From positions 124,001 to 188,000 of the forward strand of contig LWTK01000074.1 of the NCBI GenBank assembly GCA_003326205.1: a stretch of 64,000 nucleotides of DNA. The letters are read 5' to 3'. Both the position numbers and the translations under genes were made by a program. The notes beneath the pieces are model-generated. The model was given only the letters and a program-made list of their open reading frames with translations. It was not told the DNA's origin and did no database searches. Positions 1-64,000 of this stretch are shown here, in pieces. Position 1 is the first letter of the stretch, and every line of letters begins with the position of its first letter. The stretch is from Nostoc sp. ATCC 43529 (GTDB taxonomy: Bacteria; Cyanobacteriota; Cyanobacteriia; Cyanobacteriales; Nostocaceae).

Positions 1-2816
1 TTATAACGCTCCTTAATTTCAATGAGTTTAAACAGGTCGGAAAGAACATCTCCGTCCATACTGTAAACTCCTTCAACCAGAATAAGAACTCGTTGATAAT
101 GTAGTCGTTTCTGTTCGAGAATCTCCTCCAGAGCCTGCAAATCATTATGAGGAAAGGGAATCATTGTTGCACCAGACAGCTTACTACCCATCACAGCACT
201 GTTGTGCATATACTTATCGTGTACGATCAAATCGTTAGAACCAACAATTGAACTAATAGCATATACATTAGTTGCATGTCCGTGACCAAATACTATGGCA
301 TCTTCGGTTCCCAACCAACTAGCAATTGTTTCTTCTAGTTCTTTGTGTAAAGGAGTTTCTCCGGAAACTATTCGGCTTGCACCAGAAGAAGTACCATATT
401 GTTCAATTGCTAACTGAGCTGCTTTAACAACATCAGGATCGCTAGAAAGACGCAGATAGTCGAAACTCGAAAAGTCAATGTATTCACTATTGTCAATTAA
501 CATAGTTGACTTGGCTGACTTCTGCTTGGCTCTGAAATAGGGATACTTCATCTCCCCAGATTCATAAATCGACAATCTCTCTCTTAGTTCCAAATATTCA
601 GGCAGTAAGTCAAATTGATAGTACTCTGATGGGATATCGACTAGGGAGCGGAATTTAACTGATGGTGCAGAATTGATATCTGTTATCTCCAGCCCCTCTG
701 CGAAACTAATTTTCTCTAGGGGAACAATCAGCTTATCAACATTATTTCCTAATCGAAGAACGATGTGTTGAGTTAATTCACGGATAGTTGGGTAAACAAA
801 AATAATTCCCTCGGCTAGGCGAAGCCCTGATAGTTTTTCTACTTCAGTGGCAAACTCAACTGCCTGCACTGAATCTAATCCATAGTCTACAAACAGAGAA
901 GTAGAGGAGATCGTCTGGAGAGCAACATTCACTTTACGAGCAATCCACACCTTCATCCAATTTTCTAAAAATGTTATTGGATCAGAACTGGATACTTCTG
1001 TCTGAGACTGAGTTGCAGATTGTTGGGGGATTTTGCTTAGTTGGGTTTTACCTTTGACAACCTCAAACTCATTATTCAAATATTTTTGCCTACAAGCCGA
1101 GCGCTGAATCTTGCCACTAGAAGTCTTAGGAATTGATAAAGGTCTGATAAGCAATACATCATAAATTTGTAGCTCGTACTCTTCTGCTACAGTTCGACGG
1201 ATACGTGTGCTTATTTCGTCTACATCAATTTTGCGGAGATGTTCTCGCTCTACCTCTTGGATTACAACTAACTGTTCTTCACCACCTATTCTTACTGTGA
1301 AAGCAGCTCCACTATTTGAGCGCAGTCTTGAATCGCTTTGTTGGACGGTAAGCTCAATATCTTGAGGATAATGATTGCGTCCTCGAATAATAATTAAGTC
1401 TTTAAGACGACCAGTGATAAACAGTTGCTCGTTTTTGATAAATCCCAAATCTCCCGTTCGCAAAAATGGCTCCTCACTCGTATCTGCTATTCTGGCCTGA
1501 AAAGTTCGTTTGCTTTCCTCCAGTTGTTTCCAATAACCTTGGGCTACATTCGGTCCTGATACCCAAATTTCTCCTATACCATCAGGTGGACATAAGGTTA
1601 AGGAATTGGGGTCTACAATGGCAATTTTTTGTCCCAACCAGGACTGACCGCAGCTTACAAGCGCTTGAATATCTTCTGTTTCGTCACTAGCAACGATCGC
1701 TCGGTCTCGTTCTAAAGCAGATTTATTGACTTTGCAAATAATCGGCGGCTCCGTCTTAAGTCCCCCAGTCACCAATAGCGTTGTCTCAGCCATACCATAG
1801 CAGGGATAAAACGCTTCTCGACGAAAGCCACAATCGGCAAAACTAGCGGTAAACTGCTCTATTGTTGATGCCCTGACGGGTTCGGCTCCGTTAAAAGCAA
1901 TTTCCCAGCTAGTCAAATCTAGACTAGCTCGCTGTTCGGGAGTAATTGCACGCAAGCATAAGTCATAGGCAAAGTTAGGACCACCGCTAGTAGTTGCTTT
2001 GTAGCGAGAAATCGCTTGCAACCAGCGGAAGGGTTTTTGTATAAAAGCCTCTGGTGACATTAAGATACATGGTATTCCTAAATATAAAGGCTGCAAGACA
2101 TTCCCAATCAGTCCCATGTCATGAAACAGAGGTAGCCAACCAACAAAAATAGTTTTCTCCGTATGCCCGAAAGCTACCTTAATCATTTGCTCGTTATAAA
2201 GAAGGTTTTCGTGGCTAACTGTCACTCCTTTTGGAGTTCCGGTAGAACCAGAAGTATATTGAAGTAAAGCTATTGTATGTCTATCCAAATTTGGCTTCTG
2301 CCAGTTTGAAGCTTGGCTACTAGCAACACTATCCGTAGCTAAGTAAGGCAATTGTGCCAATTCCGAATCTTTGAGAAAACGCTCCTGAATACTGTTCAGC
2401 AGAGATGTCACAGTCAGCACTATTGTCGCTTTAGCATCGATAACAATTGCTTCTAATCTAGACAATTTCTGGTTTCGTTTGGGGGGATAAGCGGGAACCG
2501 CAATCACCCCCGCATACAAACACCCAAAAAATGCCGCAATATACTCCAACCCAGAAGGATAAAGTAGCAATGCCCTCTCTCCAACTGAAACATGAGCTTG
2601 TAAAGAAGCTGCGATCGCTCTTGCACGTAGGTTTAATTCTGCATAGGTAAGATGAACCTCTTCTGTTTCACCATCGATAAGGAAAGTAAATGCGGGTTCA
2701 TAAGGCTGTTGTACAGATCGCAATTGCAGTAGTTCAAGCAAAGTTTCAAATGGTAAGTCTACTTTATTTGACAAGGAATTTTTCCCTTCAAGTATGTGAG
2801 AAGCGTTAGTGTACAT
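1..2816 (-). CDS. FAAL - acyl carrier protein - alpha-oxoamine synthase megaenzyme (3' end outside window)
   Basis: Translating the minus strand from the ATG at 2816 gives 938 codons open to the window edge. Residues about 20-590 are a fatty-acyl-AMP ligase: the AMP-binding loop YTSGSTGTPKG is at 187-197, YGMAE at 340-344, and RTGDLG and GRLKDLIIIRG follow. Residues about 610-690 are a carrier protein with the phosphopantetheine serine in DYGLDSVQA (Ser649). From about 735 onward it resembles PLP-dependent alpha-oxoamine synthases (KAPA synthase/serine palmitoyltransferase family: DFSSFDYLRLSS, GASRIVSGE, EGVYSMDGD). The PLP lysine lies beyond the edge. From family knowledge, FAAL loads a fatty acid onto the ACP and the last domain would condense it with an amino acid to give an alpha-amino ketone; the amino acid is unknown. 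It follows an APS kinase gene on the same strand. No convincing Shine-Dalgarno is seen, so the start is tentative. Confidence 0.88.
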   Translation of the reverse strand, partial: MYTNASHILEGKNSLSNKVDLPFETLLELLQLRSVQQPYEPAFTFLIDGETEEVHLTYAELNLRARAIAASLQAHVSVGERALLLYPSGLEYIAAFFGCLYAGVIAVPAYPPKRNQKLSRLEAIVIDAKATIVLTVTSLLNSIQERFLKDSELAQLPYLATDSVASSQASNWQKPNLDRHTIALLQYTSGSTGTPKGVTVSHENLLYNEQMIKVAFGHTEKTIFVGWLPLFHDMGLIGNVLQPLYLGIPCILMSPEAFIQKPFRWLQAISRYKATTSGGPNFAYDLCLRAITPEQRASLDLTSWEIAFNGAEPVRASTIEQFTASFADCGFRREAFYPCYGMAETTLLVTGGLKTEPPIICKVNKSALERDRAIVASDETEDIQALVSCGQSWLGQKIAIVDPNSLTLCPPDGIGEIWVSGPNVAQGYWKQLEESKRTFQARIADTSEEPFLRTGDLGFIKNEQLFITGRLKDLIIIRGRNHYPQDIELTVQQSDSRLRSNSGAAFTVRIGGEEQLVVIQEVEREHLRKIDVDEISTRIRRTVAEEYELQIYDVLLIRPLSIPKTSSGKIQRSACRQKYLNNEFEVVKGKTQLSKIPQQSATQSQTEVSSSDPITFLENWMKVWIARKVNVALQTISSTSLFVDYGLDSVQAVEFATEVEKLSGLRLAEGIIFVYPTIRELTQHIVLRLGNNVDKLIVPLEKISFAEGLEITDINSAPSVKFRSLVDIPSEYYQFDLLPEYLELRERLSIYESGEMKYPYFRAKQKSAKSTMLIDNSEYIDFSSFDYLRLSSDPDVVKAAQLAIEQYGTSSGASRIVSGETPLHKELEETIASWLGTEDAIVFGHGHATNVYAISSIVGSNDLIVHDKYMHNSAVMGSKLSGATMIPFPHNDLQALEEILEQKRLHYQRVLILVEGVYSMDGDVLSDLFKLIEIKERY

Positions 2817-2917
2817 AGTGAAATAAGAGAAATTGTTGAGTTGAAGTTAAAACAGAAGCAGTAAATCCAAAATTTTTCGGTAGTCTCAAGATGTAATGAT
2901 GGAGAAGTAGAGTTTCT

Positions 2918-3370
2918 TTGTGTTCTCTTCGTATGCCTGCCTGCCCCATTTGTGCATCTTCCCAAACGGTCAAGAATAGCTGCATCCACAACGGTAAACA
3001 ACGGTTCAAATGCCATGACTGCAGACGACAGTTCGTCGAACAAACGACTAAAAAAGTTATCGACCAAGCCACACGGGAACTGATTGACCGATTGCTCCTG
3101 GAACGCATTTCTCTGGCTGGAATCTCTCGTGCAGCACAGGTTTCTGAACAATGGCTGCAAATCTACATCAATGAGAAATATGCTCTGGTGCCCCGAACCT
3201 TGCAGGTAGCAGCCAAAAAAAGGGGAGACTAACGATCCAATGTGATGCGGCTAGTCCGAAAAACCTTGTCCTTTTCCAAATCCTTGGAGAATCACATTTA
3301 CCATTTAGTATTTCATCCATTATTACAATGCATTATTACTTGTGTAGCGCTGCCAATTTTTCTAAGTTGA
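2918..3370 (+). pseudogene. IS1-family transposase remnant, internally deleted
   Basis: A short reading frame (probable ATG at 2933) begins MPACPICASS and continues with a zinc-binding CxxC...CxxC segment and a helix-turn-helix-like stretch, as in the InsA part of IS1-family transposases. It stops at 3230. About 15 bases later, in another frame, RKTLSFSKSLENH appears, which resembles the extreme C-terminus of the same transposase family. The whole catalytic DDE centre is therefore missing. The remnant sits between the APS kinase and FAAL genes in antisense orientation. I could not define terminal inverted repeats or a target duplication. Confidence 0.72.
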
Positions 3371-3387
3371 CGCTTGTAGTGAAAATT

Positions 3388-3963
3388 TCAACTTACGCAG
3401 CTAGAACTGTACTCTAATTGAGGCTTGGGAGTAATGTAATCTTGCGACTCTAATTCTGTGATTACCTTACGAATGCTTTCCTCAATAGTTTCCTCTGATG
3501 TGTAGCAAACAATGTCAGGATATAAAGGTTCTTCGTAAGGATCATCAATACCTGTAAAAGATTTGATTTTTCCATCTCGTGCCATGGCATAAAGTCCTTT
3601 GACATCTCTAGCTTCACAAACAGGAAGTGGTGCATTTACATAAATCTCAATAAAATTGTGGGTTGTCTGCCGCAGTTCTTCTCTTATTCCCCGATAAGGG
3701 CTAATCGCTGCGACAATAACTACTATTCCATTTCGGCTAAGTAGATTTGCAACAAATCCAATCCGACGGATATTAATTTCTCGGTCTTCTTTACTGAAAG
3801 TTAAACCCTTTGACAAGTTGGTTCTAACTACATCACCATCCAGAACTTCCACTAAGCAATCACGCTTCTTAATTTCTTCCTCTAGTCTTTTGGCAAGCGT
3901 GCTTTTACCTGCACCACTAAGTCCGGTTAACCAAAGTATTAAACCTTTTCTTTTTCTTTCCAT
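3388..3963 (-). CDS. cysC: adenylylsulfate (APS) kinase
   Basis: This is a 191-residue protein with the P-loop GLSGAGKST at residues 14-22, followed by the conserved DGDVVR and the ISPYR and DPYEEP motifs of APS kinases. It phosphorylates adenylyl sulfate to PAPS, the donor for sulfotransferases and an entry to sulfate reduction. The length is normal apart from a short, poorly conserved tail rich in Ser and Cys. It lies directly upstream of the FAAL-ACP-oxoamine synthase gene on the same strand, separated only by the IS1 remnant. The two may once have formed an operon, which would suggest a sulfated or sulfonated product; that link is inference. The enzyme assignment itself is firm. Confidence 0.9.
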   Translation of the reverse strand: MERKRKGLILWLTGLSGAGKSTLAKRLEEEIKKRDCLVEVLDGDVVRTNLSKGLTFSKEDREINIRRIGFVANLLSRNGIVVIVAAISPYRGIREELRQTTHNFIEIYVNAPLPVCEARDVKGLYAMARDGKIKSFTGIDDPYEEPLYPDIVCYTSEETIEESIRKVITELESQDYITPKPQLEYSSSCVS

Positions 3964-5062
3964 AAGTTATTCAGGAAAATTGATTGTTTGAGAAGCTACT
4001 TGTAAACATTCTTGACAGACTATGGTTTTGAAGAAGAATGCAGAATTCAGAAATCAACAATTTGTCAACAAGTAATAGTGCTGAAAAATTTGGCGTAAAT
4101 GAGGATAAAAACACAATTTTTTGGTTTGCGATGCGTAGTGCTATGCCTCATCTCAAAAAGTATCACTCATTTTTGTCTTCAAAACATGAATTCGCTCTTG
4201 TACAGGCAACAATTTATAACCTTTACCTAAACAACAATACTGATTCTTTTAACCATCAGGTATATGGTTGTTTACTACAAAAATAGTAAATCAAAAATAT
4301 TTGCATAATCCTAACGTATTACAAATGTATTGAAAAATACATATTGGCGGCACTTATGCAACGTCAGTTGAACAATTGGAGATTAAAGTTAATATTTATA
4401 CTGATTATGCTTTTTTTGCTTGTCATATTTGACAAATTTATTGAAAACCGCTATTTTATGCGGCTTAGTAACAACATTGGTTATCGTCAAATTATCAGAA
4501 TAATAAATATGAAATTAAAATGCTCGTACTTATGATATGTCTAAAAAAATTAAAGTCTCAAAAGTTGAATCCGATGTTCAAGGACTAGGTGTTGCATAAT
4601 TGAAGTATGAATTACGCGATCGCCTCAAGCTTGCGCGCGCGCAGCGCCACGGAACCGTACTTGAAATAATATATTTTGGACTTTGGACAAAAAAAATTAT
4701 GTTTGTATAAGTTTGTAGTAAAATATCACTAAAGAGTTTACATTAATTAATATTAAATTTTTGATTTAGATATTGATAAAAATATAGTACTCAGGACTTA
4801 ATCCAGTAAGCAATTTTATATTTATTTCGATAGATGAGAAAGTTATAATTAAAACAGTATTTTATTAATTAATGCAACGACAGTCTTGATTATACGATTA
4901 GATAATAGAAATGCGCCAAAAAGAAAGATGTTGCAAGCTTTCATCTGAAAGTTAATTTGACGCAGCCTTAAAAAAAGGCATTAGGGATTGGCTAGTCATA
5001 ATTAATAATCTAAATAAAGAGAGCATCTTAATAATTTATTTGCAGAGCATAACATCAAAAAA
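3964..5062. other. AT-rich gap with two doubtful short ORFs
   Basis: About 1.1 kb without a gene I can support. Two plus-strand frames exist: 4038-4286 (82 codons, begins MQNSEINN) and 4344-4535 (63 codons, one hydrophobic segment, starts with TTG unless the ATG at 4356 is used). Neither resembles a family I know, and both have the base composition of the surrounding AT-rich DNA. They are more likely chance frames, but a small membrane peptide from the second cannot be excluded. Confidence 0.4.
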
Positions 5063-5260
5063 TACATCTGTTGGTATTACACACCAATGGCGATCGCTTT
5101 TACCGGCCACTTACAACCCCAAGCTGTAGTGTACGATTGCATGGATGAGTTATCTGCATTCAAAGGAGCATCACCTACCTTAAAAAATTACGAAGCTGAA
5201 CTATTCCAGCGTGCAGACTTAGTATTTACAGGAGGGCAAAGTCTTTACGTTCGCCCGTGC
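5060..5260 (+). pseudogene. glycosyltransferase fragment
   Basis: The frame through ATG 5087 reads KYICWYYTPMAIAFTGHL and then a stretch beginning VVYDCMDELSAF and ending ADLVFTGGQSLY. This is typical of the N-terminal domain of a group of cyanobacterial sugar transferases. Family members are several hundred residues long; here about 60 codons remain, with neither the true N-terminus nor the catalytic C-terminal domain. Homology ends abruptly near 5250, where the frame runs into unrelated sequence and a stop at 5276. It is a remnant and cannot be functional. Confidence 0.7.
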
Positions 5261-5261
5261 T

Positions 5262-5704
5262 TTGTTAGGGGACTGTAAAGGGATCGCTCTTTCGATGCAG
5301 GCAATCTGCGAAGTCAACCCCAACGCGTTGCTAGTACAAACAGAGGATTTAGCGAAAATTTATAGTACACCAAAGCTAGCTTATCAAGCAGGATATTACG
5401 AACCAGGCGTATTCGATTTGCGCTCTCCACGTCCCAGACAGACAGCGATCGCCAAGATGGTGCGAGATTTAGCCACTGGGCATAAACCCAATCATCCACT
5501 AGTTGACATACCAGGATGGTGGCATCGACAACAGCGCCTATTATACCCAGCCGTTATTTGCCATCGGGGCACAGGGGAATCTAAATCTATGAACTTGGCT
5601 TGATTGCCACCCGTCCAGCTTACAGCGTTCTTGGTAGCGATCGCGGTGAATTAATGCCACATCTTGACAGTGCAATTTCTCGCTACTTAGAAGAAAGAGG
5701 TTAA
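5262..5704 (+). pseudogene. collapsed GH1/RmlD-type fusion gene (three collinear fragments)
   Basis: Three pieces of what looks like one long gene occur in order. The first reads ALSMQAICEVNPNA...LVQTEDL...YSTPKLAYQA, like a family-1 glycoside hydrolase-type domain. It is joined directly to a segment starting YYEPGVFDLRSPRPR and ending VDIPGWWHR, the junction region of the cyanobacterial GH1-like/dTDP-4-dehydrorhamnose-reductase fusion as I remember it. After a stop at 5601-5603, a second frame from 5591 gives RPAYSVLGSDRGELMPHL to a stop at 5704, matching the C-terminus of the reductase part. The intact protein would be far longer, so at least two internal deletions have occurred. Both this and the upstream glycosyltransferase remnant suggest a decayed polysaccharide locus. 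Confidence 0.68.
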
Positions 5705-5936
5705 GTAAAAGGCAGGAAGCAGCAGTGGAAAGAAGATCGCAAAGTTATCGTTCGCTCCAATACTCATCTTTAGCCAGAAGCAAGCTACTTAATTGAGAAA
5801 GTAACATTTCATTTGAGTTTGCAAGGGGAGCATGTGTAGCTTTATTTTTTCAAATAAGTGTTACCCAGAAAATGAGGAAACTTGTTTAGTATTAATAATT
5901 GCATCCCCCTATGGGTGTGATTTATTGGAGGGCTAA

Positions 5937-7208
5937 ATGTACTCAAAATATAACTTTCAATACTTTCAAGGAAGTTGTCTTTCAGATCTGTTTGCTGAAG
6001 ATATCACAGATGCATCTTATGGGTTTATCCTAAATTACCCTGCAACTGCCTGCTGGGCTGCTTATCCCAACCAGAAAAAATATTTTATTCAAGATGGCAG
6101 TAGTGAAGCCAGCAAAACCTCCTTCGACAAAATTTGTCAGAAGGAACCTTGGAAAAATTTGGCTGTGTTAGGCGATCGCATTCCTGGAATTACAATTATT
6201 CCACCATCGAAGTCGCTAATTGATTATTGGAAAGAGCATTTGGATTTTAAGCATTTTAATATTGAAATGATGGATTGCTCCACTTATTTGGATGACCTCA
6301 GCCAAAGCGATGGCTTTAACAAACTCATCACCCTATTTCCCTTCGATCGCCTCAAAACAGAAAAACACGCTATTGAACCAGACACTCATTATCACTTACT
6401 CAGCAAAGCAACTTTAGGCGAATTGGGAGTACAATGTCCAAAATACAAAACTTACAATCTGCACACCTATAGTTTAGAAGACATTGAGTTACCAGAATTC
6501 CCTTACTTGATTAAAACATCCCACGGACTTTCAGGAGAAGGCACATATATTATAAAAAGCCCCAGCGATTTGAATTACTGCTTTGAAGAAATTAGGAAAT
6601 ATCTCAAGCTTAAGTCGCTAGATACGATTATTGTCTCAGAGTTCGTCAAGAATGAGGTGCAGAATTACTGCGTACAGTTTTATGTCAACAAGATGGGAGA
6701 CATAACCCTTATCGGTACTACAAGACAACTCGTCACTTCAGAAGGCAACTATTTAGGGGGATTAATTGACTACCGCAACACTGACATGAGTAAGTTCTTT
6801 GAGATGATTGCCGCCATTGGCCAATATGCTCACAAACAAGGTTATTTTGGCGTCATCGGGTTCGATGTGCTTGAAGATCGAGACGGACAGTTATATGCGA
6901 TCGATGCCAATTTCCGAGTTAATGGATCGACTCCCCTATGTTTGCAGCGTCATACCTTACTAGGACTTGGAAAGGAAGTAGCTAAATATTCCAGTGATTA
7001 CCGCATGGAAGGAACATTAGATTCGATTTTAGTAACCTTAAAACCAGAATTAGAGCGCAAAGACTTGATTATCCTGTCGGCTTTAGAGAAAGCCAAATAC
7101 GGAAAAATCTATACCGACATTTATGCGATCGCTACTGGAGAATCTCTCGAAGAAATGCAGTATATCGAACGGAAATTAGAGGAGAAGGGATTACAATGCT
7201 TTGCTTAA
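5937..7208 (+). CDS. ATP-grasp ligase of unknown substrate
   Basis: This 423-residue protein is preceded by a good Shine-Dalgarno (GGAGGG, six bases before ATG). The central and C-terminal parts show an ATP-grasp fold: a lysine/glycine-rich nucleotide-binding strand and loop (LIKTSHGLSGEGTYII), a glutamate-containing hinge (IIVSEFVKNEVQNYCVQF) and the metal-binding end FGVIGFDVLEDRDG followed by AIDANFRVNGSTP. ATP-grasp enzymes join a carboxylate to an amine or thiol through an acyl phosphate. The N-terminal 130 residues match no domain I know. No tailoring partner is adjacent; the nearest biosynthetic genes are the decayed sugar genes upstream and the FAAL/APS kinase pair. It could make a dipeptide-like or amino-sugar conjugate, but the substrate cannot be read from sequence. 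Confidence 0.72.
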   Translation: MYSKYNFQYFQGSCLSDLFAEDITDASYGFILNYPATACWAAYPNQKKYFIQDGSSEASKTSFDKICQKEPWKNLAVLGDRIPGITIIPPSKSLIDYWKEHLDFKHFNIEMMDCSTYLDDLSQSDGFNKLITLFPFDRLKTEKHAIEPDTHYHLLSKATLGELGVQCPKYKTYNLHTYSLEDIELPEFPYLIKTSHGLSGEGTYIIKSPSDLNYCFEEIRKYLKLKSLDTIIVSEFVKNEVQNYCVQFYVNKMGDITLIGTTRQLVTSEGNYLGGLIDYRNTDMSKFFEMIAAIGQYAHKQGYFGVIGFDVLEDRDGQLYAIDANFRVNGSTPLCLQRHTLLGLGKEVAKYSSDYRMEGTLDSILVTLKPELERKDLIILSALEKAKYGKIYTDIYAIATGESLEEMQYIERKLEEKGLQCFA

Positions 7209-7294
7209 ACAGCACCATTGTTAATATCTGGCGTTAGAAACTTTGATTTCTCCCAGAAACTCTTTTTTTTAGTTAAATGCTAAGGAGATTAACT

Positions 7295-7414
7295 TATAGC
7301 AATCCTATTTCATTTGTGAAATATAGAGTACATTTGTACCTTCTTTTTGACTGTTGCCTGTTGCCCATTCCGTACCTTCATGAGTAATTTTGCAACTCAT
7401 TTAGGATTGCTATA
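7295..7414. repeat. MITE-like inverted-repeat element, 120 bp
   Basis: Perfect 12-bp terminal inverted repeats, tatagcaatcct and aggattgctata, enclose about 96 bp with no coding potential. Size and layout fit a non-autonomous miniature element. It lies in the gap after the ATP-grasp gene. The rest of 7209-7655 shows no gene. Confidence 0.6.
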
Positions 7415-7655
7415 TTCAATCATCAAAGTGGAGTTTAAAAAGCAGAACTATGCTTCTGTTTGCTACATCAATAAGGCGATTAAAATTGAGTGATAAGTTA
7501 AGTATAAGCATTTATTCTAAAATAAAAACATAGATGCAGGTAGATTTAATCCTAAAAATATACACTTCCTTGTATAGATGTAAAGTCTCAAGATTTTATA
7601 AAGAATACAATATATAATTTCACTTCATTTCAATGCATTTAATAATGGGGGAGAC

Positions 7656-7868
7656 ATGAAATTCCAAATAGAGTGTAATACGGCCAAAAATAGCCAAATA
7701 TGTTTAATTTGCCAGCAAAAGTTTATGGCAAAGGAAGCTAGATTAATTATATGCAATGACCAAGGAGAAGGCTATGGAGATCTATGCTACCAATGTATAG
7801 GTAAGGGTGGTAATTGGGTTCAATTACAACTCCAAAAATTCAGCCAGAAAATACTAGCTTTAAGCTGA
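7656..7868 (+). CDS. small zinc-ribbon-like protein
   Basis: A 70-residue product with two CxxC pairs (CLIC at residues 17-20 and CYQC at 44-47), the pattern of a small zinc ribbon. It is preceded by a purine-rich GGGGGAGAC just before the ATG, a plausible ribosome site. The gene stands alone in AT-rich sequence. I recognise no specific family, and a role in nucleic acid or protein binding is only a possibility. Confidence 0.6.
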   Translation: MKFQIECNTAKNSQICLICQQKFMAKEARLIICNDQGEGYGDLCYQCIGKGGNWVQLQLQKFSQKILALS

Positions 7869-7924
7869 TTGATAGGAGATTAAAATTTTCAATAAATCGG
7901 CAATTATCAATAATTAAAGGATTA

Positions 7925-7970
7925 TAGCAAGCGGCTTTAGCCCTATTTTAACGGCTAAAGCTGCTTGCTA
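7925..7970. repeat. palindromic repeat (18-bp arms)
   Basis: Arms tagcaagcggctttagcc and ggctaaagctgcttgcta pair with one G-T mismatch around a 10-base loop. This could act as a bidirectional terminator or be a mobile palindrome. The remaining DNA to 8308 (including a minus-strand frame at 7972-8277) holds only repeat-like sequence with loosely matching ends (accaatttgc / aattggta). I see no gene there. Confidence 0.5.
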
Positions 7971-8308
7971 CCTACGAGAAAATTTTATCAATCTTACGTT
8001 GTATAGTACCAATTTGCAAAAAGAATGCGACAAATACATTGGGTAGGGTAGCACCGCTGTGTGTCCCTACAGATCGTCGATGTGTTACAAAAATTGTTTT
8101 AATTGGTATAACATATAAAACTCTATTGCCCAGTGATACCAGCAACTGCACCTGCCATCGCAAAATAACTTGATGTAGAGTGCAACGGTTTTCTTGGCTA
8201 CACTGCTTGTTGAAAGCCTTGATTTTTCTTGCGGCTTTGTTAGTTCTAACAATTCCGGATTTAAAATTTTGGTTCAAAATGATGTGTAGAAAGCCAAACT
8301 AAATCATA

Positions 8309-11300
8309 ATGCGCTCTTGGTTAAACAGTACACTTCGCATTCGCTTAGTACTTCTCGTCCTTTTAGCTGTTGTTCCAGCACTAGGATTAATTCTTCACAC
8401 CGCTTCCGAACAACGGCGTACCGCTACAGCAGAGGCACGAGAACAGGCACTACGGCTGGCGAGATTGGCTGCTAATAACCAAAAGCAGGTTGTAGAAGGA
8501 ACTCGTCAATTGCTGATGATATTGGCACAGCTGCCAGTTATTCGTCAGCAAAATTCAGCAGAGTGTAATCAATTGCTGGCGGATATCCTCAAACAACATT
8601 CAGCTTATGCTAATTTTGCTGTACTTGATGCTCAAGGAAACGTGATTTGTACTGGGATTCCCTACTCCGGCAGAGCGAATGGAAGAGAGCGGAGTTATTT
8701 TCAACGTACTTTGCAAACCCGGAAATTTACAGTTGGTGAGTATCAAATAGGTCGCTCCACTAAAAAAGCTACCCTGAATTTCGCTTACCCAATTTTAGAC
8801 AAGTCCGGGCAAGTGCAAACTTTGGTTGTCGCTGCACTTGATTTAGCTCAGTTAAATCAGTTGGCGGCACAAGTAAAAATGCCGGCAGGCTCAGTGCTGA
8901 GTTTGGTCGATCGCAAGGGAATACTTTTAGTCCGCTATCCCAAAACGCAAACTTGGGTGGGCAAATCTTTACCGCCTGATGCTTTTATGAGAATGAAAAA
9001 TGCTCAGGTTGAAGGTATCGATGAACCTACCAGCCTTGACGGGGTGCCGCGCATCTTTGCCTTTGTGCCTTTGGGGGATAATCCATTCAACCACGATGGA
9101 TATATCAGAGTTGGTATTCCCAAGTCTAAAGTTTTTGCTGATGCTAATAGTTTATTATTCAAAAACTTAATTAGTTTAGGTGCGGTGACTTTTTTGGCGA
9201 TCGCTGCTGCTTGGGTGGGTGGAGATATATTTTTTATCAAGCAGATACAATCTTTGGTGCAAACAGCCAAAACCTTGGGTAGCGGTCAACTCAACACACG
9301 TACTGGACTTTCTCATCTATGGGGAGAAGTTGGGCAACTAGCGCAAGCGATTGACGAAATGGCCGCAGCACTCCAAGCGCGGGAGAAGGCGATCGCTTCT
9401 TTGAGCCAAAATATGCAAACTTTATTTGAGTTAATCCCCATTGGCATTTTGATCGCCGAAGATATGGAATTTCAGGAGGTAAAATCTAACCCAGCTTTTG
9501 CCGAAATTTTAGGTACCTCTGCTGGAGCCAATGTTTCCTACACTGCCGTTAATATTCCGCGTCCAAGTTACAAAATTTTGCGGGAGGGAAAGGAACTTGC
9601 GCCAGAGGAATATCCATTACGCTATGCAGCCATTCACAACACAGAACTCAAAGGCACAGAAGTTGATATTGTCCGTGGTGATGGTAGTATATTTAATTTG
9701 TTTGGTTATGCTGCCCCTTTAGTTGATGAGCGGGGTAATCCTAGAGGAGCGATCGCTGCATTTTTGAACATAACTGAACGCAAGCAAACAGAAGAACGCA
9801 CCCGTCAGTTGATGAGCCAGGTGCAACATCAAGCTAATATCTTAAATGCAATTCTCTGTGCCTCGGTGGATCGTATCTTTATTTTCGATCGGGATGGTCG
9901 TTACCAGTATGTCAGTGAAAGCGGTGCTGCCCTTTTAGGCTGGACAGTGGAGGAAATGCTAGGCAAAACTTGGCAAGAACTCAATTTTTCCCCAGAAATT
10001 TTTGCTATGATGCGTCCGGTAGATAGCCAACGAGAAAAGGTGATGGCAACGGCGCAACCCCTCAGGGCAGAGACTGAGTATATTGCCGCCGATGGACTGC
10101 ATTTTTACGAATATATTTTGGCTCCCCTATATAATCCTGAGCAAGGGATGGCAGGCATAATTGCTGTATATCGCGATATTAGCGAACGCAAGCGAACCGA
10201 GCAAGCACTCCGACAAAGCGAACAACGCCTCCGACTGGCACAAAAAGCAGGAAAAATAGGAACTTGGGAGTGGAATCTACGTACTGGTGAAGTATCTTGG
10301 TCAGAAGGAATTTGGAATATCTTGGGTTTGGAAATAGGTACAGAAGAACCTGGCGCGAAACCTTGGGTTGATTTTATTCATCCTGACGATTCCCCACGGA
10401 TTATGCAAGGAGTAGAAAATGTCTTAGCTGAAGGTAAAGAATATTATGATGAATTCCGTATTATACGCAAAGATCAGAAAGTTATTTGGTTAGCATCGAA
10501 AGGGCAAATCATCCGAGATGCAGATGGACAAGCCGAGCGGTTTTTGGGAGTTAATATTGACATTAGTGAGCGCAAACAAGCTGAAGAAGAACGCGAACAA
10601 TTACTGCTACGCGAACAAGCTGCACGAGAAGCAGCCGAAACCGCCAACCGTATTAAAGATGAATTTTTGGCGGTGTTGTCTCATGAATTGCGAACGCCCC
10701 TAAATCCCATACTTGGCTGGATAAAATTACTACGGACTCGCCAATTAAATGAAGAGAAAACCGCCATCGCTTTAGAAACAATCGAACGCAATGCTAAATT
10801 ACAAACTCAACTCATCGGTGATTTATTAGATGTCTCCCGGATTCTCCAAGGCAAATTAACGCTGAACATTTCTTGTGTTGATTTAGCTGCGACTATTGCA
10901 GCTGCCAAAGAAACAGTGCGACTGGCAGCAGAAGCTAAATCAATCCAAATTCACACCGAGATTGCACCAAATGTCCGGCCTTTTATGGGTGATGCCAGCC
11001 GCTTACAACAGGTGGTGTGGAATTTGCTTTCTAATGCGGTGAAGTTTACTCCAGCTGGTGGCGAGGTAAAAATCAAATTAGAATCTACCAATACCTACAC
11101 TCAGATTCAAGTTAGCGATACAGGCAAGGGCATCATACCAGAGTTTTTACCTTACGTGTTTGAAACATTCCGTCAAGCTGATAGTGCCACAACCCGCAAC
11201 TTTGGCGGCTTGGGATTAGGATTAGCAATTGTCCGACACATCGTAGAAATGCACGGTGGCACAGTTAGCGCCGACAGCCTTGGAGAAGACCAAGGAGCAA

Positions 11301-11755
11301 CCTTTAGAGTTAAATTCCCCCTCATCGCTACAGTTCAACAACCAAATCAAAATCAAAATTTACCTAAAATCTCGTTAAATTTGCGCGGTGTTCGGGTGCT
11401 GACAGTAGAGGATGACCAAGATACAAGAGAACTACTAGCATTCACAATTGGGCAGTATGGCGCCCAAGTCACAGCCGTCGCATCCGCCCATGAAGCATTA
11501 AAGATATTAAAACAATGTCAACCAGATATTCTGGTATGCGATATTGCCATGCCAGAGATGGACGGATATACGCTCATTCGTCACATCAGAACTTGGCCAA
11601 AAGAACAAGGGGGACAGATAAAAGCGATCGCCCTGACAGCTTATGCTGGAGAATTCAATCAAAAACAAGCTCTAGCAGCAGGTTTTCAAAGACACTTATC
11701 CAAACCAGTAGATCCCGAAGAACTAATAGAAGCGATCGCTAGTTTAATTAATTAG
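8309..11755 (+). CDS. membrane hybrid sensor histidine kinase (Cache-HAMP-PAS x3-HK-REC)
   Basis: An 1148-residue protein. An N-terminal membrane helix (about 11-28) is followed by a periplasmic Cache-like sensor (about 40-280), a second membrane helix (about 285-305) and a HAMP-type segment. Three PAS-type blocks follow, the later ones linked by the usual ERK coiled segments. The HisKA motif LSHELRTPLNPILGW carries the phosphoacceptor His792; the ATPase domain shows the N box VVWNLLSNAVKF and the glycine boxes GKGI and GGLGLGLAIV. A C-terminal receiver holds the phospho-acceptor Asp1078 in PDILVCDIAMPEMDG. A soluble ligand would be sensed outside and the signal passed internally to the receiver. 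No cognate output regulator is adjacent. The downstream gene is a separate GGDEF/EAL protein on the same strand. Confidence 0.93.
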   Translation: MRSWLNSTLRIRLVLLVLLAVVPALGLILHTASEQRRTATAEAREQALRLARLAANNQKQVVEGTRQLLMILAQLPVIRQQNSAECNQLLADILKQHSAYANFAVLDAQGNVICTGIPYSGRANGRERSYFQRTLQTRKFTVGEYQIGRSTKKATLNFAYPILDKSGQVQTLVVAALDLAQLNQLAAQVKMPAGSVLSLVDRKGILLVRYPKTQTWVGKSLPPDAFMRMKNAQVEGIDEPTSLDGVPRIFAFVPLGDNPFNHDGYIRVGIPKSKVFADANSLLFKNLISLGAVTFLAIAAAWVGGDIFFIKQIQSLVQTAKTLGSGQLNTRTGLSHLWGEVGQLAQAIDEMAAALQAREKAIASLSQNMQTLFELIPIGILIAEDMEFQEVKSNPAFAEILGTSAGANVSYTAVNIPRPSYKILREGKELAPEEYPLRYAAIHNTELKGTEVDIVRGDGSIFNLFGYAAPLVDERGNPRGAIAAFLNITERKQTEERTRQLMSQVQHQANILNAILCASVDRIFIFDRDGRYQYVSESGAALLGWTVEEMLGKTWQELNFSPEIFAMMRPVDSQREKVMATAQPLRAETEYIAADGLHFYEYILAPLYNPEQGMAGIIAVYRDISERKRTEQALRQSEQRLRLAQKAGKIGTWEWNLRTGEVSWSEGIWNILGLEIGTEEPGAKPWVDFIHPDDSPRIMQGVENVLAEGKEYYDEFRIIRKDQKVIWLASKGQIIRDADGQAERFLGVNIDISERKQAEEEREQLLLREQAAREAAETANRIKDEFLAVLSHELRTPLNPILGWIKLLRTRQLNEEKTAIALETIERNAKLQTQLIGDLLDVSRILQGKLTLNISCVDLAATIAAAKETVRLAAEAKSIQIHTEIAPNVRPFMGDASRLQQVVWNLLSNAVKFTPAGGEVKIKLESTNTYTQIQVSDTGKGIIPEFLPYVFETFRQADSATTRNFGGLGLGLAIVRHIVEMHGGTVSADSLGEDQGATFRVKFPLIATVQQPNQNQNLPKISLNLRGVRVLTVEDDQDTRELLAFTIGQYGAQVTAVASAHEALKILKQCQPDILVCDIAMPEMDGYTLIRHIRTWPKEQGGQIKAIALTAYAGEFNQKQALAAGFQRHLSKPVDPEELIEAIASLIN

Positions 11756-12188
11756 TGGGGGCATTACCCCGTATACTTTCTTGCTAACCACTAAATTAAA
11801 AATGAGCGTGGGGACACAAAGCCATTTAATTATGAATTATGAATTATGAATTATGAATTATTTGTGTAAATCTCGATGATTATTGTAAATAATTTGAAAA
11901 TAATTGCTAGCAATAACTAGTGTTTTAAAGTGAGAGACAAGTCCTAAAAAATTGAATTTGTGCCTAAGCAAAATCTTGAAAAATGTTGATTTTGATAAAT
12001 TATCTTGGATAAACTTTTAGGATGTAATCCTTAAAGTTTTTTCTGCAAGAGACTTTGGCGATCGCTAACATCTAACCAACGGCTGAAAAACGTCGTTTTA
12101 TTAACGAACTCAAGTACTTGCATCTAGTTAATTTCCGTGTTAAACAGCAAATAGCATAATAGTTGCCACTTATTTATAAAATAAAGCT
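11756..12188. repeat. gap with heptamer tandem repeat
   Basis: Near 11828-11862 the heptamer tgaatta/atgaatt is repeated about four times, a short-tandem-repeat array of the type common in heterocystous cyanobacteria. The remainder is AT-rich with one HIP1 octamer and no gene; the promoter of the next gene presumably lies here, but no clear elements were identified. Confidence 0.6.
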
Positions 12189-14921
12189 ATGGCTATTCAT
12201 GATGTCCAATCTCGATATCAGTCTCCCGCACTTAAGGCTTTATTCCGGTCTTGTTCGCAAAAAGCCAGTATTGCAGTGGCCTTAGTTGGCTGTGCTGTGA
12301 TTTTTGGTTGGATACAAGATATCACAGCCCTCAAAAGCATTGTGCCAGGATGGGTAGCGATGAAAGCTAACACAGCTATCTGTTTGATTTTCGGGGGAAC
12401 ATCTTTATGGCTGTGGCACTGGCAACCGAGAATTGCCATCACACGTAGTACTGCTCAAGTATGTGCTTTTTTTGTCTTATTAATTGGTCTGTTGACACTA
12501 ATTCAGTATGCCTTTAACGTAGACCTTGGCATTGATCAAATCTTGTTTCATACCAGAATCGACCCGCTAGGTGATGCGGCTCCTGGCCGAATGGCAGTTC
12601 ATACGGCGTTTATTTTTGTGTTACTGGGATTAAGTCTACTGCTGTTGAATTTGCCTGCTCCTAAATATTTACTAGCCCAATTATGTGCAATAGTGGCATT
12701 TTTCATTGCCGGAATGGGGTTGTTGGGGTACATATATGGCAATGCACTTCTCTTTAGATTTGGCTCCTTAACATCAATTGCAGTGCATACAGCAGTTGCA
12801 TTCTTGTTGTTAGCATATGGCATTTTGTTTGCCTGTCCAAACCGTGGGTTGATGGTCGTAGTCACCAGTAAAAATGCAGGTGGGATTGTGGCGAGGTTTT
12901 TATTACCCCCCGCAATTGCCTTTCCGCCAGTCATCTGCTGGCTAGTTTTATCTGGTTACCGAATGCAAATTTATACTGCTGAATTCGGACTGTGTGCCTT
13001 AAGCGTTTTGAATATCATTGTCTTTGTAATGCTGATTTGGTGGAATGCTCGTTCGCTTAACGCGATCGATCGCCAGCGTCAACGAGCGCAAACAGCGCTT
13101 AAAAAGGCAAATGAAGAGCTAGAACAGAGAGTCTTGTCACGCACAAAGGAATTGTTAACAACTCTGGGACGGTTACAGGAAGAAATTGCCGAGCGCCAAT
13201 CTATAGAACAAGCTCTTTTTCAAGAAAAAGAACTGGCTTTAGTGACATTGCAATCTATTGGAGATGGGGTAATTACAACTGATGCAACTGGTTTGATTAA
13301 ATATCTCAATCCAGTTGCAGAAGTTCTGACTGGCTGGAGTTTAGCCGAGGCATTGAACTTGCCGTTAACAGAAGTTTTTAGAATTATTAATGAAATTAGC
13401 CACCAAACCGTAGAAAACCCAGTAGAAAAAGTTTTGCATTCTGGTGCGATCGTGGGTTTAGCTAACCACAAAGTTTTAATCACCCGCAACGGCACAGAGT
13501 TGTCCATTGAAGACTGTGCTGCACCGATTCGTACTAGGGACGGTCAAATCATTGGTGTAATCCTAGTATTTCGCGATGTTACCCAAAACCGTAATCTGGC
13601 ACGTTTATTATCCTGGCAAGCCAGCCACGATGCTTTGACTGGACTAGTTAACAGACGCGAGTTTGAAAATCGCTTAATACAAGCTGTGACCAGCGCTCAG
13701 ACTGCTAAGGAACAGCACGCATTGTGTTGTTTAGATTTAGACCAGTTCAAAATTGTCAACGACACCTGTGGCCATGTTGCTGGTGATGAACTATTGTGCC
13801 AAGTTGCTAGTTTATTTCAAAATCATGTACGTTCTTATGACACCGTTGCACGTTTAGGCGGAGATGAATTTGGCATTATACTTAATGATTGTTCTCTAGA
13901 GGCAGCAGTATTAATTACTAATCAACTACGTCAAGCAATTCAAAAGTTTCGCTTCGTGTGGAAGCAGGAAAAAATTTTTAATCTGAGCATCAGCATTGGC
14001 TTAGTTGCAATCAACGCAGATATTGAAAATACGAATGCTGCTTTAAGTGCTGCCGACGCAGCTTGCTATGTTGCGAAAAATCAAGGGTCTAATCGCATAC
14101 ATGTTTACCAAGCTAACGATCTTGAGCTAGTAAAGCAACGTGGCGAAATGCAATGGGTGGGAAGAATCACTCAAGCATTGGAAGATAATCGTTTTTGCCT
14201 TTACTACCAATCGATTGTTCCTGTATCGCCAACTTATTCTTTAAAAGAGCATTACGAAGTTCTCCTACGCCTCATTGATGAAAGGGGTGAGGTGGTGTCA
14301 CCAATGGCATTTATTCCAGCGGCTGAACGTTACAATCTCATGCAAACTATCGACCGTTGGGTGATTCACACGTTTTTTGCTAATCTCGCGCGATACGGAA
14401 ATTCTCAATGGCATGATTCTCAATCAGTTAAACACAGTCGTGGCTCTTTATATACAATTAATCTTTCTGGCGCTAGTATCAATGACGATGGATTCATTGA
14501 TTTTGTGTGCGAGCAATTTATTTTACATAAAATACCACCCACAGCAATCTGCTTTGAAATCACTGAAACTGTCGCTATCAAAAATCTAGGTAAAGCTGCT
14601 GGATTTATTCGCTCACTCAAGGAATTTGGCTGCTGTTTTGCCTTGGACGATTTTGGTAGTGGTATGTCTTCCTTTGCTTATCTGAAAAACCTACCAGTGG
14701 ATTATCTCAAAATCGATGGCAGTTTTGTCAAGCATATTGTAGAAGAGCCAGTTAACTTAGCAATGGTAGACGCTATCAATAAAATTGGTCAGGTGATGGG
14801 ACTGCAAACTATTGCTGAGTTTGTAGAAAATAAAGCTGTCTTAGAAGTCATTCAAAACCTGGGAGTAAATTATGCTCAGGGTTATGGAATTGCCAGACCT
14901 CGACCTTTTCGTTTTAAATAA
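12189..14921 (+). CDS. membrane PAS-GGDEF-EAL protein (cyclic di-GMP turnover)
   Basis: A 910-residue protein. The first ~285 residues contain about seven hydrophobic helices forming a membrane sensor. A coiled coil (about 295-345) leads to a PAS domain (about 345-470). The GGDEF domain has the canonical RLGGDEF (GGDEF at 557-561) and the DLDQFKIVND loop, so diguanylate cyclase activity is likely. The EAL domain has EVLLRL at 690 in place of EALLR, plus DDFGSGMSSFAYL and VDYLKIDGSFV, so phosphodiesterase activity is plausible too. It would set local c-di-GMP in response to a membrane or intracellular signal. The net direction cannot be predicted. It follows the hybrid kinase on the same strand but after a 430-base gap, so it is probably transcribed separately. 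Confidence 0.93.
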   Translation: MAIHDVQSRYQSPALKALFRSCSQKASIAVALVGCAVIFGWIQDITALKSIVPGWVAMKANTAICLIFGGTSLWLWHWQPRIAITRSTAQVCAFFVLLIGLLTLIQYAFNVDLGIDQILFHTRIDPLGDAAPGRMAVHTAFIFVLLGLSLLLLNLPAPKYLLAQLCAIVAFFIAGMGLLGYIYGNALLFRFGSLTSIAVHTAVAFLLLAYGILFACPNRGLMVVVTSKNAGGIVARFLLPPAIAFPPVICWLVLSGYRMQIYTAEFGLCALSVLNIIVFVMLIWWNARSLNAIDRQRQRAQTALKKANEELEQRVLSRTKELLTTLGRLQEEIAERQSIEQALFQEKELALVTLQSIGDGVITTDATGLIKYLNPVAEVLTGWSLAEALNLPLTEVFRIINEISHQTVENPVEKVLHSGAIVGLANHKVLITRNGTELSIEDCAAPIRTRDGQIIGVILVFRDVTQNRNLARLLSWQASHDALTGLVNRREFENRLIQAVTSAQTAKEQHALCCLDLDQFKIVNDTCGHVAGDELLCQVASLFQNHVRSYDTVARLGGDEFGIILNDCSLEAAVLITNQLRQAIQKFRFVWKQEKIFNLSISIGLVAINADIENTNAALSAADAACYVAKNQGSNRIHVYQANDLELVKQRGEMQWVGRITQALEDNRFCLYYQSIVPVSPTYSLKEHYEVLLRLIDERGEVVSPMAFIPAAERYNLMQTIDRWVIHTFFANLARYGNSQWHDSQSVKHSRGSLYTINLSGASINDDGFIDFVCEQFILHKIPPTAICFEITETVAIKNLGKAAGFIRSLKEFGCCFALDDFGSGMSSFAYLKNLPVDYLKIDGSFVKHIVEEPVNLAMVDAINKIGQVMGLQTIAEFVENKAVLEVIQNLGVNYAQGYGIARPRPFRFK

Positions 14922-14930
14922 ATAAGTAGA

Positions 14931-14967
14931 AGGCAGGAGGCAGGAGGCAGGAGGCAGGAGGCAGAAG
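14931..14967. repeat. heptamer tandem repeat (aggcagg)n
   Basis: About five copies of a 7-bp unit rich in AGG follow the stop codon of the GGDEF/EAL gene. Just after it, aaccct and agggtt arms (14971-14992) form a weak hairpin. The same unit recurs, reversed, near 46260-46282. Confidence 0.7.
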
Positions 14968-15114
14968 GAAAAACCCTCAATAGTAAAGGGTTTGGCTGAG
15001 TTGTATTTTACATTTAATTATGTCCGCTTACTGATATCGAACAATCAATTTATTAGTGTGCATTCATTAATAGCGACTTTGCAAAAAAACGATTTTACTG
15101 TAAAGTAATCATAA

Positions 15115-15190
15115 GGCGATGGAGCTCGCCATAACCGCCTAATCAAGCTTTCTCTTCTTAAACTTGATAATAAAGCTGATAGCTCCTATT
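15115..15190 (+). ncRNA. fluoride riboswitch (crcB motif)
   Basis: The segment starts GGCGATGGAGCTCGCC (15115-15130), a stem GGCGA/TCGCC whose loop contains GGAGCT. The conserved ATAACCGCC follows, then a second stem (ATCAAG / CTTGAT around 15142-15168) and the 3' block GCTGATAGCTCCTA (15175-15188). The loop GGAGCT (15121-15126) pairs perfectly with AGCTCC (15181-15186), which is the pseudoknot that defines the fluoride aptamer. Downstream a near-perfect inverted repeat (15198-15209 with 15233-15245) could be the expression platform. It precedes an antiporter gene and crcB, the expected regulon for fluoride detoxification, so fluoride binding should turn these genes on. Confidence 0.92.
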
Positions 15191-15280
15191 CTTCTGGCTT
15201 GCTGAGGAAGGATAGGGCTATTTGTCGTAAAGTTCCTTTAGCAAGTCACGCTTGCCCATTTATTATTTGAAAACTGCGTG

Positions 15281-16912
15281 ATGCTAGCAAATTTTATCTT
15301 AATCTTGTTGATCGGCTTTTTCGTGGGACAGATTGCCCGACGGCTAAAAGTCCCTGCACTAGTAGGCATGGTTTTGGTTGGAATTACACTGGGGCCTCAA
15401 GTTGCTGACATCATCAGCCCTGATGTACTGGCCTCGTCTGCTTCTTTGCGAACGATCGCCGTCACGGTGATTTTGATGAAGGCGGGGTTAGGATTAGACC
15501 GGGAAAAACTGGTACAACAAGGAACAGTAGCACTGCGATTAGGGTTTTTGCCTGCGGCTTGCGAAGCCGTAGTTATTGCCATAGCTGCCATTTGGATCTT
15601 AAAGTTTGACTTTGCCACAGGCTTACTACTGGGTTGTATTATTGGAGCCGAGTCACCAGCAGTGATTGTACCGGGGATGCTGCGACTGAAAAGCCTGGGT
15701 TGGGGGGTAACTAAAGGAATTCCCGATGCCATCCTTACTGGCAGTGCCCTATCAGATGTGTTACTACTACTAATTTTTAGTTTGTTGCTAAACTTTTTGA
15801 CACAAGGCGCAAATTCCTCTACGACATTGCCCTTTGGCATCACCTTGAGTGCAGTTCAACTCCTTCCTCTTGAAATTATTTGCCAAATTGTTCTGGGAGT
15901 AGTGTTGGGCTTAGTGACAGCACAGCTGTTGGTATTATTGCTAGTGAAGCAGAATTGGACTCAAAATGCAGTGCAAGATAGCCTAGTTGCAGCGAGTTTA
16001 ACGTTGTTGCTAGTAGTGCTGGCAGAAAAATTCCCTTTCTTCTCTGGCTATCTGGCAGTCATGGCCACAGGATTTTTCTTGATTGAGTTCGATGGCCCTT
16101 TAGCACGACGATTGCGTTCTGGCTTCGATAGCTTGTGGATTGTGGCAGAAATCCTTTTATTTGTGTTGCTAGGAGCAAGTATTCAACTACAAGTTTTAGA
16201 AAAAACTCTGGTTTCAGGATTGGTAATTCTGGCAATGGGAACGTTAATTGGACGCGCCATCGGATGGTATTTGTCTACATTGGGGAGTAACTGGAAATGG
16301 CGAGAGCGACTATTTTTACTACCTGGAAACTCTGCTAAAGCCACCGTTCAAGCTGCAATCGGCGCGATTCCGTTAGGACAGGGAATTGATGGTGGAGAGA
16401 CAATTTTAGCTGTTGCAGCTTTATCTATCCTGGTGACTGCACCTTTGGGAGCTTGGGCAATTCCTACCTTTGCACCAAAATTATTAGACAAGGGTGAAGT
16501 CGATCCTACAAAGGTAGCGATCGCACGTCGTATTATCATACTAGCTGCTGTTGACACCTCTCCTCTAGCTAATCAGGTATTGACTAAAACCGCTGATTTA
16601 GCCCGTCGTAGTGATGCCGAAGTTATTGTATTGCATATCATTCGCACCAACGATTCTCAAAGAGTAGAGCATCTGCGAGAAAAAACTCAAAAACTTTTAG
16701 CAGACATTCATCATAAATTCATTGCCATTCCGGGTTCAATTCCAGAGGAAATTATCCGTGTTGCTCAGGAGTATCGAGTTACTGATATTGTCATTGGTAA
16801 GCGAGGACATCAGCCTTGGGATGAGGTTCTTGTGGGTTCTGTTTCCCAGGCAGTGTTAGAATCCAGCTTAATTCCTGTCATTTTAGTTGACGAAGATCGT
16901 ATTGCTAACTAA
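15281..16912 (+). CDS. CPA-type cation/proton antiporter with C-terminal UspA domain
   Basis: A protein of 543 residues from ATG 15281; an in-frame GTG at 15278 is an alternative start. Residues 1-410 contain about a dozen hydrophobic helices typical of monovalent cation/proton antiporters, including GMVLVGITLGP and acidic helix motifs such as GCIIGAESPAVIVPG. Residues about 420-543 are a universal-stress-protein domain (RIIILAAVDTS at its start, DIVIGKRGHQ near its end). It lies 90 bases downstream of a fluoride riboswitch and 27 bases upstream of crcB, so the two genes very likely form one fluoride-induced transcript. Riboswitch-associated Na+/H+ antiporters and UspA proteins are known from the published fluoride regulon. 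Here the two are fused. Whether it moves Na+, K+ or helps expel acid accompanying HF entry is unknown. Confidence 0.88.
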   Translation: MLANFILILLIGFFVGQIARRLKVPALVGMVLVGITLGPQVADIISPDVLASSASLRTIAVTVILMKAGLGLDREKLVQQGTVALRLGFLPAACEAVVIAIAAIWILKFDFATGLLLGCIIGAESPAVIVPGMLRLKSLGWGVTKGIPDAILTGSALSDVLLLLIFSLLLNFLTQGANSSTTLPFGITLSAVQLLPLEIICQIVLGVVLGLVTAQLLVLLLVKQNWTQNAVQDSLVAASLTLLLVVLAEKFPFFSGYLAVMATGFFLIEFDGPLARRLRSGFDSLWIVAEILLFVLLGASIQLQVLEKTLVSGLVILAMGTLIGRAIGWYLSTLGSNWKWRERLFLLPGNSAKATVQAAIGAIPLGQGIDGGETILAVAALSILVTAPLGAWAIPTFAPKLLDKGEVDPTKVAIARRIIILAAVDTSPLANQVLTKTADLARRSDAEVIVLHIIRTNDSQRVEHLREKTQKLLADIHHKFIAIPGSIPEEIIRVAQEYRVTDIVIGKRGHQPWDEVLVGSVSQAVLESSLIPVILVDEDRIAN

Positions 16913-16939
16913 CTTAATACTCTTGAACTAGCGATCGTC

Positions 16940-17353
16940 ATGCAAAACCCTGCGTTTCGTACTCCTATTGCTATTAGTTTAGGTGCAATTGCTGGCGCGC
17001 TCTGGCGCTATTATCTCAGTTTGTGGTTTAGTCAGCTTTTTGGTACAGGATTTCCCTACAGTACGGCGATCGTTAATCTTAGCGGATGTTTTGTTATGGG
17101 TTTTTTTACAACGCTAGCACTGGGGCGATTAATTGCAATTCATCCTGATATTCAGCTATTAGTAACCACAGGTTTTTTAGGTTCTTACACTACTTTTTCA
17201 ACTTATGAGTTAGATGTAGCTAAGCTACTTCAAGAACGGAGCTTAGAAAATGATTTGGTTTACTGCCTTATTAGTTCTTTTTTTGGGCTAGTTAGCCTGT
17301 TTTTAGGGAATGCGCTAGCGGAATTTTTTATTAAGAGGTTATTTATAAAGTAA
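16940..17353 (+). CDS. crcB: fluoride channel Fluc/CrcB, first copy
   Basis: This 137-residue protein has four hydrophobic helices. The family signature [15 protein letters not shown] is at 78-92, and the conserved asparagine of helix 2 is in IVNLSGCF (Asn46). Fluc proteins form dimeric, dual-topology F- channels in the inner membrane and let fluoride leak out. It is the second gene after the fluoride riboswitch. A second crcB, convergent and about 300 bases away, may be its partner. Confidence 0.94.
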   Translation: MQNPAFRTPIAISLGAIAGALWRYYLSLWFSQLFGTGFPYSTAIVNLSGCFVMGFFTTLALGRLIAIHPDIQLLVTTGFLGSYTTFSTYELDVAKLLQERSLENDLVYCLISSFFGLVSLFLGNALAEFFIKRLFIK

Positions 17354-17366
17354 AAATAAAATTTTT

Positions 17367-17481
17367 GTAGGGTGTGTTAAGCGCATATCTCAATATGATT
17401 TGTCACGAAAACTATGACATGAGCGCCTAACGCACCGTGTTATGTGGTGGTGCGTTAGGCTAAAGCTGTAACACACCCTAC
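17367..17481. repeat. inverted-repeat element between the two crcB genes
   Basis: Ends gtagggtgtgtta and taacacaccctac are perfect 13-bp inverted repeats over 115 bp, with inner arms (aagcgc / gcgttaggc) giving further pairing. It resembles non-autonomous palindromic elements common in Nostoc genomes. By position it may also terminate both convergent crcB transcripts. The rest of 17354-17647 shows no gene. Confidence 0.65.
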
Positions 17482-17647
17482 TGGCGTGGCAAAACTAAAA
17501 TAGTGCATTAGGGAATGGGCTTTGAATTTTATAAATTCGATGTTTTTACTACTAATCTATTGCAACATTTTAGCTGTGTCAGTCTACTACTTAAGATTTA
17601 CTTTATAAATGGTTGAATATTTTTCGTAAAGGAAAAAGGCAATAACT

Positions 17648-18034
17648 TCATAAGAGTGTTCCTAAGAAAATTCCTATTTCTATACTTAGAAATCCTAAAA
17701 TTGGAGTACCTAGCCAGTAAAGTAGTGCAGCTTTATAATCATTTTTAGTTCGTAAGAGGTTCGAGGTATCTAAAGCATAGGTGGAAAAGGTAGTATAAGA
17801 ACCTAAAAATCCTACTGCTACTAAAAAATATAGACTATAAATAATTGTTAACCTGGAAATGACTGTTGCAAACAATCCCATTAAAAAAGCTCCTGTGAGA
17901 TTAATAAATAAAGTTCCATAAGGAAATGCTGTCCCGAAGCAACGCCCAAAAAATAAAGTTATGTAATACCGACTCAGTGCGCCTGAAACAGATCCCAAGC
18001 TAATTAAAATAGGAATATAAATTGCAGAGTCCAT
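17648..18034 (-). CDS. crcB: fluoride channel Fluc/CrcB, second copy
   Basis: This 128-residue protein has four hydrophobic helices, the signature [15 protein letters not shown] at 75-89 and the helix-2 asparagine in FINLTGAF (Asn45). It faces the first crcB tail-to-tail. The two proteins are clearly related yet different enough (for instance GRLIAIHPDIQ against [11 protein letters not shown] between helices) to suggest opposite membrane orientations in a heterodimer, as known for bacteria with two crcB genes; this is inference. I find no second riboswitch upstream of this copy, so it may be expressed constitutively. Confidence 0.92.
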
Positions 18035-18204
18035 AGAAGTTAATTATCCTAAATTTGTTGTAGATTTTATTTTTCTAGAGTAACAAAAGAGACTTAATAA
18101 GTTTAGGCATACAGCGTTTTTCAGGTAAATGAATTACACGGGTAGGGGCTTTACATCTGTCATTGCTGTCAACTTAACGTAAAACCCGCTTTGTGACAAG
18201 GTTT

Positions 18205-18298
18205 TGCCCTCACCCCCAACCCCTCTCCCAAAGGGAGAGGGGAGCCAGAAATTAAATTCCCCTTCTCCTGTAGGAGAAGGGGTTAGGGGATGAGGGCA
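18205..18298. repeat. long palindromic intergenic repeat
   Basis: Arms beginning tgccctcacccccaacccct and ending with the near-complement (ggggttaggggatgagggca) span 94 bp with inner hairpins. The flanks pair further (caaggttttgc / gcaaaacgcc). A related repeat occurs at 59224-59370 and partial copies lie near 24570-24640 and 38580. The gap 18035-18630 holds no gene; a frame at 18134-18370 is an artefact of this repeat. Confidence 0.7.
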
Positions 18299-18630
18299 TG
18301 ACGGATTTGCAAAACGCCTGTCCGATATAGCTTTGGGCTTAAGTTGACACCAATGCACATCTGTGCGCACCTACTATGATCTGTACCTCACCAACTTGTA
18401 ATCTGCTGTATTTTATCGGTTTCACCACGAAACACCAACAGTTCCAGCATCTGGCCAAGGATTGCTAATATCTACTTCTCGGTAGCAGAGTGTGAGCGTT
18501 TTGGCGGTAGCTTCTGCCTTGCCGCAAAGCGTCTACTATAAATTAAAACTACTAAAAAACCCGACCCTTGAGAGAGGGTAGGGTTAGTTACGTTACTAAG
18601 GCTATTTAACTAGAGATTATATCACTCAAA

Positions 18631-21600
18631 TTAAGCCAGCGATCGCCCTGATACAATAATGAACCCGACAGAATCAAGTTTGATTTGCGGTCGGCGAATT
18701 CCCTCTAAAATAGCTGCACTTAAAGCTGTTTCTATTTTGAGTTCTTCAGCTAGTGCTTGATCCCAACTTTGCTGATTCAACAATAGGCGTAATTGTTCTA
18801 CTCTATTGCTTAATTTCTTCTCAGCGACTAAGCTACGTTTTTCGCATAATTCGATAAAATCAGGACGATTAGAAAGTAAGGCTAAAGAAGCGTTACGTAC
18901 TTCATAGCAATAATTTTGCCATTTACTAGGCTCAACAAAATTGTCAATAATTTCTAATCGCTCTTTTGCTAAATTGTAATCTCGTTGTTGATTATTGTTT
19001 CTATCTTTATACGGGCGTTGTAAGATATCCAACAACACTCGATCTTCAACAACAGATATTGGCTCTTGGCGACCATCAACATAGATGGTTTCCATAATTG
19101 GTGGAAATAGCGCATCTACACGTCGTTGCAAAATTTTGTATTGAGAACTGTCGAGTTTGTTCTCAATTAAAACTTGTTTGGCAATTTTTAAATTTGCCTC
19201 GACTATATAATTGTATTGAAAACCGAACCATTCCTTACCTTCTTTTGCGTCCCAAGATGCATCAGTGCGCCACATAGCAAAGGCTTGACCCCGGTCATCC
19301 CAATCTATATAGTTCAACAATGCTTCTACAAATCCTTCTCCAATTCTCAAGAGTTTAACGTCAGAACTTTGGTTGGCGATTCTGCGGTTATAAGTACCAT
19401 ATTTGTCTAAATAACTGTCAGCAAAACGGGTTTTTAACTCATTTATCGGCACCAAAGTACGCGTTATCGGTTGATAACGTTTCATTTCTGGAGAATCTGG
19501 GTTAGTCATTGGTTTGAAACCCAGCGCATCGCAAATCCAGCCTTCAATTGCTCGCTTCATTTCTAAATGACGAGCATCATAATTATCTAATTCTTGAAAA
19601 TATTCGGTTGCAATTTCATCACTAGCATCGATTTCATCTAAGGCATTCAGTTCACTAATCTTGATGATTTCGGCTTCGATTTGTGCTTTGATTGGCTCAA
19701 TCATTTCTACCAGTCCAGCAGCACCCGATTGAAATAAAGCTGCTTCTAATTCTGGCAATTTTTCATCTACGTAAAACTGGAAACTGGCAATTGATTGTTG
19801 AAAAATCCCAAATCCATCTTTCAAAACTTGATACCAAGCGTTGTGGGGACTATCTTCTAGATAAGGGCCAATCAATACACAAGACTGGATGCCAATTTTG
19901 CTGCCAATGCGGTCAAGTCTACCAATTCTTTGTTCTAATTGATTAGGTGACCAAGGCAGATCGAAATGAATTAACCAGTCAGCAAACTGGAGATTACGCC
20001 CTTCTTCTCCAGAGCGATCGCATACTAAAATAAAGCAATTGGGATTATTTTTGAATCTATTTAAGCCAGACTCAACTTTATCCGGTGATTCTCCAAATTG
20101 ATGGCTAACTACTGCTTCTGCACCAAAGGTATCAGATAAATACCGCACAATTTCTGCACAACTTTGGGCAAAACTTGTAAAAATAATGAATTTGGGGAAA
20201 ATATCGCTTGCAATTGGCCTCTTGATTCTCTGTTGTATTCTAGTGAGAAATTCCTTTTGATTTCTGCGAACGTTTGTGGGAATTTTGAAGTATGTACCTA
20301 GCTGATTTAGCAATACTGTTCTTAAATTTTCCTTGCGTTCTCCATCTTCTAAAGGTTGACGAATAATCTTTAATATGGATTGTAAAATCTCTTCTTCGCC
20401 AGAAAATTTAGGAGTTGTAGTTAATAGACGAATATCATCTTCTTTAAATTCCTGACTCAATTTAGCATGGGGTTTACCAGTTAAACGAGTGGTAATTACT
20501 TGTTCTAAAATGCCTAACCAAGTACCCGAAGCAAGGAATAATAACAGGAAAATTCGCTGATATTGCTTTTCTTTGGGAGCAACACTACGCCATTGTTGGA
20601 TGAGTTCGTGAATATCGAGCGATCGCTCATCTAGATCGTATTCTTCTTTGGGTGTAAAATTGCGGTCAAATATCACATCTTCCACCGCCGCACGACGGTT
20701 GCGAAGCATTCGCCGATATAGTCGATAGGTATCGCTGATGTGGCTGCGAATTCCTTGGACAAGTTGATTTTGCTCAGCAGATTTTTCTTGTAAACAAGTT
20801 TCTAAATCATCTGCTAACTTGAGTAAATACTTATCGTCAGGAAACAATTTGCGTAATTCCTGCAAATTGTTTTTCAAGACAACAGGCTTTGCATCTTCTC
20901 TCAAAGCCAGCAGCACTTTACCTATTTGTTGGCGGCTGGCAACTTGAGCGCGAAAACCTTCTAAATCTTCTAGTCTATAGGTTTCGGGTTCGAGCAAATA
21001 TAACATTGCTAAGAAATCTTGCTCGTGATTTACAACAGGATTAGCGGATAATAAAAGTAAGCGATCGCTTTTATGAGCTAGTTCTTTGCAAATCTGAAAA
21101 CGCTGGCGCACTGCTGCATCCTTAGAGGTCGCCATTGCTGCAATATTATGCGCTTCATCTAATATTAAACAGCCGATTTTAGCTCTCAGATTAATTTTAT
21201 GAACATCTTCAACAGCTAGTACCGCTACTCGTTTGGGAAAATGAGAAATATAAAACTTGTTTTCTAACTCAGTTCGCCATTGTTGCAGCAAATATTGGGG
21301 AACTATGACTATCGCACCTTTTTTCGGTTCATCTAACAGGAACTGACGCAGAATTGCACCCGCCTCGATGGTTTTTCCGAGTCCTACTTCGTCTGCTAAA
21401 ATGTAGCGTTGAATAGGATCTTCCAGTACCCGCCGGACAACTTCAACCTGATGGGGATAAAGATTAATATTTGCCGAAATTAGTCCCGTCATCCCGCGAC
21501 TAACTGCGCGTTGCTGAATCAAAGATTTCACGAAAGCCAATCTTTTGTCGTGGAAGTATGGCGTTTCGTGACCCTTCATTGCTAGAGTTTCAATGGGGTC

Positions 21601-21933
21601 TGTGTTCGGTAAATTACAACGGACATAAATTTCTTCTTCGGTAACAATTGCAGTCTTCTTATCTGGTAAATCAACTTGATATTCTTCTGTATCTTCATCC
21701 CAGGCGAAAACTCTGCCAATTATCCATTTATCTTGGTTTTCGGACTTAATATAGCATCGTGCTTGGGGTTCAAGCCTGACTTGAGAAAGCGAAGTTAAAG
21801 GTAAAGTTTTTTGTAGACGTTGCGCCATAGAGCAAAAATACTCAACGATCGCATTAGTCTCAGATATTTCGATAACTTTTCCTATACCCAAATAATTATT
21901 CTGGGACTGTACTAGTAAACCAACTTCAATCAT
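18631..21933 (-). CDS. SNF2-type helicase resembling DpdE
   Basis: An 1100-residue superfamily-2 ATPase. After about 150 N-terminal residues with two small beta-rich segments comes the SNF2 core: Walker A ADEVGLGKTIEAG (from 180), the DEAH box LILDEAHN (259-262) and the LLLLSANP motif. In the second RecA lobe are FIIFTSFAQS, CDRSGEEGRNLQFADWLIHF and the arginine-finger motif QLEQRIGRLDRIG. The C-terminal 400 residues are unlike RapA. Overall length and layout suggest the DpdE family, named from the 7-deazaguanine DNA modification (dpd) cluster. No other dpd gene (DpdA transglycosylase, nuclease subunits) is visible nearby, so this is either an orphan homologue or a different SNF2 family. It may act on DNA-bound or RNA-bound proteins. 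Confidence 0.75.
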   Translation of the reverse strand: MIEVGLLVQSQNNYLGIGKVIEISETNAIVEYFCSMAQRLQKTLPLTSLSQVRLEPQARCYIKSENQDKWIIGRVFAWDEDTEEYQVDLPDKKTAIVTEEEIYVRCNLPNTDPIETLAMKGHETPYFHDKRLAFVKSLIQQRAVSRGMTGLISANINLYPHQVEVVRRVLEDPIQRYILADEVGLGKTIEAGAILRQFLLDEPKKGAIVIVPQYLLQQWRTELENKFYISHFPKRVAVLAVEDVHKINLRAKIGCLILDEAHNIAAMATSKDAAVRQRFQICKELAHKSDRLLLLSANPVVNHEQDFLAMLYLLEPETYRLEDLEGFRAQVASRQQIGKVLLALREDAKPVVLKNNLQELRKLFPDDKYLLKLADDLETCLQEKSAEQNQLVQGIRSHISDTYRLYRRMLRNRRAAVEDVIFDRNFTPKEEYDLDERSLDIHELIQQWRSVAPKEKQYQRIFLLLFLASGTWLGILEQVITTRLTGKPHAKLSQEFKEDDIRLLTTTPKFSGEEEILQSILKIIRQPLEDGERKENLRTVLLNQLGTYFKIPTNVRRNQKEFLTRIQQRIKRPIASDIFPKFIIFTSFAQSCAEIVRYLSDTFGAEAVVSHQFGESPDKVESGLNRFKNNPNCFILVCDRSGEEGRNLQFADWLIHFDLPWSPNQLEQRIGRLDRIGSKIGIQSCVLIGPYLEDSPHNAWYQVLKDGFGIFQQSIASFQFYVDEKLPELEAALFQSGAAGLVEMIEPIKAQIEAEIIKISELNALDEIDASDEIATEYFQELDNYDARHLEMKRAIEGWICDALGFKPMTNPDSPEMKRYQPITRTLVPINELKTRFADSYLDKYGTYNRRIANQSSDVKLLRIGEGFVEALLNYIDWDDRGQAFAMWRTDASWDAKEGKEWFGFQYNYIVEANLKIAKQVLIENKLDSSQYKILQRRVDALFPPIMETIYVDGRQEPISVVEDRVLLDILQRPYKDRNNNQQRDYNLAKERLEIIDNFVEPSKWQNYCYEVRNASLALLSNRPDFIELCEKRSLVAEKKLSNRVEQLRLLLNQQSWDQALAEELKIETALSAAILEGIRRPQIKLDSVGFIIVSGRSLA

Positions 21934-22185
21934 AGATCCAGTCCCCTAAACAGACTAAAAGTACCTTCCAGACTAGTTTATTCAGCCATATCTGGCAATT
22001 TTGCAGATCCCATTATAGACAATAAACTGCTATTACAGTTTTTCAGTATAGCGATCTGTAAATTTCATTCATATCATGTTGTATTAATTAGTTATGATTC
22101 CTACAGCCAATGCACCGTACTTTTAACCAATGTATATACAAGTCCACAAATCCCACCTGAAATATATCATTACTGAAACTAGAAA

Positions 22186-23310
22186 ATGAAACGTTCAAAT
22201 CGTCTTGCTTGGATGGGAGCGATCGCCATTGCAGCGATCGTTTTACTGAGTTTAATAGCAGCTCCTAATAATACCAAAATTACTCTCGGTTCTACTTATA
22301 ATCGCGCTCCCAATGGTTACGGTGCTTGGTATAACTTTATGCAAAAACAAGGAGTTTCAATTCAGCGCTGGCAAAAACCTTTTAGTGAAATTCAGCCACA
22401 GAACAGCCCAACTACCTTTTTACAGGTTAGCACCTATCCCAGAGATACAAGGCTCGATAGTCAAGAACGGGAATGGGTGGAAAAAGGAAATACTTTAGTA
22501 ATTTTAGGCGTTGGTGGGCGAGTGACAGAAGCAGACTTTAGCACTTTGCAAAAATCCCCCCAAGGTGATATCAAAATTGAGACGCGCAGGCGAAATATAA
22601 AAGTTAACCAAAAGCAAATTGATTTAGGCGATCGCTTTGGTGCTATTGTCTGGCAAGAAATATATAAGCAAGGCAAAGTAATTTTTTCTACCACTCCTTA
22701 TTTAGCCGCCAACGCCTATCAAGATAATTTAAGTAATTTTAAGTATTTAGCCGATTTAGTCAATCAAAACAGTAACACAATACTTGTCGATGAATACATT
22801 CACGGCTATAAAGATCCTGATGTTAGAGAGAAAGAAAAAGAAGGAGATTTGTCTAGTTTTTTTGCTAAAACCCCTTTATTTCCAATATTAATCCAAGTAG
22901 GTATCGTCCTATTAGCGCTAATTTGGGCGCAGAATCGCCGTTTTGGCAAACCAGTCACATTAGATACACAAGTTACCGACAACAGTGAGGCATATATCCA
23001 AGCCTTAGCCTTGGTGTTGCAGAAAGCTGATACCACCGACTTTGTAATTGATATGGTGGGAAAACAAGAACAATTGCAACTCCAAAAAGCCTTGGGATTG
23101 GGTCAAATACCGCTAGAACACCAATCTTTAGTTAATGTCTGGGTAGAAAAAACAGGTGCAAGTGCCGCAGATTTAGATGCAGTTTTAAAGCTGCGATCGC
23201 ACAAACAGCCCATGAGCGAACAAGAACTGTTAAGCTGGTTGGGAAAATGGCGAAGTATTAGATCGAAGAAGAATTCAGAATCCAGAATTCAGAATTCAGA
23301 ATCAATCTAG
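22186..23310 (+). CDS. DUF4350 membrane protein
   Basis: A 374-residue protein with a membrane helix at about 9-25, an extracytoplasmic domain (about 30-225) beginning with the typical STYNRAPNGYGAWYNFM, then a second helix (about 233-250) followed by AQNRRFGKP and a cytoplasmic C-terminal part. Such proteins usually sit beside MoxR ATPase and DUF58 genes in putative membrane-protein assembly or stress clusters, and here moxR follows about 200 bases downstream. The extreme C-terminus (NSESRIQNSESI) is encoded by a tcagaattcagaat repeat, so a short repeat has extended or replaced the natural tail. The function is unknown. Confidence 0.78.
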   Translation: MKRSNRLAWMGAIAIAAIVLLSLIAAPNNTKITLGSTYNRAPNGYGAWYNFMQKQGVSIQRWQKPFSEIQPQNSPTTFLQVSTYPRDTRLDSQEREWVEKGNTLVILGVGGRVTEADFSTLQKSPQGDIKIETRRRNIKVNQKQIDLGDRFGAIVWQEIYKQGKVIFSTTPYLAANAYQDNLSNFKYLADLVNQNSNTILVDEYIHGYKDPDVREKEKEGDLSSFFAKTPLFPILIQVGIVLLALIWAQNRRFGKPVTLDTQVTDNSEAYIQALALVLQKADTTDFVIDMVGKQEQLQLQKALGLGQIPLEHQSLVNVWVEKTGASAADLDAVLKLRSHKQPMSEQELLSWLGKWRSIRSKKNSESRIQNSESI

Positions 23311-23411
23311 TGAGGGATTAGAAGCAGCCACGTTCTGACGCAAGTGCTAATTGAATACCAGCAAATTGAAAATTTGGGTGTAGTCTTTCAGATTAATTCG
23401 TAATTCCTACA

Positions 23412-23495
23412 AATGACAAATGACAAATGACTAATGACAAATGACTAATGACAAATGACAAATGACAAATGACTAATGACTAATGACAAATACCA
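23412..23495. repeat. heptamer tandem repeat (aatgaca/aatgact)n
   Basis: About eleven 7-bp units alternating aatgaca and aatgact fill the gap between the DUF4350 and moxR genes. They create spurious in-frame ATG codons upstream of the real moxR start. This is the short tandemly repeated sequence class of heterocystous cyanobacteria. Confidence 0.85.
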
Positions 23496-23505
23496 AATTA
23501 ATATT

Positions 23506-24456
23506 ATGAACGAAACCCATTCTATTTTAATTCGCCTTGGTCAAAGTCTTAACCAAGTAATTGTCGGACAATCTAGCCTCATCCAACAACTTTTAGTGGC
23601 GCTGTTAGCGGGGGGACACATAATTTTAGAAGGAGTTCCAGGGACTGGTAAAACTCTATTAGTAAAAGTATTAGCACAGTTAATTCAAGGTGAGTTTCGC
23701 CGAATTCAATTAACACCAGATGTCTTACCATCAGATATCACTGGTACAAATATTTTTGACTTGAATAGCCGCAATTTCACTTTAAAAAAAGGCCCAATAT
23801 TTACTGAAGTATTGCTAGCAGATGAAATTAACCGTACTCCGCCCAAAACACAAGCGGCGCTGCTAGAAGCGATGGAAGAAATGCAGGTAACTTTGGATGG
23901 TGAAAGTTTACCTTTGCCGGATTTATTTTGGGTAATTGCAACCCAAAACCCCCTAGAATTTGAGGGGACTTATCCTTTACCAGAGGCACAGTTAGACAGA
24001 TTTTTATTTAAACTAGTGGTAGATTATCCCGACCAAGCTGCTGAAAAGCAAATGTTACTCAATCGTCAGGCGGGGTTTGCAGCAAAACGCTTAGATATTA
24101 GCCGTTTGAAACCAGTAGCCACAGTAGCCGATATTTTGGAAGCGCGACAAGCAGTCAAAGAAGTTAAAGTATCAGAAGCGATCGTCGATTATTTGTTGGC
24201 ATTAGTGAGAGTATCGCGTCAATATCCCGATTTAACTTTGGGCGCATCGCCTCGCGCCGCTGGTGCTTGGTTGCAGACATCTCAAGCCCTAGCGTGGTTT
24301 ACTGGAAGGGATTTTGTAACGCCAGATGATGTCAAAGCAGTTGCATCGCCATTACTACGTCATCGACTGATTTTGAAACCAGAAGCAATGCTGGATGGTT
24401 TACAAATTGATGCGGTAATTGCGTCGGTAATCAATCAAGTGCCGGTTCCAAGGTGA
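23506..24456 (+). CDS. moxR: MoxR-family AAA+ ATPase
   Basis: From the ATG at 23506 the protein has 316 residues. An upstream in-frame ATG at 23476 lies inside the tandem repeat and is unlikely. It shows Walker A GVPGTGKT, Walker B VLLADEINRTPPKTQAALL, sensor 1 WVIATQNP and the arginine motif PEAQLDRF, all diagnostic of MoxR. These ATPases act as chaperones for von Willebrand-domain or membrane partners. DUF4350 lies upstream, but the usual DUF58 gene is not seen downstream, so the cluster is incomplete or split. Confidence 0.93.
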   Translation: MNETHSILIRLGQSLNQVIVGQSSLIQQLLVALLAGGHIILEGVPGTGKTLLVKVLAQLIQGEFRRIQLTPDVLPSDITGTNIFDLNSRNFTLKKGPIFTEVLLADEINRTPPKTQAALLEAMEEMQVTLDGESLPLPDLFWVIATQNPLEFEGTYPLPEAQLDRFLFKLVVDYPDQAAEKQMLLNRQAGFAAKRLDISRLKPVATVADILEARQAVKEVKVSEAIVDYLLALVRVSRQYPDLTLGASPRAAGAWLQTSQALAWFTGRDFVTPDDVKAVASPLLRHRLILKPEAMLDGLQIDAVIASVINQVPVPR

Positions 24457-24559
24457 TACGATTTTGGATTTTGAATTTGGGATTGGAAATCGTCATTTTG
24501 TATCTGTTTTTTTGAATCTATTTCAGGACATGATTTTTCACGTTATGTGGAAAAGCTAA

Positions 24560-24656
24560 CGATTGACCTAACCCCCTAGCCCCCTTCCCTTGAAGGGAAG
24601 GGGGAAAATTCAAAGTCTCTCTCCTTGTAGGAGAGAGGTTTTCCAGATACCGTGAA
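24560..24656. repeat. palindromic intergenic repeat
   Basis: CCTAACCCCCTAGCCCCC is followed by two small hairpins (ttcccttgaagggaa and ctctctccttgtaggagaga). It is a member of the repeat class also seen at 18205 and 59224. Confidence 0.55.
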
Positions 24657-24667
24657 AAGTCAGATTT

Positions 24668-24787
24668 CAGGACTTACGCAATATGTGACTGAAAACCTTA
24701 TTCTTGCGTAGCGGTAATTCATGTAGACGCGGAGCGGCTTCCCGCAGGGTATTACCACTACTTTCGTTATCTTTTGCGTAAGTCCTG
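24668..24787. repeat. MITE, 120 bp, perfect 14-bp terminal inverted repeats
   Basis: Ends caggacttacgcaa and ttgcgtaagtcctg are exact reverse complements and bound 120 bp of non-coding DNA. A diverged relative with two mismatches in the ends lies at about 26547-26657. The flanking gap (24457-24908) otherwise contains no gene. Confidence 0.8.
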
Positions 24788-24908
24788 TATTTATTGAAAT
24801 ATTCCACTAAACCCTGGCGATTTAGTTATCTTTATTTGCACCCATTGTGCAAATGCGATCGCACTTTCCCAACATACACCTGCGTGAGTTTTCCATACAG
24901 TTGGTCGA

Positions 24909-25931
24909 TTATCCAGGTACTTTTTCCTTTTTGATTGCTTTATTTTGCACTAACTGATAGCCGCGGCGTTTCCGAAGCGATAGCGCAGATAAACCGCTAA
25001 CTGTCAACACTCCTAACAGGGTAGAAGATTCAGGAACAGAAGTTGACTTGAGGGCGAAAAATGCGAATTCTCCAATTAGCTGATTAGTCGCTGTTGTAGA
25101 ATGGATTTCATCCCAGAATAAAAACTTATCTGGTTCGCAGACAACAGGCTTCACCGGAACTTCAATGGGCACCACCGATAATTCTCCAACACAAGAATCA
25201 GTGACATTTGTGAAACCGAATTCTTCTGGATCTGCAATGATGCGATTATATAAATAATTAATATCGAAAGGAATAATATTAGCTTCAGGACTTAGTTGCT
25301 GATTCAACAAGTTAATAGTTGTAGCCAAATTAGAGTTATGTGCATTCGTGAAACTGCTTAGTATGCTTGCTGTTTGAATATTGCCACCTGTAACTGGAAA
25401 TTTTCCCAAATCTGGTAAATTAACTACCAGAATATTTTCAGCACCCACCGCAGTCAGTGAAGTTATTGCTGCGGATAAATTAGCTACAGACTCTGTTGGG
25501 TTAGGAGTTTCATCAAAAAAGTATTTAAGGTAATCATTAGTACCCGCCCAAATAATATAAAGGGCGTCGCGATCGGCGGATTTATTGATTGTTGTAAATT
25601 CATCAATTTGTTGCTTTAATCCTGGTAAAAAACTTAGTCCTAAGTTCTCCGATCCCGTAGTCGAACCACCAAAGGCAAAATTATTGTTGGGATTGAAATT
25701 CAACCCTAACTTAGAAGCAAGATATTCTACCCAAACCGGGCCATTGGAAAAACGTCCATTAAAATAAGTCGGGTTTGGAGGAATAGCCCCATTAGTGAAA
25801 TTAAATACATTACCTGTATCAGAAAAACTATCGCCAAAAACATAGATATCGTCATAATTCTGTGCTGAAACTTTGAGTGGAAACATCAAAGACAACAAAA
25901 AAAACGCTGTAGTCAGCAGTTGCTTTTGCAT
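24909..25931 (-). CDS. secreted SGNH/GDSL-type esterase with PEP-CTERM tail
   Basis: A 340-residue protein with a signal peptide (about 1-23, ending VSAQ). The GDSL block VFGDSFSDTG carries nucleophile Ser35; further SGNH motifs are FNGRFSNGPVWVEYLA, an Asn in IIWAGTNDY and the catalytic Asp-His in FWDEIH. The C-terminus STSVPESSTLLGVLTVSG followed by LRKRRG is a PEP-CTERM-type sorting signal: a VPE motif, a hydrophobic helix and a basic end. It therefore resembles an exported lipase/esterase (thermolabile-haemolysin-like) processed by an exosortase at the envelope. The substrate is unknown. No exosortase gene is in the window. The residues after the basic cluster (about 20) are longer than usual for such tails. 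Confidence 0.88.
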   Translation of the reverse strand: MQKQLLTTAFFLLSLMFPLKVSAQNYDDIYVFGDSFSDTGNVFNFTNGAIPPNPTYFNGRFSNGPVWVEYLASKLGLNFNPNNNFAFGGSTTGSENLGLSFLPGLKQQIDEFTTINKSADRDALYIIWAGTNDYLKYFFDETPNPTESVANLSAAITSLTAVGAENILVVNLPDLGKFPVTGGNIQTASILSSFTNAHNSNLATTINLLNQQLSPEANIIPFDINYLYNRIIADPEEFGFTNVTDSCVGELSVVPIEVPVKPVVCEPDKFLFWDEIHSTTATNQLIGEFAFFALKSTSVPESSTLLGVLTVSGLSALSLRKRRGYQLVQNKAIKKEKVPG

Positions 25932-26981
25932 AATAAAATGGAGAGTAGGGAATAGAGAATGGAAAAAAATATTAATTGCTTTTTGTCTTAGAAGGATGTT
26001 TGAAAAGTCCTATTGTCGGTATCAAAAGTTTTAGATACCTCTAAATCTCCCTTAAAAAGAGAGACTTTGATTCCGGTTCCCCCGTTTTTAAGGGGAATCA
26101 AAAGTGCCTAAAGCCACAGTGAAATACTTTTCAAACAGCCTTTTAGCCGTGAGTCATTTTTTTGCACTAAAATATTATTGCTATCAGGGATTACTAATAA
26201 ATCAATTACTGCTACTTATCAGGTGGACATTTTGTTTGCCCTCAGTTACGGACAGTCCAGACGCCTACTCCACAAGAAAAGTTGAATTTTTTTACTTGTA
26301 AATCCTTTATCTAGCAAAAAGCCGAACTACGAACTAGGGAACTTGTCAGTATTATCTCAGATTTGTGGTGATTTAGAAAAGTACTTAATACCACATTGCT
26401 TCAACGTATGACATTGGATTGCCGATTGCCCTGCTCATCTTCAGTGAGTTTGCCAAAGAAGTTATTACTTACTAAACGAAAATTAGACTCTTTCGTGGCT
26501 TTGCTCTGAGGATGCTGAGGGCTTTGTAGTCGCAATGCTCATAGAACTTACGCAAAAATAGCTAAAAAGCTTAATTTATCGAACCGCCTTCTCTATGAGA
26601 GGCTTCCGCCAACGCGCAGCGTCTCGTAGAGAAGATTTCGTAGAGTTTGCCTAAGTCCTAGCTCAAAACAATTTTTACCATTTCTGGTAGAAGCAATTCA
26701 TTAATTGCCCATATAACTTTGCTACTAGCTCAGTAGAACAGGGTAAATAATTAAAGGTTTGTAGTGAGAACTTTAGTTCTCAAATAAGGACTAAAGTCCT
26801 TACTACGAACTCAATCTTAGTCTTTTTACATTACTTAACATAGTTCGGTTTTTTCAACTCGTTCTACTTACAATTAAGCCAAATGTTTGATATTCCACAT
26901 TTAGGCGTAGCCTTTCCTAGACATCGCTTAACCACGTTAGAATACAGAATCGATTGTTACTCATTAAACGGTAATTGACTT
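25932..26981. other. 1.05-kb gap with repeats, no gene
   Basis: A short repeat with hairpins lies at about 26036-26101, a diverged copy of the 120-bp MITE at about 26547-26657, and a palindromic element (tttgtagtgagaac... / ...ccttactacgaac) at about 26757-26806. A plus-strand frame at 26104-26301 shows no recognisable family and I leave it out. Confidence 0.55.
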
Positions 26982-27491
26982 ATGAGTCAACTAGAAAACA
27001 TTCAAGCTGAGTACGAAAAGTTTCCCGAACAATTTGAAAGTATAATTATTAGCACAGTTAGCACAGAAGGAATACCTAATGCTAGTTATGCCCCCTTTGT
27101 GATGGATGATGCTAAGAATATTTATATTTATGTGAGTGGTCTTGCAACTCATACCAAAAATCTCCATGCCAATCCTCATGTTAGTGTTTTATTTATTGAG
27201 GATGAAGCCAAAAGTAACCAAATTTTTGCCCGTACCCGTTTGAATTTTGATTGTACGGTAACTTTGGTAGAGCGCGAAACTGAAAAGTGGAATCAAATTG
27301 TTGACAAATTTCAAGGGCAATTTGGTCAAATTATAGAAATTTTGCGAGGCTTGTCTGATTTTCGCGTTTTCCAGCTAACTCCCCGCGAAGGTCGTTTTGT
27401 AGTGGGTTTCGGGGCAGCTTATCGCATCAGCGGTGATAACGTTCATCAACTTGTTCACATTACAGCAGATAGCAATCAAAAGCAAGAATGA
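26982..27491 (+). CDS. pyridoxamine 5'-phosphate oxidase-like (HugZ-type) protein
   Basis: This 169-residue protein has the split-barrel flavin-binding fold sequence of the PPOX family: SIIISTVSTEGIPNASYAPF, YIYVSGLATHTKNL and VSVLFIEDE, then RLNFDCTVTLV. The ending GRFVVGFGAAY is typical of the HugZ/haem-utilisation branch. Members bind FMN, F420 or haem; some degrade haem. The real ligand cannot be deduced. The gene ends 60 bases before the alpha/beta hydrolase gene on the same strand, so they may be co-transcribed. Confidence 0.82.
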   Translation: MSQLENIQAEYEKFPEQFESIIISTVSTEGIPNASYAPFVMDDAKNIYIYVSGLATHTKNLHANPHVSVLFIEDEAKSNQIFARTRLNFDCTVTLVERETEKWNQIVDKFQGQFGQIIEILRGLSDFRVFQLTPREGRFVVGFGAAYRISGDNVHQLVHITADSNQKQE

Positions 27492-27551
27492 ATTAGAAGT
27501 TATAAATTATGAATTATTAGTTATCCAAATTAAACTAAATTTTTCAATTTT

Positions 27552-28445
27552 ATGCTTAAGTTTCAACCTCCTGGCTTTGGACATAAAGTCATTCATACAT
27601 CCTTGGGGGCAATGGTTTATTACACCCAAACGAATGCACCTTGGGCGCTTGCTGACAGTGAAAATTTACCGCCACTTCTATTTCTGCATAACTTTGGTGG
27701 TGGTGCGTCTGCATTTGAGTGGTCTAAGGTTTACCCGGCTTTTGCCTCGAATTACCAAATTTTAGCGCCCGATTTAATCGGTTGGGGAGAATCGGCTCAT
27801 CCAGTTAGAGATTATCAAATTAAGGATTATCTGAGTACGATCGCTGAATTTATCATCCAAACTTGTCATCAACCAGTCACAGTAGTAGCCTCGTCTCTCA
27901 CAGCGGCTTTTGCTATCCGCCTAGCTATTACCCAACCAAATTTATTCCAAAGATTATTTTTGGTTTGTCCCTCTGGATTTAATGACTTTGGACAAGGTAG
28001 TGGACGCAGACTTCCGCTTTCAGTAATCAATACACCAGTGGTAGACGATTTGATTTATAGCCTTGGTGCAGAAAATGAAATCGCAGTCCGCAACTTTTTA
28101 GAAAGTTTTCTCTTTGCTAAATCACAACGAGTATCCCAAGAAATGGTAGAAGCTTATTTAACTTCTGCCCAACAACCTAATGCGAAGTTTGCCGCTTTAA
28201 CATTTTTGCGCGGTGACCTTTATTTTGATTTGAGTTTATATATTCAGCAACTAACAATTCCCACGGTGATATTTTGGGGAGAAAAAGCACAATTTACTAA
28301 CATCAAATCAGGACGAAGATTAGCAAATTTAAATACAAACATAATTCAAAAATTTTACGCGATCGCAGATGCCGGAGTCTTACCCCATTTGGAAGTACCA
28401 GAAATCATGATTGGCCTATTGCAGCGACATCTTGGGGGGAGATGA
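27552..28445 (+). CDS. alpha/beta-hydrolase
   Basis: This 297-residue protein has an oxyanion loop HNFGGG at 46-51 and DLIGWGES at 74-81. The nucleophile elbow is VVASSLTAA, with probable Ser115 in place of the classic GxSxG, an ASSLT form common in cyanobacterial members. An acid lies in the FWGEKAQF region and a C-terminal histidine in LPHLEVPE. No signal peptide is seen. The substrate is unknown. Heptamer repeats begin immediately after its stop codon. Confidence 0.85.
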   Translation: MLKFQPPGFGHKVIHTSLGAMVYYTQTNAPWALADSENLPPLLFLHNFGGGASAFEWSKVYPAFASNYQILAPDLIGWGESAHPVRDYQIKDYLSTIAEFIIQTCHQPVTVVASSLTAAFAIRLAITQPNLFQRLFLVCPSGFNDFGQGSGRRLPLSVINTPVVDDLIYSLGAENEIAVRNFLESFLFAKSQRVSQEMVEAYLTSAQQPNAKFAALTFLRGDLYFDLSLYIQQLTIPTVIFWGEKAQFTNIKSGRRLANLNTNIIQKFYAIADAGVLPHLEVPEIMIGLLQRHLGGR

Positions 28446-28610
28446 GGGAGACGCGAGGACGCGGGGACGCGGGGACGCGGGGACACGGAGAAAAACTAAT
28501 GACTAATGACCAATGACCAATGACCAATGACTAATGACCAATGACTAATGACCAATGACCAATGACCAATGACCAATGACTAATGACTAATGACTAATGA
28601 CTAATGACTT
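28446..28610. repeat. two heptamer arrays (ggacgcg)n and (aatgacc/aatgact)n
   Basis: GGACGCG-type units run from about 28450 to 28487. They are followed by about fifteen 7-bp units of aatgacc and aatgact from 28498 to 28608. The second array overlaps the end of the metalloprotease gene on the other strand and provides its last codons and stop. Confidence 0.85.
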
Positions 28611-31397
28611 CAACGCTTTATTAATGCGATCGCCAGAAGCTTGTAAGTGGGCTAAGGTGTAAATATCAATATTTTCACTTAGTTGTTTGAGTCTGACATC
28701 TATGGCTGTTTGCAGTTGTCGCAATTCATACCACGCCAGTGTCCGACCATCTTCAGGCGCATCAGTAGTATGTAACATCATCCCTAGCAAAATATTCAGA
28801 TATTCTTGTTGCAACGAACGCCGCATACTAGAAATCGGCTTGAATTCTCCAGGGTTTAAAACTTCTGTCCAGATGCTTGTTTGCAGGGTGTCGAACAATT
28901 CCGGAATCGAGAGTGCTTCCCCAGGCTGGGTTTTTAATTCTATATCTTGTAACCGATTTAAGCGATCGCCATCTAATAGCGATCGCAGTATCGCACTTTG
29001 GAAACTCAAAATGCGATCGTGAATCGGATAATCAAGGCGATAATTCGGTGCAAAACTACCCCAATGTCGCCAACGCGATGGCGCTAATTGATTCAATAAT
29101 TCTCCTGAGAAATTAAAAGCATTTTCACTAAATACATATTCTTGTAATTTAGTCAATGCTTGACGTTGTTTTAATAATGAAACTGGTACAAATGCCCAGG
29201 ATGTATCATCACCAGCATGGAGACGCCGAAACGATTGCCCAGCAATGTATTGAGAGAGCAATTTCGCATTACTAAAATAATATCCAAGTACTCTATCGAA
29301 TAAGACGCGCAGGTTACTGTAACTTTCTCCTGGTGATAGATAACCCTTTTCGAGGCGCTGCAACATCACGCGGGCGTTATCCATTTGCCACTGGGAATAA
29401 ACCAGCACATCATTACTCATATCCCAAACATTTGCTAAGGGATTGATATCAGAAATATCTTCATCTGTTGCGTAAGATAATTCTGGTTGCGGTGAAGCCA
29501 AGGCAATCTTTTCCAAAAAAGTTTTTTCCATCTCTGGAATTATTGGCTCAATTTTTGGCGATGGGTTGATTTTATAACCATACTCTATCGCCCATTCGTC
29601 ATAGGGCCCCACAATTTCCGGAAAATAGTCCCCTTGCTCTGCTCCCTGTGGTGCTACATTCACAGGTAGATAGTCCATCACCGAACCGACTAAACCTTTA
29701 GTGTGAGTAATTTCGGTGTTATTTAATTCTTGAGGTGCTAACATGGCGCTGCCGTGAAAGTTATGGCGCAAACCAAGAGTATGCCCGACTTCATGAGCAA
29801 TCAGAGAACGCAAATATTGATGCACATATTCTTGCATGGCTTCACTACTGGGTGTAGCGTTTTGCAAAATTGACAATGCCAGCGCCCCCATAGTTGCCTG
29901 ATTTACAGACCCCATACCATAGCAGACATCAGAATTCTTTTGTGAAGCCAATGCTTGAGAGTTAGCAGTGTGCGACTGAAAACCGCTACCCATCAAGTTT
30001 TTTCCCCATTCCCTACTCCCTACAGACGTGATTAATCGCGTCTCTACCCACTCCCTACTTTTGCGAGATAAATCTTCACCAGTGCATTGGGAGTTTAATT
30101 GCTTACTGTTTGACTCCACGTAGGTGTGATATGTTTGGCGAATTGAGCGCACCATATTGGCGTCTACAATAATATCTGCATCCAATATTTCCCCGGTGAG
30201 TGGGTTGACGCGGGCTGGGCCTCTGGCAAAACCTCCATCCAGAGAATTGAACCAGCGAATAGTGTTGTAACGTACATCTGCCGGTTGCCAATCAGCATCA
30301 TCTGGCATTTGTTGTACTTCAATGGCATTTTGAAATCCGGCTTTTTCAAATGCTTTGTTCCACATCAAGACGCCTTCACGAATCGCATCGCGATACTCTA
30401 GTGGTACAGCATTTTCAATCCAAAATACAATCGGTTTTTTGGGTGGAGATAAAGAAGCGTTGGGGTCGGATGGTTCTAAATGCCAACGATTAATGTAACG
30501 GACAAATTCTTCTTGAGAGTGATTGTTAGAAAAATTTTGAAAGGCAGTAATAAAATATCCTACTCTGTCATCGGCAAGTCTGGGAACATAATCGTTGTTT
30601 TCTCTAAGCTGAGAAAAACTGTAGTGTACCTTGAGAGTGAGCGCCCTGCTATCGGGTACGCTGACTAAATCTGCTCCTTCTCGTGAGGAAAAACCATAAA
30701 TCGAATCAATCTCTATGTTTTCGGGGAAGCTGTTAACATCTCCAAAATAAGATTTAATTGGTTCTAAGTAGTAATCAGCCTGCAAAGAGTATTTCAATAG
30801 AGGAGTTAACCCCGGAAAGTCCTGCATTAACAGGTTATCCAGGTCAATCAAAATATTTTTACTAAATGGATGAATACCATCTATTGGCAGTGAATAAAGA
30901 ACCGAATCGCTAAATGAACGAGCAAGCGATCGCTGTTCCGATGTACTTTCTGTTCGGAATTTTACATTGCGGACAACAAAATGCAAGTTGTTCTTTATTC
31001 GTCTAAAATAAAAAATAAAATCTGCAAGTGGTAATCCACTATAAATTCCATTTTCACCAATACCAGATTCTAATGTTACTGTGGCTAAATAGTTTTTATT
31101 TAACTGCTCTGGTTTAATTTCTAAGTAAATTTTATCTAAGTCATCATTGCTATAAATTGTGAAGAGTCCCTCTAGTTTATCTGAGTTTTTAGCTATTTCA
31201 ATAAATTGCAGAAAGTCTTCTTTTCTACTGTTGCCAAAATTATTGTCAGCACTTGCTAAGTTTTCAATTACTGGGAGTGCATTTAATGAATCCACATCAA
31301 TATTTTCAAGTTGGTTAGCTGCTGCGTAATCCGTCACTAGTAACCAGTTGCACAGTAAAACTAAAAAGATTGCTAATTTCGTGACCCAGTATTTCAT
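28587..31397 (-). CDS. secreted zinc metalloprotease (DUF5117/DUF4953-like)
   Basis: From ATG 31397 the protein has 936 residues and begins with a signal peptide (MKYWVTKLAIFLVLLCNWLL, cleavage after about residue 29). An in-frame GTG at 31412 is an alternative start. The zinc site is HEVGHTLGLRH at 535-545, with His535, His539 and His545 as ligands and Glu536 as the base, followed by a Met-turn-like SVMDYLP. The large N-terminal beta-rich region and C-terminal helical part match the long bacterial metalloproteases annotated with DUF5117/DUF5118. The last residues (VISH) are encoded by the heptamer array, so the natural C-terminus has been altered slightly. It would act outside the cytoplasm; the substrate is unknown. 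Confidence 0.87.
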   Translation of the reverse strand: MKYWVTKLAIFLVLLCNWLLVTDYAAANQLENIDVDSLNALPVIENLASADNNFGNSRKEDFLQFIEIAKNSDKLEGLFTIYSNDDLDKIYLEIKPEQLNKNYLATVTLESGIGENGIYSGLPLADFIFYFRRIKNNLHFVVRNVKFRTESTSEQRSLARSFSDSVLYSLPIDGIHPFSKNILIDLDNLLMQDFPGLTPLLKYSLQADYYLEPIKSYFGDVNSFPENIEIDSIYGFSSREGADLVSVPDSRALTLKVHYSFSQLRENNDYVPRLADDRVGYFITAFQNFSNNHSQEEFVRYINRWHLEPSDPNASLSPPKKPIVFWIENAVPLEYRDAIREGVLMWNKAFEKAGFQNAIEVQQMPDDADWQPADVRYNTIRWFNSLDGGFARGPARVNPLTGEILDADIIVDANMVRSIRQTYHTYVESNSKQLNSQCTGEDLSRKSREWVETRLITSVGSREWGKNLMGSGFQSHTANSQALASQKNSDVCYGMGSVNQATMGALALSILQNATPSSEAMQEYVHQYLRSLIAHEVGHTLGLRHNFHGSAMLAPQELNNTEITHTKGLVGSVMDYLPVNVAPQGAEQGDYFPEIVGPYDEWAIEYGYKINPSPKIEPIIPEMEKTFLEKIALASPQPELSYATDEDISDINPLANVWDMSNDVLVYSQWQMDNARVMLQRLEKGYLSPGESYSNLRVLFDRVLGYYFSNAKLLSQYIAGQSFRRLHAGDDTSWAFVPVSLLKQRQALTKLQEYVFSENAFNFSGELLNQLAPSRWRHWGSFAPNYRLDYPIHDRILSFQSAILRSLLDGDRLNRLQDIELKTQPGEALSIPELFDTLQTSIWTEVLNPGEFKPISSMRRSLQQEYLNILLGMMLHTTDAPEDGRTLAWYELRQLQTAIDVRLKQLSENIDIYTLAHLQASGDRINKALKSLVISH

Positions 31398-32066
31398 CCT
31401 TTGGCTTTCCACCTGAAGCAGTTATCGTGTTGAAAAAAATGTTGACTAAATTTGCAAATAGCCTAAAAGTAATGTGACTTTTGATTGCTATTAGCCACTC
31501 TTCAGTAATTATGCGTTTTTAAGAAGAGATTATTTATACACAGAGCATCTATGTCTAAAGATAGATAATTTATATATCTAAAGACACATGTTTTTTAACA
31601 CTATATCTTGTATTAAAAGCCAAATGTAGCACTAAAATTGTATTGGGTGCTACATTTGCCATAGTCAGAAATTTCAAGCATGAGTTATGTAAATGTGGTG
31701 TGGCGCGACAAATCGGCGTATTTCCCAATAATCGTTGCTAATTTCACCCATTGCTACGTTATGGTACTTATTGTGCCCTAGCATCAGACTTTATTTAGGA
31801 GTAAAGCGATTTTATATAGTCCGACAAAAAACGAGCGTTCACGCAGTGTGCCGTAGGTATCGCTAAACTAAAACAGATAAATAAGTAGTAAGTTATTTTA
31901 GTAAAATTTATCGTTATTTTAATTTTCTTCCATATAGTTATTTACTTATCCCAAAAAAGCTTGCAGTTTTATCTTAATATTTTATCTCTTAATTTTTCTA
32001 CTTCTTGCTCTAGTTTTAAAATTATCATATTTAGTTTTTCTGTGGCGATCGCTTACTCAATAATAA
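31398..32066. other. AT-rich gap, no gene seen
   Basis: About 670 bases between the metalloprotease start and the truncated RTX gene. I see no convincing frame, tRNA or strong hairpin. It presumably contains the metalloprotease promoter. Confidence 0.5.
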
Positions 32067-32870
32067 TCTCCATCAGTTATTCCAAAGCCAAATTTAGAAC
32101 AGTTTCACGGTCTAGTTTCAGGACTTCTTTATTTAGGTAATAGCGAACTTAGCCTAAATACCTTGAAAGATTATGGGTCACAGTTACAGGAATGTTCGAG
32201 AGAAAATCTCAACTTACTTTTATACGGTTGTAATGTTGCTGCTGGTGATGCGGGAGAGGAATTTCTCAACAAACTACATTCCTTAACCGGCGCTAACATT
32301 GCTGCTTCAGCTACAAAAACGGGCAAAGACACTCTCTATGGAAACATTGGTAACGATTCGTTAAGCGGTGGAGACGGCAACGACTATCTCAATGGTTATA
32401 AGGATAATGACACTTTAGATGGTAACAATGGCGACGACCTTGTTTTCGGTCAGCAAGGTAACGACATCCTTTACGGTGCAGATGGCAACGATTCTCTCTA
32501 CGGCGAAGATGACGGCACACAGAATCAAACATACGACGGTAGCCAAGACAATGACACCTTATATGGTGGAAATGGCAACGATGTTCTTGTGGGCGGTCTC
32601 GGTAACGATGTTCTTGTGGGAGAACTTGGTGCAGATAAGTTCATCTTTAACAGAGCAAATGAAGGAACCGACCGTATTAAAGACTTTAATAGGCTAGAAA
32701 GAGACAAAATTTTGATTACTGCTTTAAATTTTGGAACAGGAGTTACTTTACAACAGTTCAATTTCAACTACAGCACCAATACCTTATTCTTCAACAATCA
32801 ACAGATTGCGATTTTAGATAACGTTACTAATAGTAACTTTTCTGTCAGTCAAGATGTTACCTTAATATGA
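32067..32870 (+). pseudogene. 5'-truncated DUF4347 / RTX calcium-binding protein
   Basis: The frame is open from a stop at 32064. The first part (LLYLGNSELSLNTLKDYGSQ and LLLYGCNVAAGDAGEEFLNKL) matches the C-terminal half of a DUF4347 domain. The N-terminal half, with its usual start, is missing. A TTG at 32163 is the first alternative start codon, and no ATG precedes the repeats. Residues from about 55 contain nine-residue GGxGxDxUx-type calcium repeats (for example GGNGNDVLVGGLGNDVLVG), then a terminal ADKFIFNR...IKDFN module typical of type I-secreted proteins. Intact family members are usually much longer, with other domains between DUF4347 and the repeats, so this is likely a decayed or internally deleted adhesin/exoprotein gene. 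It could still be expressed from the TTG. Confidence 0.72.
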
Positions 32871-33275
32871 CCTTTTCACATCATGAGTTACACATAATGA
32901 TGAATTAGAGGAAGTTTGAAATTTTCTAGCTACTTACAACCTCCCTTTGGTCGCTCTCAGTGGGCAGGAAACAGAATTCCATAAAAGCCCTCTGCCTCCT
33001 GCCCTCTGCCTTTCTTGTTAAAAATAAAATTTTATCTCCAAAATTTCTACTTTCGCCTGTTAACTTAACCTTGTTACTTCTTCATTTACAGTTTTCACAT
33101 GGAACGATGTTTATATTCACGATTGGGCAACAAATCACTGTATTTAACAAATCACCTCTTCCCCAGGATTTAAAAACCTTTCATTTTTCATAAATGAGAT
33201 ATGCCTTTTGTTAGAAGGATAATTAAATTTTTCTAGTTAATCTTTATTTGTACTGAAAAAAACAACTTAATTCCC

Positions 33276-33671
33276 ATGACAAATTTGATTTCTAACGCGA
33301 TTGGTCATATCAGTTCTCTGCTTCAAGGACTTCAGGTAAAACGTTTTTTAGCTGTTGCCTTAGTTGGTTTTTTAGTGCTGACGACGAATATTACTTCTGG
33401 GTACAGTAACCAAGACTTAGGCCAGAGAGTTCGTCAACAAGTAGAGCAAGATGATGCTCAAAGACCGAAAACAACAGGCCAGTGGAATCGAGAAGCTCGT
33501 GAAACCGAAGGCTCTCCTGGCGAACGGCTTAAAAGAATTGGACAACAGTCAGGAGAAGCCTTTAAACAATTCGGCTCCGGCTACGTAGAGGGCGCTAAGG
33601 AAACTGCCCGCGATGTAGGGGATAGTGCAGCAAAGACCGGGCAAAATCTCTCCAACCAAGTCCAACGCTAA
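33276..33671 (+). CDS. small exported or membrane-anchored hypothetical protein
   Basis: This 131-residue product has one hydrophobic helix at about 22-40 (FLAVALVGFLVLTTNITS), followed by a charged, Gln/Gly-rich domain with helical, stress-protein-like repeats (GQRVRQQVEQD, GYVEGAKETARDVGDSAAK). It could be a membrane-tethered late-embryogenesis-like or lipoprotein-like protein. I recognise no named family. It stands alone between the RTX remnant and a repeat-rich gap. Confidence 0.62.
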   Translation: MTNLISNAIGHISSLLQGLQVKRFLAVALVGFLVLTTNITSGYSNQDLGQRVRQQVEQDDAQRPKTTGQWNREARETEGSPGERLKRIGQQSGEAFKQFGSGYVEGAKETARDVGDSAAKTGQNLSNQVQR

Positions 33672-35001
33672 ATTTTGTCTGATACCAATTCCAGAAAAAA
33701 AATGAACCAGATACGTAGGTTGGGTTGTAGCAAGATTCCGCATGGTACGGAGTGAAACCCAACAAGGGTAAGACTTTGAGGTGTTGGGTTACCCTCCGGG
33801 AAGCCGCCTTTGGCGTCTACGTTCCTCAAACGCCACTTGCTTCTCTACGAGACGCTTCGCGAACAAGCCTCTTAACCCGTCCAACGCAGTGGCTCCCCAA
33901 CCTACTGGTCTGTCGCATTAATTTTGCAGGTTTAATAAACGAACTGCAAAGCACGCAAAGAGAGCAAAGAAAGAAAAATTAAGAATAAGTTTACCCCTCA
34001 TAACTAATGCGATAGACCAGTAGTGGTCTATCGCATTAATTTTGAGGGATAAATACGTTTGTAGTAAGGACTTTAGTCCTTGATTTTTAAGCACTAAAGT
34101 GCTTACTACGAACCTTTCAGAACTAATGCGATGAACCACTACATCTGCATCAAATTTTTTGTGAAATGGTATATGGCAGGTAATAGACAATAGGCAAAGA
34201 AAGTCTCTAGATGTAGGGGTTTTACAAGTCGTCTATGTCCTAAACTATGCTTCAACTGCTATATTTACAGTTTTTTAGTTCTATCGAATACAAGATATCC
34301 TCAGAGGGACAGGATTGCTGTCCCTCTGTCTATGTTATTTTTATAACTAAAATTTTGGCAATAAATACACTAATACGGAAGCAATTAGAAAGTTAAATAG
34401 GCTGTTGCTTTTTCTGAGTTTTGCTCAATTTATCTGTATTTAAAATCTATATTAATACCAAATAAGTTAGTTAAATAACTTTAGATAATATGCTAGCAAA
34501 TTGAGCATAAATAAACTTATTTATATCAAGCTTATCATCATCAAGTATAAAGTAATAATTAATACTCTCTAATTAAGTACTAACCTTTAAGATAAGAGTT
34601 GGTTCTACCCCTTAAAATAAATTTGTTACACTTAATTTTTAGTAATGCAGTTTATTTTTTACTCTAATATAGAAAACCTTTTTTCTCAATGTCAGACGGT
34701 TTGAGTTTTTATTTTTCCTTAGTAAATAAGGGATATTTTCGCGTTAATTTTTCCAAATAACGTGAAGACTTAAGTAGAAAGCGAGTAATATAAAGATCGA
34801 AAATTACTGTAAAGCTAATTGATATCTATGTTTATTTGTACCCACTTACTTAGCAGCGTCAGCAAAAATTAGGGTATCTTTTTTAACTATAAATTAAGTA
34901 ATAAATAACATTCAAATAACAGTTGAATAAGCGTTTAAAAACATGAAACAATAAAGAAATAGGAAGGCAGTTACCAAAAAAGTAGATTCATAGTTAGCGA
35001 T
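33672..35001. repeat. 1.3-kb repeat-rich, AT-rich gap
   Basis: A composite element with ends gtaggttggg and ccccaacctac spans about 33716-33905. A perfect palindrome, aatgcgatagacca joined by a few bases to tggtctatcgcatt, lies at about 34005-34039. A second palindromic element (gtttgtagtaaggacttta ... taaagtgcttactacgaac) covers about 34059-34115 and is related to those at 26757 and 40482. From 34200 to 35001 the DNA is AT-rich without features I can name, and it probably carries the promoter of the AAA gene. Confidence 0.65.
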
Positions 35002-36423
35002 ATGAAACAATTTAAGGGCACGCGAAAGCGGGGACTTGTGCTAACTCCTGCTGGATTGCAGCGCTTACAAGCGGCAATTTTAGCTGTAGAAAAGACACAA
35101 AATAAAGGCGATCGCTTTACTCTAGAAGAACTACGGGTTCGGATGAATGTTTCTACCAAAACTCTGAGCCGATTATGGTCATTGAATACAGGCGTAGATC
35201 AAAAAACCCTAAAGTTGTGCTTTAGTGCCTTTAATCTAGAATTAAGTAGCGAAGACTATACAATCTTAAATGAGCCGAATAATACACAAAGCGATAAAAG
35301 TCTCTCGTTGAGTGTAGATACAGAAGAAGTAAATTTGTCCCAGTCTTTATACACAGACTTATTTGTTAACCAAGACCGCGAGGAATTGGAAAATCTTTGG
35401 TCATATCCAGATGGCCCGGTGGCTCTAGATTCGCCCTTTTACGTCGATCGCCCCCCCATTGAGGAGCTAGTTTATCGAGAAGTCACTCAACCAGGCTCTG
35501 TGATCTGGATTCGAGCGCCAAGGGAGATGGGTAAAAGCTCTCTGGTGCTGCGGTTGTTAGCTTTTGCACAGATGCAAGGTTATCACACAGTGAACTTGAA
35601 CTGTAACCAAATCGATGCCAGCTGTCTGACAGACTTAAACAAGCTTTTGCGTTGTCTTTGCTGGCGAGTTGCAACAGAATTAGGTATTGACCCGAAGCTA
35701 AATGATAACTGGAATGAGGAAATTGGATGTAAATTTAGCTACATGTTATACTTAAAATCTTATTTGCTCAAGCAGATCGAAAGCCCAGTGGTTTTTGTCT
35801 TAAATGACGTTGACAGCTTTTTTGAACATCCTGAAATTGCTCAGGAGTTGTTTGCTTGCTTCCGCTCTTGGTATGAAGCTGCACGACAAGATACCAACTT
35901 GCAGATGTTGAGGTTAGTGGTGGTTTACTCCACAGAAGTTTATGTATGGCAAGATATAAACCACTCGCCATTGAATATAGGTCTACCTATTCGCTTAAGT
36001 GAATTTACTAAAGGGCAAGTAAAATATTTAGCGCAAAGACATGGGTTGAACTGGTCTGCTGATAAGGAGGTTAAGCAACTGATGTCACTGGTGGGGGGAC
36101 ATCCAGCATTGATTAGGATTGGTTTGTATTATCTATGCTGTCAAGCAATCACTTTAGAAAATCTTATAGAAGAAGCGATCGCTAATGGCGGCATTTACCG
36201 CTACCATTTATGGCGACACTGGTCAATCCTTCAAGAAAAACCTCATTTAGCCAAAGCATACGCTGAAGTTGTGACTAAAAAGGAAAATATTTCTCTCAAT
36301 CCCGTTGAAGCTCATAAACTCGAAAGTTTGGGGTTGATTCGCTACGAAGGCGATCGCATTGTACCGCGCTGCGAACTCTACCGCGCTTACTTTGAAAAGC
36401 AACTATCTACAATTGAAAAATAA
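35002..36423 (+). CDS. AAA-like ATPase with N-terminal HTH-like segment (AAA_35 type)
   Basis: This 473-residue protein has an N-terminal region (about 10-90) predicted helical, with LTPAGLQRLQAAI and FTLEELRVRMNVSTKTLSRLW, resembling a helix-turn-helix. A linker leads to an ATPase domain (about 130-370) with Walker A-like APREMGKSSL and Walker B-like VVFVLNDVDSFF. The loop is RxMGKSS rather than GxGKT, typical of the cyanobacterial AAA_35 group. The C-terminal part looks like a winged-helix bundle (LGLIRYEGDRIVPRCELY). Such proteins are NTPase sensors or regulators often fused to WD40 repeats or TIR domains; here no effector domain is fused. The role is unknown, and a DNA-binding regulator is the simplest guess. 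Confidence 0.75.
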   Translation: MKQFKGTRKRGLVLTPAGLQRLQAAILAVEKTQNKGDRFTLEELRVRMNVSTKTLSRLWSLNTGVDQKTLKLCFSAFNLELSSEDYTILNEPNNTQSDKSLSLSVDTEEVNLSQSLYTDLFVNQDREELENLWSYPDGPVALDSPFYVDRPPIEELVYREVTQPGSVIWIRAPREMGKSSLVLRLLAFAQMQGYHTVNLNCNQIDASCLTDLNKLLRCLCWRVATELGIDPKLNDNWNEEIGCKFSYMLYLKSYLLKQIESPVVFVLNDVDSFFEHPEIAQELFACFRSWYEAARQDTNLQMLRLVVVYSTEVYVWQDINHSPLNIGLPIRLSEFTKGQVKYLAQRHGLNWSADKEVKQLMSLVGGHPALIRIGLYYLCCQAITLENLIEEAIANGGIYRYHLWRHWSILQEKPHLAKAYAEVVTKKENISLNPVEAHKLESLGLIRYEGDRIVPRCELYRAYFEKQLSTIEK

Positions 36424-36506
36424 GAGTGCGAACTTTAAGTAGTTGAAATTATTTGCGTGGTGCGCCAAACGCAGCGCCAGCGCGATGGCAAGGAGTAGGT
36501 AGTTTT

Positions 36507-37157
36507 ATGATTGAAACCACAGTTCGCAAAGAATACGACCGTCTAGCATCTGTGTACGATCGCCGCTGGAAAAAGTATATTTCTAATACACTTTCTTTTC
36601 TCAAAACCTGGGCAGAAATCTCACCACTGGATACTGTACTTGATGTTGCTTGCGGAACGGGTGAATTTGAAAACTTGCTTTTAACTGAAAATTCAACTCT
36701 AAAAATTGTCGGAGTAGATATTTCAGAAGAAATGTTAGCAATTGCTCAAGAAAAATGTAAAATTTATCCCCAAGTTTCATTTCATACTGCCAGTGCATCG
36801 GCGTTACCATTTGCTGACAATAGTTTTGATGTAATTGTATCTGCCAGTTCATTCCATTACTTTAACGATCCATTGGCAGCATTAATAGAAATGAAGCGCG
36901 TACTCAAGCCTAATGGCAAAGTTGTAATTCTCGATTGGTGTAAAGATTATTTATTTTGCAAAATTTTGGATATTATATTGAAGATTTTTGACCCAGCGCA
37001 CCAACAATGCTACACCCAAGAAGAATTTCATCGTTTCCTGAGTTCTACGAATTTTGTAGTTTCTCGTGCAACTAAAGTTCGTTTTGGTTTGTTTTGGGGA
37101 TTAATGGTAGCTACAGCCCAGGTGGGGGGGCAAGACCCTCTGCCCCCCTGCGTCTAA
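36507..37157 (+). CDS. class I SAM-dependent methyltransferase
   Basis: The start at ATG 36507 is chosen because AAGGAG precedes it; an upstream extension to 36453 runs through repeat-like sequence. The protein of 216 residues has SAM motif I LDVACGTGEFE, GVDISEEMLAIA, then FADNSFDVIVSASSFHYF and LKPNGKVVILDW. This is a small-molecule methyltransferase of the UbiE/Methyltransf_11 type; the acceptor is unknown. The final residues (GGQDPLPPCV) come from an inverted GGGGGGGC...GCCCCCC sequence, suggesting that a palindrome has replaced the original C-terminus. Confidence 0.85.
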   Translation: MIETTVRKEYDRLASVYDRRWKKYISNTLSFLKTWAEISPLDTVLDVACGTGEFENLLLTENSTLKIVGVDISEEMLAIAQEKCKIYPQVSFHTASASALPFADNSFDVIVSASSFHYFNDPLAALIEMKRVLKPNGKVVILDWCKDYLFCKILDIILKIFDPAHQQCYTQEEFHRFLSSTNFVVSRATKVRFGLFWGLMVATAQVGGQDPLPPCV

Positions 37158-37262
37158 ACGCGATAAAATATTTTTTTTGTTTGTCGTCTTGCAAAAGGCA
37201 AATCTCGGTGAGTATTCTGGGATATGCTTAAGTAAGTGAAAGATTTGCCAAAAAAAGTAAGA

Positions 37263-38429
37263 ATGAAGCTGGCAGCAAGAGTAAGTCAGGTAACACCTTC
37301 ATTAACCTTAGCGATCGCAGCCAAGGCTAAGGCAATGAAGGCAGAGGGAATAGACGTTTGTAGTTTTAGCGCTGGAGAACCAGATTTTGATACGCCAGCG
37401 CATATCAAAGCCGCAGCAGCGAAAGCTTTGGATGAAGGCAAAACCAAATACGGTGCAGCAGCCGGAGAACCAAAGTTAAGGGAAGCGATCGCCCGTAAGC
37501 TTAAAACTGATAACGGTCTTGACTATAAATCAGAGAATGTCATCGTCACCAATGGCGGTAAGCATTCTCTGTATAATTTGATAGTGGCATTAATCGATCC
37601 AGGTGATGAAGTCATCATCCCTGCACCCTACTGGCTAAGTTATCCAGAAATGGTGACCTTGGTGGGTGGAGTTCCAGTAATTGTCCCCACAGATGCAAGC
37701 ACGGGTTATAAAATTACTCCCGAACAACTCCGTAAAGCCATCACACCCAAGACAAAGTTATTTATCCTCAACTCTCCATCTAATCCTACGGGGATGGTTT
37801 ACACCCCAGATGAAATTAAAGCATTGGCAGAGGTAATAGTTGATGCAGATATCTTTGTCGTCTCTGATGAAATTTACGAAAAGATTCTCTACGACGGTGC
37901 AGAACATATCAGCATTGGTTCTTTGGGTCAGGAAATTTTTGACCGGACTTTAATCAGTAATGGGTTTGCCAAGGCTTACTCCATGACTGGCTGGAGAATT
38001 GGCTATTTAGCGGGGCCAGTGGAAATTATTAAAGCCGCGAGTACCATCCAAGGACACAGTACATCTAACGTCTGTACCTTTGCTCAATATGGAGCGATCG
38101 CTGCCTTGGAAAGTCCCCAAGACTGCGTAGAAGAAATGCGTCAAGCCTTCGCCAAACGCCGACAGGTAATGTTAGACAGACTCAACGCCATTCCCGGACT
38201 GAGTACCGCTAAACCAGATGGTGCTTTTTATCTCTTTCCCGACATCAGCAAAACAGGTTTGAAATCCTTGGAATTTTGCGACGCTTTACTGCAAGAACAT
38301 CAAGTCGCAGTGATTCCCGGAATTGCCTTTGGCGCTGATGACAACATTCGCCTTTCCTACGCCACTGATTTGGCAACAATTGAAAAAGGGATGGATAGGT
38401 TAGAGAAATTTGTCAAGTCGCGTATTTAG
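37263..38429 (+). CDS. aspC: aspartate aminotransferase (class I, subgroup Ib-like)
   Basis: From ATG 37263 the protein has 388 residues, the normal length; an in-frame GTG at 37236 would add nine residues. PLP-enzyme features are [11 protein letters not shown] near the N-terminus, [20 protein letters not shown], the PLP lysine in [18 protein letters not shown] (Lys237), and the substrate-binding arginine in DNIRLSYA. It interconverts aspartate/2-oxoglutarate and oxaloacetate/glutamate; some cyanobacterial members also accept prephenate. A terminator follows. Confidence 0.92.
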
Positions 38430-38460
38430 TTAGTTGTCATTTGATTTAAAAATAAAAATG

Positions 38461-38490
38461 TCCTCTTCTAACAGAGAGGGCTTTTTTACA
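38461..38490 (+). terminator. rho-independent terminator after aspartate aminotransferase
   Basis: CCTCT and AGAGG arms (cctcttctaacagagagg) are followed by a run of six T. The rest of 38430-38881 contains a partial copy of the tgccctcacc repeat and AT-rich DNA, with no gene. Confidence 0.8.
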
Positions 38491-38881
38491 GCATTTTTCA
38501 GGTAAATGAGGTACACAGGTAGGGTAGCACAGCTGTCATTGGTGTAAACTTAACGTGAAACCCGCTTTGTAACCAGGTTTTGCCCTCACCAAGCTGCATC
38601 AGGGCAAAATCAAGCTTGGACAACATTAACTGTTCGATTTTAATCAAAAGTCGGACAGTTAATGTTTTCAAATATCAGACTATCTGGTTTATGATTTTTG
38701 ATTACTAAAATTTCTCTTAAATTTACACTTTGATTCCCAGGCAGCCAGACTCCATAATTACTGTAAAAATGGAACATCTCCCTTATACTAGTTAAGTAAG
38801 TTTACTGACCCAATTACTCTTTCTCAAAGAAAGAAGTTGCTGGAAAAGTGAAATTATTTAACATTAGGATAAGGTATATTA

Positions 38882-40351
38882 GTGAAACTTAAGACTTTCA
38901 AGCGATCGCTGGGTGTTTTGTTAATATTCTTAACTACCCAGATAACATTTAATTCTAGAGTTGTTAAAGCACAAACGCCAACTCCACCTAGCACTACAAA
39001 AGCAATTTGCTCTACCCAATTGGGAACAGCTATAGATTCTATTATCAATCGTCCCCTATTTAGTCGGATGCGTTGGGGAATTTTAGTACAACCTCTATCA
39101 GCGGGGTTAACTCTTTATAATCGAGATGCCGAGAAATATTTTACTCCAGCATCTAACATGAAGTTGCTAACAACAGCAGCTGCATTACAGCAGTTGGGTG
39201 CTAATTTTCGTATTCGTACTTCTATTTATCAAAATGGTAACGGTGTTTTACGTGTTGTCGGTAGGGGAGATCCGAGTTTAGGTGATACTCAACTACAAGC
39301 ATTAGCACAACAGTTAAAACAGAAAGGTATTACTCAAATTCAGGAATTAATTGCCGATGATAGTTATATTCAAGGAGATATTGTTAACCCCACTTGGCAA
39401 TGGGAAGATGTCCAGTCAGATTATGGCGCACCAGTCAATAGTTTCATTATCAATCAAAATATTTTTAGTTTAAAACTAGTACCTCAGGCTGTAGGTAAAC
39501 CTTTAAAATTAGTGTGGTCTGATGCTAGCGAAGTGACACAGTGGCGGACGATTAATCAGTCAGCAACCGTTGACCAAAATCAACCAATTTATATCAATGT
39601 TACCCGCGAATTATCAGGAACAGTATTGCGAATTGAAGGACAGTTAACAGCAAATTCTGAACCTTATTTACTAGATTTACCTGTAGTAGATCCTAATTAT
39701 TACTTTTTACGGCGCTTTCGTGCGGCTTTAGCGAAAGAAAAAATTCCCTTGGGAAAAGCCTTAGTCGTATCTGGTGGTAATAATCAAGAAGAAATAGCAT
39801 TTATAGAGTCACCACCTTTAGCTGACTTATTAGCAGAGACAAATGTTAATAGTAATAATCTTTATGCTGAAGCACTATTAAGAGCATTAGCTGTGGAAAA
39901 ACCCAGACTGAAAAACCAGACTAGCGCTAATGTCGGTTTAGAAGTTGTCAAAGCAAGTTTAACTCAATTAGGAGTCAATCCAGCAAATTACGTTTTAATA
40001 GATGGTTCGGGTTTATCGCGTCGTAATTTAGTAACGCCAGAAGCTTTTGTACAACTTTTGCGGGGAGTCTCAAGAACGCCAGGAGCTTCAATATATCGTG
40101 CATCTTTACCTCTAGCTGGTAAAAGTGGAACCTTAAAAGATCGTTTTCAAAACACACCAGCTGAAGGTATTGTGCAAGCCAAAACGGGTACGTTAACTGG
40201 TGTAGTTTCTTTATCTGGATATGTGAATGCGCCTAAGTATGAAACGCTAGTTTTTAGTATTATTGTCAATCAATCAGAACAGCCTGCAACAGTTGTGCGT
40301 CAAGCAATTGATGAAATTGTCGTATTGTTAGCTCAATTGCAGCGTTGTTAA
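38882..40351 (+). CDS. dacB: D-alanyl-D-alanine carboxypeptidase/endopeptidase (PBP4 type)
   Basis: A 489-residue protein starting with GTG. An N-terminal hydrophobic stretch to about residue 30 (ending VVKAQTP) is the signal peptide. The penicillin-binding triad is complete: SNMK (Ser91-Lys94) in FTPASNMKLL, SNN (Ser324-Asn326) in TNVNSNNLYAEALL, and KTG (Lys434-Gly436) in VQAKTGTLTG. The long insertion between the first two motifs is characteristic of class C (PBP4) enzymes, which trim or cleave peptidoglycan cross-links in the periplasm. The gene is monocistronic as far as can be seen. Confidence 0.93.
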   Translation: MKLKTFKRSLGVLLIFLTTQITFNSRVVKAQTPTPPSTTKAICSTQLGTAIDSIINRPLFSRMRWGILVQPLSAGLTLYNRDAEKYFTPASNMKLLTTAAALQQLGANFRIRTSIYQNGNGVLRVVGRGDPSLGDTQLQALAQQLKQKGITQIQELIADDSYIQGDIVNPTWQWEDVQSDYGAPVNSFIINQNIFSLKLVPQAVGKPLKLVWSDASEVTQWRTINQSATVDQNQPIYINVTRELSGTVLRIEGQLTANSEPYLLDLPVVDPNYYFLRRFRAALAKEKIPLGKALVVSGGNNQEEIAFIESPPLADLLAETNVNSNNLYAEALLRALAVEKPRLKNQTSANVGLEVVKASLTQLGVNPANYVLIDGSGLSRRNLVTPEAFVQLLRGVSRTPGASIYRASLPLAGKSGTLKDRFQNTPAEGIVQAKTGTLTGVVSLSGYVNAPKYETLVFSIIVNQSEQPATVVRQAIDEIVVLLAQLQRC

Positions 40352-40481
40352 TAAATGTTAAGAGATTGTAATTTTTGCATCTCTAGATTTAATTTATTAA
40401 AGCGATCGCAGTCAAAACTACTGCCTGTTTGTCATTGAATATCATAGCAATAATGCTATCAAGAAACGATAATTGATATAA

Positions 40482-40540
40482 GCTTGTAGTAAGCACTTTA
40501 GTGCTTAAATATTTGCGGACTAAAGTCCTCACTACAAACA
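40482..40540. repeat. palindromic element
   Basis: cttgtagtaagcactttagtgctt pairs imperfectly with ggactaaagtcctcactacaaac. Same family as 26757-26806 and 34059-34115. Confidence 0.65.
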
Positions 40541-40566
40541 ATTTACTTGACTATTGTGTGGAGAGT

Positions 40567-41571
40567 TTAGCCATTAAAAACGCGACTGCGCCACTTATTT
40601 AAACGGGCTTCTCCAACTGCGGCCAAGCGTCGAGCATCAGCAATTTGCTCTTGTAATGCGGTAATTTGTTTTGTTTGCGCGTCGGCTTGCTGTTGCAAAG
40701 ATGAATATTCATCTGGAATTTGAAAACTAGAAACCTCTGAACTACTAGTAAATTGTGTTGTACCGATGGTAGCAAAGGGTCGTAACTCTGCTAATTGTTG
40801 TTGTAAAGTTGTAATTTGACTTTCTTGCTCTTGAATTTTTTGCCGCAAGCTTTGTTCGGCTGTTTTACTAGGTGCAAAAAATGTATTAACTTCAGCAACA
40901 GATTCTGGCTTAGGCTTAAACAATTCAGCTAACAATGCACCAACATCCGTAGGTTTGAGTTTACCGTAAGGAGTGTTAGTAATTAGCGATCGCACCAACT
41001 GAGGTTTATTATTTGATGCTAGGTTCTTATCACTGCTAGAGTTACTCCTTACTAGTTGCAGCATATTGGTAAATTCCAATATCTTTTTGCCAGTTTGGGT
41101 TTTGTAGCCGCGATAATACGGTACTATGTTATCGCCAAAGGCATTGAAATACTCATCGCTATCCAGATAAGAATCAATATCACCTTCAAAACCCTGTTCA
41201 TCTAAAATGTTGCTGTGATATATCATCTCGGAGTAGTCATCTGGAGCGCGGCCTAAAAGATGCTTGAAGTTCAACTCAATAGCACGGTAGCGGTAAACAT
41301 TATCAAAAAATCTAGAGCGATACAAATCAGATTTGGCAACTTGACGCACAAATTCACGAACGCTAATTATGCCTTGCTTGAGTTGCGATTCTGGAGCAAT
41401 GAGGCGTTCGCTTTCCATCACGTAAGCATTGCCCAAAACTTGCCGATAAACTGCACGAATTACAATTTCGATGTCATCAACTGAACCACCAGGCCACAGT
41501 TCAATGATTTCTGTTTCGGAGAATGCTTGATATTGGCTTTGTCTAATTTCATCATCTGAAAGAGTTGGCAT
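40567..41571 (-). CDS. phycobilisome rod linker with C-terminal coiled coil
   Basis: From ATG 41571 the protein has 334 residues; a TTG at 41598 would add nine. Residues about 20-190 form one PBS-linker domain: [60 protein letters not shown]. It is closest to phycoerythrin rod linkers such as CpeC. Instead of the usual C-terminal CpcD-like domain there is a coiled coil containing two similar units: [19 protein letters not shown] and [19 protein letters not shown]. The tail is LNKWRSRVF. It is not the hydrophobic anchor of CpcL. It probably joins hexamers in rods while the tail binds something else. It lies downstream of the cpeCESTR operon on the same strand, after a 600-base gap. Confidence 0.85.
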
Positions 41572-42169
41572 ACTTTTCAACAACCTTTGAAAAAACAATA
41601 TTTTTAAAAGTAATGGGATAGCAGTATTTGTTAGTGTTTATTTAGTCAAATTTAGCACTAACAACTTTACAGCAGTTTTCACGTATTTGAACTACATCTA
41701 CCGTAGGGGCACAGCAGTGCTGTGCCCCTACGGTGTGGTATATGTACCTCAAAATAGCTGTAATCCCCTTCACAATAGGATATAAGTTATCAAGTTTTGG
41801 GAGATTTTTTAGTTACATTTTCTAACAAACCCAGATAGCTAACAGCTAATAGTTAACAACGAATCACATCAAAAATTGATAATGATAGATTAACAGTTAA
41901 CCGTCAACCATCTGAGGGAGGAATTAAAATTCAGAATTCAAAATAAGAAAGTGGGGATGAGTGCGGAAAGTAAAGACTCGGTGGCTGCATTTCTGCCCTA
42001 ATCGCTTATTCTCTACTCCTGACTCCCTTTTTGAAGGCTGATTTTTCAACTTTTAACAAAATAGCAATATTGGTGTCATTCGCTAGAAAAAGAAATTGAA
42101 TTCTAAATTCTGTATTCTTCTTCAATTAGAGGCTACTTCTAACTCGAAGCAAGCTAACAACAGCATCTC
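41572..42169. other. gap with perfect palindrome at 41701-41733
   Basis: ccgtaggggcacagca and tgctgtgcccctacgg are exact 16-bp arms around one base, a strong cruciform or bidirectional terminator. The rest has no gene. A minor tcagaattcaaaat repeat is present near 41930. Confidence 0.65.
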
Positions 42170-42508
42170 TCAACAACGAACATCAAATCTAGTGTAGAAA
42201 CCACCGTATTTTATCCAGTATTGTTTCAAGTTGTGATGAGGTGTGTGTAAACTAGCTTTTGCCTGATATAGAATAACTTGGCGATGATCGCCCATCCAAA
42301 TTTTATTAACGGGGTCAACAGATATTACTGTTCCTCCTAAAGAAGCTACACATTCAGAAAACCTTTCAATCGTCGTATATTCTAATGTCTCGAAGATAAA
42401 AAAGTTACCCGAACAAATCAAGTGGCGACTGCGAATCCAGCAGCGCATTTTTTTTTCAGCTTGTGGAGGTAACATTTTGGCTTTAACAGATTCGAGCTGA
42501 ATTAACAT
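42170..42508 (-). CDS. cpeR: phycoerythrin expression regulator CpeR
   Basis: A protein of 112 residues (101 if translation begins at the internal ATG 42475, giving MLPPQAEKKMR). The sequence (CWIRSRHLICSGNFFIFETL, then WMGDHRQVILYQ and KQYWIKYGGFYTRFD) matches CpeR, the small activator needed for phycoerythrin operon expression in chromatically acclimating cyanobacteria. Its start overlaps the cpeT stop (ATGTTAA), which implies translational coupling and supports the longer start. It ends the cpeC-E-S-T-R operon, the same last position as in Fremyella diplosiphon. Confidence 0.88.
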   Translation of the reverse strand: MLIQLESVKAKMLPPQAEKKMRCWIRSRHLICSGNFFIFETLEYTTIERFSECVASLGGTVISVDPVNKIWMGDHRQVILYQAKASLHTPHHNLKQYWIKYGGFYTRFDVRC

Positions 42509-43131
42509 AATGCGCTCACCGCATTCAATTCATCAGCAAAACTTTCTCGCTTTTCAAACCGCAGAGGCCCAGCAGTGGAACCCCATATTTGTTCGTGAGT
42601 TTCAATATCCATGCCTTTATCTAGACTTACCCAAGTATGCTCAGTTATTTCTACTTCGCTAACAAGATATGTTTGGCGGCCATTGCGAGGAATTAAACAT
42701 TGATTTCCTGGTTCTACATTACCGCTAAACATTTCACCTTCTCGAACAAAAACCATTGAGCAGTTATAGCGCCGTTGAATACTTTCTGGGGTGATGGTTT
42801 TGAGAATATCTAATTCAGGACCAGCACCTGCATAAAGCATAGGGTCTTTCAAGCTGTAATTTTCGATATAAATGCGATCGCCCAAATCTACTAATCTATG
42901 TACTCCCTGGCGATAGGGTGTCCATAAATCGTGGTCATATGCTTGTTCAGAATAAAAACCGACGCCAGAAAAAAACTCAAATGGTAAAGGACGAAAAAAA
43001 ATGTGGATGTGCGCGTAAAGTTGAGGATTTGCAAAAGATTGCTTTTGGTTGCTAAAATCTCCTGCCATCCAACAAGCTAAGGTGAGCAAATCGCTAGACT
43101 TAGTGTTGGAGTCACTGGGTGCTATTGTCAT
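42502..43131 (-). CDS. cpeT: phycobiliprotein lyase CpeT
   Basis: From ATG 43131 (with GAGG eight bases upstream) the protein has 209 residues. The open frame extends to 43197, but that part is encoded by a (gcaaaag)n heptamer repeat and is not believable. It has the CpcT/CpeT barrel sequence: CWMAGDFSNQKQSFANP, HIFFRPLPFEFFSGVGFYSEQ and YNCSMVFVREGEMFSG. CpeT-type lyases attach bilin to Cys165 of the phycoerythrin beta subunit (CpcT to Cys153 of phycocyanin). Third-to-last or next-to-last positions in cpe operons are usual; here it lies between cpeS and cpeR. Confidence 0.9.
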   Translation of the reverse strand: MTIAPSDSNTKSSDLLTLACWMAGDFSNQKQSFANPQLYAHIHIFFRPLPFEFFSGVGFYSEQAYDHDLWTPYRQGVHRLVDLGDRIYIENYSLKDPMLYAGAGPELDILKTITPESIQRRYNCSMVFVREGEMFSGNVEPGNQCLIPRNGRQTYLVSEVEITEHTWVSLDKGMDIETHEQIWGSTAGPLRFEKRESFADELNAVSALC

Positions 43132-43334
43132 ATTCAACCTCAGGAGTGACAAGACAAAATTAGTGCAAGAAGGCAAAAGGCAAAAGGCAAAAGGCAAAAG
43201 TAAATAAATTTTATACTTTAAGCTTTTTGTCTATTTCACATATTAGGTTTATTTTTGCACCATTCTACTAAATGATTGCTTTGACACTTACCAGTAAGCG
43301 ATCGTTACTGATTTAATGTTTTAACAGAATATTG

Positions 43335-43871
43335 CTAACTTGTTGAACTTGACAAAGACCGAATTTCTGAAGAAAAGGAAGCAGTTGTCACACCTTTGCC
43401 ATCGCTGGTTTTAATCATCGATACGCGAAATCGCAGATTTGGGTTAGCAAACCAAATCCGTTCTTCAGCCGCAGCAAGGTCATACTCTGTCAGTAGGGTA
43501 AAAACACCATCATCACTCAGGTGGTATCTACCTACTGCCGGGATTGTTTCGGCATATCCCTTTTCCCGCAGGAGTTTGCCTCTAGAAGGGTTTTCAATAT
43601 CGGGAATCGGTACAAGTACTGTACTACCAGAGATTGGTTTATCGTCCCAGTCTGATTCACCTTCCCAAGTCATGCGAAAGGGATGAGTAATACTGCTAAT
43701 TTCAACGTCATATAATTTACATACTTCTCGCACTGCCGGATCGTCGGTAGATAGAGATTCAATGTCAATGGTAGACAAGACTTCTTCAAAATGGGCGAAT
43801 GCTAAATGATGACCGCTACGTTGCGATCGCCATCGTCCAATTGAAAGTTCAAAGAATTCAGTAATTTTCAT
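43335..43871 (-). CDS. cpeS: phycobiliprotein lyase CpeS
   Basis: The 178-residue protein has the CpcS/CpeS lipocalin-like sequence: FFELSIGRWRSQRSGHHLAF at the start, RMTWEGESDWD, LREKGYAETIPAVGRYHLSDDG and EERIWFANPNLRFRVSMIK. CpeS attaches phycoerythrobilin to the central cysteine (Cys82/84 type) of phycoerythrin. It lies between cpeE and cpeT in the order known from F. diplosiphon. The 211-base gap before it contains a short GGGTATTGGG-type repeat. Confidence 0.92.
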   Translation of the reverse strand: MKITEFFELSIGRWRSQRSGHHLAFAHFEEVLSTIDIESLSTDDPAVREVCKLYDVEISSITHPFRMTWEGESDWDDKPISGSTVLVPIPDIENPSRGKLLREKGYAETIPAVGRYHLSDDGVFTLLTEYDLAAAEERIWFANPNLRFRVSMIKTSDGKGVTTASFSSEIRSLSSSTS

Positions 43872-44082
43872 TACAAAAGCGATTTGAAAAAACAGCTTAC
43901 TATCAGTCTATATGGTAGTTTATTTTACTTTTTATCAAACCTGGGATTAAGGATTGGGTACTGGGTACTAGGAACTAGGAAAATAATGAGAATAACCCAT
44001 GCCCAATAACGCCAGTCGCCTCAAGTCGGGAAACCCGCCCACGGCGCTGGCTCCCCAATACCCAATACCCAATGCCTATTTT

Positions 44083-44841
44083 TTAGACAATCTCTGTGAT
44101 GCTAACAATCTTGCTACCAGTGCGATTAATCCGCTGAATTTGCGGTGTCATCTTGCTAGCAGGAACAATGTACTCGGTTGTAGCACTGCGAAGGGGATTA
44201 TTGAATTTTCCACTTCCACCCTGAACGAGGATCTTAAATCTCTTTTCAGTACTACCGATCACAGAAGGTAACTTGATTTTAGCAGTGCTGTTGGTTGCTA
44301 CTGAGTATACCAACTGAGAGGACTTGAGGGCACTTGAGCTTTCAGCTGCACCACGAACAAGACCAAAAATTCGGTTATAGCCGACTTGCTTCTGTCCTAC
44401 TTGGCTGCTGTTTCCCCGATAGTAGGGTACAGTGTTGTCGCCAAAGTTAGCCTGATACTCCAGGCTATCGATGTAGGAATCGATCTCTGCATCATAACCG
44501 TTTTCAATGGTACGAGTGATATGCTCAGAAATCTCTGTCTGATCTAGGGGAGCGCGGCCTAGCAGATGTTTAAAGTTCAGTTCAATGAACCGATAGGGAG
44601 CAGTGGTTTCAAAAAACCGGCTACGGTAAATCTCGGATTTAGCGACGATTCGCACAAAGTCACGAACGCTGATTTTGCGATCGCGCAGTTGCGATTCTCC
44701 AGTCACCAACCGCTGACTTTCTAGCAAGTGAGCGTTACCCAAAACCTGTTTATAGACGGCTCGAATCACTGCTTCTACTTCTTCAATAGAGCTAGTTGGC
44801 CACAGCTCCACCTTTGGGGAATTTATAACAATGCTTCCCAT
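44083..44841 (-). CDS. cpeE: phycoerythrin-associated rod linker CpeE
   Basis: A 252-residue protein with a PBS-linker domain ([58 protein letters not shown]) and a C-terminal CpcD-like domain ending with PQIQRINRTGSKIVSITEI. It matches CpeE, a linker placing phycoerythrin hexamers in the rod. Its start is 36 bases after the cpeC stop. In F. diplosiphon cpeD lies between these two genes and here it is absent. Confidence 0.9.
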   Translation of the reverse strand: MGSIVINSPKVELWPTSSIEEVEAVIRAVYKQVLGNAHLLESQRLVTGESQLRDRKISVRDFVRIVAKSEIYRSRFFETTAPYRFIELNFKHLLGRAPLDQTEISEHITRTIENGYDAEIDSYIDSLEYQANFGDNTVPYYRGNSSQVGQKQVGYNRIFGLVRGAAESSSALKSSQLVYSVATNSTAKIKLPSVIGSTEKRFKILVQGGSGKFNNPLRSATTEYIVPASKMTPQIQRINRTGSKIVSITEIV

Positions 44842-44877
44842 GTACCTTTTCCCAAGCTTAGTTTATGAATAGATTCT

Positions 44878-45741
44878 CTAATTGACAGGAGTGATACTAG
44901 CAATTACACCACCCTGCTTGTGAATCCGTTGATACTCTTGTGATAGTTGATTGTAGGGTACGAAATACACCTGGTTACTGCGGCGAAACTTGGAAATGCT
45001 ATTTACCACATTTGCCTTGTAACCAGTGACTTCAATCCGGTATACCTTACCATCATCACTTGCTCCCACCCCTTGACGGGTTCTCGGAGTAGATGTTGGA
45101 TTGCGGAATGTAGCACCCTTGCTGAGTGGTGAAACTACGGGGCTAGGTGTGTTTTGAATTACTAAGCTGTTCAATTTTGGCTGTTTACCAGCTAAGTCAC
45201 CTTTGAGACTGCTGCTAGCCGAACCACGTACTAACTGGAATAAGTGGCTAAACTGAACCAAGCTCTGAATTGCTTCAGTTTTATAGCCCCGAATGTAGGG
45301 TACAGTGTTTTCGCCAAAAGTCTCTTGGTATTCGTCGCTGTCTAAATAAGAATCAATGTCAGCTTCAAAACCCTCTGTATCCAGAATAGTGCTATGCGAA
45401 CGAGTCTCTTCTAGATCCAATGGCGCACGACCAAGAAGATGTCTGAAATTTAATTCAATCGAGCGATAGCGGGGAACGCTATCAAAAAAGCGCGATCGAT
45501 AAAGTTCTGACTTAGCGACTTGACGCACAAACTCACGAACGCTAATTTCACCCCGTTTGAGTTGGGATTCCGGAACGGTTAGCCGCTCGCTTTCCAACAC
45601 ATACGCATTGCCTAAAACTTGCTTGTAGACAGCTCTAATTATGGTTTCAATTTCCTCATTAGAGCGACCTGGCCACAGATCAATGGGATCGGTGTCTTCA
45701 AATAAAGCGACCCCTAATCGTGATGCTGGTCCGAAAGCCAT
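44878..45741 (-). CDS. cpeC: phycoerythrin-associated rod linker CpeC
   Basis: A 287-residue protein preceded by GGGAG. The N-terminal MAFGPASRLGVALFE and IDLWPGRSNEEIETIIRAVY, the linker core ELNFRHLLGRAPLDLEETRS, then YIRGYKTEAIQSLVQFSHLF and a CpcD-like end SQEYQRIHKQGGVIASITPV are those of CpeC. This linker joins the first phycoerythrin hexamer to the phycocyanin part of the rod. It heads the operon cpeC-E-S-T-R. Its presence implies that phycoerythrin (cpeBA) is encoded elsewhere in the genome. Confidence 0.92.
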   Translation of the reverse strand: MAFGPASRLGVALFEDTDPIDLWPGRSNEEIETIIRAVYKQVLGNAYVLESERLTVPESQLKRGEISVREFVRQVAKSELYRSRFFDSVPRYRSIELNFRHLLGRAPLDLEETRSHSTILDTEGFEADIDSYLDSDEYQETFGENTVPYIRGYKTEAIQSLVQFSHLFQLVRGSASSSLKGDLAGKQPKLNSLVIQNTPSPVVSPLSKGATFRNPTSTPRTRQGVGASDDGKVYRIEVTGYKANVVNSISKFRRSNQVYFVPYNQLSQEYQRIHKQGGVIASITPVN

Positions 45742-46306
45742 TCAAACTATCTCCCAGTTAACAACTAAATTTTATGAGAAGGATATCAGCAGATGTTAAA
45801 AAACTTTACATGACTTTAAACAAGAGGGAAAGCTAGAGTCTTAAAAATTCCTCTGAACGTCCATAATTCAAGTTTTTTGAGTTTTTTACATCATTATGCC
45901 TTTACACATTCTGATACGATGCTGAAGCCATATTTATTAAAATTTGTTAAGTTAAATGATACCTCAGAAAAATTTAAGCTTTTTTTAGTATTTTATCGAT
46001 CCTTAAGGCACAGATTGTGGTAGATATATATGCAAAAGTCTAGGGTCAAACTCTTTCTCTCATTACAGAATCCAATAAATAGCGTTGTCGAATTGTGGTA
46101 TGAATCCAGAGACTAGGAATTGCAACGTCTCTATAAGGATTTTGATATAATCCATAATCCTTTTCATACATGAAATCAGCAACACCAATTTTTTGATAAG
46201 TAGGTAGACATAATTAAATGTAAAAGACAAAAGTTTAAAACCCCTATAAAAACTGGCTTTTGCCTCCTGCCTCCTGCCTTCTACTTATCCAAAATGTCAT
46301 AACTTT
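45742..46306 (-). promoter_or_regulatory. leader and promoter region of the cpeC operon
   Basis: About 560 AT-rich bases upstream of cpeC. A T/C-rich block and repeated ctttaca/atgtaaag motifs occur at about 45810-45920 (ttttttacatcatta, cctttacacatt). I did not find the published rca/L-box (TTGCACA repeat) or a clear CcaR box. The far end contains (tgcctcc)n heptamers near 46260-46282. The control mode by light colour cannot be read from this. Confidence 0.35.
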
Positions 46307-46891
46307 TTAGCGCTGAATTTGGAAAGCAGCTAGTTGGCTGATTAAATGGTCAAAATAGGGTGTAAGAGTTTCTTGGTCATTGGGTTGGCAGCGTTTCAAA
46401 CTAGCAGCTTTGATACTTTTTAAGCCCAAAACCATTGCATCCAGAGGAACTTGTAATTCTTGATAAAGCAAATTCATGTAATGCAACCCTGTAGGACTAG
46501 TATATTCAGCGTGGCTACCTGCAATACCATAGGTGATGCAGCGGAGAAAATGCCAAAAATCTCGCCAGCAAGCTTGAGCGCGTTCAGCTGGATAAAGACC
46601 TCCCCCAGGCTCGGTAATTTCAGGATACGTCAGCAAAACCTTAACTCTTGCTTCATCCACGATTTCGGCTGCACGATCGCGTAATAATTGTGCAACAGGA
46701 ATTAAGGCAGAATAATTAGGTGATAAAGTTTGGATTTGTAATAAATCTTCGTCACTCAGATAACGAAGATTATCATCCGCAGCTTGAAATATGGCGATCG
46801 CTGCTTGAGGATGGGACTGTTCCCACTGTGCAAAGCTGACAATTCTGGCTTTGGCTATTAATTGCTTAACAGTTTCGGTTAATTTAGTCAT
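46307..46891 (-). CDS. orphan phycobiliprotein-like (PBS fold) protein
   Basis: The 194-residue protein is a diverged member of the globin-like phycobiliprotein family. AERAQACWRDFWHFLRCITY (102-121) aligns with the chromophore loop of alpha subunits ([18 protein letters not shown]). It keeps the bilin-attachment cysteine (Cys108) and the adjacent Arg-Asp pair that contacts the bilin. Flanking segments YLSDEDLLQIQ and LGLKSIKAASLKRCQ follow the subunit pattern. The first 20 residues and the loop after the cysteine (SHAEYTSPTGLHY) are unusual. It is not an alpha, beta, ApcD, ApcE or ApcF subunit that I recognise. It could be a chromophore carrier, a rod terminator or a light-signalling relative. 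It is divergent from a HEAT-repeat gene and lies upstream of the cpeC operon on the same strand. Confidence 0.78.
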   Translation of the reverse strand: MTKLTETVKQLIAKARIVSFAQWEQSHPQAAIAIFQAADDNLRYLSDEDLLQIQTLSPNYSALIPVAQLLRDRAAEIVDEARVKVLLTYPEITEPGGGLYPAERAQACWRDFWHFLRCITYGIAGSHAEYTSPTGLHYMNLLYQELQVPLDAMVLGLKSIKAASLKRCQPNDQETLTPYFDHLISQLAAFQIQR

Positions 46892-47040
46892 TAGTCATTA
46901 GTCATTAGTCATTAGTCATTAGTCATTAGTCATTGGGCATAGGGCATGGGGCATTGGGGAGGGAAAAGGAATAAATTTAATCTTTCCCTTTTCCCCTTAC
47001 CCCTTTCCCTTTTCCCTTGTCCTCTCCCCATTCCTTAGCA
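46889..47040. repeat. (ttagtca)n heptamers plus G/C-tract element
   Basis: About seven ttagtca units (46889-46935) are followed by a polypurine/polypyrimidine element centred on gggaaaaggaataaattt (46961-47030). The same element recurs at about 52445-52505 and, inverted, at 51455-51520. Confidence 0.8.
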
Positions 47041-47113
47041 ATCTTCCCAAATGCGATCGCTATTTTTTGGCATTTGTAAAATAAAGTAAAGAATAACCCT
47101 AACAAATGCACTT

Positions 47114-47776
47114 ATGGAAATCGATAAAATTAAAGCTGAACTGAAGAATCCAGATTTTCAGTATCGTTTGAAAGCGATCGCTGCACTCAAAGAGTATGAA
47201 TCAGAAGTTGCAGTCCCTCTTTTGACGAGTAAACTCCATGACTCAGAATTTTTGGTGCGTTCCTTTGTGGCAAGGGGTTTGGGTAGCCAACAATCAGCGG
47301 AATCTTTTGCTGCTTTGATCCAAATTATGAAATTCGACGATACACCCAACGTGCGAGCTGAGGCAGCAAATTCTTTATCGCTATTTGGGAGAGTAGCAGT
47401 TTCTCATCTAGTTTTGACATATTATCAGGATGACCACTGGTTAGTCCGTCGTACTATTCTCGCAGCGATCGCTGAAATGGATTGTCCTGAAGAATTATTT
47501 GATATCTGCGTTCAGGGTTTAAAAGACGAAGATTTTACAGTCCAGGAATCGTCTGTTGATGCACTCGGCTTACTGGCTGACTCTAGCCTAAATGTTGCAG
47601 CACTGTCTCAAATACTCAGCTTAGTAAATACTGAATCTTGGCGGATGCGCGTGCGGGTTGCCTACGCCCTCAAGCGATTTGAACAACCAGAAGCAAAAGC
47701 AGCCTTAAACCAACTCAGACAGGATAAGGATCACCGAGTTGTGGGCGCTGCTTTAGAAGACTTATTGCCACGATAG
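47114..47776 (+). CDS. HEAT-repeat protein of the bilin lyase/NblB family
   Basis: A 220-residue protein made almost entirely of HEAT-like alpha-hairpins of about 31 residues (AALKEYESEVAVPLLTSKL, ARGLGSQQSAESFAALIQI, AEAANSLSLFGRVAVSHLV, ALGLLADSSLNVAALSQIL). This is the architecture of CpcF, CpeZ, CpeF and NblB. In those families the fold helps attach, detach or fold bilins on phycobiliproteins. The length (220) fits NblB or CpeZ better than CpeY or CpcE. Divergent neighbour: the orphan phycobiliprotein-like gene, a plausible client. I cannot choose between chaperone, lyase and degradation factor. Confidence 0.8.
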   Translation: MEIDKIKAELKNPDFQYRLKAIAALKEYESEVAVPLLTSKLHDSEFLVRSFVARGLGSQQSAESFAALIQIMKFDDTPNVRAEAANSLSLFGRVAVSHLVLTYYQDDHWLVRRTILAAIAEMDCPEELFDICVQGLKDEDFTVQESSVDALGLLADSSLNVAALSQILSLVNTESWRMRVRVAYALKRFEQPEAKAALNQLRQDKDHRVVGAALEDLLPR

Positions 47777-47942
47777 CGAAGCTAACTCATTTAGGATTAT
47801 TTGTGAATAAACTAAATTATGCCAGCGAACTCAACATAAATACAGGTAATATTTTATTTTATCTAAAATTTGAGCAAAATATCCGGGTAGTTTGCGAAAA
47901 TCTAGAATAAAATATCAATTTCTTCGACTTCGGGAGAGATTT

Positions 47943-48143
47943 GTGACTGATACACCAACTGGTCAAATGACTTGGCGACTACCTGGTTCCTCAGAATGTG
48001 CCTTATATTTACGGCATCATGCTTCTGAACCTTGGCGATCGTATAAAGAATTTCCACAATATTTTCTACCCGATCCGCCCGGTTTTTCCGAAGGATACGC
48101 CACATTTTTAGCCCTTCTGAAACAGAAGTGGCAAGCTTTATAA
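47943..48143 (+). CDS. small conserved hypothetical protein
   Basis: A GTG at 47943 is preceded by GGGAGAG at a good distance, giving a 66-residue protein that begins VTDTPTGQMTWRLPGSSE and ends FLALLKQKWQAL. An upstream in-frame start at 47892 has no ribosome site. The sequence is rich in Trp, Pro and aromatic residues and looks like a folded small domain. I do not recognise a named family. It follows the HEAT-repeat gene on the same strand after about 165 bases. Confidence 0.6.
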   Translation: MTDTPTGQMTWRLPGSSECALYLRHHASEPWRSYKEFPQYFLPDPPGFSEGYATFLALLKQKWQAL

Positions 48144-48408
48144 AACAACTCAGAATATTAGGTTAGAAGACTACGTAGAGACGCGATTAATCGCGTCTCT
48201 AAGGAGTGGGGAAGATATAGCTTTTGAAGTCTAGTTTAGGACACAAAGCGATGGCCAAACCCCAGCGCCAAGCGAAAAACCCCAGCGTCGGCTTTCTCCC
48301 TTCACCCTTGGCGTTGCCGCAGCCATCTGTTAGCGCAGCGATCTTCGATACCTATTGCCTGCCATACTCATAACTCTTAACTCCTAATTCTTAACTCCCA
48401 ACTCCTAC

Positions 48409-49233
48409 TCACCCACTTAAACTTTCACGAGTTGTTTTGCGGGTGTAGGCATTCCAAACATCCAGTTCTGATGCAGGACGGCTCAGAAGCATGGCTTTGA
48501 TTGCTTCTGTCAATCCTTGAGCAAGAGTAAAATCTGCTCCAGCAATACTTTCAAGAAACTCCATTTCTGCGTTAGTGAGGTCAGCTGCTCGCAAATCTGT
48601 ACCCTGCAAATTGGCTCCAGTTAATCGAGCATTCTGTAAACAAGCCCCTGTCAAATAAGCTTTACTCAAGTCAGCGCCACTCAAAGCCGCGCCTTGTAAA
48701 TTCGCTCCAGTCAGGTCAGCACCGCTGAGGTAAGCTCCCCGCAGATTAGCCCCTTGTAAATCTGCATTGCGTAAAAAAGCTGTGTTGAGATAAGCAGCAT
48801 TAAGATTCGCACCCGGCCCCACTGCTCCCGAACCTTTGTAGTTATATTCTTCAGGCCATTTGGTCTGGCTATCATAACGCGCTACTTGCAGTTTAGCTCC
48901 CTGTAAATTTGCGCCATTGAGATTCGCTTGTTGGAGGTCAGCACGGTTTAAATAAGCTCCCTGCAAATTCGCTCCACTCAAATCCGCTCCCCGCAGGTTA
49001 GCACCTCGCAAATCGGCTCCGCTGAGATTTGCATCACTCAAGACCATCTCGCTGAGGTCGGCTTTTAGTAGCTTGGCTTGACTTAAGTTAGCTTGTTTTA
49101 AATCAACTCCCCGTAGATTGAATTCGCTCAAATCTACTTTTTCTAAAGGAAGTCCTGCTTTGAGGGCTGTTAAGATTTCTGGAGTTAGACTGGGACGTTC
49201 TCTGGTAATCAGATGTATTTCACTATTTGTCAT
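48409..49233 (-). CDS. pentapeptide-repeat protein
   Basis: A 274-residue protein with two blocks of A(D/N)LxG pentapeptide repeats (about 35-115 and 145-220) that would fold as a right-handed quadrilateral beta-helix. They are separated by a segment with YDSQTKWPEEYNYKGSGAVGPGAN, shown here only in part: YDSQTKWPEEY then GSGAVGPGA. That insertion is common in cyanobacterial members. A non-repeat C-terminus of about 50 residues follows. No signal peptide is seen. The biochemical function of most such proteins is unknown; some mimic DNA. Confidence 0.9.
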   Translation of the reverse strand: MTNSEIHLITRERPSLTPEILTALKAGLPLEKVDLSEFNLRGVDLKQANLSQAKLLKADLSEMVLSDANLSGADLRGANLRGADLSGANLQGAYLNRADLQQANLNGANLQGAKLQVARYDSQTKWPEEYNYKGSGAVGPGANLNAAYLNTAFLRNADLQGANLRGAYLSGADLTGANLQGAALSGADLSKAYLTGACLQNARLTGANLQGTDLRAADLTNAEMEFLESIAGADFTLAQGLTEAIKAMLLSRPASELDVWNAYTRKTTRESLSG

Positions 49234-49515
49234 TAGGTGATTAAAAAAGTAGAATTTTTGAAGTCATTCTACACTTTAGCTAAATTGGGCATTCATCCTA
49301 CGGCTAGAAGTCTTGGTCTTTGTGCTTTTTATCTGTTTTGCCAGGAAGACCCCACACTTAGCGTAGTAGAGTGTGGGGAACGGCAGTTGCAACAACGGAG
49401 GGAACCTCCGCAAAGCACTGCCTCATGAAAGGCAGTTAAATACGAAACACCCAAAAGAGCTAATTCTTGCGTAGTAAGAACGGCAAGGAGGCTAGTTGAG
49501 TATGTCACGGGAACG

Positions 49516-49689
49516 TCAAGAAGCACAGCCGCAAACGGATTGGCATTGAGTACAGACTTCACCATCCGCATGGCCATTAGCACAAGCTTCACAACAATAA
49601 GGTTTGTTATCCTTTATGATGGCGTCCTCAATGGAAACTACACATAGGCAAGTTCCACAGGCGCATTTAACCTGGGTTACGTTAGACAT
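49516..49689 (-). CDS. metallothionein (SmtA/BmtA type)
   Basis: A 57-residue protein on the minus strand, read as beginning MSNVTQVKCACGTCLCVV, with middle PYCCEACANGHADG and C-terminal CTQCQSVCGCAS. It has ten cysteines (9, 11, 14, 16, 32, 33, 36, 46, 49, 53, 55 counted as eleven with the last pair) and one histidine in NGH. This is the cyanobacterial SmtA/BmtA pattern, which binds zinc, cadmium and copper in a four-metal cluster. It is divergent from an ArsR-family repressor gene, with an operator-like palindrome between them. It is too short for simple gene-finding cut-offs, but the family match is clear. Confidence 0.93.
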   Translation of the reverse strand: MSNVTQVKCACGTCLCVVSIEDAIIKDNKPYCCEACANGHADGEVCTQCQSVCGCAS

Positions 49690-49769
49690 AGCTTTACCCT
49701 CTGTTTTTTCGTAAAATCATTTAGTTGAGTGGTAGGGATAGCGATCGCTACCCTAGCGTCACAATAACT

Positions 49770-49793
49770 ACATATCAGCATTGACTGATATGT
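49770..49793. promoter_or_regulatory. operator-like palindrome between metallothionein and ArsR-type gene
   Basis: acatatcag and ctgatatgt are perfect 9-bp arms separated by six bases. It lies 80 bases upstream of the metallothionein start and 30 bases upstream of the regulator start, so it is well placed for one dimer to repress both divergent promoters, as SmtB-family proteins do. A second imperfect palindrome built around a HIP1 octamer (taggg...gcgatcgc...cccta) lies at about 49733-49755. Confidence 0.75.
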
Positions 49794-49822
49794 AATGATA
49801 ATAAACCTTTTTGCAACATTAA

Positions 49823-50161
49823 ATGAGCGCCAAAACTAAAATTACCAAAGCTCAAGCAGATCAGTTGAAGGTCAAACTGTTTCGGGGGTTTTCTGACCAC
49901 TCACGGATGTCTATTCTCAATGCATTGCGTTCTCAATCGTTAACTGTGAACGAAATTGTTGAGGTCACAGGACTCACTCAGTCTAATATTTCTAATCATC
50001 TGGGATGTTTGCGCTGTTGTGATTTAGTTATCCGTCAACAGCGGGGACGTTTTGTGTATTATCAACTGAGCGATCCACGAATAGGTAAACTTCTTGACCT
50101 AGCAGATGAAATATTGGCTGATGTGGCTTTAGGTGTAAATACATGCGATCGTTACGATTAA
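49823..50161 (+). CDS. ArsR/SmtB-family metal sensor, CmtR-like
   Basis: A 112-residue winged-helix repressor: FSDHSRMSILNALRS, the recognition helix TQSNISNHLGCLRCC, and the wing GRFVYYQLSD. Cys62 and Cys66 in the recognition helix (CLRCC) and Cys108 in the C-terminal tail (NTCDRYD) match the spacing of the cadmium/lead ligands of Mycobacterium CmtR (Cys57, Cys61, Cys102). The alpha-5 zinc-site ligands of SmtB are not obvious. I infer that Cd2+ or Pb2+ releases it from DNA, derepressing the divergent metallothionein and perhaps the downstream merC-like gene. Confidence 0.85.
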   Translation: MSAKTKITKAQADQLKVKLFRGFSDHSRMSILNALRSQSLTVNEIVEVTGLTQSNISNHLGCLRCCDLVIRQQRGRFVYYQLSDPRIGKLLDLADEILADVALGVNTCDRYD

Positions 50162-50247
50162 CGAGCGTCATAAAAAGGTCTACAATTCGAGCTATTGTCT
50201 AGAAAATTCGCTCAAAAAAAAATCAATCAATACCAAGGAGTACCCTC

Positions 50248-50646
50248 GTGCGTAGCGCAAGAATACAGATATTGATGGATAAGACTGCGATCGCACTTTC
50301 CACCGCCTGTGCAATTCACTGTCTGTTCCTACCACTCGTCGTTGTGATGCTTCCTGTATTCGCATGGACTTATGTTGGTAGCGAAGACTTTCACCGTCTT
50401 CTGCTATGGTTCGTCTTTCCCATAAGTGCGTTAGCTCTTATACAAGGTTGTCGTCGTCATAAAGACCGAATAGTACTGAGCTTCGGTATCTTCGGATTGG
50501 CGTTGATGAGCGCAACCGTAATTTTCGGATATGAGATTCTTAGTGAAGAGGGTGAGCGTGTTGCAACAGTTTTAGGAGCAACATCCCTGGCATTTGGACA
50601 TTTTCGTAATTATAAATTATGCCTTAGGAATAAATGCAGCTTCTAA
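50248..50646 (+). CDS. MerC-domain membrane protein
   Basis: A 132-residue protein from GTG 50248, preceded by AAGGAG; the next in-frame ATG is 50275. It has four hydrophobic helices, and the metal-binding STACAIHCLFLPL in the first one carries the Cys pair typical of MerC mercury transporters. The C-terminus CLRNKCSF adds two further cysteines. MerC imports mercuric ion in mer operons, but solitary members occur widely and may move other soft metals. It follows the CmtR-like gene by 86 bases, consistent with one metal-resistance unit. Confidence 0.85.
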   Translation: MRSARIQILMDKTAIALSTACAIHCLFLPLVVVMLPVFAWTYVGSEDFHRLLLWFVFPISALALIQGCRRHKDRIVLSFGIFGLALMSATVIFGYEILSEEGERVATVLGATSLAFGHFRNYKLCLRNKCSF

Positions 50647-50850
50647 ACAAACAGAGAATTTAATAGTTAAATTCATCCCACTCTTAAAAGAAGATGGGAT
50701 TTTACGTTGACTTTTGATGGTTAACAGCCATCTGTCAACAGTCTACTCTTGAGCGAGACGTTCTTGCTCGTATTGTAGAGTACGGAGATAATTGGCGATA
50801 AACAAGATTTTGCTGAAGGTATTGTTTTAACAAACGAGGTTTAAAACTAG

Positions 50851-51432
50851 ATGCATATAATACCACCTTTGTCAATGATTGACTTTTTCCGGAAAAGTGA
50901 AGGCACATGGTTTACAGAGCGTTCGGTTCATCACTTTGACTCAGCCGCAGATGAGTCGGGTGAGTCTAATTTAATCATTACAGTCATAGAAAAAGACGAT
51001 CCCAAAGTCCAAGAAGTCTGTAAAGCACAAGGAATAGAGCCAGATAAAGCAACCGCGGGTGCTAGCTTTGCATGGCAGGCTAACCTAGACACGAGGCCGC
51101 CGAATACCGACAATGCTGCCATTTTGGTTGATATTCCCGACGATGAAACGAGACTTTCTGGGAAATTAATCCGCAACCAAGGCTATGTAGAGAGCATTCC
51201 GGTTGTCAGCCGATATCGATTTGCTCATGATGGAGTGCTGACCATTGACACTGACTATGACAACAACCAAGGACAAGAGCGTTGTTGGTTTGTGACGGAT
51301 GATTTTCGTGTCAGAGTTAGTACCGTGCGAATGATGAACGGAATCAACTTGATGACCTATTGTTCTGAGCGTCGTTGTGTTTCCCAACAAGTGCTAGAGC
51401 AAATGATCGCTCAAAATCATGCTAGGGCATAA
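50851..51432 (+). CDS. second CpcS/CpeS-family phycobiliprotein lyase (CpeU/CpcU-like)
   Basis: A 193-residue protein with the lipocalin-like pattern of this lyase family: MIDFFRKSEGTWFTERSVHH, ASFAWQANLDTR, LIRNQGYVESIPVVSRYRF and CWFVTDDFRVRVSTVRM. It differs clearly from the operon-encoded CpeS and may be the CpeU/CpcU branch, which in some species works as a partner subunit. The start at 50851 is chosen for the upstream GAGG; ATG 50875 is possible. It heads a plus-strand series: lyase, pebA, pebB, then the cpc operon. Confidence 0.82.
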   Translation: MHIIPPLSMIDFFRKSEGTWFTERSVHHFDSAADESGESNLIITVIEKDDPKVQEVCKAQGIEPDKATAGASFAWQANLDTRPPNTDNAAILVDIPDDETRLSGKLIRNQGYVESIPVVSRYRFAHDGVLTIDTDYDNNQGQERCWFVTDDFRVRVSTVRMMNGINLMTYCSERRCVSQQVLEQMIAQNHARA

Positions 51433-51454
51433 AAAGAGGACAAGGGGAAAGGGA

Positions 51455-51560
51455 AAGGGGTAAGGGGAAAAGGGGAAAGATTAAATTTATTCCTTTTCCC
51501 TTTTCCCTTTAACCTTTTCCCTTTAACCTTTTCCCTGCCCCATCCCCCATCCCCCATTCC
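51455..51560. repeat. inverted copy of the gggaaaaggaataaattt element
   Basis: A purine-rich then pyrimidine-rich tract between the lyase and pebA (ggggaaagattaaatttatt). It is the reverse complement of elements at 46961 and 52445. It ends with short ccccatc heptamers. Confidence 0.7.
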
Positions 51561-51650
51561 CCATTAAGGAATGTTGCTTTGTTTCTAAGAAATGAGACGT
51601 GCATGATTCACATACTCTATTTTCATGCAAGGGTTAATGAGTCATGCTGT

Positions 51651-52379
51651 ATGTATAAGCCTTTCCTGGAATTTTTAGAAAAAGACCTATTTGAACGGTT
51701 TGATTTACAAAGTAGGGACATTCCCCCTGGTTTGGAATTCAAAGTTAGCGATCGCGGCAGAAACCCAGCAACCATACGTAGTTGGTGTCACCAATGTCAA
51801 GAGTTGCGAAAAATTCGCTATACCTACATTGATGCCGGGGAGAGCGCCCAAATTTTTAACAGCGTGATTTATCCCAGCCATCACTACGATTTACCTTTAT
51901 TAGGTATTGATTTTTTATCTTTTGGTAAAATTAAGAACCTGATTGTTCTTGATTTTCAGCCTTTATTCCAAGATGAAGATTATCAGAAAAAATACATACT
52001 GCCGCTGAAATCTCTGCATGAAAAATACCCAGATTTATCGCAAAACTTAGAAATGAAGTTTTACGATGCTAATCAGTACTTTTCAAAGTACTTATTATTT
52101 GCCAAAACAGATCCTCAAACAGTAGCAACGCGAGTTTTTGAAGCGTTTCAGGATTACTTAAACTTGTATTGGCAAATGTTAGCAAAAGCCGAACCGCTTG
52201 AAGATCCAGAAGATATCCAGCGGATTGTCAAAGCTCAAAAAGACTACGACCAATATAGTGCAGACCGCGATCCAGCATCTGGTCTATTTAGCAGTTACTT
52301 TGGTCATGAATGGGCAGAGCGCTTCCTCCACGAGTTCTTATTTGAAGATGCTGTGCCTTTAGCAGTCAGCAGAAGGTGA
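51651..52379 (+). CDS. pebA: 15,16-dihydrobiliverdin:ferredoxin oxidoreductase
   Basis: From ATG 51651 the protein is 242 residues. An extension to 51579 is open but begins MFLRNETC without family similarity. It belongs to the ferredoxin-dependent bilin reductases; key features are YTYIDAGESAQIFNSVIYPS, DLPLLGIDFLSF, VLDFQPLFQDEDY and DPASGLFSSYFG, ending RFLHEFLFED. It reduces biliverdin IX-alpha at the 15,16 double bond to dihydrobiliverdin, the first PEB-specific step, using ferredoxin. The PebA assignment, as opposed to PebB, rests on this overall pattern and on gene order. pebB follows 171 bases later. Confidence 0.9.
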   Translation: MYKPFLEFLEKDLFERFDLQSRDIPPGLEFKVSDRGRNPATIRSWCHQCQELRKIRYTYIDAGESAQIFNSVIYPSHHYDLPLLGIDFLSFGKIKNLIVLDFQPLFQDEDYQKKYILPLKSLHEKYPDLSQNLEMKFYDANQYFSKYLLFAKTDPQTVATRVFEAFQDYLNLYWQMLAKAEPLEDPEDIQRIVKAQKDYDQYSADRDPASGLFSSYFGHEWAERFLHEFLFEDAVPLAVSRR

Positions 52380-52429
52380 GTTAAAGGGCATGGGGATGAG
52401 GAAGGCAAGGAAGGCTCTTGAGGCAGGGG

Positions 52430-52525
52430 AAAAGGTTAAAGGTTAAAGGGAAAAGGAATAAATTTAATCTTTCCCTTTTTCCCCTTACCCCTTTCCCTTT
52501 CCCCATGCCCTATTTGCCCTGTTTG
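52430..52525. repeat. gggaaaaggaataaattt element between pebA and pebB
   Basis: Third copy of the purine/pyrimidine-tract repeat found at 46961 and 51455. It fills most of the pebA-pebB gap. Confidence 0.75.
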
Positions 52526-52550
52526 GCCAAAATTTATAGTTGTACATCAA

Positions 52551-53294
52551 ATGACACTTTATCAGCCATTTCTCGATTATGCGATCGCCTACATGCGATC
52601 GCGTTTAGATTTACAACCATATCCTATTCCAGAAGGATTTGAATCTAAGGTTGCTACCGTCGGTAAAGGCAAGAACCAACAAGAGGTTCTCACTACTAGT
52701 TATGCCTTTCAAACCACAAAACTAAGGCAAATTCGAGCAGCACACGTACAAGGCGGTAATTCGCTGCAAGTGCTGAATTTCGTGATTTTCCCACATCTTA
52801 ACTACGATTTACCCTTCTTTGGCGCAGATTTGGTAACCTTACCAGGAGGACACCTCATCGCCTTGGATATGCAACCCTTATTCCGAGACGACCCAGCATA
52901 TCAAGCAAAGTATACCCAGCCGCTCCTGCCTATCTTCCATGCCCATCAACAGCATCTGAGTTGGGGTGGCGATTTTCCAGAAGAAGCACGACCCTTCTTT
53001 TCTCCTGCTTTTCTATGGACTCGTCCCCAGGAAACTGTTGTGGTGGAAACTCAAGTATTTGCTGCCTTTAAGGACTATCTCAAAGCTTACCTCGATTTTG
53101 TAGAGCAAGCAGAACCCGTAACTGATTCCCAAAGCCTAGCAGATATCGAACAAGCACAACTGCGATACCTACGATATCGAGCTGAAAAAGACCCTGCACG
53201 AGGAATGTTCAAGCGCTTCTATGGCGATGAATGGACTGAGGAGTATATTCATGGCTTTTTATTTGATTTAGAGAGAAAATTATTATCTGTGTAA
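52551..53294 (+). CDS. pebB: phycoerythrobilin:ferredoxin oxidoreductase
   Basis: The 247-residue protein has typical PebB blocks: [60 protein letters not shown] and [20 protein letters not shown]. It reduces 15,16-dihydrobiliverdin to phycoerythrobilin. The PebA product is passed directly to it. The upstream gap to pebA holds a repeat element, and the ribosome site is weak, so coupling to pebA may be loose. Confidence 0.93.
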
Positions 53295-53946
53295 TTAAAT
53301 ATACGGCTAATAAAAGTATTTTCAGGAAATTTACATATCAGCGAAGACTATCGTTATGTCCTGAAAAACTATTAAAAATCAAAGGTTCTGTAGTTGCTTC
53401 GGTTAGGGTTTTTAGATGAAAATTACAGATCGTGTCTGCTGTACTAGGGACTTCTAAGTAAAAAAATATGCCGTTGTGATTGTTGGCTGTTCACAGTCAA
53501 CAGTCAACAACTTGAAGTCGAATAATTTATTTTTTAGAGTTCCCTTAACGAAATAATATTGGTAGTATTTTTTTCTTTAGAACTAGTATTATTCCTTAAA
53601 TAAAGGTTTATGTTAAGTTAAATCAACAAATATACAAGGGAACATAATAATTTTTAATAAAACAAAAGGCATCATCATAGTATAAAAATAATTTGGAAGG
53701 GAAAATAACAGTACAAGGTTGATGGGGTGCTGAATCTAGCGGGTTTTCTGGTCTCTCATATTAAGATGAAGTTTTGTAACAAAAGTTTTAATCCGAAACC
53801 CTAGAGGTCGTAGACTTATACCTTGGATGTCCGTTGTGAACCTTTCATAAAAATGGTCAGACATCTGACATCAAAAAAAGAAAAGCTGAACCATTCAGTT
53901 TTGACATCAAATAATTCTTAACCAAGCCAATTAGGAGTTTAATGCA
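53295..53946 (+). promoter_or_regulatory. upstream region and leader of the cpc operon
   Basis: 650 AT-rich bases without a gene. A good ribosome site (TAGGAG) precedes cpcB. The cpcB leader probably starts within the last 250 bases, as long leaders are usual for phycocyanin operons. An inverted repeat ctgttcacagtcaacag lies near 53490. I found no TTGCACA (L-box) pair. Confidence 0.4.
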
Positions 53947-54468
53947 ATGGTTTTAGATGCATTTGCAAAAGTAGTTGCCCAAGCCGATACACGTGGGGAA
54001 TACCTCACCGATGCGCAACTAGATGCTTTGAGCGAACTAGTAAAAGATGGTAACAAGCGTGCAGACGCAGTTAACCGTATTACCAGCAACGCATCTGCTA
54101 TTGTTGCTGCTGCGGTACGCGATCTGTGGGCAGAACAACCACAATTAATCGCTCCTGGTGGTAATGCATACACCAGCCGTCGCGCTGCTGCTTGTATCCG
54201 CGATTTGGACATCATTCTTCGCTATGTAACCTATGCGATCTTTGCTGGTGATTCCAGTGTTCTAGACGACCGCGCACTCAATGGTTTGCGTGAAACCTAC
54301 TTGGCATTGGGAACTCCAGGAGCTTCCGTTGCTGTTGGGATTCAAAAGCTCAAAGATGCTTCCTTGAAGATTGTTAACGATCCAAATGGCATCACCAGAG
54401 GAGATTGCAGCGCTTTAGCAGCTGAAATCGCTAGCTACTTCGATCGCGCTGCTGCTGCTGTTGCTTAA
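53947..54468 (+). CDS. cpcB: phycocyanin beta subunit
   Basis: 173 residues, like CpcB (172). Bilin sites: Cys83 in AACIRD (consensus Cys82/84) and Cys154 in GDCSAL (consensus Cys153/155). The methylated asparagine is conserved in [11 protein letters not shown] (Asn73). There is no third bilin cysteine and no phycoerythrin-type insertion, so it is not PE. Differences from typical constitutive CpcB include LDDRALNGL (Ala for the usual Cys) and [12 protein letters not shown]. It forms alpha-beta hexamers absorbing orange-red light and passing energy to allophycocyanin. First gene of cpcBA-linker-linker-cpcDEF. Confidence 0.93.
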
Positions 54469-54556
54469 TCCAAGCACTATTGCTATTGGGTGAAATAATT
54501 GTCCACAGGACAAAACAAAATTTCAACGAAAAGTTTGTTAAAGGGAAGTACCAAAA

Positions 54557-55048
54557 ATGACAAAAACACCTCTAACCGAAGCAATCTCAGCGGCTGATTC
54601 TCAAGGTCGCTACCTCAGCAGCACCGAAATTCAAGTAGCTTTTGGTCGTTTTCGCCAAGCACCAGCTAGCTTGCAAGCAGCAAAATCCTTGAGTGCTAAT
54701 GCATCACGCTTAACAGAAGGTGCAGCTCAAGCTGTTTACAACAAGTTCCCCTACACCACCCAACAACAAGGCCCCAACTTCGCATACGACCAACGCGGTA
54801 AGGCTAAGTGTGTACGTGATATCGGCTACTACTTGCGGATTATCACCTACGCTTTAGTTGTTGGTGGCACAGGCCCATTGGATGATTTCTTGATTTCCGG
54901 CTTAGCTGAAATCAACAAAACTTTCGATTTGTCTCCTAGCTGGTACATTGAAGCTCTCAAGTACATCAAAGCTAACCACGGTCTAAGCGGCGACCCAGCT
55001 GTTGAAGCAAATTCCTACATCGACTACGTAATTAATACTCTGAGCTAG
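54557..55048 (+). CDS. cpcA: phycocyanin alpha subunit
   Basis: 163 residues, like CpcA, with a single bilin cysteine (Cys85) in [13 protein letters not shown], the N-terminal [20 protein letters not shown] and the C-terminal [19 protein letters not shown]. The usual Cys/Met residues after the bilin are replaced ([17 protein letters not shown]), a PEC-like feature, but the rest is closer to CpcA than to PecA. Preceded by AAGGGAAG. Co-translated with cpcB. Bilin identity (phycocyanobilin or another) cannot be read from sequence. Confidence 0.92.
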
Positions 55049-55060
55049 AGTGTCTCTTTA

Positions 55061-55134
55061 GCCCGGAGAGGAAATCAGCTCTTATGACAAGTAAGTTCTA
55101 TGAGTTGCTTACCTCTCCGGGCAGTTTTATTTTG
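55061..55134 (+). terminator. attenuating hairpin after cpcA
   Basis: GCCCGGAGAGG (55061-55071) and CCTCTCCGGGC (55112-55122) are perfect 11-bp arms around a 40-base loop, followed by agttttatttt. Such hairpins after cpcBA lower transcription or stabilise the abundant cpcBA message relative to the linker genes. Confidence 0.85.
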
Positions 55135-55211
55135 AAAAGACTGTTAAAAGATTAGAAAAAAGACTTTCTAAAAAATTTTCAGTTTTGTAGTTAAAACTGA
55201 GGAGGTTAAAG

Positions 55212-56024
55212 ATGGCAGCTTTGGGACAAGCAGCAAGACTAGGAATTGAGCCATTTGAAAACTCAGGAGTAGTAGAACTACGTCCTGATAGAACAGAAGC
55301 AGATGTGGCAGTGGTGATTAGAGCAGCTTACCGTCAGGTATTGGGTAATGCATACCTACTCGAAGGCGAGCGTCTAGAAAGTGCGGAATCATTGCTACAG
55401 CAAGGTACAATTTCAGTCCGGGGTTTTGTATCAGCCATTGCTCAATCAGAACTCTATCGTGAGAAGTTTTTCTACTCCAACTCACAAACTCGATTTATCG
55501 AGTTGAATTATAAGCATTTATTAGGTCGTGCGCCGGAAGATGAGTCGGAAATTTCGTACCATGTTGAGCTATACAATTCAAAGGGTTACGAAGCGGAAAT
55601 AAATTCTTATATTGACTCATCAGAATATCAAGAGAACTTTGGTGAAAATATTGTGCCCTACTACCGAGGCTTTAAAAGCCAAGTAGGAAAGAAAAACGTT
55701 GGCTATGGCCGACTGTTTCAATTGTATCGGGGTTATGCAAATAGCGATCGCGCTCAAGGGACAAAACAAGGAAAGCTAACTTGGGAAATAGCTAAGAATC
55801 TGGCTTCACCCATCTACCCAGTATCTTCAGGAGCCTTAACTGGTCTGTCTACAGGTAGTCGTGGAGAAGCATACCGGATTAGATACCTACAAGCAGCTTC
55901 TCCCAATTCAACTGTAGTACGGCGGGGTACTGCGGAGTTGATAGTTCCCTACGAACAACTTTCTAGTAAGTTGCAGCAACTCAATCGTAAAGGCAGTAAA
56001 GTGATTAGCCTCACAGCTGTGTAA
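55212..56024 (+). CDS. cpcC: phycocyanin rod linker 1 (CpcC/CpcH type)
   Basis: The 270-residue protein is preceded by GGAGG. The PBS-linker domain has [40 protein letters not shown] and [19 protein letters not shown]; the C-terminal CpcD-like domain ends [18 protein letters not shown]. It connects phycocyanin hexamers in the rod. Two tandem linkers after cpcA, as here, is the layout of the red-light-inducible cpc2 (cpcB2A2H2I2D2) operon of F. diplosiphon. Confidence 0.9.
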
Positions 56025-56147
56025 GTCAGGAATAGGGTTAGGGGAATAGGGAGTAGGGAGTAGTTACGGCATTTGATTACTCTCGATTCCCTATTGTTTA
56101 CTCCCCTGACCAATGCGAACCAGGTATACTCAAGGAGAATTTTGAAG

Positions 56148-57017
56148 ATGGCGATTACAACAGCAGCGTCCCGTCTAGGGGCAGAACCTTTTATTGATAG
56201 CGCTCCTGTAGAATTGCGTCCAAATGCAACTAAAGAAGATATACAAAGAGTAATTTCTGCCGTCTATCGTCAGTTATTGGGCAATGACTACATATTGGCA
56301 GCTGACCGCCTCATCAGTGCTGAATCTATTTTGCGCGATGGCAAAATCACCGTACAAGAGTTTGTGCGTCAAGTAGCTAAATCAGAACTGTACAAAAAGA
56401 AATTTTTCTACGACAATTTCCAAACTCGCGTCATTGAACTGAACTATAAACATTTGTTGGGTCGTGCTCCTTACGATGAGTCTGATGTGGTTTTTCACTT
56501 AGACCTGTACCAAAATAAAGGTTACGATGCCGACATTGATTCCTATATTGATTCACCAGAGTATCAAGCCAACTTTGGGGAAAATATAGTGCCTTACTAT
56601 CGCGGGTTTCAAACTCAAACAGGGCAGAAAACTGTCGGATTTAGCCGGATATTCCAACTTTATCGCGGCTATGCCAGCAGCGATCGCTCCCAACTCAAAG
56701 GTAAGTCTTCCCGTTTGGCTAGCGAATTAGGTCGTAATGCTGCATCAGCGGTGATTCCTCCCTCCGGTGGCCCCTCAGGCTTTGCCTATGTTGCTTCTGC
56801 CAAAGGCGTTACCCCTAACAGCACTTTCGGTGGTGCAGGAACTTTTGGTAAAGAAGGCAGACTCTACCGCATTGAAGTAGCAGGCGTTTTTGGAGCGGGA
56901 TATCCTAAGACACGCCGTGTTAATCAAGCTGTGATTTTACCATATGAAGAGCTATCTAGCTACTTCCAAAGAGTTGTAAAACAAGGTGGTAAAATCGCCA
57001 GCGTCAAGCCACTTTAA
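56148..57017 (+). CDS. cpcC: phycocyanin rod linker 2 (CpcC/CpcI type)
   Basis: ATG 56148 (AAGGAG upstream) gives 289 residues; an open extension to 56073 lacks homology. N-terminus [15 protein letters not shown], linker core [38 protein letters not shown], then a Gly/Ser-rich spacer and a CpcD-like domain ending [13 protein letters not shown]. It is a paralogue of the preceding linker. Confidence 0.92.
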
Positions 57018-57130
57018 AGTCATTGGTCATTAGTCATTAGTCATTAGTCATTGGTCATTAGTCATTAATCATTGGTTATTGTTAACCAACAAATGACAAA
57101 GGACAAACGACAAATGACAAATGACTAATA
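57018..57130. repeat. (ttagtca / aatgaca) heptamer repeats
   Basis: About eight ttagtca-type units and then a short aatgaca block fill the gap between linker 2 and cpcD. The two halves are complementary, so they could form a long hairpin in the cpc message. Confidence 0.8.
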
Positions 57131-57160
57131 AAAATTTTGAAATGAATTTTAAATTGATTT

Positions 57161-57442
57161 ATGGTTGGACAATTTATTGGTGGTAGAACTAGTAGCCGCT
57201 ACTTCCGCTATGAAGTAGTTGGTTTGCGCCAAAGTGAACAAACCCAAAAAATCAGCTATCCGATTCGTTCTAGTGCCAGCACATTTATCACAGTGCCTGA
57301 GAATCGGATGAGTCAAGAAATGCAGCGGATTGCTCGCTTGGGTGGCAAAATAGTTAGTATTCAGCCATTGAATTCTGAGACGAAAACAGATAGCGAACAG
57401 AGCAATCCTCCTTCTGATGAATTCCAATCCGCAGAAATTTGA
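57161..57442 (+). CDS. cpcD: small rod-capping linker CpcD
   Basis: A 93-residue protein with YFRYEVVGLRQSEQT, SASTFITVPENRMSQEMQRI and LGGKIVSIQPL, the CpcD domain that caps the outer end of phycocyanin rods. The Ser/Asp-rich tail overlaps the start of cpcE by 26 bases. Confidence 0.92.
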   Translation: MVGQFIGGRTSSRYFRYEVVGLRQSEQTQKISYPIRSSASTFITVPENRMSQEMQRIARLGGKIVSIQPLNSETKTDSEQSNPPSDEFQSAEI

Positions 57443-58262
57443 AGATTTATCCCCTCCAGGGGATTCACCTGGAGGAGAACAGCTGACAGTAGAACAGGCG
57501 ATCGCAAATCTCCAAAGTACAGATTTAGGTTTGCGGTTTTATGCCGCCTGGTGGTTGGGTAGGTTTCGGATATGCGAACCAGTTGCAGTTACAAGACTGA
57601 TTCAAGCCCTAGAGGATGAAGACGATAGAACGCCAGAAGGCGGATATCCTTTGCGGCGCAACGCAGCTAGAGCATTAGGGAAAATCGGCGATCGCCAGGC
57701 AGTAAAACCTTTAATTGCTTGTTTAGACTGCTCAGATTTTTATGTCCGAGAAGCAGCAGCACAATCTTTAGATATGCTAGGCGATGCGGTTTGTGTTCCT
57801 GCACTGATTGAATTATTAAAAGCAGGTTTGCAAGGAGAGCAACTAAAGTCACAGCAGCCAGATTTATCCCAACCTTACGATGCAATTATCGAAGCCTTGG
57901 GAAGCTTGCAGGCTACTGAGTCGATTCCTTTGGTCAAACCATTTTTAGAGCATCCCATAGAATTGGTGCAATATGCGGCTGCACGAGCCATGTATCAGCT
58001 AACCCAAGAACCAGTTTATGGAGAACGGTTGGTAAAGGCTTTGGCAGGTGAAAAACTGCAATTGCGTCGAGCTGTATTGGCAGACTTGGGAGCCATCGGC
58101 TATTTACCCGCAGCTGAGGCCATAGCCGAGACTTTGGCAGAAAATAGCCTCAAACTCATCTCTCTCAAAGGATTATTGGAACATCAAGTCAATGACACAA
58201 CAACAAGTACTTTACCAGCAGGTGCTATTAAAGTGATGAATTTGATGGACTCGTTGTTGTAG
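57417..58262 (+). CDS. cpcE: phycocyanin alpha lyase subunit CpcE
   Basis: The 281-residue protein is built of HEAT-like repeats, with the diagnostic RFYAAWWLGRFR, ALEDEDDRTPEGGYPLRRNA and ARALGKIGDRQAVKPLI. With CpcF it forms the E/F heterodimer that attaches phycocyanobilin to Cys84 of CpcA. PecE of phycoerythrocyanin is a relative, but a PecF partner is not seen here. Confidence 0.92.
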   Translation: MNSNPQKFEDLSPPGDSPGGEQLTVEQAIANLQSTDLGLRFYAAWWLGRFRICEPVAVTRLIQALEDEDDRTPEGGYPLRRNAARALGKIGDRQAVKPLIACLDCSDFYVREAAAQSLDMLGDAVCVPALIELLKAGLQGEQLKSQQPDLSQPYDAIIEALGSLQATESIPLVKPFLEHPIELVQYAAARAMYQLTQEPVYGERLVKALAGEKLQLRRAVLADLGAIGYLPAAEAIAETLAENSLKLISLKGLLEHQVNDTTTSTLPAGAIKVMNLMDSLL

Positions 58263-58319
58263 TCATAATCCCTTAGGAATGAGTTGTGATTAATACTTAA
58301 AAATCAAATTTTTTTCACA

Positions 58320-58365
58320 TATAAACCCCCAACCCATTGTCAAAGTAGGGCTAGGGGGTTTATAT
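58320..58365 (+). other. hairpin between cpcE and cpcF
   Basis: tataaaccccc and gggggtttata are 11-bp arms over 44 bases, followed by a T/A-rich tail. It may weaken transcription into cpcF or be a mobile palindrome. Confidence 0.6.
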
Positions 58366-58411
58366 ATAATGCTAACTACGGATAACTTAAGCTACAATTG
58401 GCTGACTGATA

Positions 58412-59149
58412 ATGACTCGTAAAATGAATATGGATAACAGTGAACTTGCCCAAATATTGATTCGTGCTGTGGAAGAAGCAGATTCATCAGATCGCTTGTT
58501 AGATGCAGTTCAAGAGTTAGCAGCAGCTCGTATAGAAGAATCTGTACCCACCTTGATTGCAGCTTTGGGCTACAATAATCCAGGGGCGGCGGTGGCGGCG
58601 GTAGATGGATTGATTGCCATCGGAGAACCCGCAGTGGCACCGCTATTGAAATTAATCGATGACTACAATTATGGGGCTAGAGCCTGGGCAATTCGCGCCT
58701 TAGCTGGAATTGGGGATTTACGGGCCTTGGAGACTTTGCTAGAGGCAGCAAAAACCGATTTTTCCTTGAGTGTGCGGCGGGCAGCAGCTAGGGGACTAGG
58801 GACATTACGCTGGTATCAACTACCATCTGAAAAAGTAGAATCTGTTCAGACTCAGGTAATAGAAGCATTACTATTCATTTCTGAAGATCCAGAGTGGGTG
58901 GTGCGCTATGCAGTAGTCACAAGTTTAGAAGCACTAGCAACGGCGATGGCAATTACCTTACCAGATCGACCCTCGCACATTAAAGATCGACTCCAGCAAA
59001 TATTAGATACAGATCCAGATCTGGGAGTTCGTACCCGTGCTAAATTTGCACTGCAAAAAATTCAGCAGCCACAGCATCAACAAGTATTTGCATTTAAAAC
59101 AAAACAAGAAGAAACTGAAACGCCTCATCGTGGCGGTAGTAGACGTTAA
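58412..59149 (+). CDS. cpcF: phycocyanin alpha lyase subunit CpcF
   Basis: A 245-residue HEAT-repeat protein with ELAAARIEESVPTLIAALGY, AVDGLIAIGEPAVAPLL, DDYNYGARAWAIRALAGIGD and ARGLGTLRW, typical of CpcF. It pairs with CpcE. The start could also be the ATG at 58424 or 58430. It ends the operon. Confidence 0.92.
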   Translation: MTRKMNMDNSELAQILIRAVEEADSSDRLLDAVQELAAARIEESVPTLIAALGYNNPGAAVAAVDGLIAIGEPAVAPLLKLIDDYNYGARAWAIRALAGIGDLRALETLLEAAKTDFSLSVRRAAARGLGTLRWYQLPSEKVESVQTQVIEALLFISEDPEWVVRYAVVTSLEALATAMAITLPDRPSHIKDRLQQILDTDPDLGVRTRAKFALQKIQQPQHQQVFAFKTKQEETETPHRGGSRR

Positions 59150-59223
59150 GGCTATAGGTAGTTAGCTGAAAACTCAATGTTTCAAGCTTGGAGTTTCGAG
59201 TTCCAAGCTTGCAGTCTTGTGTT

Positions 59224-59370
59224 AACGTGAATTCGATGTCTAGGATTTTGACCTCACCCCCAGCCCCTCTCCTTCAAGGAAAGGGGAGCAAAAAGCCTAA
59301 TTTTTCGTTACTCGTCCCTCTCATATTAGGAGAGGGAGGCTGGGTGGGTTTGTCTTGTCGAATTCACGTT
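59224..59370. repeat. MITE-like element, 147 bp, 13-bp terminal inverted repeats
   Basis: Ends aacgtgaattcga and tcgaattcacgtt are perfect inverted repeats. The interior has the ctcacccccagcccct class of palindrome also seen at 18205. Downstream to 59588 there is AT-rich DNA without a gene. Confidence 0.75.
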
Positions 59371-59588
59371 GTGTTATTACAACTGTAATTAAATTTGTAC
59401 TTAAATGCTGCAACGTTTTTCCAGAGATGATTAATTTTGATGAGTTACCAATTTAGAAATTTGATTACTCATCAAAGTTTATTAATATTATGAAATGATG
59501 GAGCAATAAAGGTTTGAGTACAGAATTAAAAAGTGCGATCGCACTTACAATATGACGAAAAATATTCCCAGCCATTAGATAGTCTTAA

Positions 59589-60248
59589 TCAAAAACCATA
59601 TCCTGAAGCCAAATACTTAATTTCCTCCTGAATGTTACTCCGGGCGAATGGTTCGGCAAACTCCAACATTAAAGGCGTGAAGTAAATATGCGATCGCTTT
59701 AAAAATCTTTCTAAAACCTGCCGCCGCCCTGCGATATACTCTGCTTTTGAAACCCAGTCATATTCCTGGCGAATAGCATAGACATATTCTGCATAATCAA
59801 CTGGACTAGTAGCAAAAATCGCTAAATCTGCATCAAGTAGGACTTGGCTATCAAAGTCATCCACCGCAGCTTGGTGTTCTTTGGTATTCAGAATCAAGCG
59901 GGTGACAGTAGCTATGGTACTTTCTGAAATACCTAAATTACTCAACAATTCAAGAGCATATTCCGCACTTTTTTGTTCATTATCTTCAGCCTGAGTGTCA
60001 TACACTACATCATGAAACCAGGCAGCAAATTGAACAGCAGTTACATTATTTGTGTAACCTTGCAAAATTTCAATCGTGTTCAGGACGCGATGAATGTGTT
60101 TGAGCGTGTGGTAATGGCGATCGCTGCTAGAGTAAGCTGTAACCAACTGATTAAAAGCTTTATCAGCCGCTACTTCGTCAACGCCAAAAGGCTGGAGTGT
60201 GCGCTGCCAGAGAGAAAATAAGATACTCGTGAGGTTTTCTGTAAACAT
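59589..60248 (-). CDS. HD-domain protein (predicted metal-dependent phosphohydrolase)
   Basis: The 219-residue protein has the HD signature: RHYHTLKHIHRVL supplies the first His, AAWFHDVVYD the HD pair, and LDADLAIFA a distal Asp. It would hydrolyse a phosphate ester, possibly a nucleotide; substrate unknown. Divergent from putA. Confidence 0.85.
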   Translation of the reverse strand: MFTENLTSILFSLWQRTLQPFGVDEVAADKAFNQLVTAYSSSDRHYHTLKHIHRVLNTIEILQGYTNNVTAVQFAAWFHDVVYDTQAEDNEQKSAEYALELLSNLGISESTIATVTRLILNTKEHQAAVDDFDSQVLLDADLAIFATSPVDYAEYVYAIRQEYDWVSKAEYIAGRRQVLERFLKRSHIYFTPLMLEFAEPFARSNIQEEIKYLASGYGF

Positions 60249-60354
60249 AGCGTTAATATCCCCACTCCTAGTATGGCTGAGCCAAAGTCTTGTACTGCAA
60301 CATCTGTCCCATCAAGTTAAAAATATATCAACAAAAGGATAACACTTGTCAGTG

Positions 60355-60535
60355 GTTGAATAGGGTATGGGGTATTGGGCATTGGGCATGGGGCAAGCAG
60401 GAAGTGGGAGGTGTGGGAGGATGGTGAAGAAATCTTTCCCCCTCTCTCCCCAGACTCCCCACACTTCCCCATCTCCCCTGCTCCCCATCTCCCCATCTCC
60501 CCATACCCCATACCCAATGCCCAATGCCCCAATAT
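60355..60535. repeat. G-rich/C-rich inverted repeat block
   Basis: (gggcatt)-type heptamers on the left (60360-60390) and complementary (cccaatg) units on the right (60500-60530) flank a C-rich stretch of ctccccat units. It lies just upstream of putA; a frame through it is an artefact. Confidence 0.75.
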
Positions 60536-60607
60536 AATTAAAGCGTCAAAATAGAAGACACAGGTTTTCTACAAAAAACCTTGTCTTGAATAAGGAGTTT
60601 ATTATCA

Positions 60608-63607
60608 GTGGTATTACAAGTACAAACAAGCACCTACGAAGCTAAAACTCAAGAAATTGCTAAACAACTTCTCGCAGCTACCCAAGAAAACCGTTCGTTT
60701 TTTGCTTCTCTACGCGATCAAATGCGCTGGGATGATAAATTACTAGCTTGGGCAATGAGTAATCCTGGGTTGCGGGTGCAATTATTTCGGTTTATAGACA
60801 CGTTACCTGCTTTGCACAGTAAATCAGAAATTGCCTCTCATTTACAAGAATATTTAGGTGATGAATCTGTAGAATTACCGGCGGCTTTAAAGGGAATGCT
60901 AAACTTTGCTAACCCCGACTCTGTACCAGGACAAGTCGCTGCTACAACCGTTGGTACGGCGGTTGAAACGCTTGCTCATAAATATATTGCTGGGGAAAAT
61001 ATTAAACAAGTCATCAAAACAGTTGAACGACTGCGAAAAGAAAAAATGGCTTTCACCATTGATTTACTTGGTGAAGCGGTAATTACTGAAGCCGAAGCGC
61101 AATCTTATCTAGAACGCTATCTAGAATTAATGCAACAATTGGTGGAAGCATCGAAGAATTGGGCAGTCATACGAGCTATTGATGAGGCTGATGGCGAACC
61201 GCTACCAAAAGTCCAGGTTTCTGTTAAATTAACGGCGTTTTATTCGCAATTTGACCCATTAGATGCTAAAGGTAGTGAAGAACGAGTTAGCGATCGCATT
61301 CGTATTCTCTTACGTCGTGCCAAAGAATTAGGCGCAGCTGTCCATTTTGATATGGAACAGTATGCATATAAGGACATAACTCTTAATATCTTGAAAAAAC
61401 TCTTACTAGAAGAAGAGTTTCGGCAACGTACAGACATTGGCATTACAACTCAAGCATATCTGCGTGATAGCGAACAAGATGTTAAAAACGTCATTTCTTG
61501 GTTAAAACAGCGCGGTTATCCCCTAACAATCCGTTTGGTAAAAGGCGCATATTGGGATCAGGAAACTATTAAATCAGCACAGAAGCACTGGCCACAGCCA
61601 GTTTACAATGATAAAGCCGCAACTGACGCTAACTTTGAAACCATTACTCAGTTATTGCTAGAAAATCATCAATATGTGTATTCTGCCATTGGTAGTCATA
61701 ATGTGCGATCGCACGCCCGTGCCATTGCCATAGCCGAAACTTTAAATGTCCCCCGCCGTCGCTTTGAATTGCAAGTCCTCTACGGTATGGGCGATAAAGT
61801 TGCCAAGGCTTTGGTTGATAGGGGTTATCGCGTTAGGGTTTACTGTCCTTACGGTGAATTATTGCCTGGAATGGCATATTTGATTCGACGATTGTTGGAA
61901 AATACCGCTAACAGTTCATTTTTACGCCAAAATCTCGAAAATCGTCCAATTGAAGAACTTTTAGCACCACCAGTCGTAAAAGACGCGGAGAATGAAAATT
62001 TCCCCGCGTCCCCACGTCCCCGTGTCCCCGCGTCCTCTTACTTCATCGGTGCAGCAGATACAGATTATGCTGAGGAGGAGGCTAGGAAGAAGGCAGCACA
62101 AGCTTTTGCAGCCGTTCGTCAACAGCTGGGTAAAACTTATTTACCGCTGATTAATGGGGAGTATGTTAATACGTCGCAATTTGTTGATTCTCTCAATCCT
62201 TCTAATTTTAGTGAAGTAGTTGGAAAAGTCGGATTAATCAGCGTTGAACAAGCCGAACAGGCGATGCAAGCTGCAAAGGCGGCGTTTCCTGGATGGCGGA
62301 AAACACCAGTTCAAGAACGCGCTAAGATTCTGCGAAAAGCGGCTGATTTGATGGAAGAACGCCGCGCTGAACTTTCCGCTTGGATGGTTTTGGAAGTTGG
62401 AAAACCAGTTAAGGAAGCTGATGGAGAGGTTTCCGAGGCGATAGATTTTTGTCGCTACTACGCCGATGAAATGGAACGGTTAGATAAAGGTGTGATTTAC
62501 GACATACCAGGTGAAACTAATCGTTATATTTACCAGCCACGGGGAATTGCTGTGGTGATTTCGCCTTGGAATTTTCCCCTGGCGATCGCTTGTGGGATGA
62601 CAGTTGCAGCCTTAGTCTCTGGTAATTGTACTCTCCTCAAACCTGCGGAAACGTCTTCTGTAATTGCCGCCAAACTCACAGAAATCTTGATAGATGCTGG
62701 GTTTCCTAAAGGTGTATTTCAATACGTACCTGGTAAGGGTTCCCAAGTCGGCGCTTATTTGGTAAATCATCCAGATACGCATGTGATTGCTTTTACTGGA
62801 TCTCAAGAAGTAGGTTGTCGAATTTACGCAGATGCAGCAACGTTAAAACCTGGGCAAAAGCACATGAAGCGAGTAATTGCTGAAATGGGAGGCAAAAATG
62901 CAATTATTGTTGATGAAAGTGCTGATTTAGACCAAGCAGTTGTCGGGGTAGTGCAGTCAGCATTTGGTTACAGCGGCCAAAAATGTTCTGCTTGTTCGCG
63001 GGTAGTTGTGCTGGAACCGATTTATGATGTCTTTGTGCAACGATTGGTGGAAGCCACAAAATCTCTGAACATTGGGGAAGCAGAGTTACCTAGTACCCAA
63101 GTCGGCCCGGTAATTGATGCCAATGCCCGCGATCGCATCCGCGAGTATATTGAAAAAGGTAAGGCAGAAGCACAATTAGCCTTGGAGTTACCAGCACCAG
63201 AACACGGATATTTTATCGGCCCTGTAATTTTTAGTGAAGTATCGCCCAATGCGGTAATTTCCCAACAAGAAATTTTTGGCCCTGTGCTAGCGGTAATTCG
63301 GGCCAAAGATTTCCAAGAAGCCTTAGCAGTAGCCAATGGAACTAACTACGCCTTGACTGGAGGACTTTATTCTCGAACACCTTCCCACATTCAACAAGCA
63401 CAGACAGAATTTGAAGTGGGGAATTTGTACATCAACCGCACTATCACAGGTGCTATAGTTGCACGGCAGCCCTTTGGCGGATTCAAACTTTCTGGAGTGG
63501 GTTCTAAAGCTGGCGGCCCTGATTATTTATTGCAATTCCTGGAACCACGCGCAGTCACAGAAAATATTCAGCGCCAAGGTTTTGCACCAATTGACGGAGT
63601 TGATTAA
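60608..63607 (+). CDS. putA: bifunctional proline dehydrogenase / L-glutamate gamma-semialdehyde dehydrogenase
   Basis: A 999-residue protein from a GTG with AAGGAG upstream. Residues about 100-455 are the proline dehydrogenase barrel (VSVKLTAFYSQFDPLD, FDMEQYAYKD, RLVKGAYWDQE, VRVYCPYGELLPGMAYLIRR). Residues about 490-990 are the aldehyde dehydrogenase (SPWNFPLAIACGM, AFTGSQEVG, EMGGKNAIIVD, catalytic Cys793 in GQKCSACSR). It oxidises proline to glutamate, using FAD then NAD. No N-terminal DNA-binding domain is present, so it is not the regulatory E. coli form. The linker (about 457-479) contains PASPRPRVPAS, encoded by a cgcgtcccc-type repeat: an intergenic heptamer repeat has entered the gene in frame. 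Confidence 0.95.
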   Translation: MVLQVQTSTYEAKTQEIAKQLLAATQENRSFFASLRDQMRWDDKLLAWAMSNPGLRVQLFRFIDTLPALHSKSEIASHLQEYLGDESVELPAALKGMLNFANPDSVPGQVAATTVGTAVETLAHKYIAGENIKQVIKTVERLRKEKMAFTIDLLGEAVITEAEAQSYLERYLELMQQLVEASKNWAVIRAIDEADGEPLPKVQVSVKLTAFYSQFDPLDAKGSEERVSDRIRILLRRAKELGAAVHFDMEQYAYKDITLNILKKLLLEEEFRQRTDIGITTQAYLRDSEQDVKNVISWLKQRGYPLTIRLVKGAYWDQETIKSAQKHWPQPVYNDKAATDANFETITQLLLENHQYVYSAIGSHNVRSHARAIAIAETLNVPRRRFELQVLYGMGDKVAKALVDRGYRVRVYCPYGELLPGMAYLIRRLLENTANSSFLRQNLENRPIEELLAPPVVKDAENENFPASPRPRVPASSYFIGAADTDYAEEEARKKAAQAFAAVRQQLGKTYLPLINGEYVNTSQFVDSLNPSNFSEVVGKVGLISVEQAEQAMQAAKAAFPGWRKTPVQERAKILRKAADLMEERRAELSAWMVLEVGKPVKEADGEVSEAIDFCRYYADEMERLDKGVIYDIPGETNRYIYQPRGIAVVISPWNFPLAIACGMTVAALVSGNCTLLKPAETSSVIAAKLTEILIDAGFPKGVFQYVPGKGSQVGAYLVNHPDTHVIAFTGSQEVGCRIYADAATLKPGQKHMKRVIAEMGGKNAIIVDESADLDQAVVGVVQSAFGYSGQKCSACSRVVVLEPIYDVFVQRLVEATKSLNIGEAELPSTQVGPVIDANARDRIREYIEKGKAEAQLALELPAPEHGYFIGPVIFSEVSPNAVISQQEIFGPVLAVIRAKDFQEALAVANGTNYALTGGLYSRTPSHIQQAQTEFEVGNLYINRTITGAIVARQPFGGFKLSGVGSKAGGPDYLLQFLEPRAVTENIQRQGFAPIDGVD

Positions 63608-63619
63608 AGTATAAAATTA

Positions 63620-63642
63620 GGTGGGGAAAACCCACCTTTTTT
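63620..63642 (+). terminator. rho-independent terminator after putA
   Basis: GGTGGG and CCCACC arms with a five-base loop (gaaaa), then six T. Confidence 0.93.
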
Positions 63643-63667
63643 ATATTCTAGAACTAGAGAAACTTGG

Positions 63668-64000
63668 ATGAGTAATTTAGTTATAAAAGTTGCTAAAATA
63701 CCTGAGGAATTTCCAGCGATCGCTGCAATTAGAAAATCAGTTTTTCAGGAAGAACAAGGGGTAGATCCTGCTTTAGAGTTTGATGGCAAAGATGAGATAT
63801 CTGACCATTTGATAGCTTATTTAAATGACAAAGCTTTAGGTACTACCAGAATTAGATATTTAGATGATCAAACTGCCAAAATCGAAAGACTTGCTGTTTT
63901 GTCTACAGCTAGAGGGCAAGGCATCGCGAAAAAAATCATGGAAAATGCACTTTTGTTTATAGGTAGTAAGAATATTCGAGAAGTTGTGATTCATTCTCAA
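63668..64000 (+). CDS. GNAT N-acetyltransferase (C-terminus outside window)
   Basis: From ATG 63668 the frame is open to the edge, 111 codons. FRVFQ-like start replaced by AIRKSVFQEEQGV, then LIAYLNDKALGTTRI, KIERLAVLSTARGQGIAKKI (the acetyl-CoA-binding RGQGIAKK loop). This is a YjcF/ElaA-type acetyltransferase; the substrate is unknown. It follows the putA terminator, so it is a separate unit. Confidence 0.85.
   Translation, partial: MSNLVIKVAKIPEEFPAIAAIRKSVFQEEQGVDPALEFDGKDEISDHLIAYLNDKALGTTRIRYLDDQTAKIERLAVLSTARGQGIAKKIMENALLFIGSKNIREVVIHSQ

Follow-up and report, generated by a model that had tools for sequence, protein, structure and literature searches.

Why does a fluoride riboswitch in a cyanobacterium lead into a cation/proton antiporter, and does that antiporter serve fluoride resistance by itself or only assist a fluoride exporter? 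In the window, the 64-kb stretch of Nostoc sp. ATCC 43529 DNA analysed here, the riboswitch RF01734 is followed on the forward strand by an antiporter-Usp gene and crcB-A, and crcB-B converges on them from the reverse strand (Table 1). RF01734 is the sole Rfam match over its gathering score in the window. The initial annotation described a complete fluoride module in which a fluoride riboswitch precedes a CPA antiporter with its own UspA domain, followed by crcB and a second, distinct, convergent crcB. Profile searches confirmed each of these assignments, and the two Fluc proteins, which both pass the TIGR00494 cutoff, share 46% identity. The riboswitch, the antiporter-Usp gene and both crcB genes are real, but to call the module complete goes too far, because crcB-B, on the opposite strand, lies off the riboswitch transcript. 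The remark that fluoride riboswitches are already known to control antiporters and UspA proteins as separate genes is in line with the literature passages cited below. The element between the two crcB genes has 26 matches in its own genome, seven of which, itself included, cover at least 109 of its 115 bases.

Table 1. Features of the fluoride locus (positions in the window)
Feature	Position	Strand	Evidence
Fluoride riboswitch aptamer RF01734	15106..15195	+	cmscan 43.2 bits (gathering cutoff 34), E 1.2e-8; aligned with 28 cyanobacterial copies
Predicted anti-aptamer hairpin	15178..15222	+	MFE and 11-sequence consensus fold
Predicted helix X	15195-15207 with 15236-15248	+	CTTGCT/AGCAAG core
Predicted helix Y	15245-15251 (GTCACGC) with 15276-15282 (GCGTGAT)	+	spans start codon
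Antiporter-Usp gene	15281..16912	+	PF00999 and PF00582; ORF from 15278
Membrane domain PF00999	15314..16450	+	hmmscan residues 13-391, 109 bits
Usp domain PF00582	16538..16888	+	hmmscan residues 421-537, 69.2 bits; G-2x-G-9x-G-S motif
crcB-A	16940..17353	+	PF02537 95.5 bits, TIGR00494 104.8 bits; 27 nt past antiporter
Interspersed element between crcB-A and crcB-B	17367..17481	.	not part of fluoride function
crcB-B	17648..18034	-	PF02537 80.6 bits, TIGR00494 90.2 bits; convergent

Alignment of the aptamer located both strands of the pseudoknot reported earlier (GGAGCT with AGCTCC). The TGATAG block, which had been called conserved, proved to be a local departure, present in one of the 29 aligned sequences against TGATGG in 21; the variant preserves the pseudoknot, with a U-A pair replacing U-G. 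From the RF01734 score and the pseudoknot strands, the leader RNA is predicted to bind fluoride and to switch. In the predicted anti-aptamer hairpin, GAAGGATAGGGCTAT would pair with the 3' pseudoknot strand plus its downstream bases, and the energy of this duplex was better than that of shuffles (z below -1.64) in 57/57 leaders. In 32 of 56 leaders, no more than 2 of 40 shuffles scored as well as the observed helix X, and varied pair types occur at identical positions among leaders. Helix X and helix Y draw on overlapping bases, and the anti-aptamer hairpin, helix X and helix Y may form an RNA relay ending over the start codon, for which either GTG 15278 or ATG 15281 could serve, the ATG being common to relatives. 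Alternatively, the leader could act by transcription termination, with a terminator-like stem at 15241-15255 and its tail CCATTTATTA, a kind of site found eight times in the region against 2.7 expected. Helix Y leads us to favour start-codon control. Among 11 Nostocales leaders each of its pairs is maintained in 9 to 11; against shuffles it is weak (12/57 leaders).

Analysis of the two Fluc proteins gave a Lys/Arg bias of +3 for crcB-A and -1 for crcB-B, with helix borders set by hand. Across the loci compared, the first gene behind the antiporter is positive (one at 0) and the second is 0 or negative. Because of this opposite bias, crcB-A and crcB-B look like, and probably are, the two halves of one antiparallel Fluc heterodimer, with crcB-B supplied from a separate transcript. 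A riboswitch of its own for crcB-B was ruled out, as a search of its surroundings gave no match to RF01734, even at E 5. The pair resembles La1/La2 in having two different subunits of opposite Lys/Arg bias, whereas La1/La2-type genes stand in tandem and crcB-B is convergent; in that homologous pair both subunits are reported to be required for fluoride efflux (PMC3755343). If the Nostoc proteins form a heterodimer, either single crcB should fail alone in an E. coli crcB mutant, and both subunits should be needed for efflux. The window genome gave no match at E 1e-60 to CLC-F, a CLC protein for which we take GNNLL and GREGT to be the marker motifs. CLC-F stands behind a riboswitch in the genus mates G334 and G375.

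A search of 388 genomes of the class with the antiporter query P0001 matched 153. From 150 listed places, 144 of at least 900 nt were retained, and 140 were fetched (G371, G003, G362 and G273 were excluded as fragments), yielding 136 proteins of at least 500 aa, in all of which the Usp region is filled. The fusion is therefore no rarity. The fused protein beside a crcB pair had been proposed for study of how cation/proton exchange helps F- resistance; the gene assignments are right and the arrangement holds in the window, but the fusion is not peculiar to this Nostoc genome and a crcB neighbour is not required, a crcB match lying within 2.6 kb downstream at only 22/140 antiporter loci (19 with an open frame). 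CLC-F adjoins the antiporter at 5/140 loci, once as a remnant. The antiporter is the main target of fluoride riboswitches in these genomes: 75 riboswitches above cutoff lead to 62 antiporters, 10 CLC-F genes, two Fluc pairs and one unresolved target. The 63 linked pairs (one below cutoff) are all on the same strand, 81-189 nt apart; of the 38 antiporter-unlinked riboswitch places, 26 were examined, the other 12 all being below cutoff. Against a general role in fluoride defence, a riboswitch was sought at the 140 antiporter loci and not found at 79, four of which have less than 250 nt upstream.

The linkage extends to a plasmid and to other phyla. In Picosynechococcus PCC 7002, the antiporter (WP_012305550.1) is carried on plasmid pAQ7 with a riboswitch upstream. 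Four sampled genomes that we consider close to this strain and to Synechococcus elongatus PCC 7942 (G164, G238, G011 and G031) gave neither a Fluc nor a CLC-F match. P0001 matched 797 plasmid records; among the 25 matches listed, seven cover at least 80% of the query, and 13 are enterobacterial plasmid entries with coverage limited to about residues 249-406. The annotation of one enterobacterial region that was viewed lists a 549-nt antiporter ORF next to resistance genes but no fluoride gene, and the region was set aside. Homologues without the fusion, from Bacillota and Fusobacteriota, had RF01734 upstream in all five records opened (Peptoclostridium, Acetoanaerobium, Ilyobacter and two of Cetobacterium). 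The cyanobacterial proteins are like the riboswitch-linked Na+/H+ antiporters of a review passage (PMC11139923) in that a CPA antiporter stands directly behind RF01734, but differ by the Usp domain, by a rearranged ion site and by a tendency to replace exporters instead of accompanying them. The Enterobacter cloacae FRM operon likewise has a fluoride riboswitch over uspA and crcB; there uspA is a separate gene, and the six genes named in the abstract include none called an antiporter (PMC5533749).

Comparison of the antiporter with known exporters, defined as Fluc (PF02537) or CLC-F and with CLC-F called solely from P0004 matches at E 1e-60, revealed an avoidance. Both were present in 54 of the 388 genomes, the antiporter only in 99, an exporter only in 205 and neither in 30, giving an odds ratio of 0.08 (Fisher p 2e-26, without species-tree correction). 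These counts include six weak or partial antiporter and four weak crcB matches, and the ratio is 0.09 without them. With one random genome per genus and Fluc alone as the partner, the ratio ranged from 0.06, a favourable value because the draw could not include neither-gene genomes that belong to listed genera, to 0.25 (p 1e-5), the opposite extreme in which all 41 neither-gene genomes are taken as separate genera. The family to which the window genome belongs shows weak avoidance (antiporter with exporter 5, without 3, exporter only 15, none 1; p 0.09), and where antiporter and exporter co-occur in a genome they are often neighbours. In Nostoc foliaceum the riboswitch and antiporter are kept, crcB-A is shortened to 43 aa, and the rest of the genome gave no match to PF02537 or CLC-F. 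The presence of the antiporter where known exporters are absent indicates that it may be a separate route of fluoride survival. The 30 genomes with neither the antiporter, Fluc nor CLC-F count against this interpretation.

Could the avoidance reflect lineage history only, with Fluc genomes and antiporter genomes in different clades? Related genomes do share states, as in one family (f16) where, of 63 genomes with a match, 62 have crcB only and one an antiporter match only. We regard this explanation as very improbable: the avoidance stays when that family is removed (odds ratio 0.15) and in the one-genome-per-genus draws, and it recurs inside two genera of 26 genomes each, namely g59 (antiporter 7, exporter 17, both 0; p 5e-5) and g111 (antiporter 18, exporter 5, both 0; p 9e-4), where G388 has a crcB pair and CLC-F was searched and absent. 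On a quick antiporter tree, the exporter state also requires at least 31 changes. Independent pairs on this tree gave no signal between riboswitch and exporter state; a linkage of the two on the tree was rejected, which counts against the reading favoured below.

A second alternative, which we judge rather unlikely, is that the antiporter is merely accessory for pH or cation balance and that fluoride is removed by Fluc, CLC-F or a not-yet-recognised exporter, which antiporter-only genomes may indeed hold. The review passage names Na+/H+ antiporters as the next commonest riboswitch-linked class after exporters and ascribes them to pH homeostasis (PMC11139923). A crcB or CLC-F match adjoins the antiporter at 27/140 loci, remnants counted, and an exporter is present in 5/8 antiporter genomes of the window's family. 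An accessory protein, however, should co-occur with exporters above chance, not below, and 87/140 antiporter loci lie in genomes with neither a PF02537 nor a CLC-F match; the strong avoidance inside g59 and g111 likewise disfavours this explanation.

Analysis of the protein placed it among the CPA antiporters by its PF00999 match and by a predicted fold that matches NHA2 and NhaP, its best solved relatives in both sequence and fold; the model has a pLDDT of 75, falling under 50 at residues 125-151. The cyanobacterial protein has Glu-Ser in TM4 and Ser-Asp in TM5, whereas NHA2 (SLC9B2) has Val-Ser and Asp-Asp, and MjNhaP1 has Thr-Asp and Asn-Asp at these places, with E124 one residue before the MjNhaP1 Asp. 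It also differs from both by the added Usp domain. E124 (TM4) occurs in 136/136 proteins and D159 (TM5) in the window protein and 130/136 of the set, which fits cation/proton exchange, the function predicted for it. In the other 6/136 proteins, the TM5 Asp is replaced by Asn or Ser, with at least four changes on the antiporter tree, and all six are riboswitch-controlled (Fisher p 0.007). This loss counts against the antiporter reading because D159 is expected to be necessary for cation exchange. It favours instead the idea that the protein carries fluoride itself. It would then be a fluoride exporter of a third kind, so far unrecognised, that is built on the CPA fold and has repeatedly taken the place of Fluc and CLC-F in cyanobacteria; Glu124 would carry the proton and a Ser-Asp/Asn pair would form the anion site. 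The rearranged ion site, with Glu in TM4 and Ser-Asp in TM5 where the homologues have Val and Asp-Asp, and the substitution for two unrelated exporters point the same way. We nevertheless consider direct fluoride carriage improbable, given the retention of D159 in most proteins and of the ordinary Asp-Asp site in the five riboswitch-led homologues of other phyla, and we know of no close anion carrier on the CPA fold.

The reading that we favour, with modest confidence, is that the protein is a fluoride-induced, perhaps nucleotide-gated cation/proton antiporter that would make the cell resistant to fluoride without relying on Fluc. When the leader RNA binds fluoride, expression of antiporter-Usp and crcB-A would be released. 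Fluoride would enter as HF, and the alkaline cytosol would hold it as F- together with a cation; by moving the cation out and protons in, the antiporter could let F- exit as HF. Kef systems, which carry an RCK/KTN domain and respond to electrophiles, acidify the cytosol deliberately as a defence and provide a model for this step. The KefC potassium/proton antiporter is alike in joining a CPA domain to a cytosolic domain, and Foldseek matched it to the predicted model; the Nostoc protein has a Usp domain and a link to fluoride in place of RCK/KTN and electrophiles. The Usp domain probably gates the antiporter through ATP or another adenine nucleotide. Both the window protein and 106/136 of the set retain the whole motif G-2x-G-9x-G-S/T, which we take to mark ATP-binding Usp domains. 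The genes, the riboswitch, their recurrent linkage and the avoidance of other exporters are observed; cation specificity, transport direction, gating and the RNA relay are deduced.

The antiporter would thus be a fluoride-defence gene by itself, the sole known candidate in many cyanobacteria and a companion of Fluc or CLC-F in others. If this is true, 99/388 sampled cyanobacterial genomes, about a quarter, would depend for fluoride on a gene labelled "cation:proton antiporter", and a reason for the existence of fluoride-riboswitch antiporters would be supplied. It would also mean that cation/proton exchange alone can substitute for a fluoride exporter, or else that these proteins represent a new exporter fold.

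The sole Rfam match above the gathering cutoff within the window is a fluoride riboswitch (RF01734, 43.2 bits), which is also the only match to this model in the genome at E 0.001. As the initial annotation had proposed, it is followed by a reading frame for an antiporter-Usp fusion protein and by crcB-A, with crcB-B convergent. TGATAG had been regarded as a conserved block of this riboswitch, but it occurs in 1 of 29 aligned copies, with TGATGG in 21 of the 29, and, judged from this alignment, is a local variant. The gene directly upstream encodes a PAS-GGDEF-EAL protein (910 aa). The interspersed element between the convergent crcB genes has inverted ends (GTAGGGTGTGTTA...TAACACACCCTAC) and 26 matches in its own genome, 7 of which cover at least 109 of the 115 bases with 77–100% identity. 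In Rfam, the long imperfect hairpin (CCCTCACCCCCAACCCCTCTCCCAAAGGGAGAGGGG...GGGTTAGGGGATGAGGGC) draws nothing beyond chance microRNA matches below threshold. The SNF2-type helicase (1100 aa) adjoining the fluoride locus matches the PADLOC DpdE model over its full length (E 4e-238), and heptamer tandem arrays (AGGCAGG, ACAAATG, ACTAATG, TTAGTCA) are numerous in the window.

Coordinates of the fluoride locus, its surroundings and the compared loci
Feature	Sequence	Position	Strand	Remark
PAS-GGDEF-EAL gene	window	12189-14921	+	
Heptamer arrays	window	14931-14968, 23409-23491, 28495-28609, 46884-46934		plus others
Fluoride riboswitch	window	15106-15195	+	
Anti-aptamer hairpin	window	15178-15222		predicted
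Helix X	window	15195-15207 with 15236-15248		predicted
Terminator-like stem	window	15241-15255		
Helix Y	window	15245-15251 with 15276-15282		predicted
Antiporter-Usp ORF	window	15278 or 15281 to 16912	+	behind riboswitch
crcB-A	window	16940-17353	+	behind antiporter
Interspersed element	window	17367-17481		
crcB-B	window	17648-18034	-	convergent
Imperfect hairpin	window	18199-18303		
SNF2-type helicase	window	18631-21933	-	
Riboswitch, transposase-like ORFs	L111 (G190)	about 7100-10200		riboswitch 10109-10199 (-)
Antiporter with unmatched middle	L112 (G048)	3026-3868		
Riboswitch, CBS-domain gene, antiporter	L266 (Peptoclostridium)	5320-7143		

The antiporter-Usp protein (query P0001) matches 153 of the 388 sampled genomes of the cyanobacterial class at E 1e-20, while PF02537, the Fluc family encoded by crcB, matches 243, the exporter CLC-F (query P0004) 20, and RF01734 88, 70 of them above the cutoff. 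The riboswitch places total 101; 75 exceed the cutoff, and 62 of these lie upstream of the antiporter. Inspection of the loci placed CLC-F after 10 of the other 13 and Fluc pairs after 2; the last, in genome G190, is followed by transposase-like ORFs; CLC-F stands at that place in G186 and G193, and the exporter gene of G190 has seemingly been displaced by mobile elements. A model derived from 29 sequences detected a riboswitch at 61 of the 140 antiporter loci fetched. One riboswitch-led antiporter (G048) is matched at both ends and lacks a match for residues 118–373, as if its middle had been deleted. A pattern scan of genome contigs, whose patterns favour near relatives, returned 36 loci with cyanobacterial titles throughout, and the fused gene also occurs on cyanobacterial plasmids (PCC 7002 pAQ7 and Leptolyngbya BL0902), with RF01734 at each.

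Comparison by genome revealed that the antiporter and crcB avoid each other (49 genomes with both, 104 with the antiporter alone, 194 with crcB alone and 41 with neither; odds ratio 0.10, p 5e-24), also when CLC-F is counted as an exporter (54, 99, 205 and 30, respectively; odds ratio 0.08). The odds ratio is 0.15 once family f16 is removed and 0.06 with one random genome per genus. The latter value errs on the favourable side, since the draw could not include genomes of the listed genera that lack both genes; if all 41 genomes with neither gene are treated as a genus each, the odds ratio becomes 0.25 (p 1e-5). The best control is provided by counts within two genera of 26 genomes each, in which every sampled member was searched: g59 (antiporter 7, crcB or CLC-F 17, both 0, neither 2; p 5e-5) and g111 (antiporter 18, exporter 5, both 0, neither 3; p 9e-4). 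The window's own family counts against avoidance: 5 of its 8 antiporter genomes also carry an exporter (p 0.09).

Where present, the exporter is often the next gene after the antiporter. At 22 of the 140 loci, the 2.6 kb downstream contain a crcB match; 11 of these loci belong to genus g64 and have no riboswitch. The crcB frame is open at 19 of the 22, cut by the contig end at L132, and short or broken at L125 and L253. CLC-F lies downstream at 5 of 140 loci, once as a remnant. Decay of crcB is visible in Nostoc relatives: crcB-A stops at codon 24 in Nostoc CCCryo 231-06, which has other PF02537 matches, and at codon 43 in Nostoc foliaceum, where the genome search gave no PF02537 or CLC-F match, with the riboswitch kept in both. 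Nostoc spongiaeforme has a crcB remnant and CLC-F, with no PF02537 match and no riboswitch match at this locus. In two members of the window's genus (G334 and G375), CLC-F lies directly behind a fluoride riboswitch, without antiporter or crcB.

Lys/Arg bias is positive for the first Fluc genes behind the antiporter, apart from one with a value of 0, and 0 or negative for the second genes (window +3 and -1; helix borders set by hand). According to PMC3755343, homologous Fluc pairs show opposite bias, and La1 and La2 are both required; therefore, crcB-A and crcB-B probably form one channel. The second crcB is also convergent in Nostoc UCD121 and Fischerella thermalis, and its expression is thus uncoupled from the riboswitch there, as in the window.

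By sequence, the best solved relatives of the antiporter are NHA2/SLC9B2 (E 1e-33) and NhaP, in agreement with Foldseek, which ranked NHA2, MjNhaP1, PaNhaP and then KefC for the predicted model (mean pLDDT 75.1, pTM 0.65; poor over residues 125–151). All 136 aligned proteins of at least 500 aa share E124, S125, R325 and K353, and 130 of them have D159. In the alignment, Val-Ser of NHA2 and Thr-Asp of MjNhaP1 stand opposite E124-S125, and Asp-Asp and Asn-Asp, respectively, opposite S158-D159; unfused homologues of other phyla resemble NHA2 at both places. D159 is replaced by Asn in 5 proteins and Ser in 1, for which a quick tree requires 4 or more changes; all six are among the 61 riboswitch-controlled proteins, compared with 0 of 75 others (Fisher p 0.007). 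Five of these six genomes lack crcB and CLC-F, and the remaining one (G080) has CLC-F. These replacements suggest that either E124 is enough or the substrate is unusual. It is unlikely that the antiporter itself carries fluoride, but the loss of D159 in 6 of 136 proteins, all riboswitch-controlled, keeps this reading alive.

The Usp domain at the C-terminus carries the ATP-binding signature G-2x-G-9x-G-S, and 106 of the 136 proteins keep this motif intact. Outside cyanobacteria, homologues found over the membrane domain in a plasmid search comprise 396–404 aa without Usp, and RF01734 lies upstream in 5 of 5 records examined: Peptoclostridium (55.9 bits), Ilyobacter (36.7 bits), Acetoanaerobium (38.7 bits) and two of Cetobacterium somerae (56.6 bits each). 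In Peptoclostridium, the riboswitch, a CBS-domain gene and the unfused antiporter follow in a row; because CBS, another domain of the nucleotide-binding kind, sits beside this antiporter, gating by a nucleotide is favoured. PMC8214093 mentions that Na+/H+ antiporters in general can carry Usp domains and that the Usp domain of KdpD binds c-di-AMP.

In the leader RNA, an anti-aptamer hairpin is predicted to capture the 3' pseudoknot strand, and it beats shuffles in 57 of 57 leaders (z below -1.64). For the leader as a whole, the advantage over shuffled sequence is slight (z -1.87). The hairpin loop can pair instead with a downstream segment (helix X), which passed the shuffle control in 32 of 56 leaders and has several pair types at equal positions across genera, a comparison that leans towards pairing since helices were chosen as best. 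The predicted helix Y spans either the start codon or a sequence resembling a Shine-Dalgarno site, and in 30 of 56 leaders its 5' arm shares bases with helix X; 11 Nostocales leaders preserve it, but it is weak against shuffles (12 of 57). Mean energies of helices X and Y, distorted by short segments, were left out. Fluoride would hold the pseudoknot, helix X would then form, helix Y would open and translation would begin. Given a terminator-like stem in the leader, transcription termination may act instead of such start-codon control.

A class of fluoride-riboswitch Na+/H+ antiporters is already in print, ranked next most common after exporters in PMC11139923. The fusion is not discussed in the accessible parts of PMC2864571 or PMC7266159, and among the matches listed from open-licence literature, which is no proof of absence, no title linked an antiporter-Usp protein of cyanobacteria with fluoride. 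The fused form is a variant within this published class. Taken across genomes, the sequences make a strong comparative case for antiporter-Usp as an independent fluoride-resistance gene.
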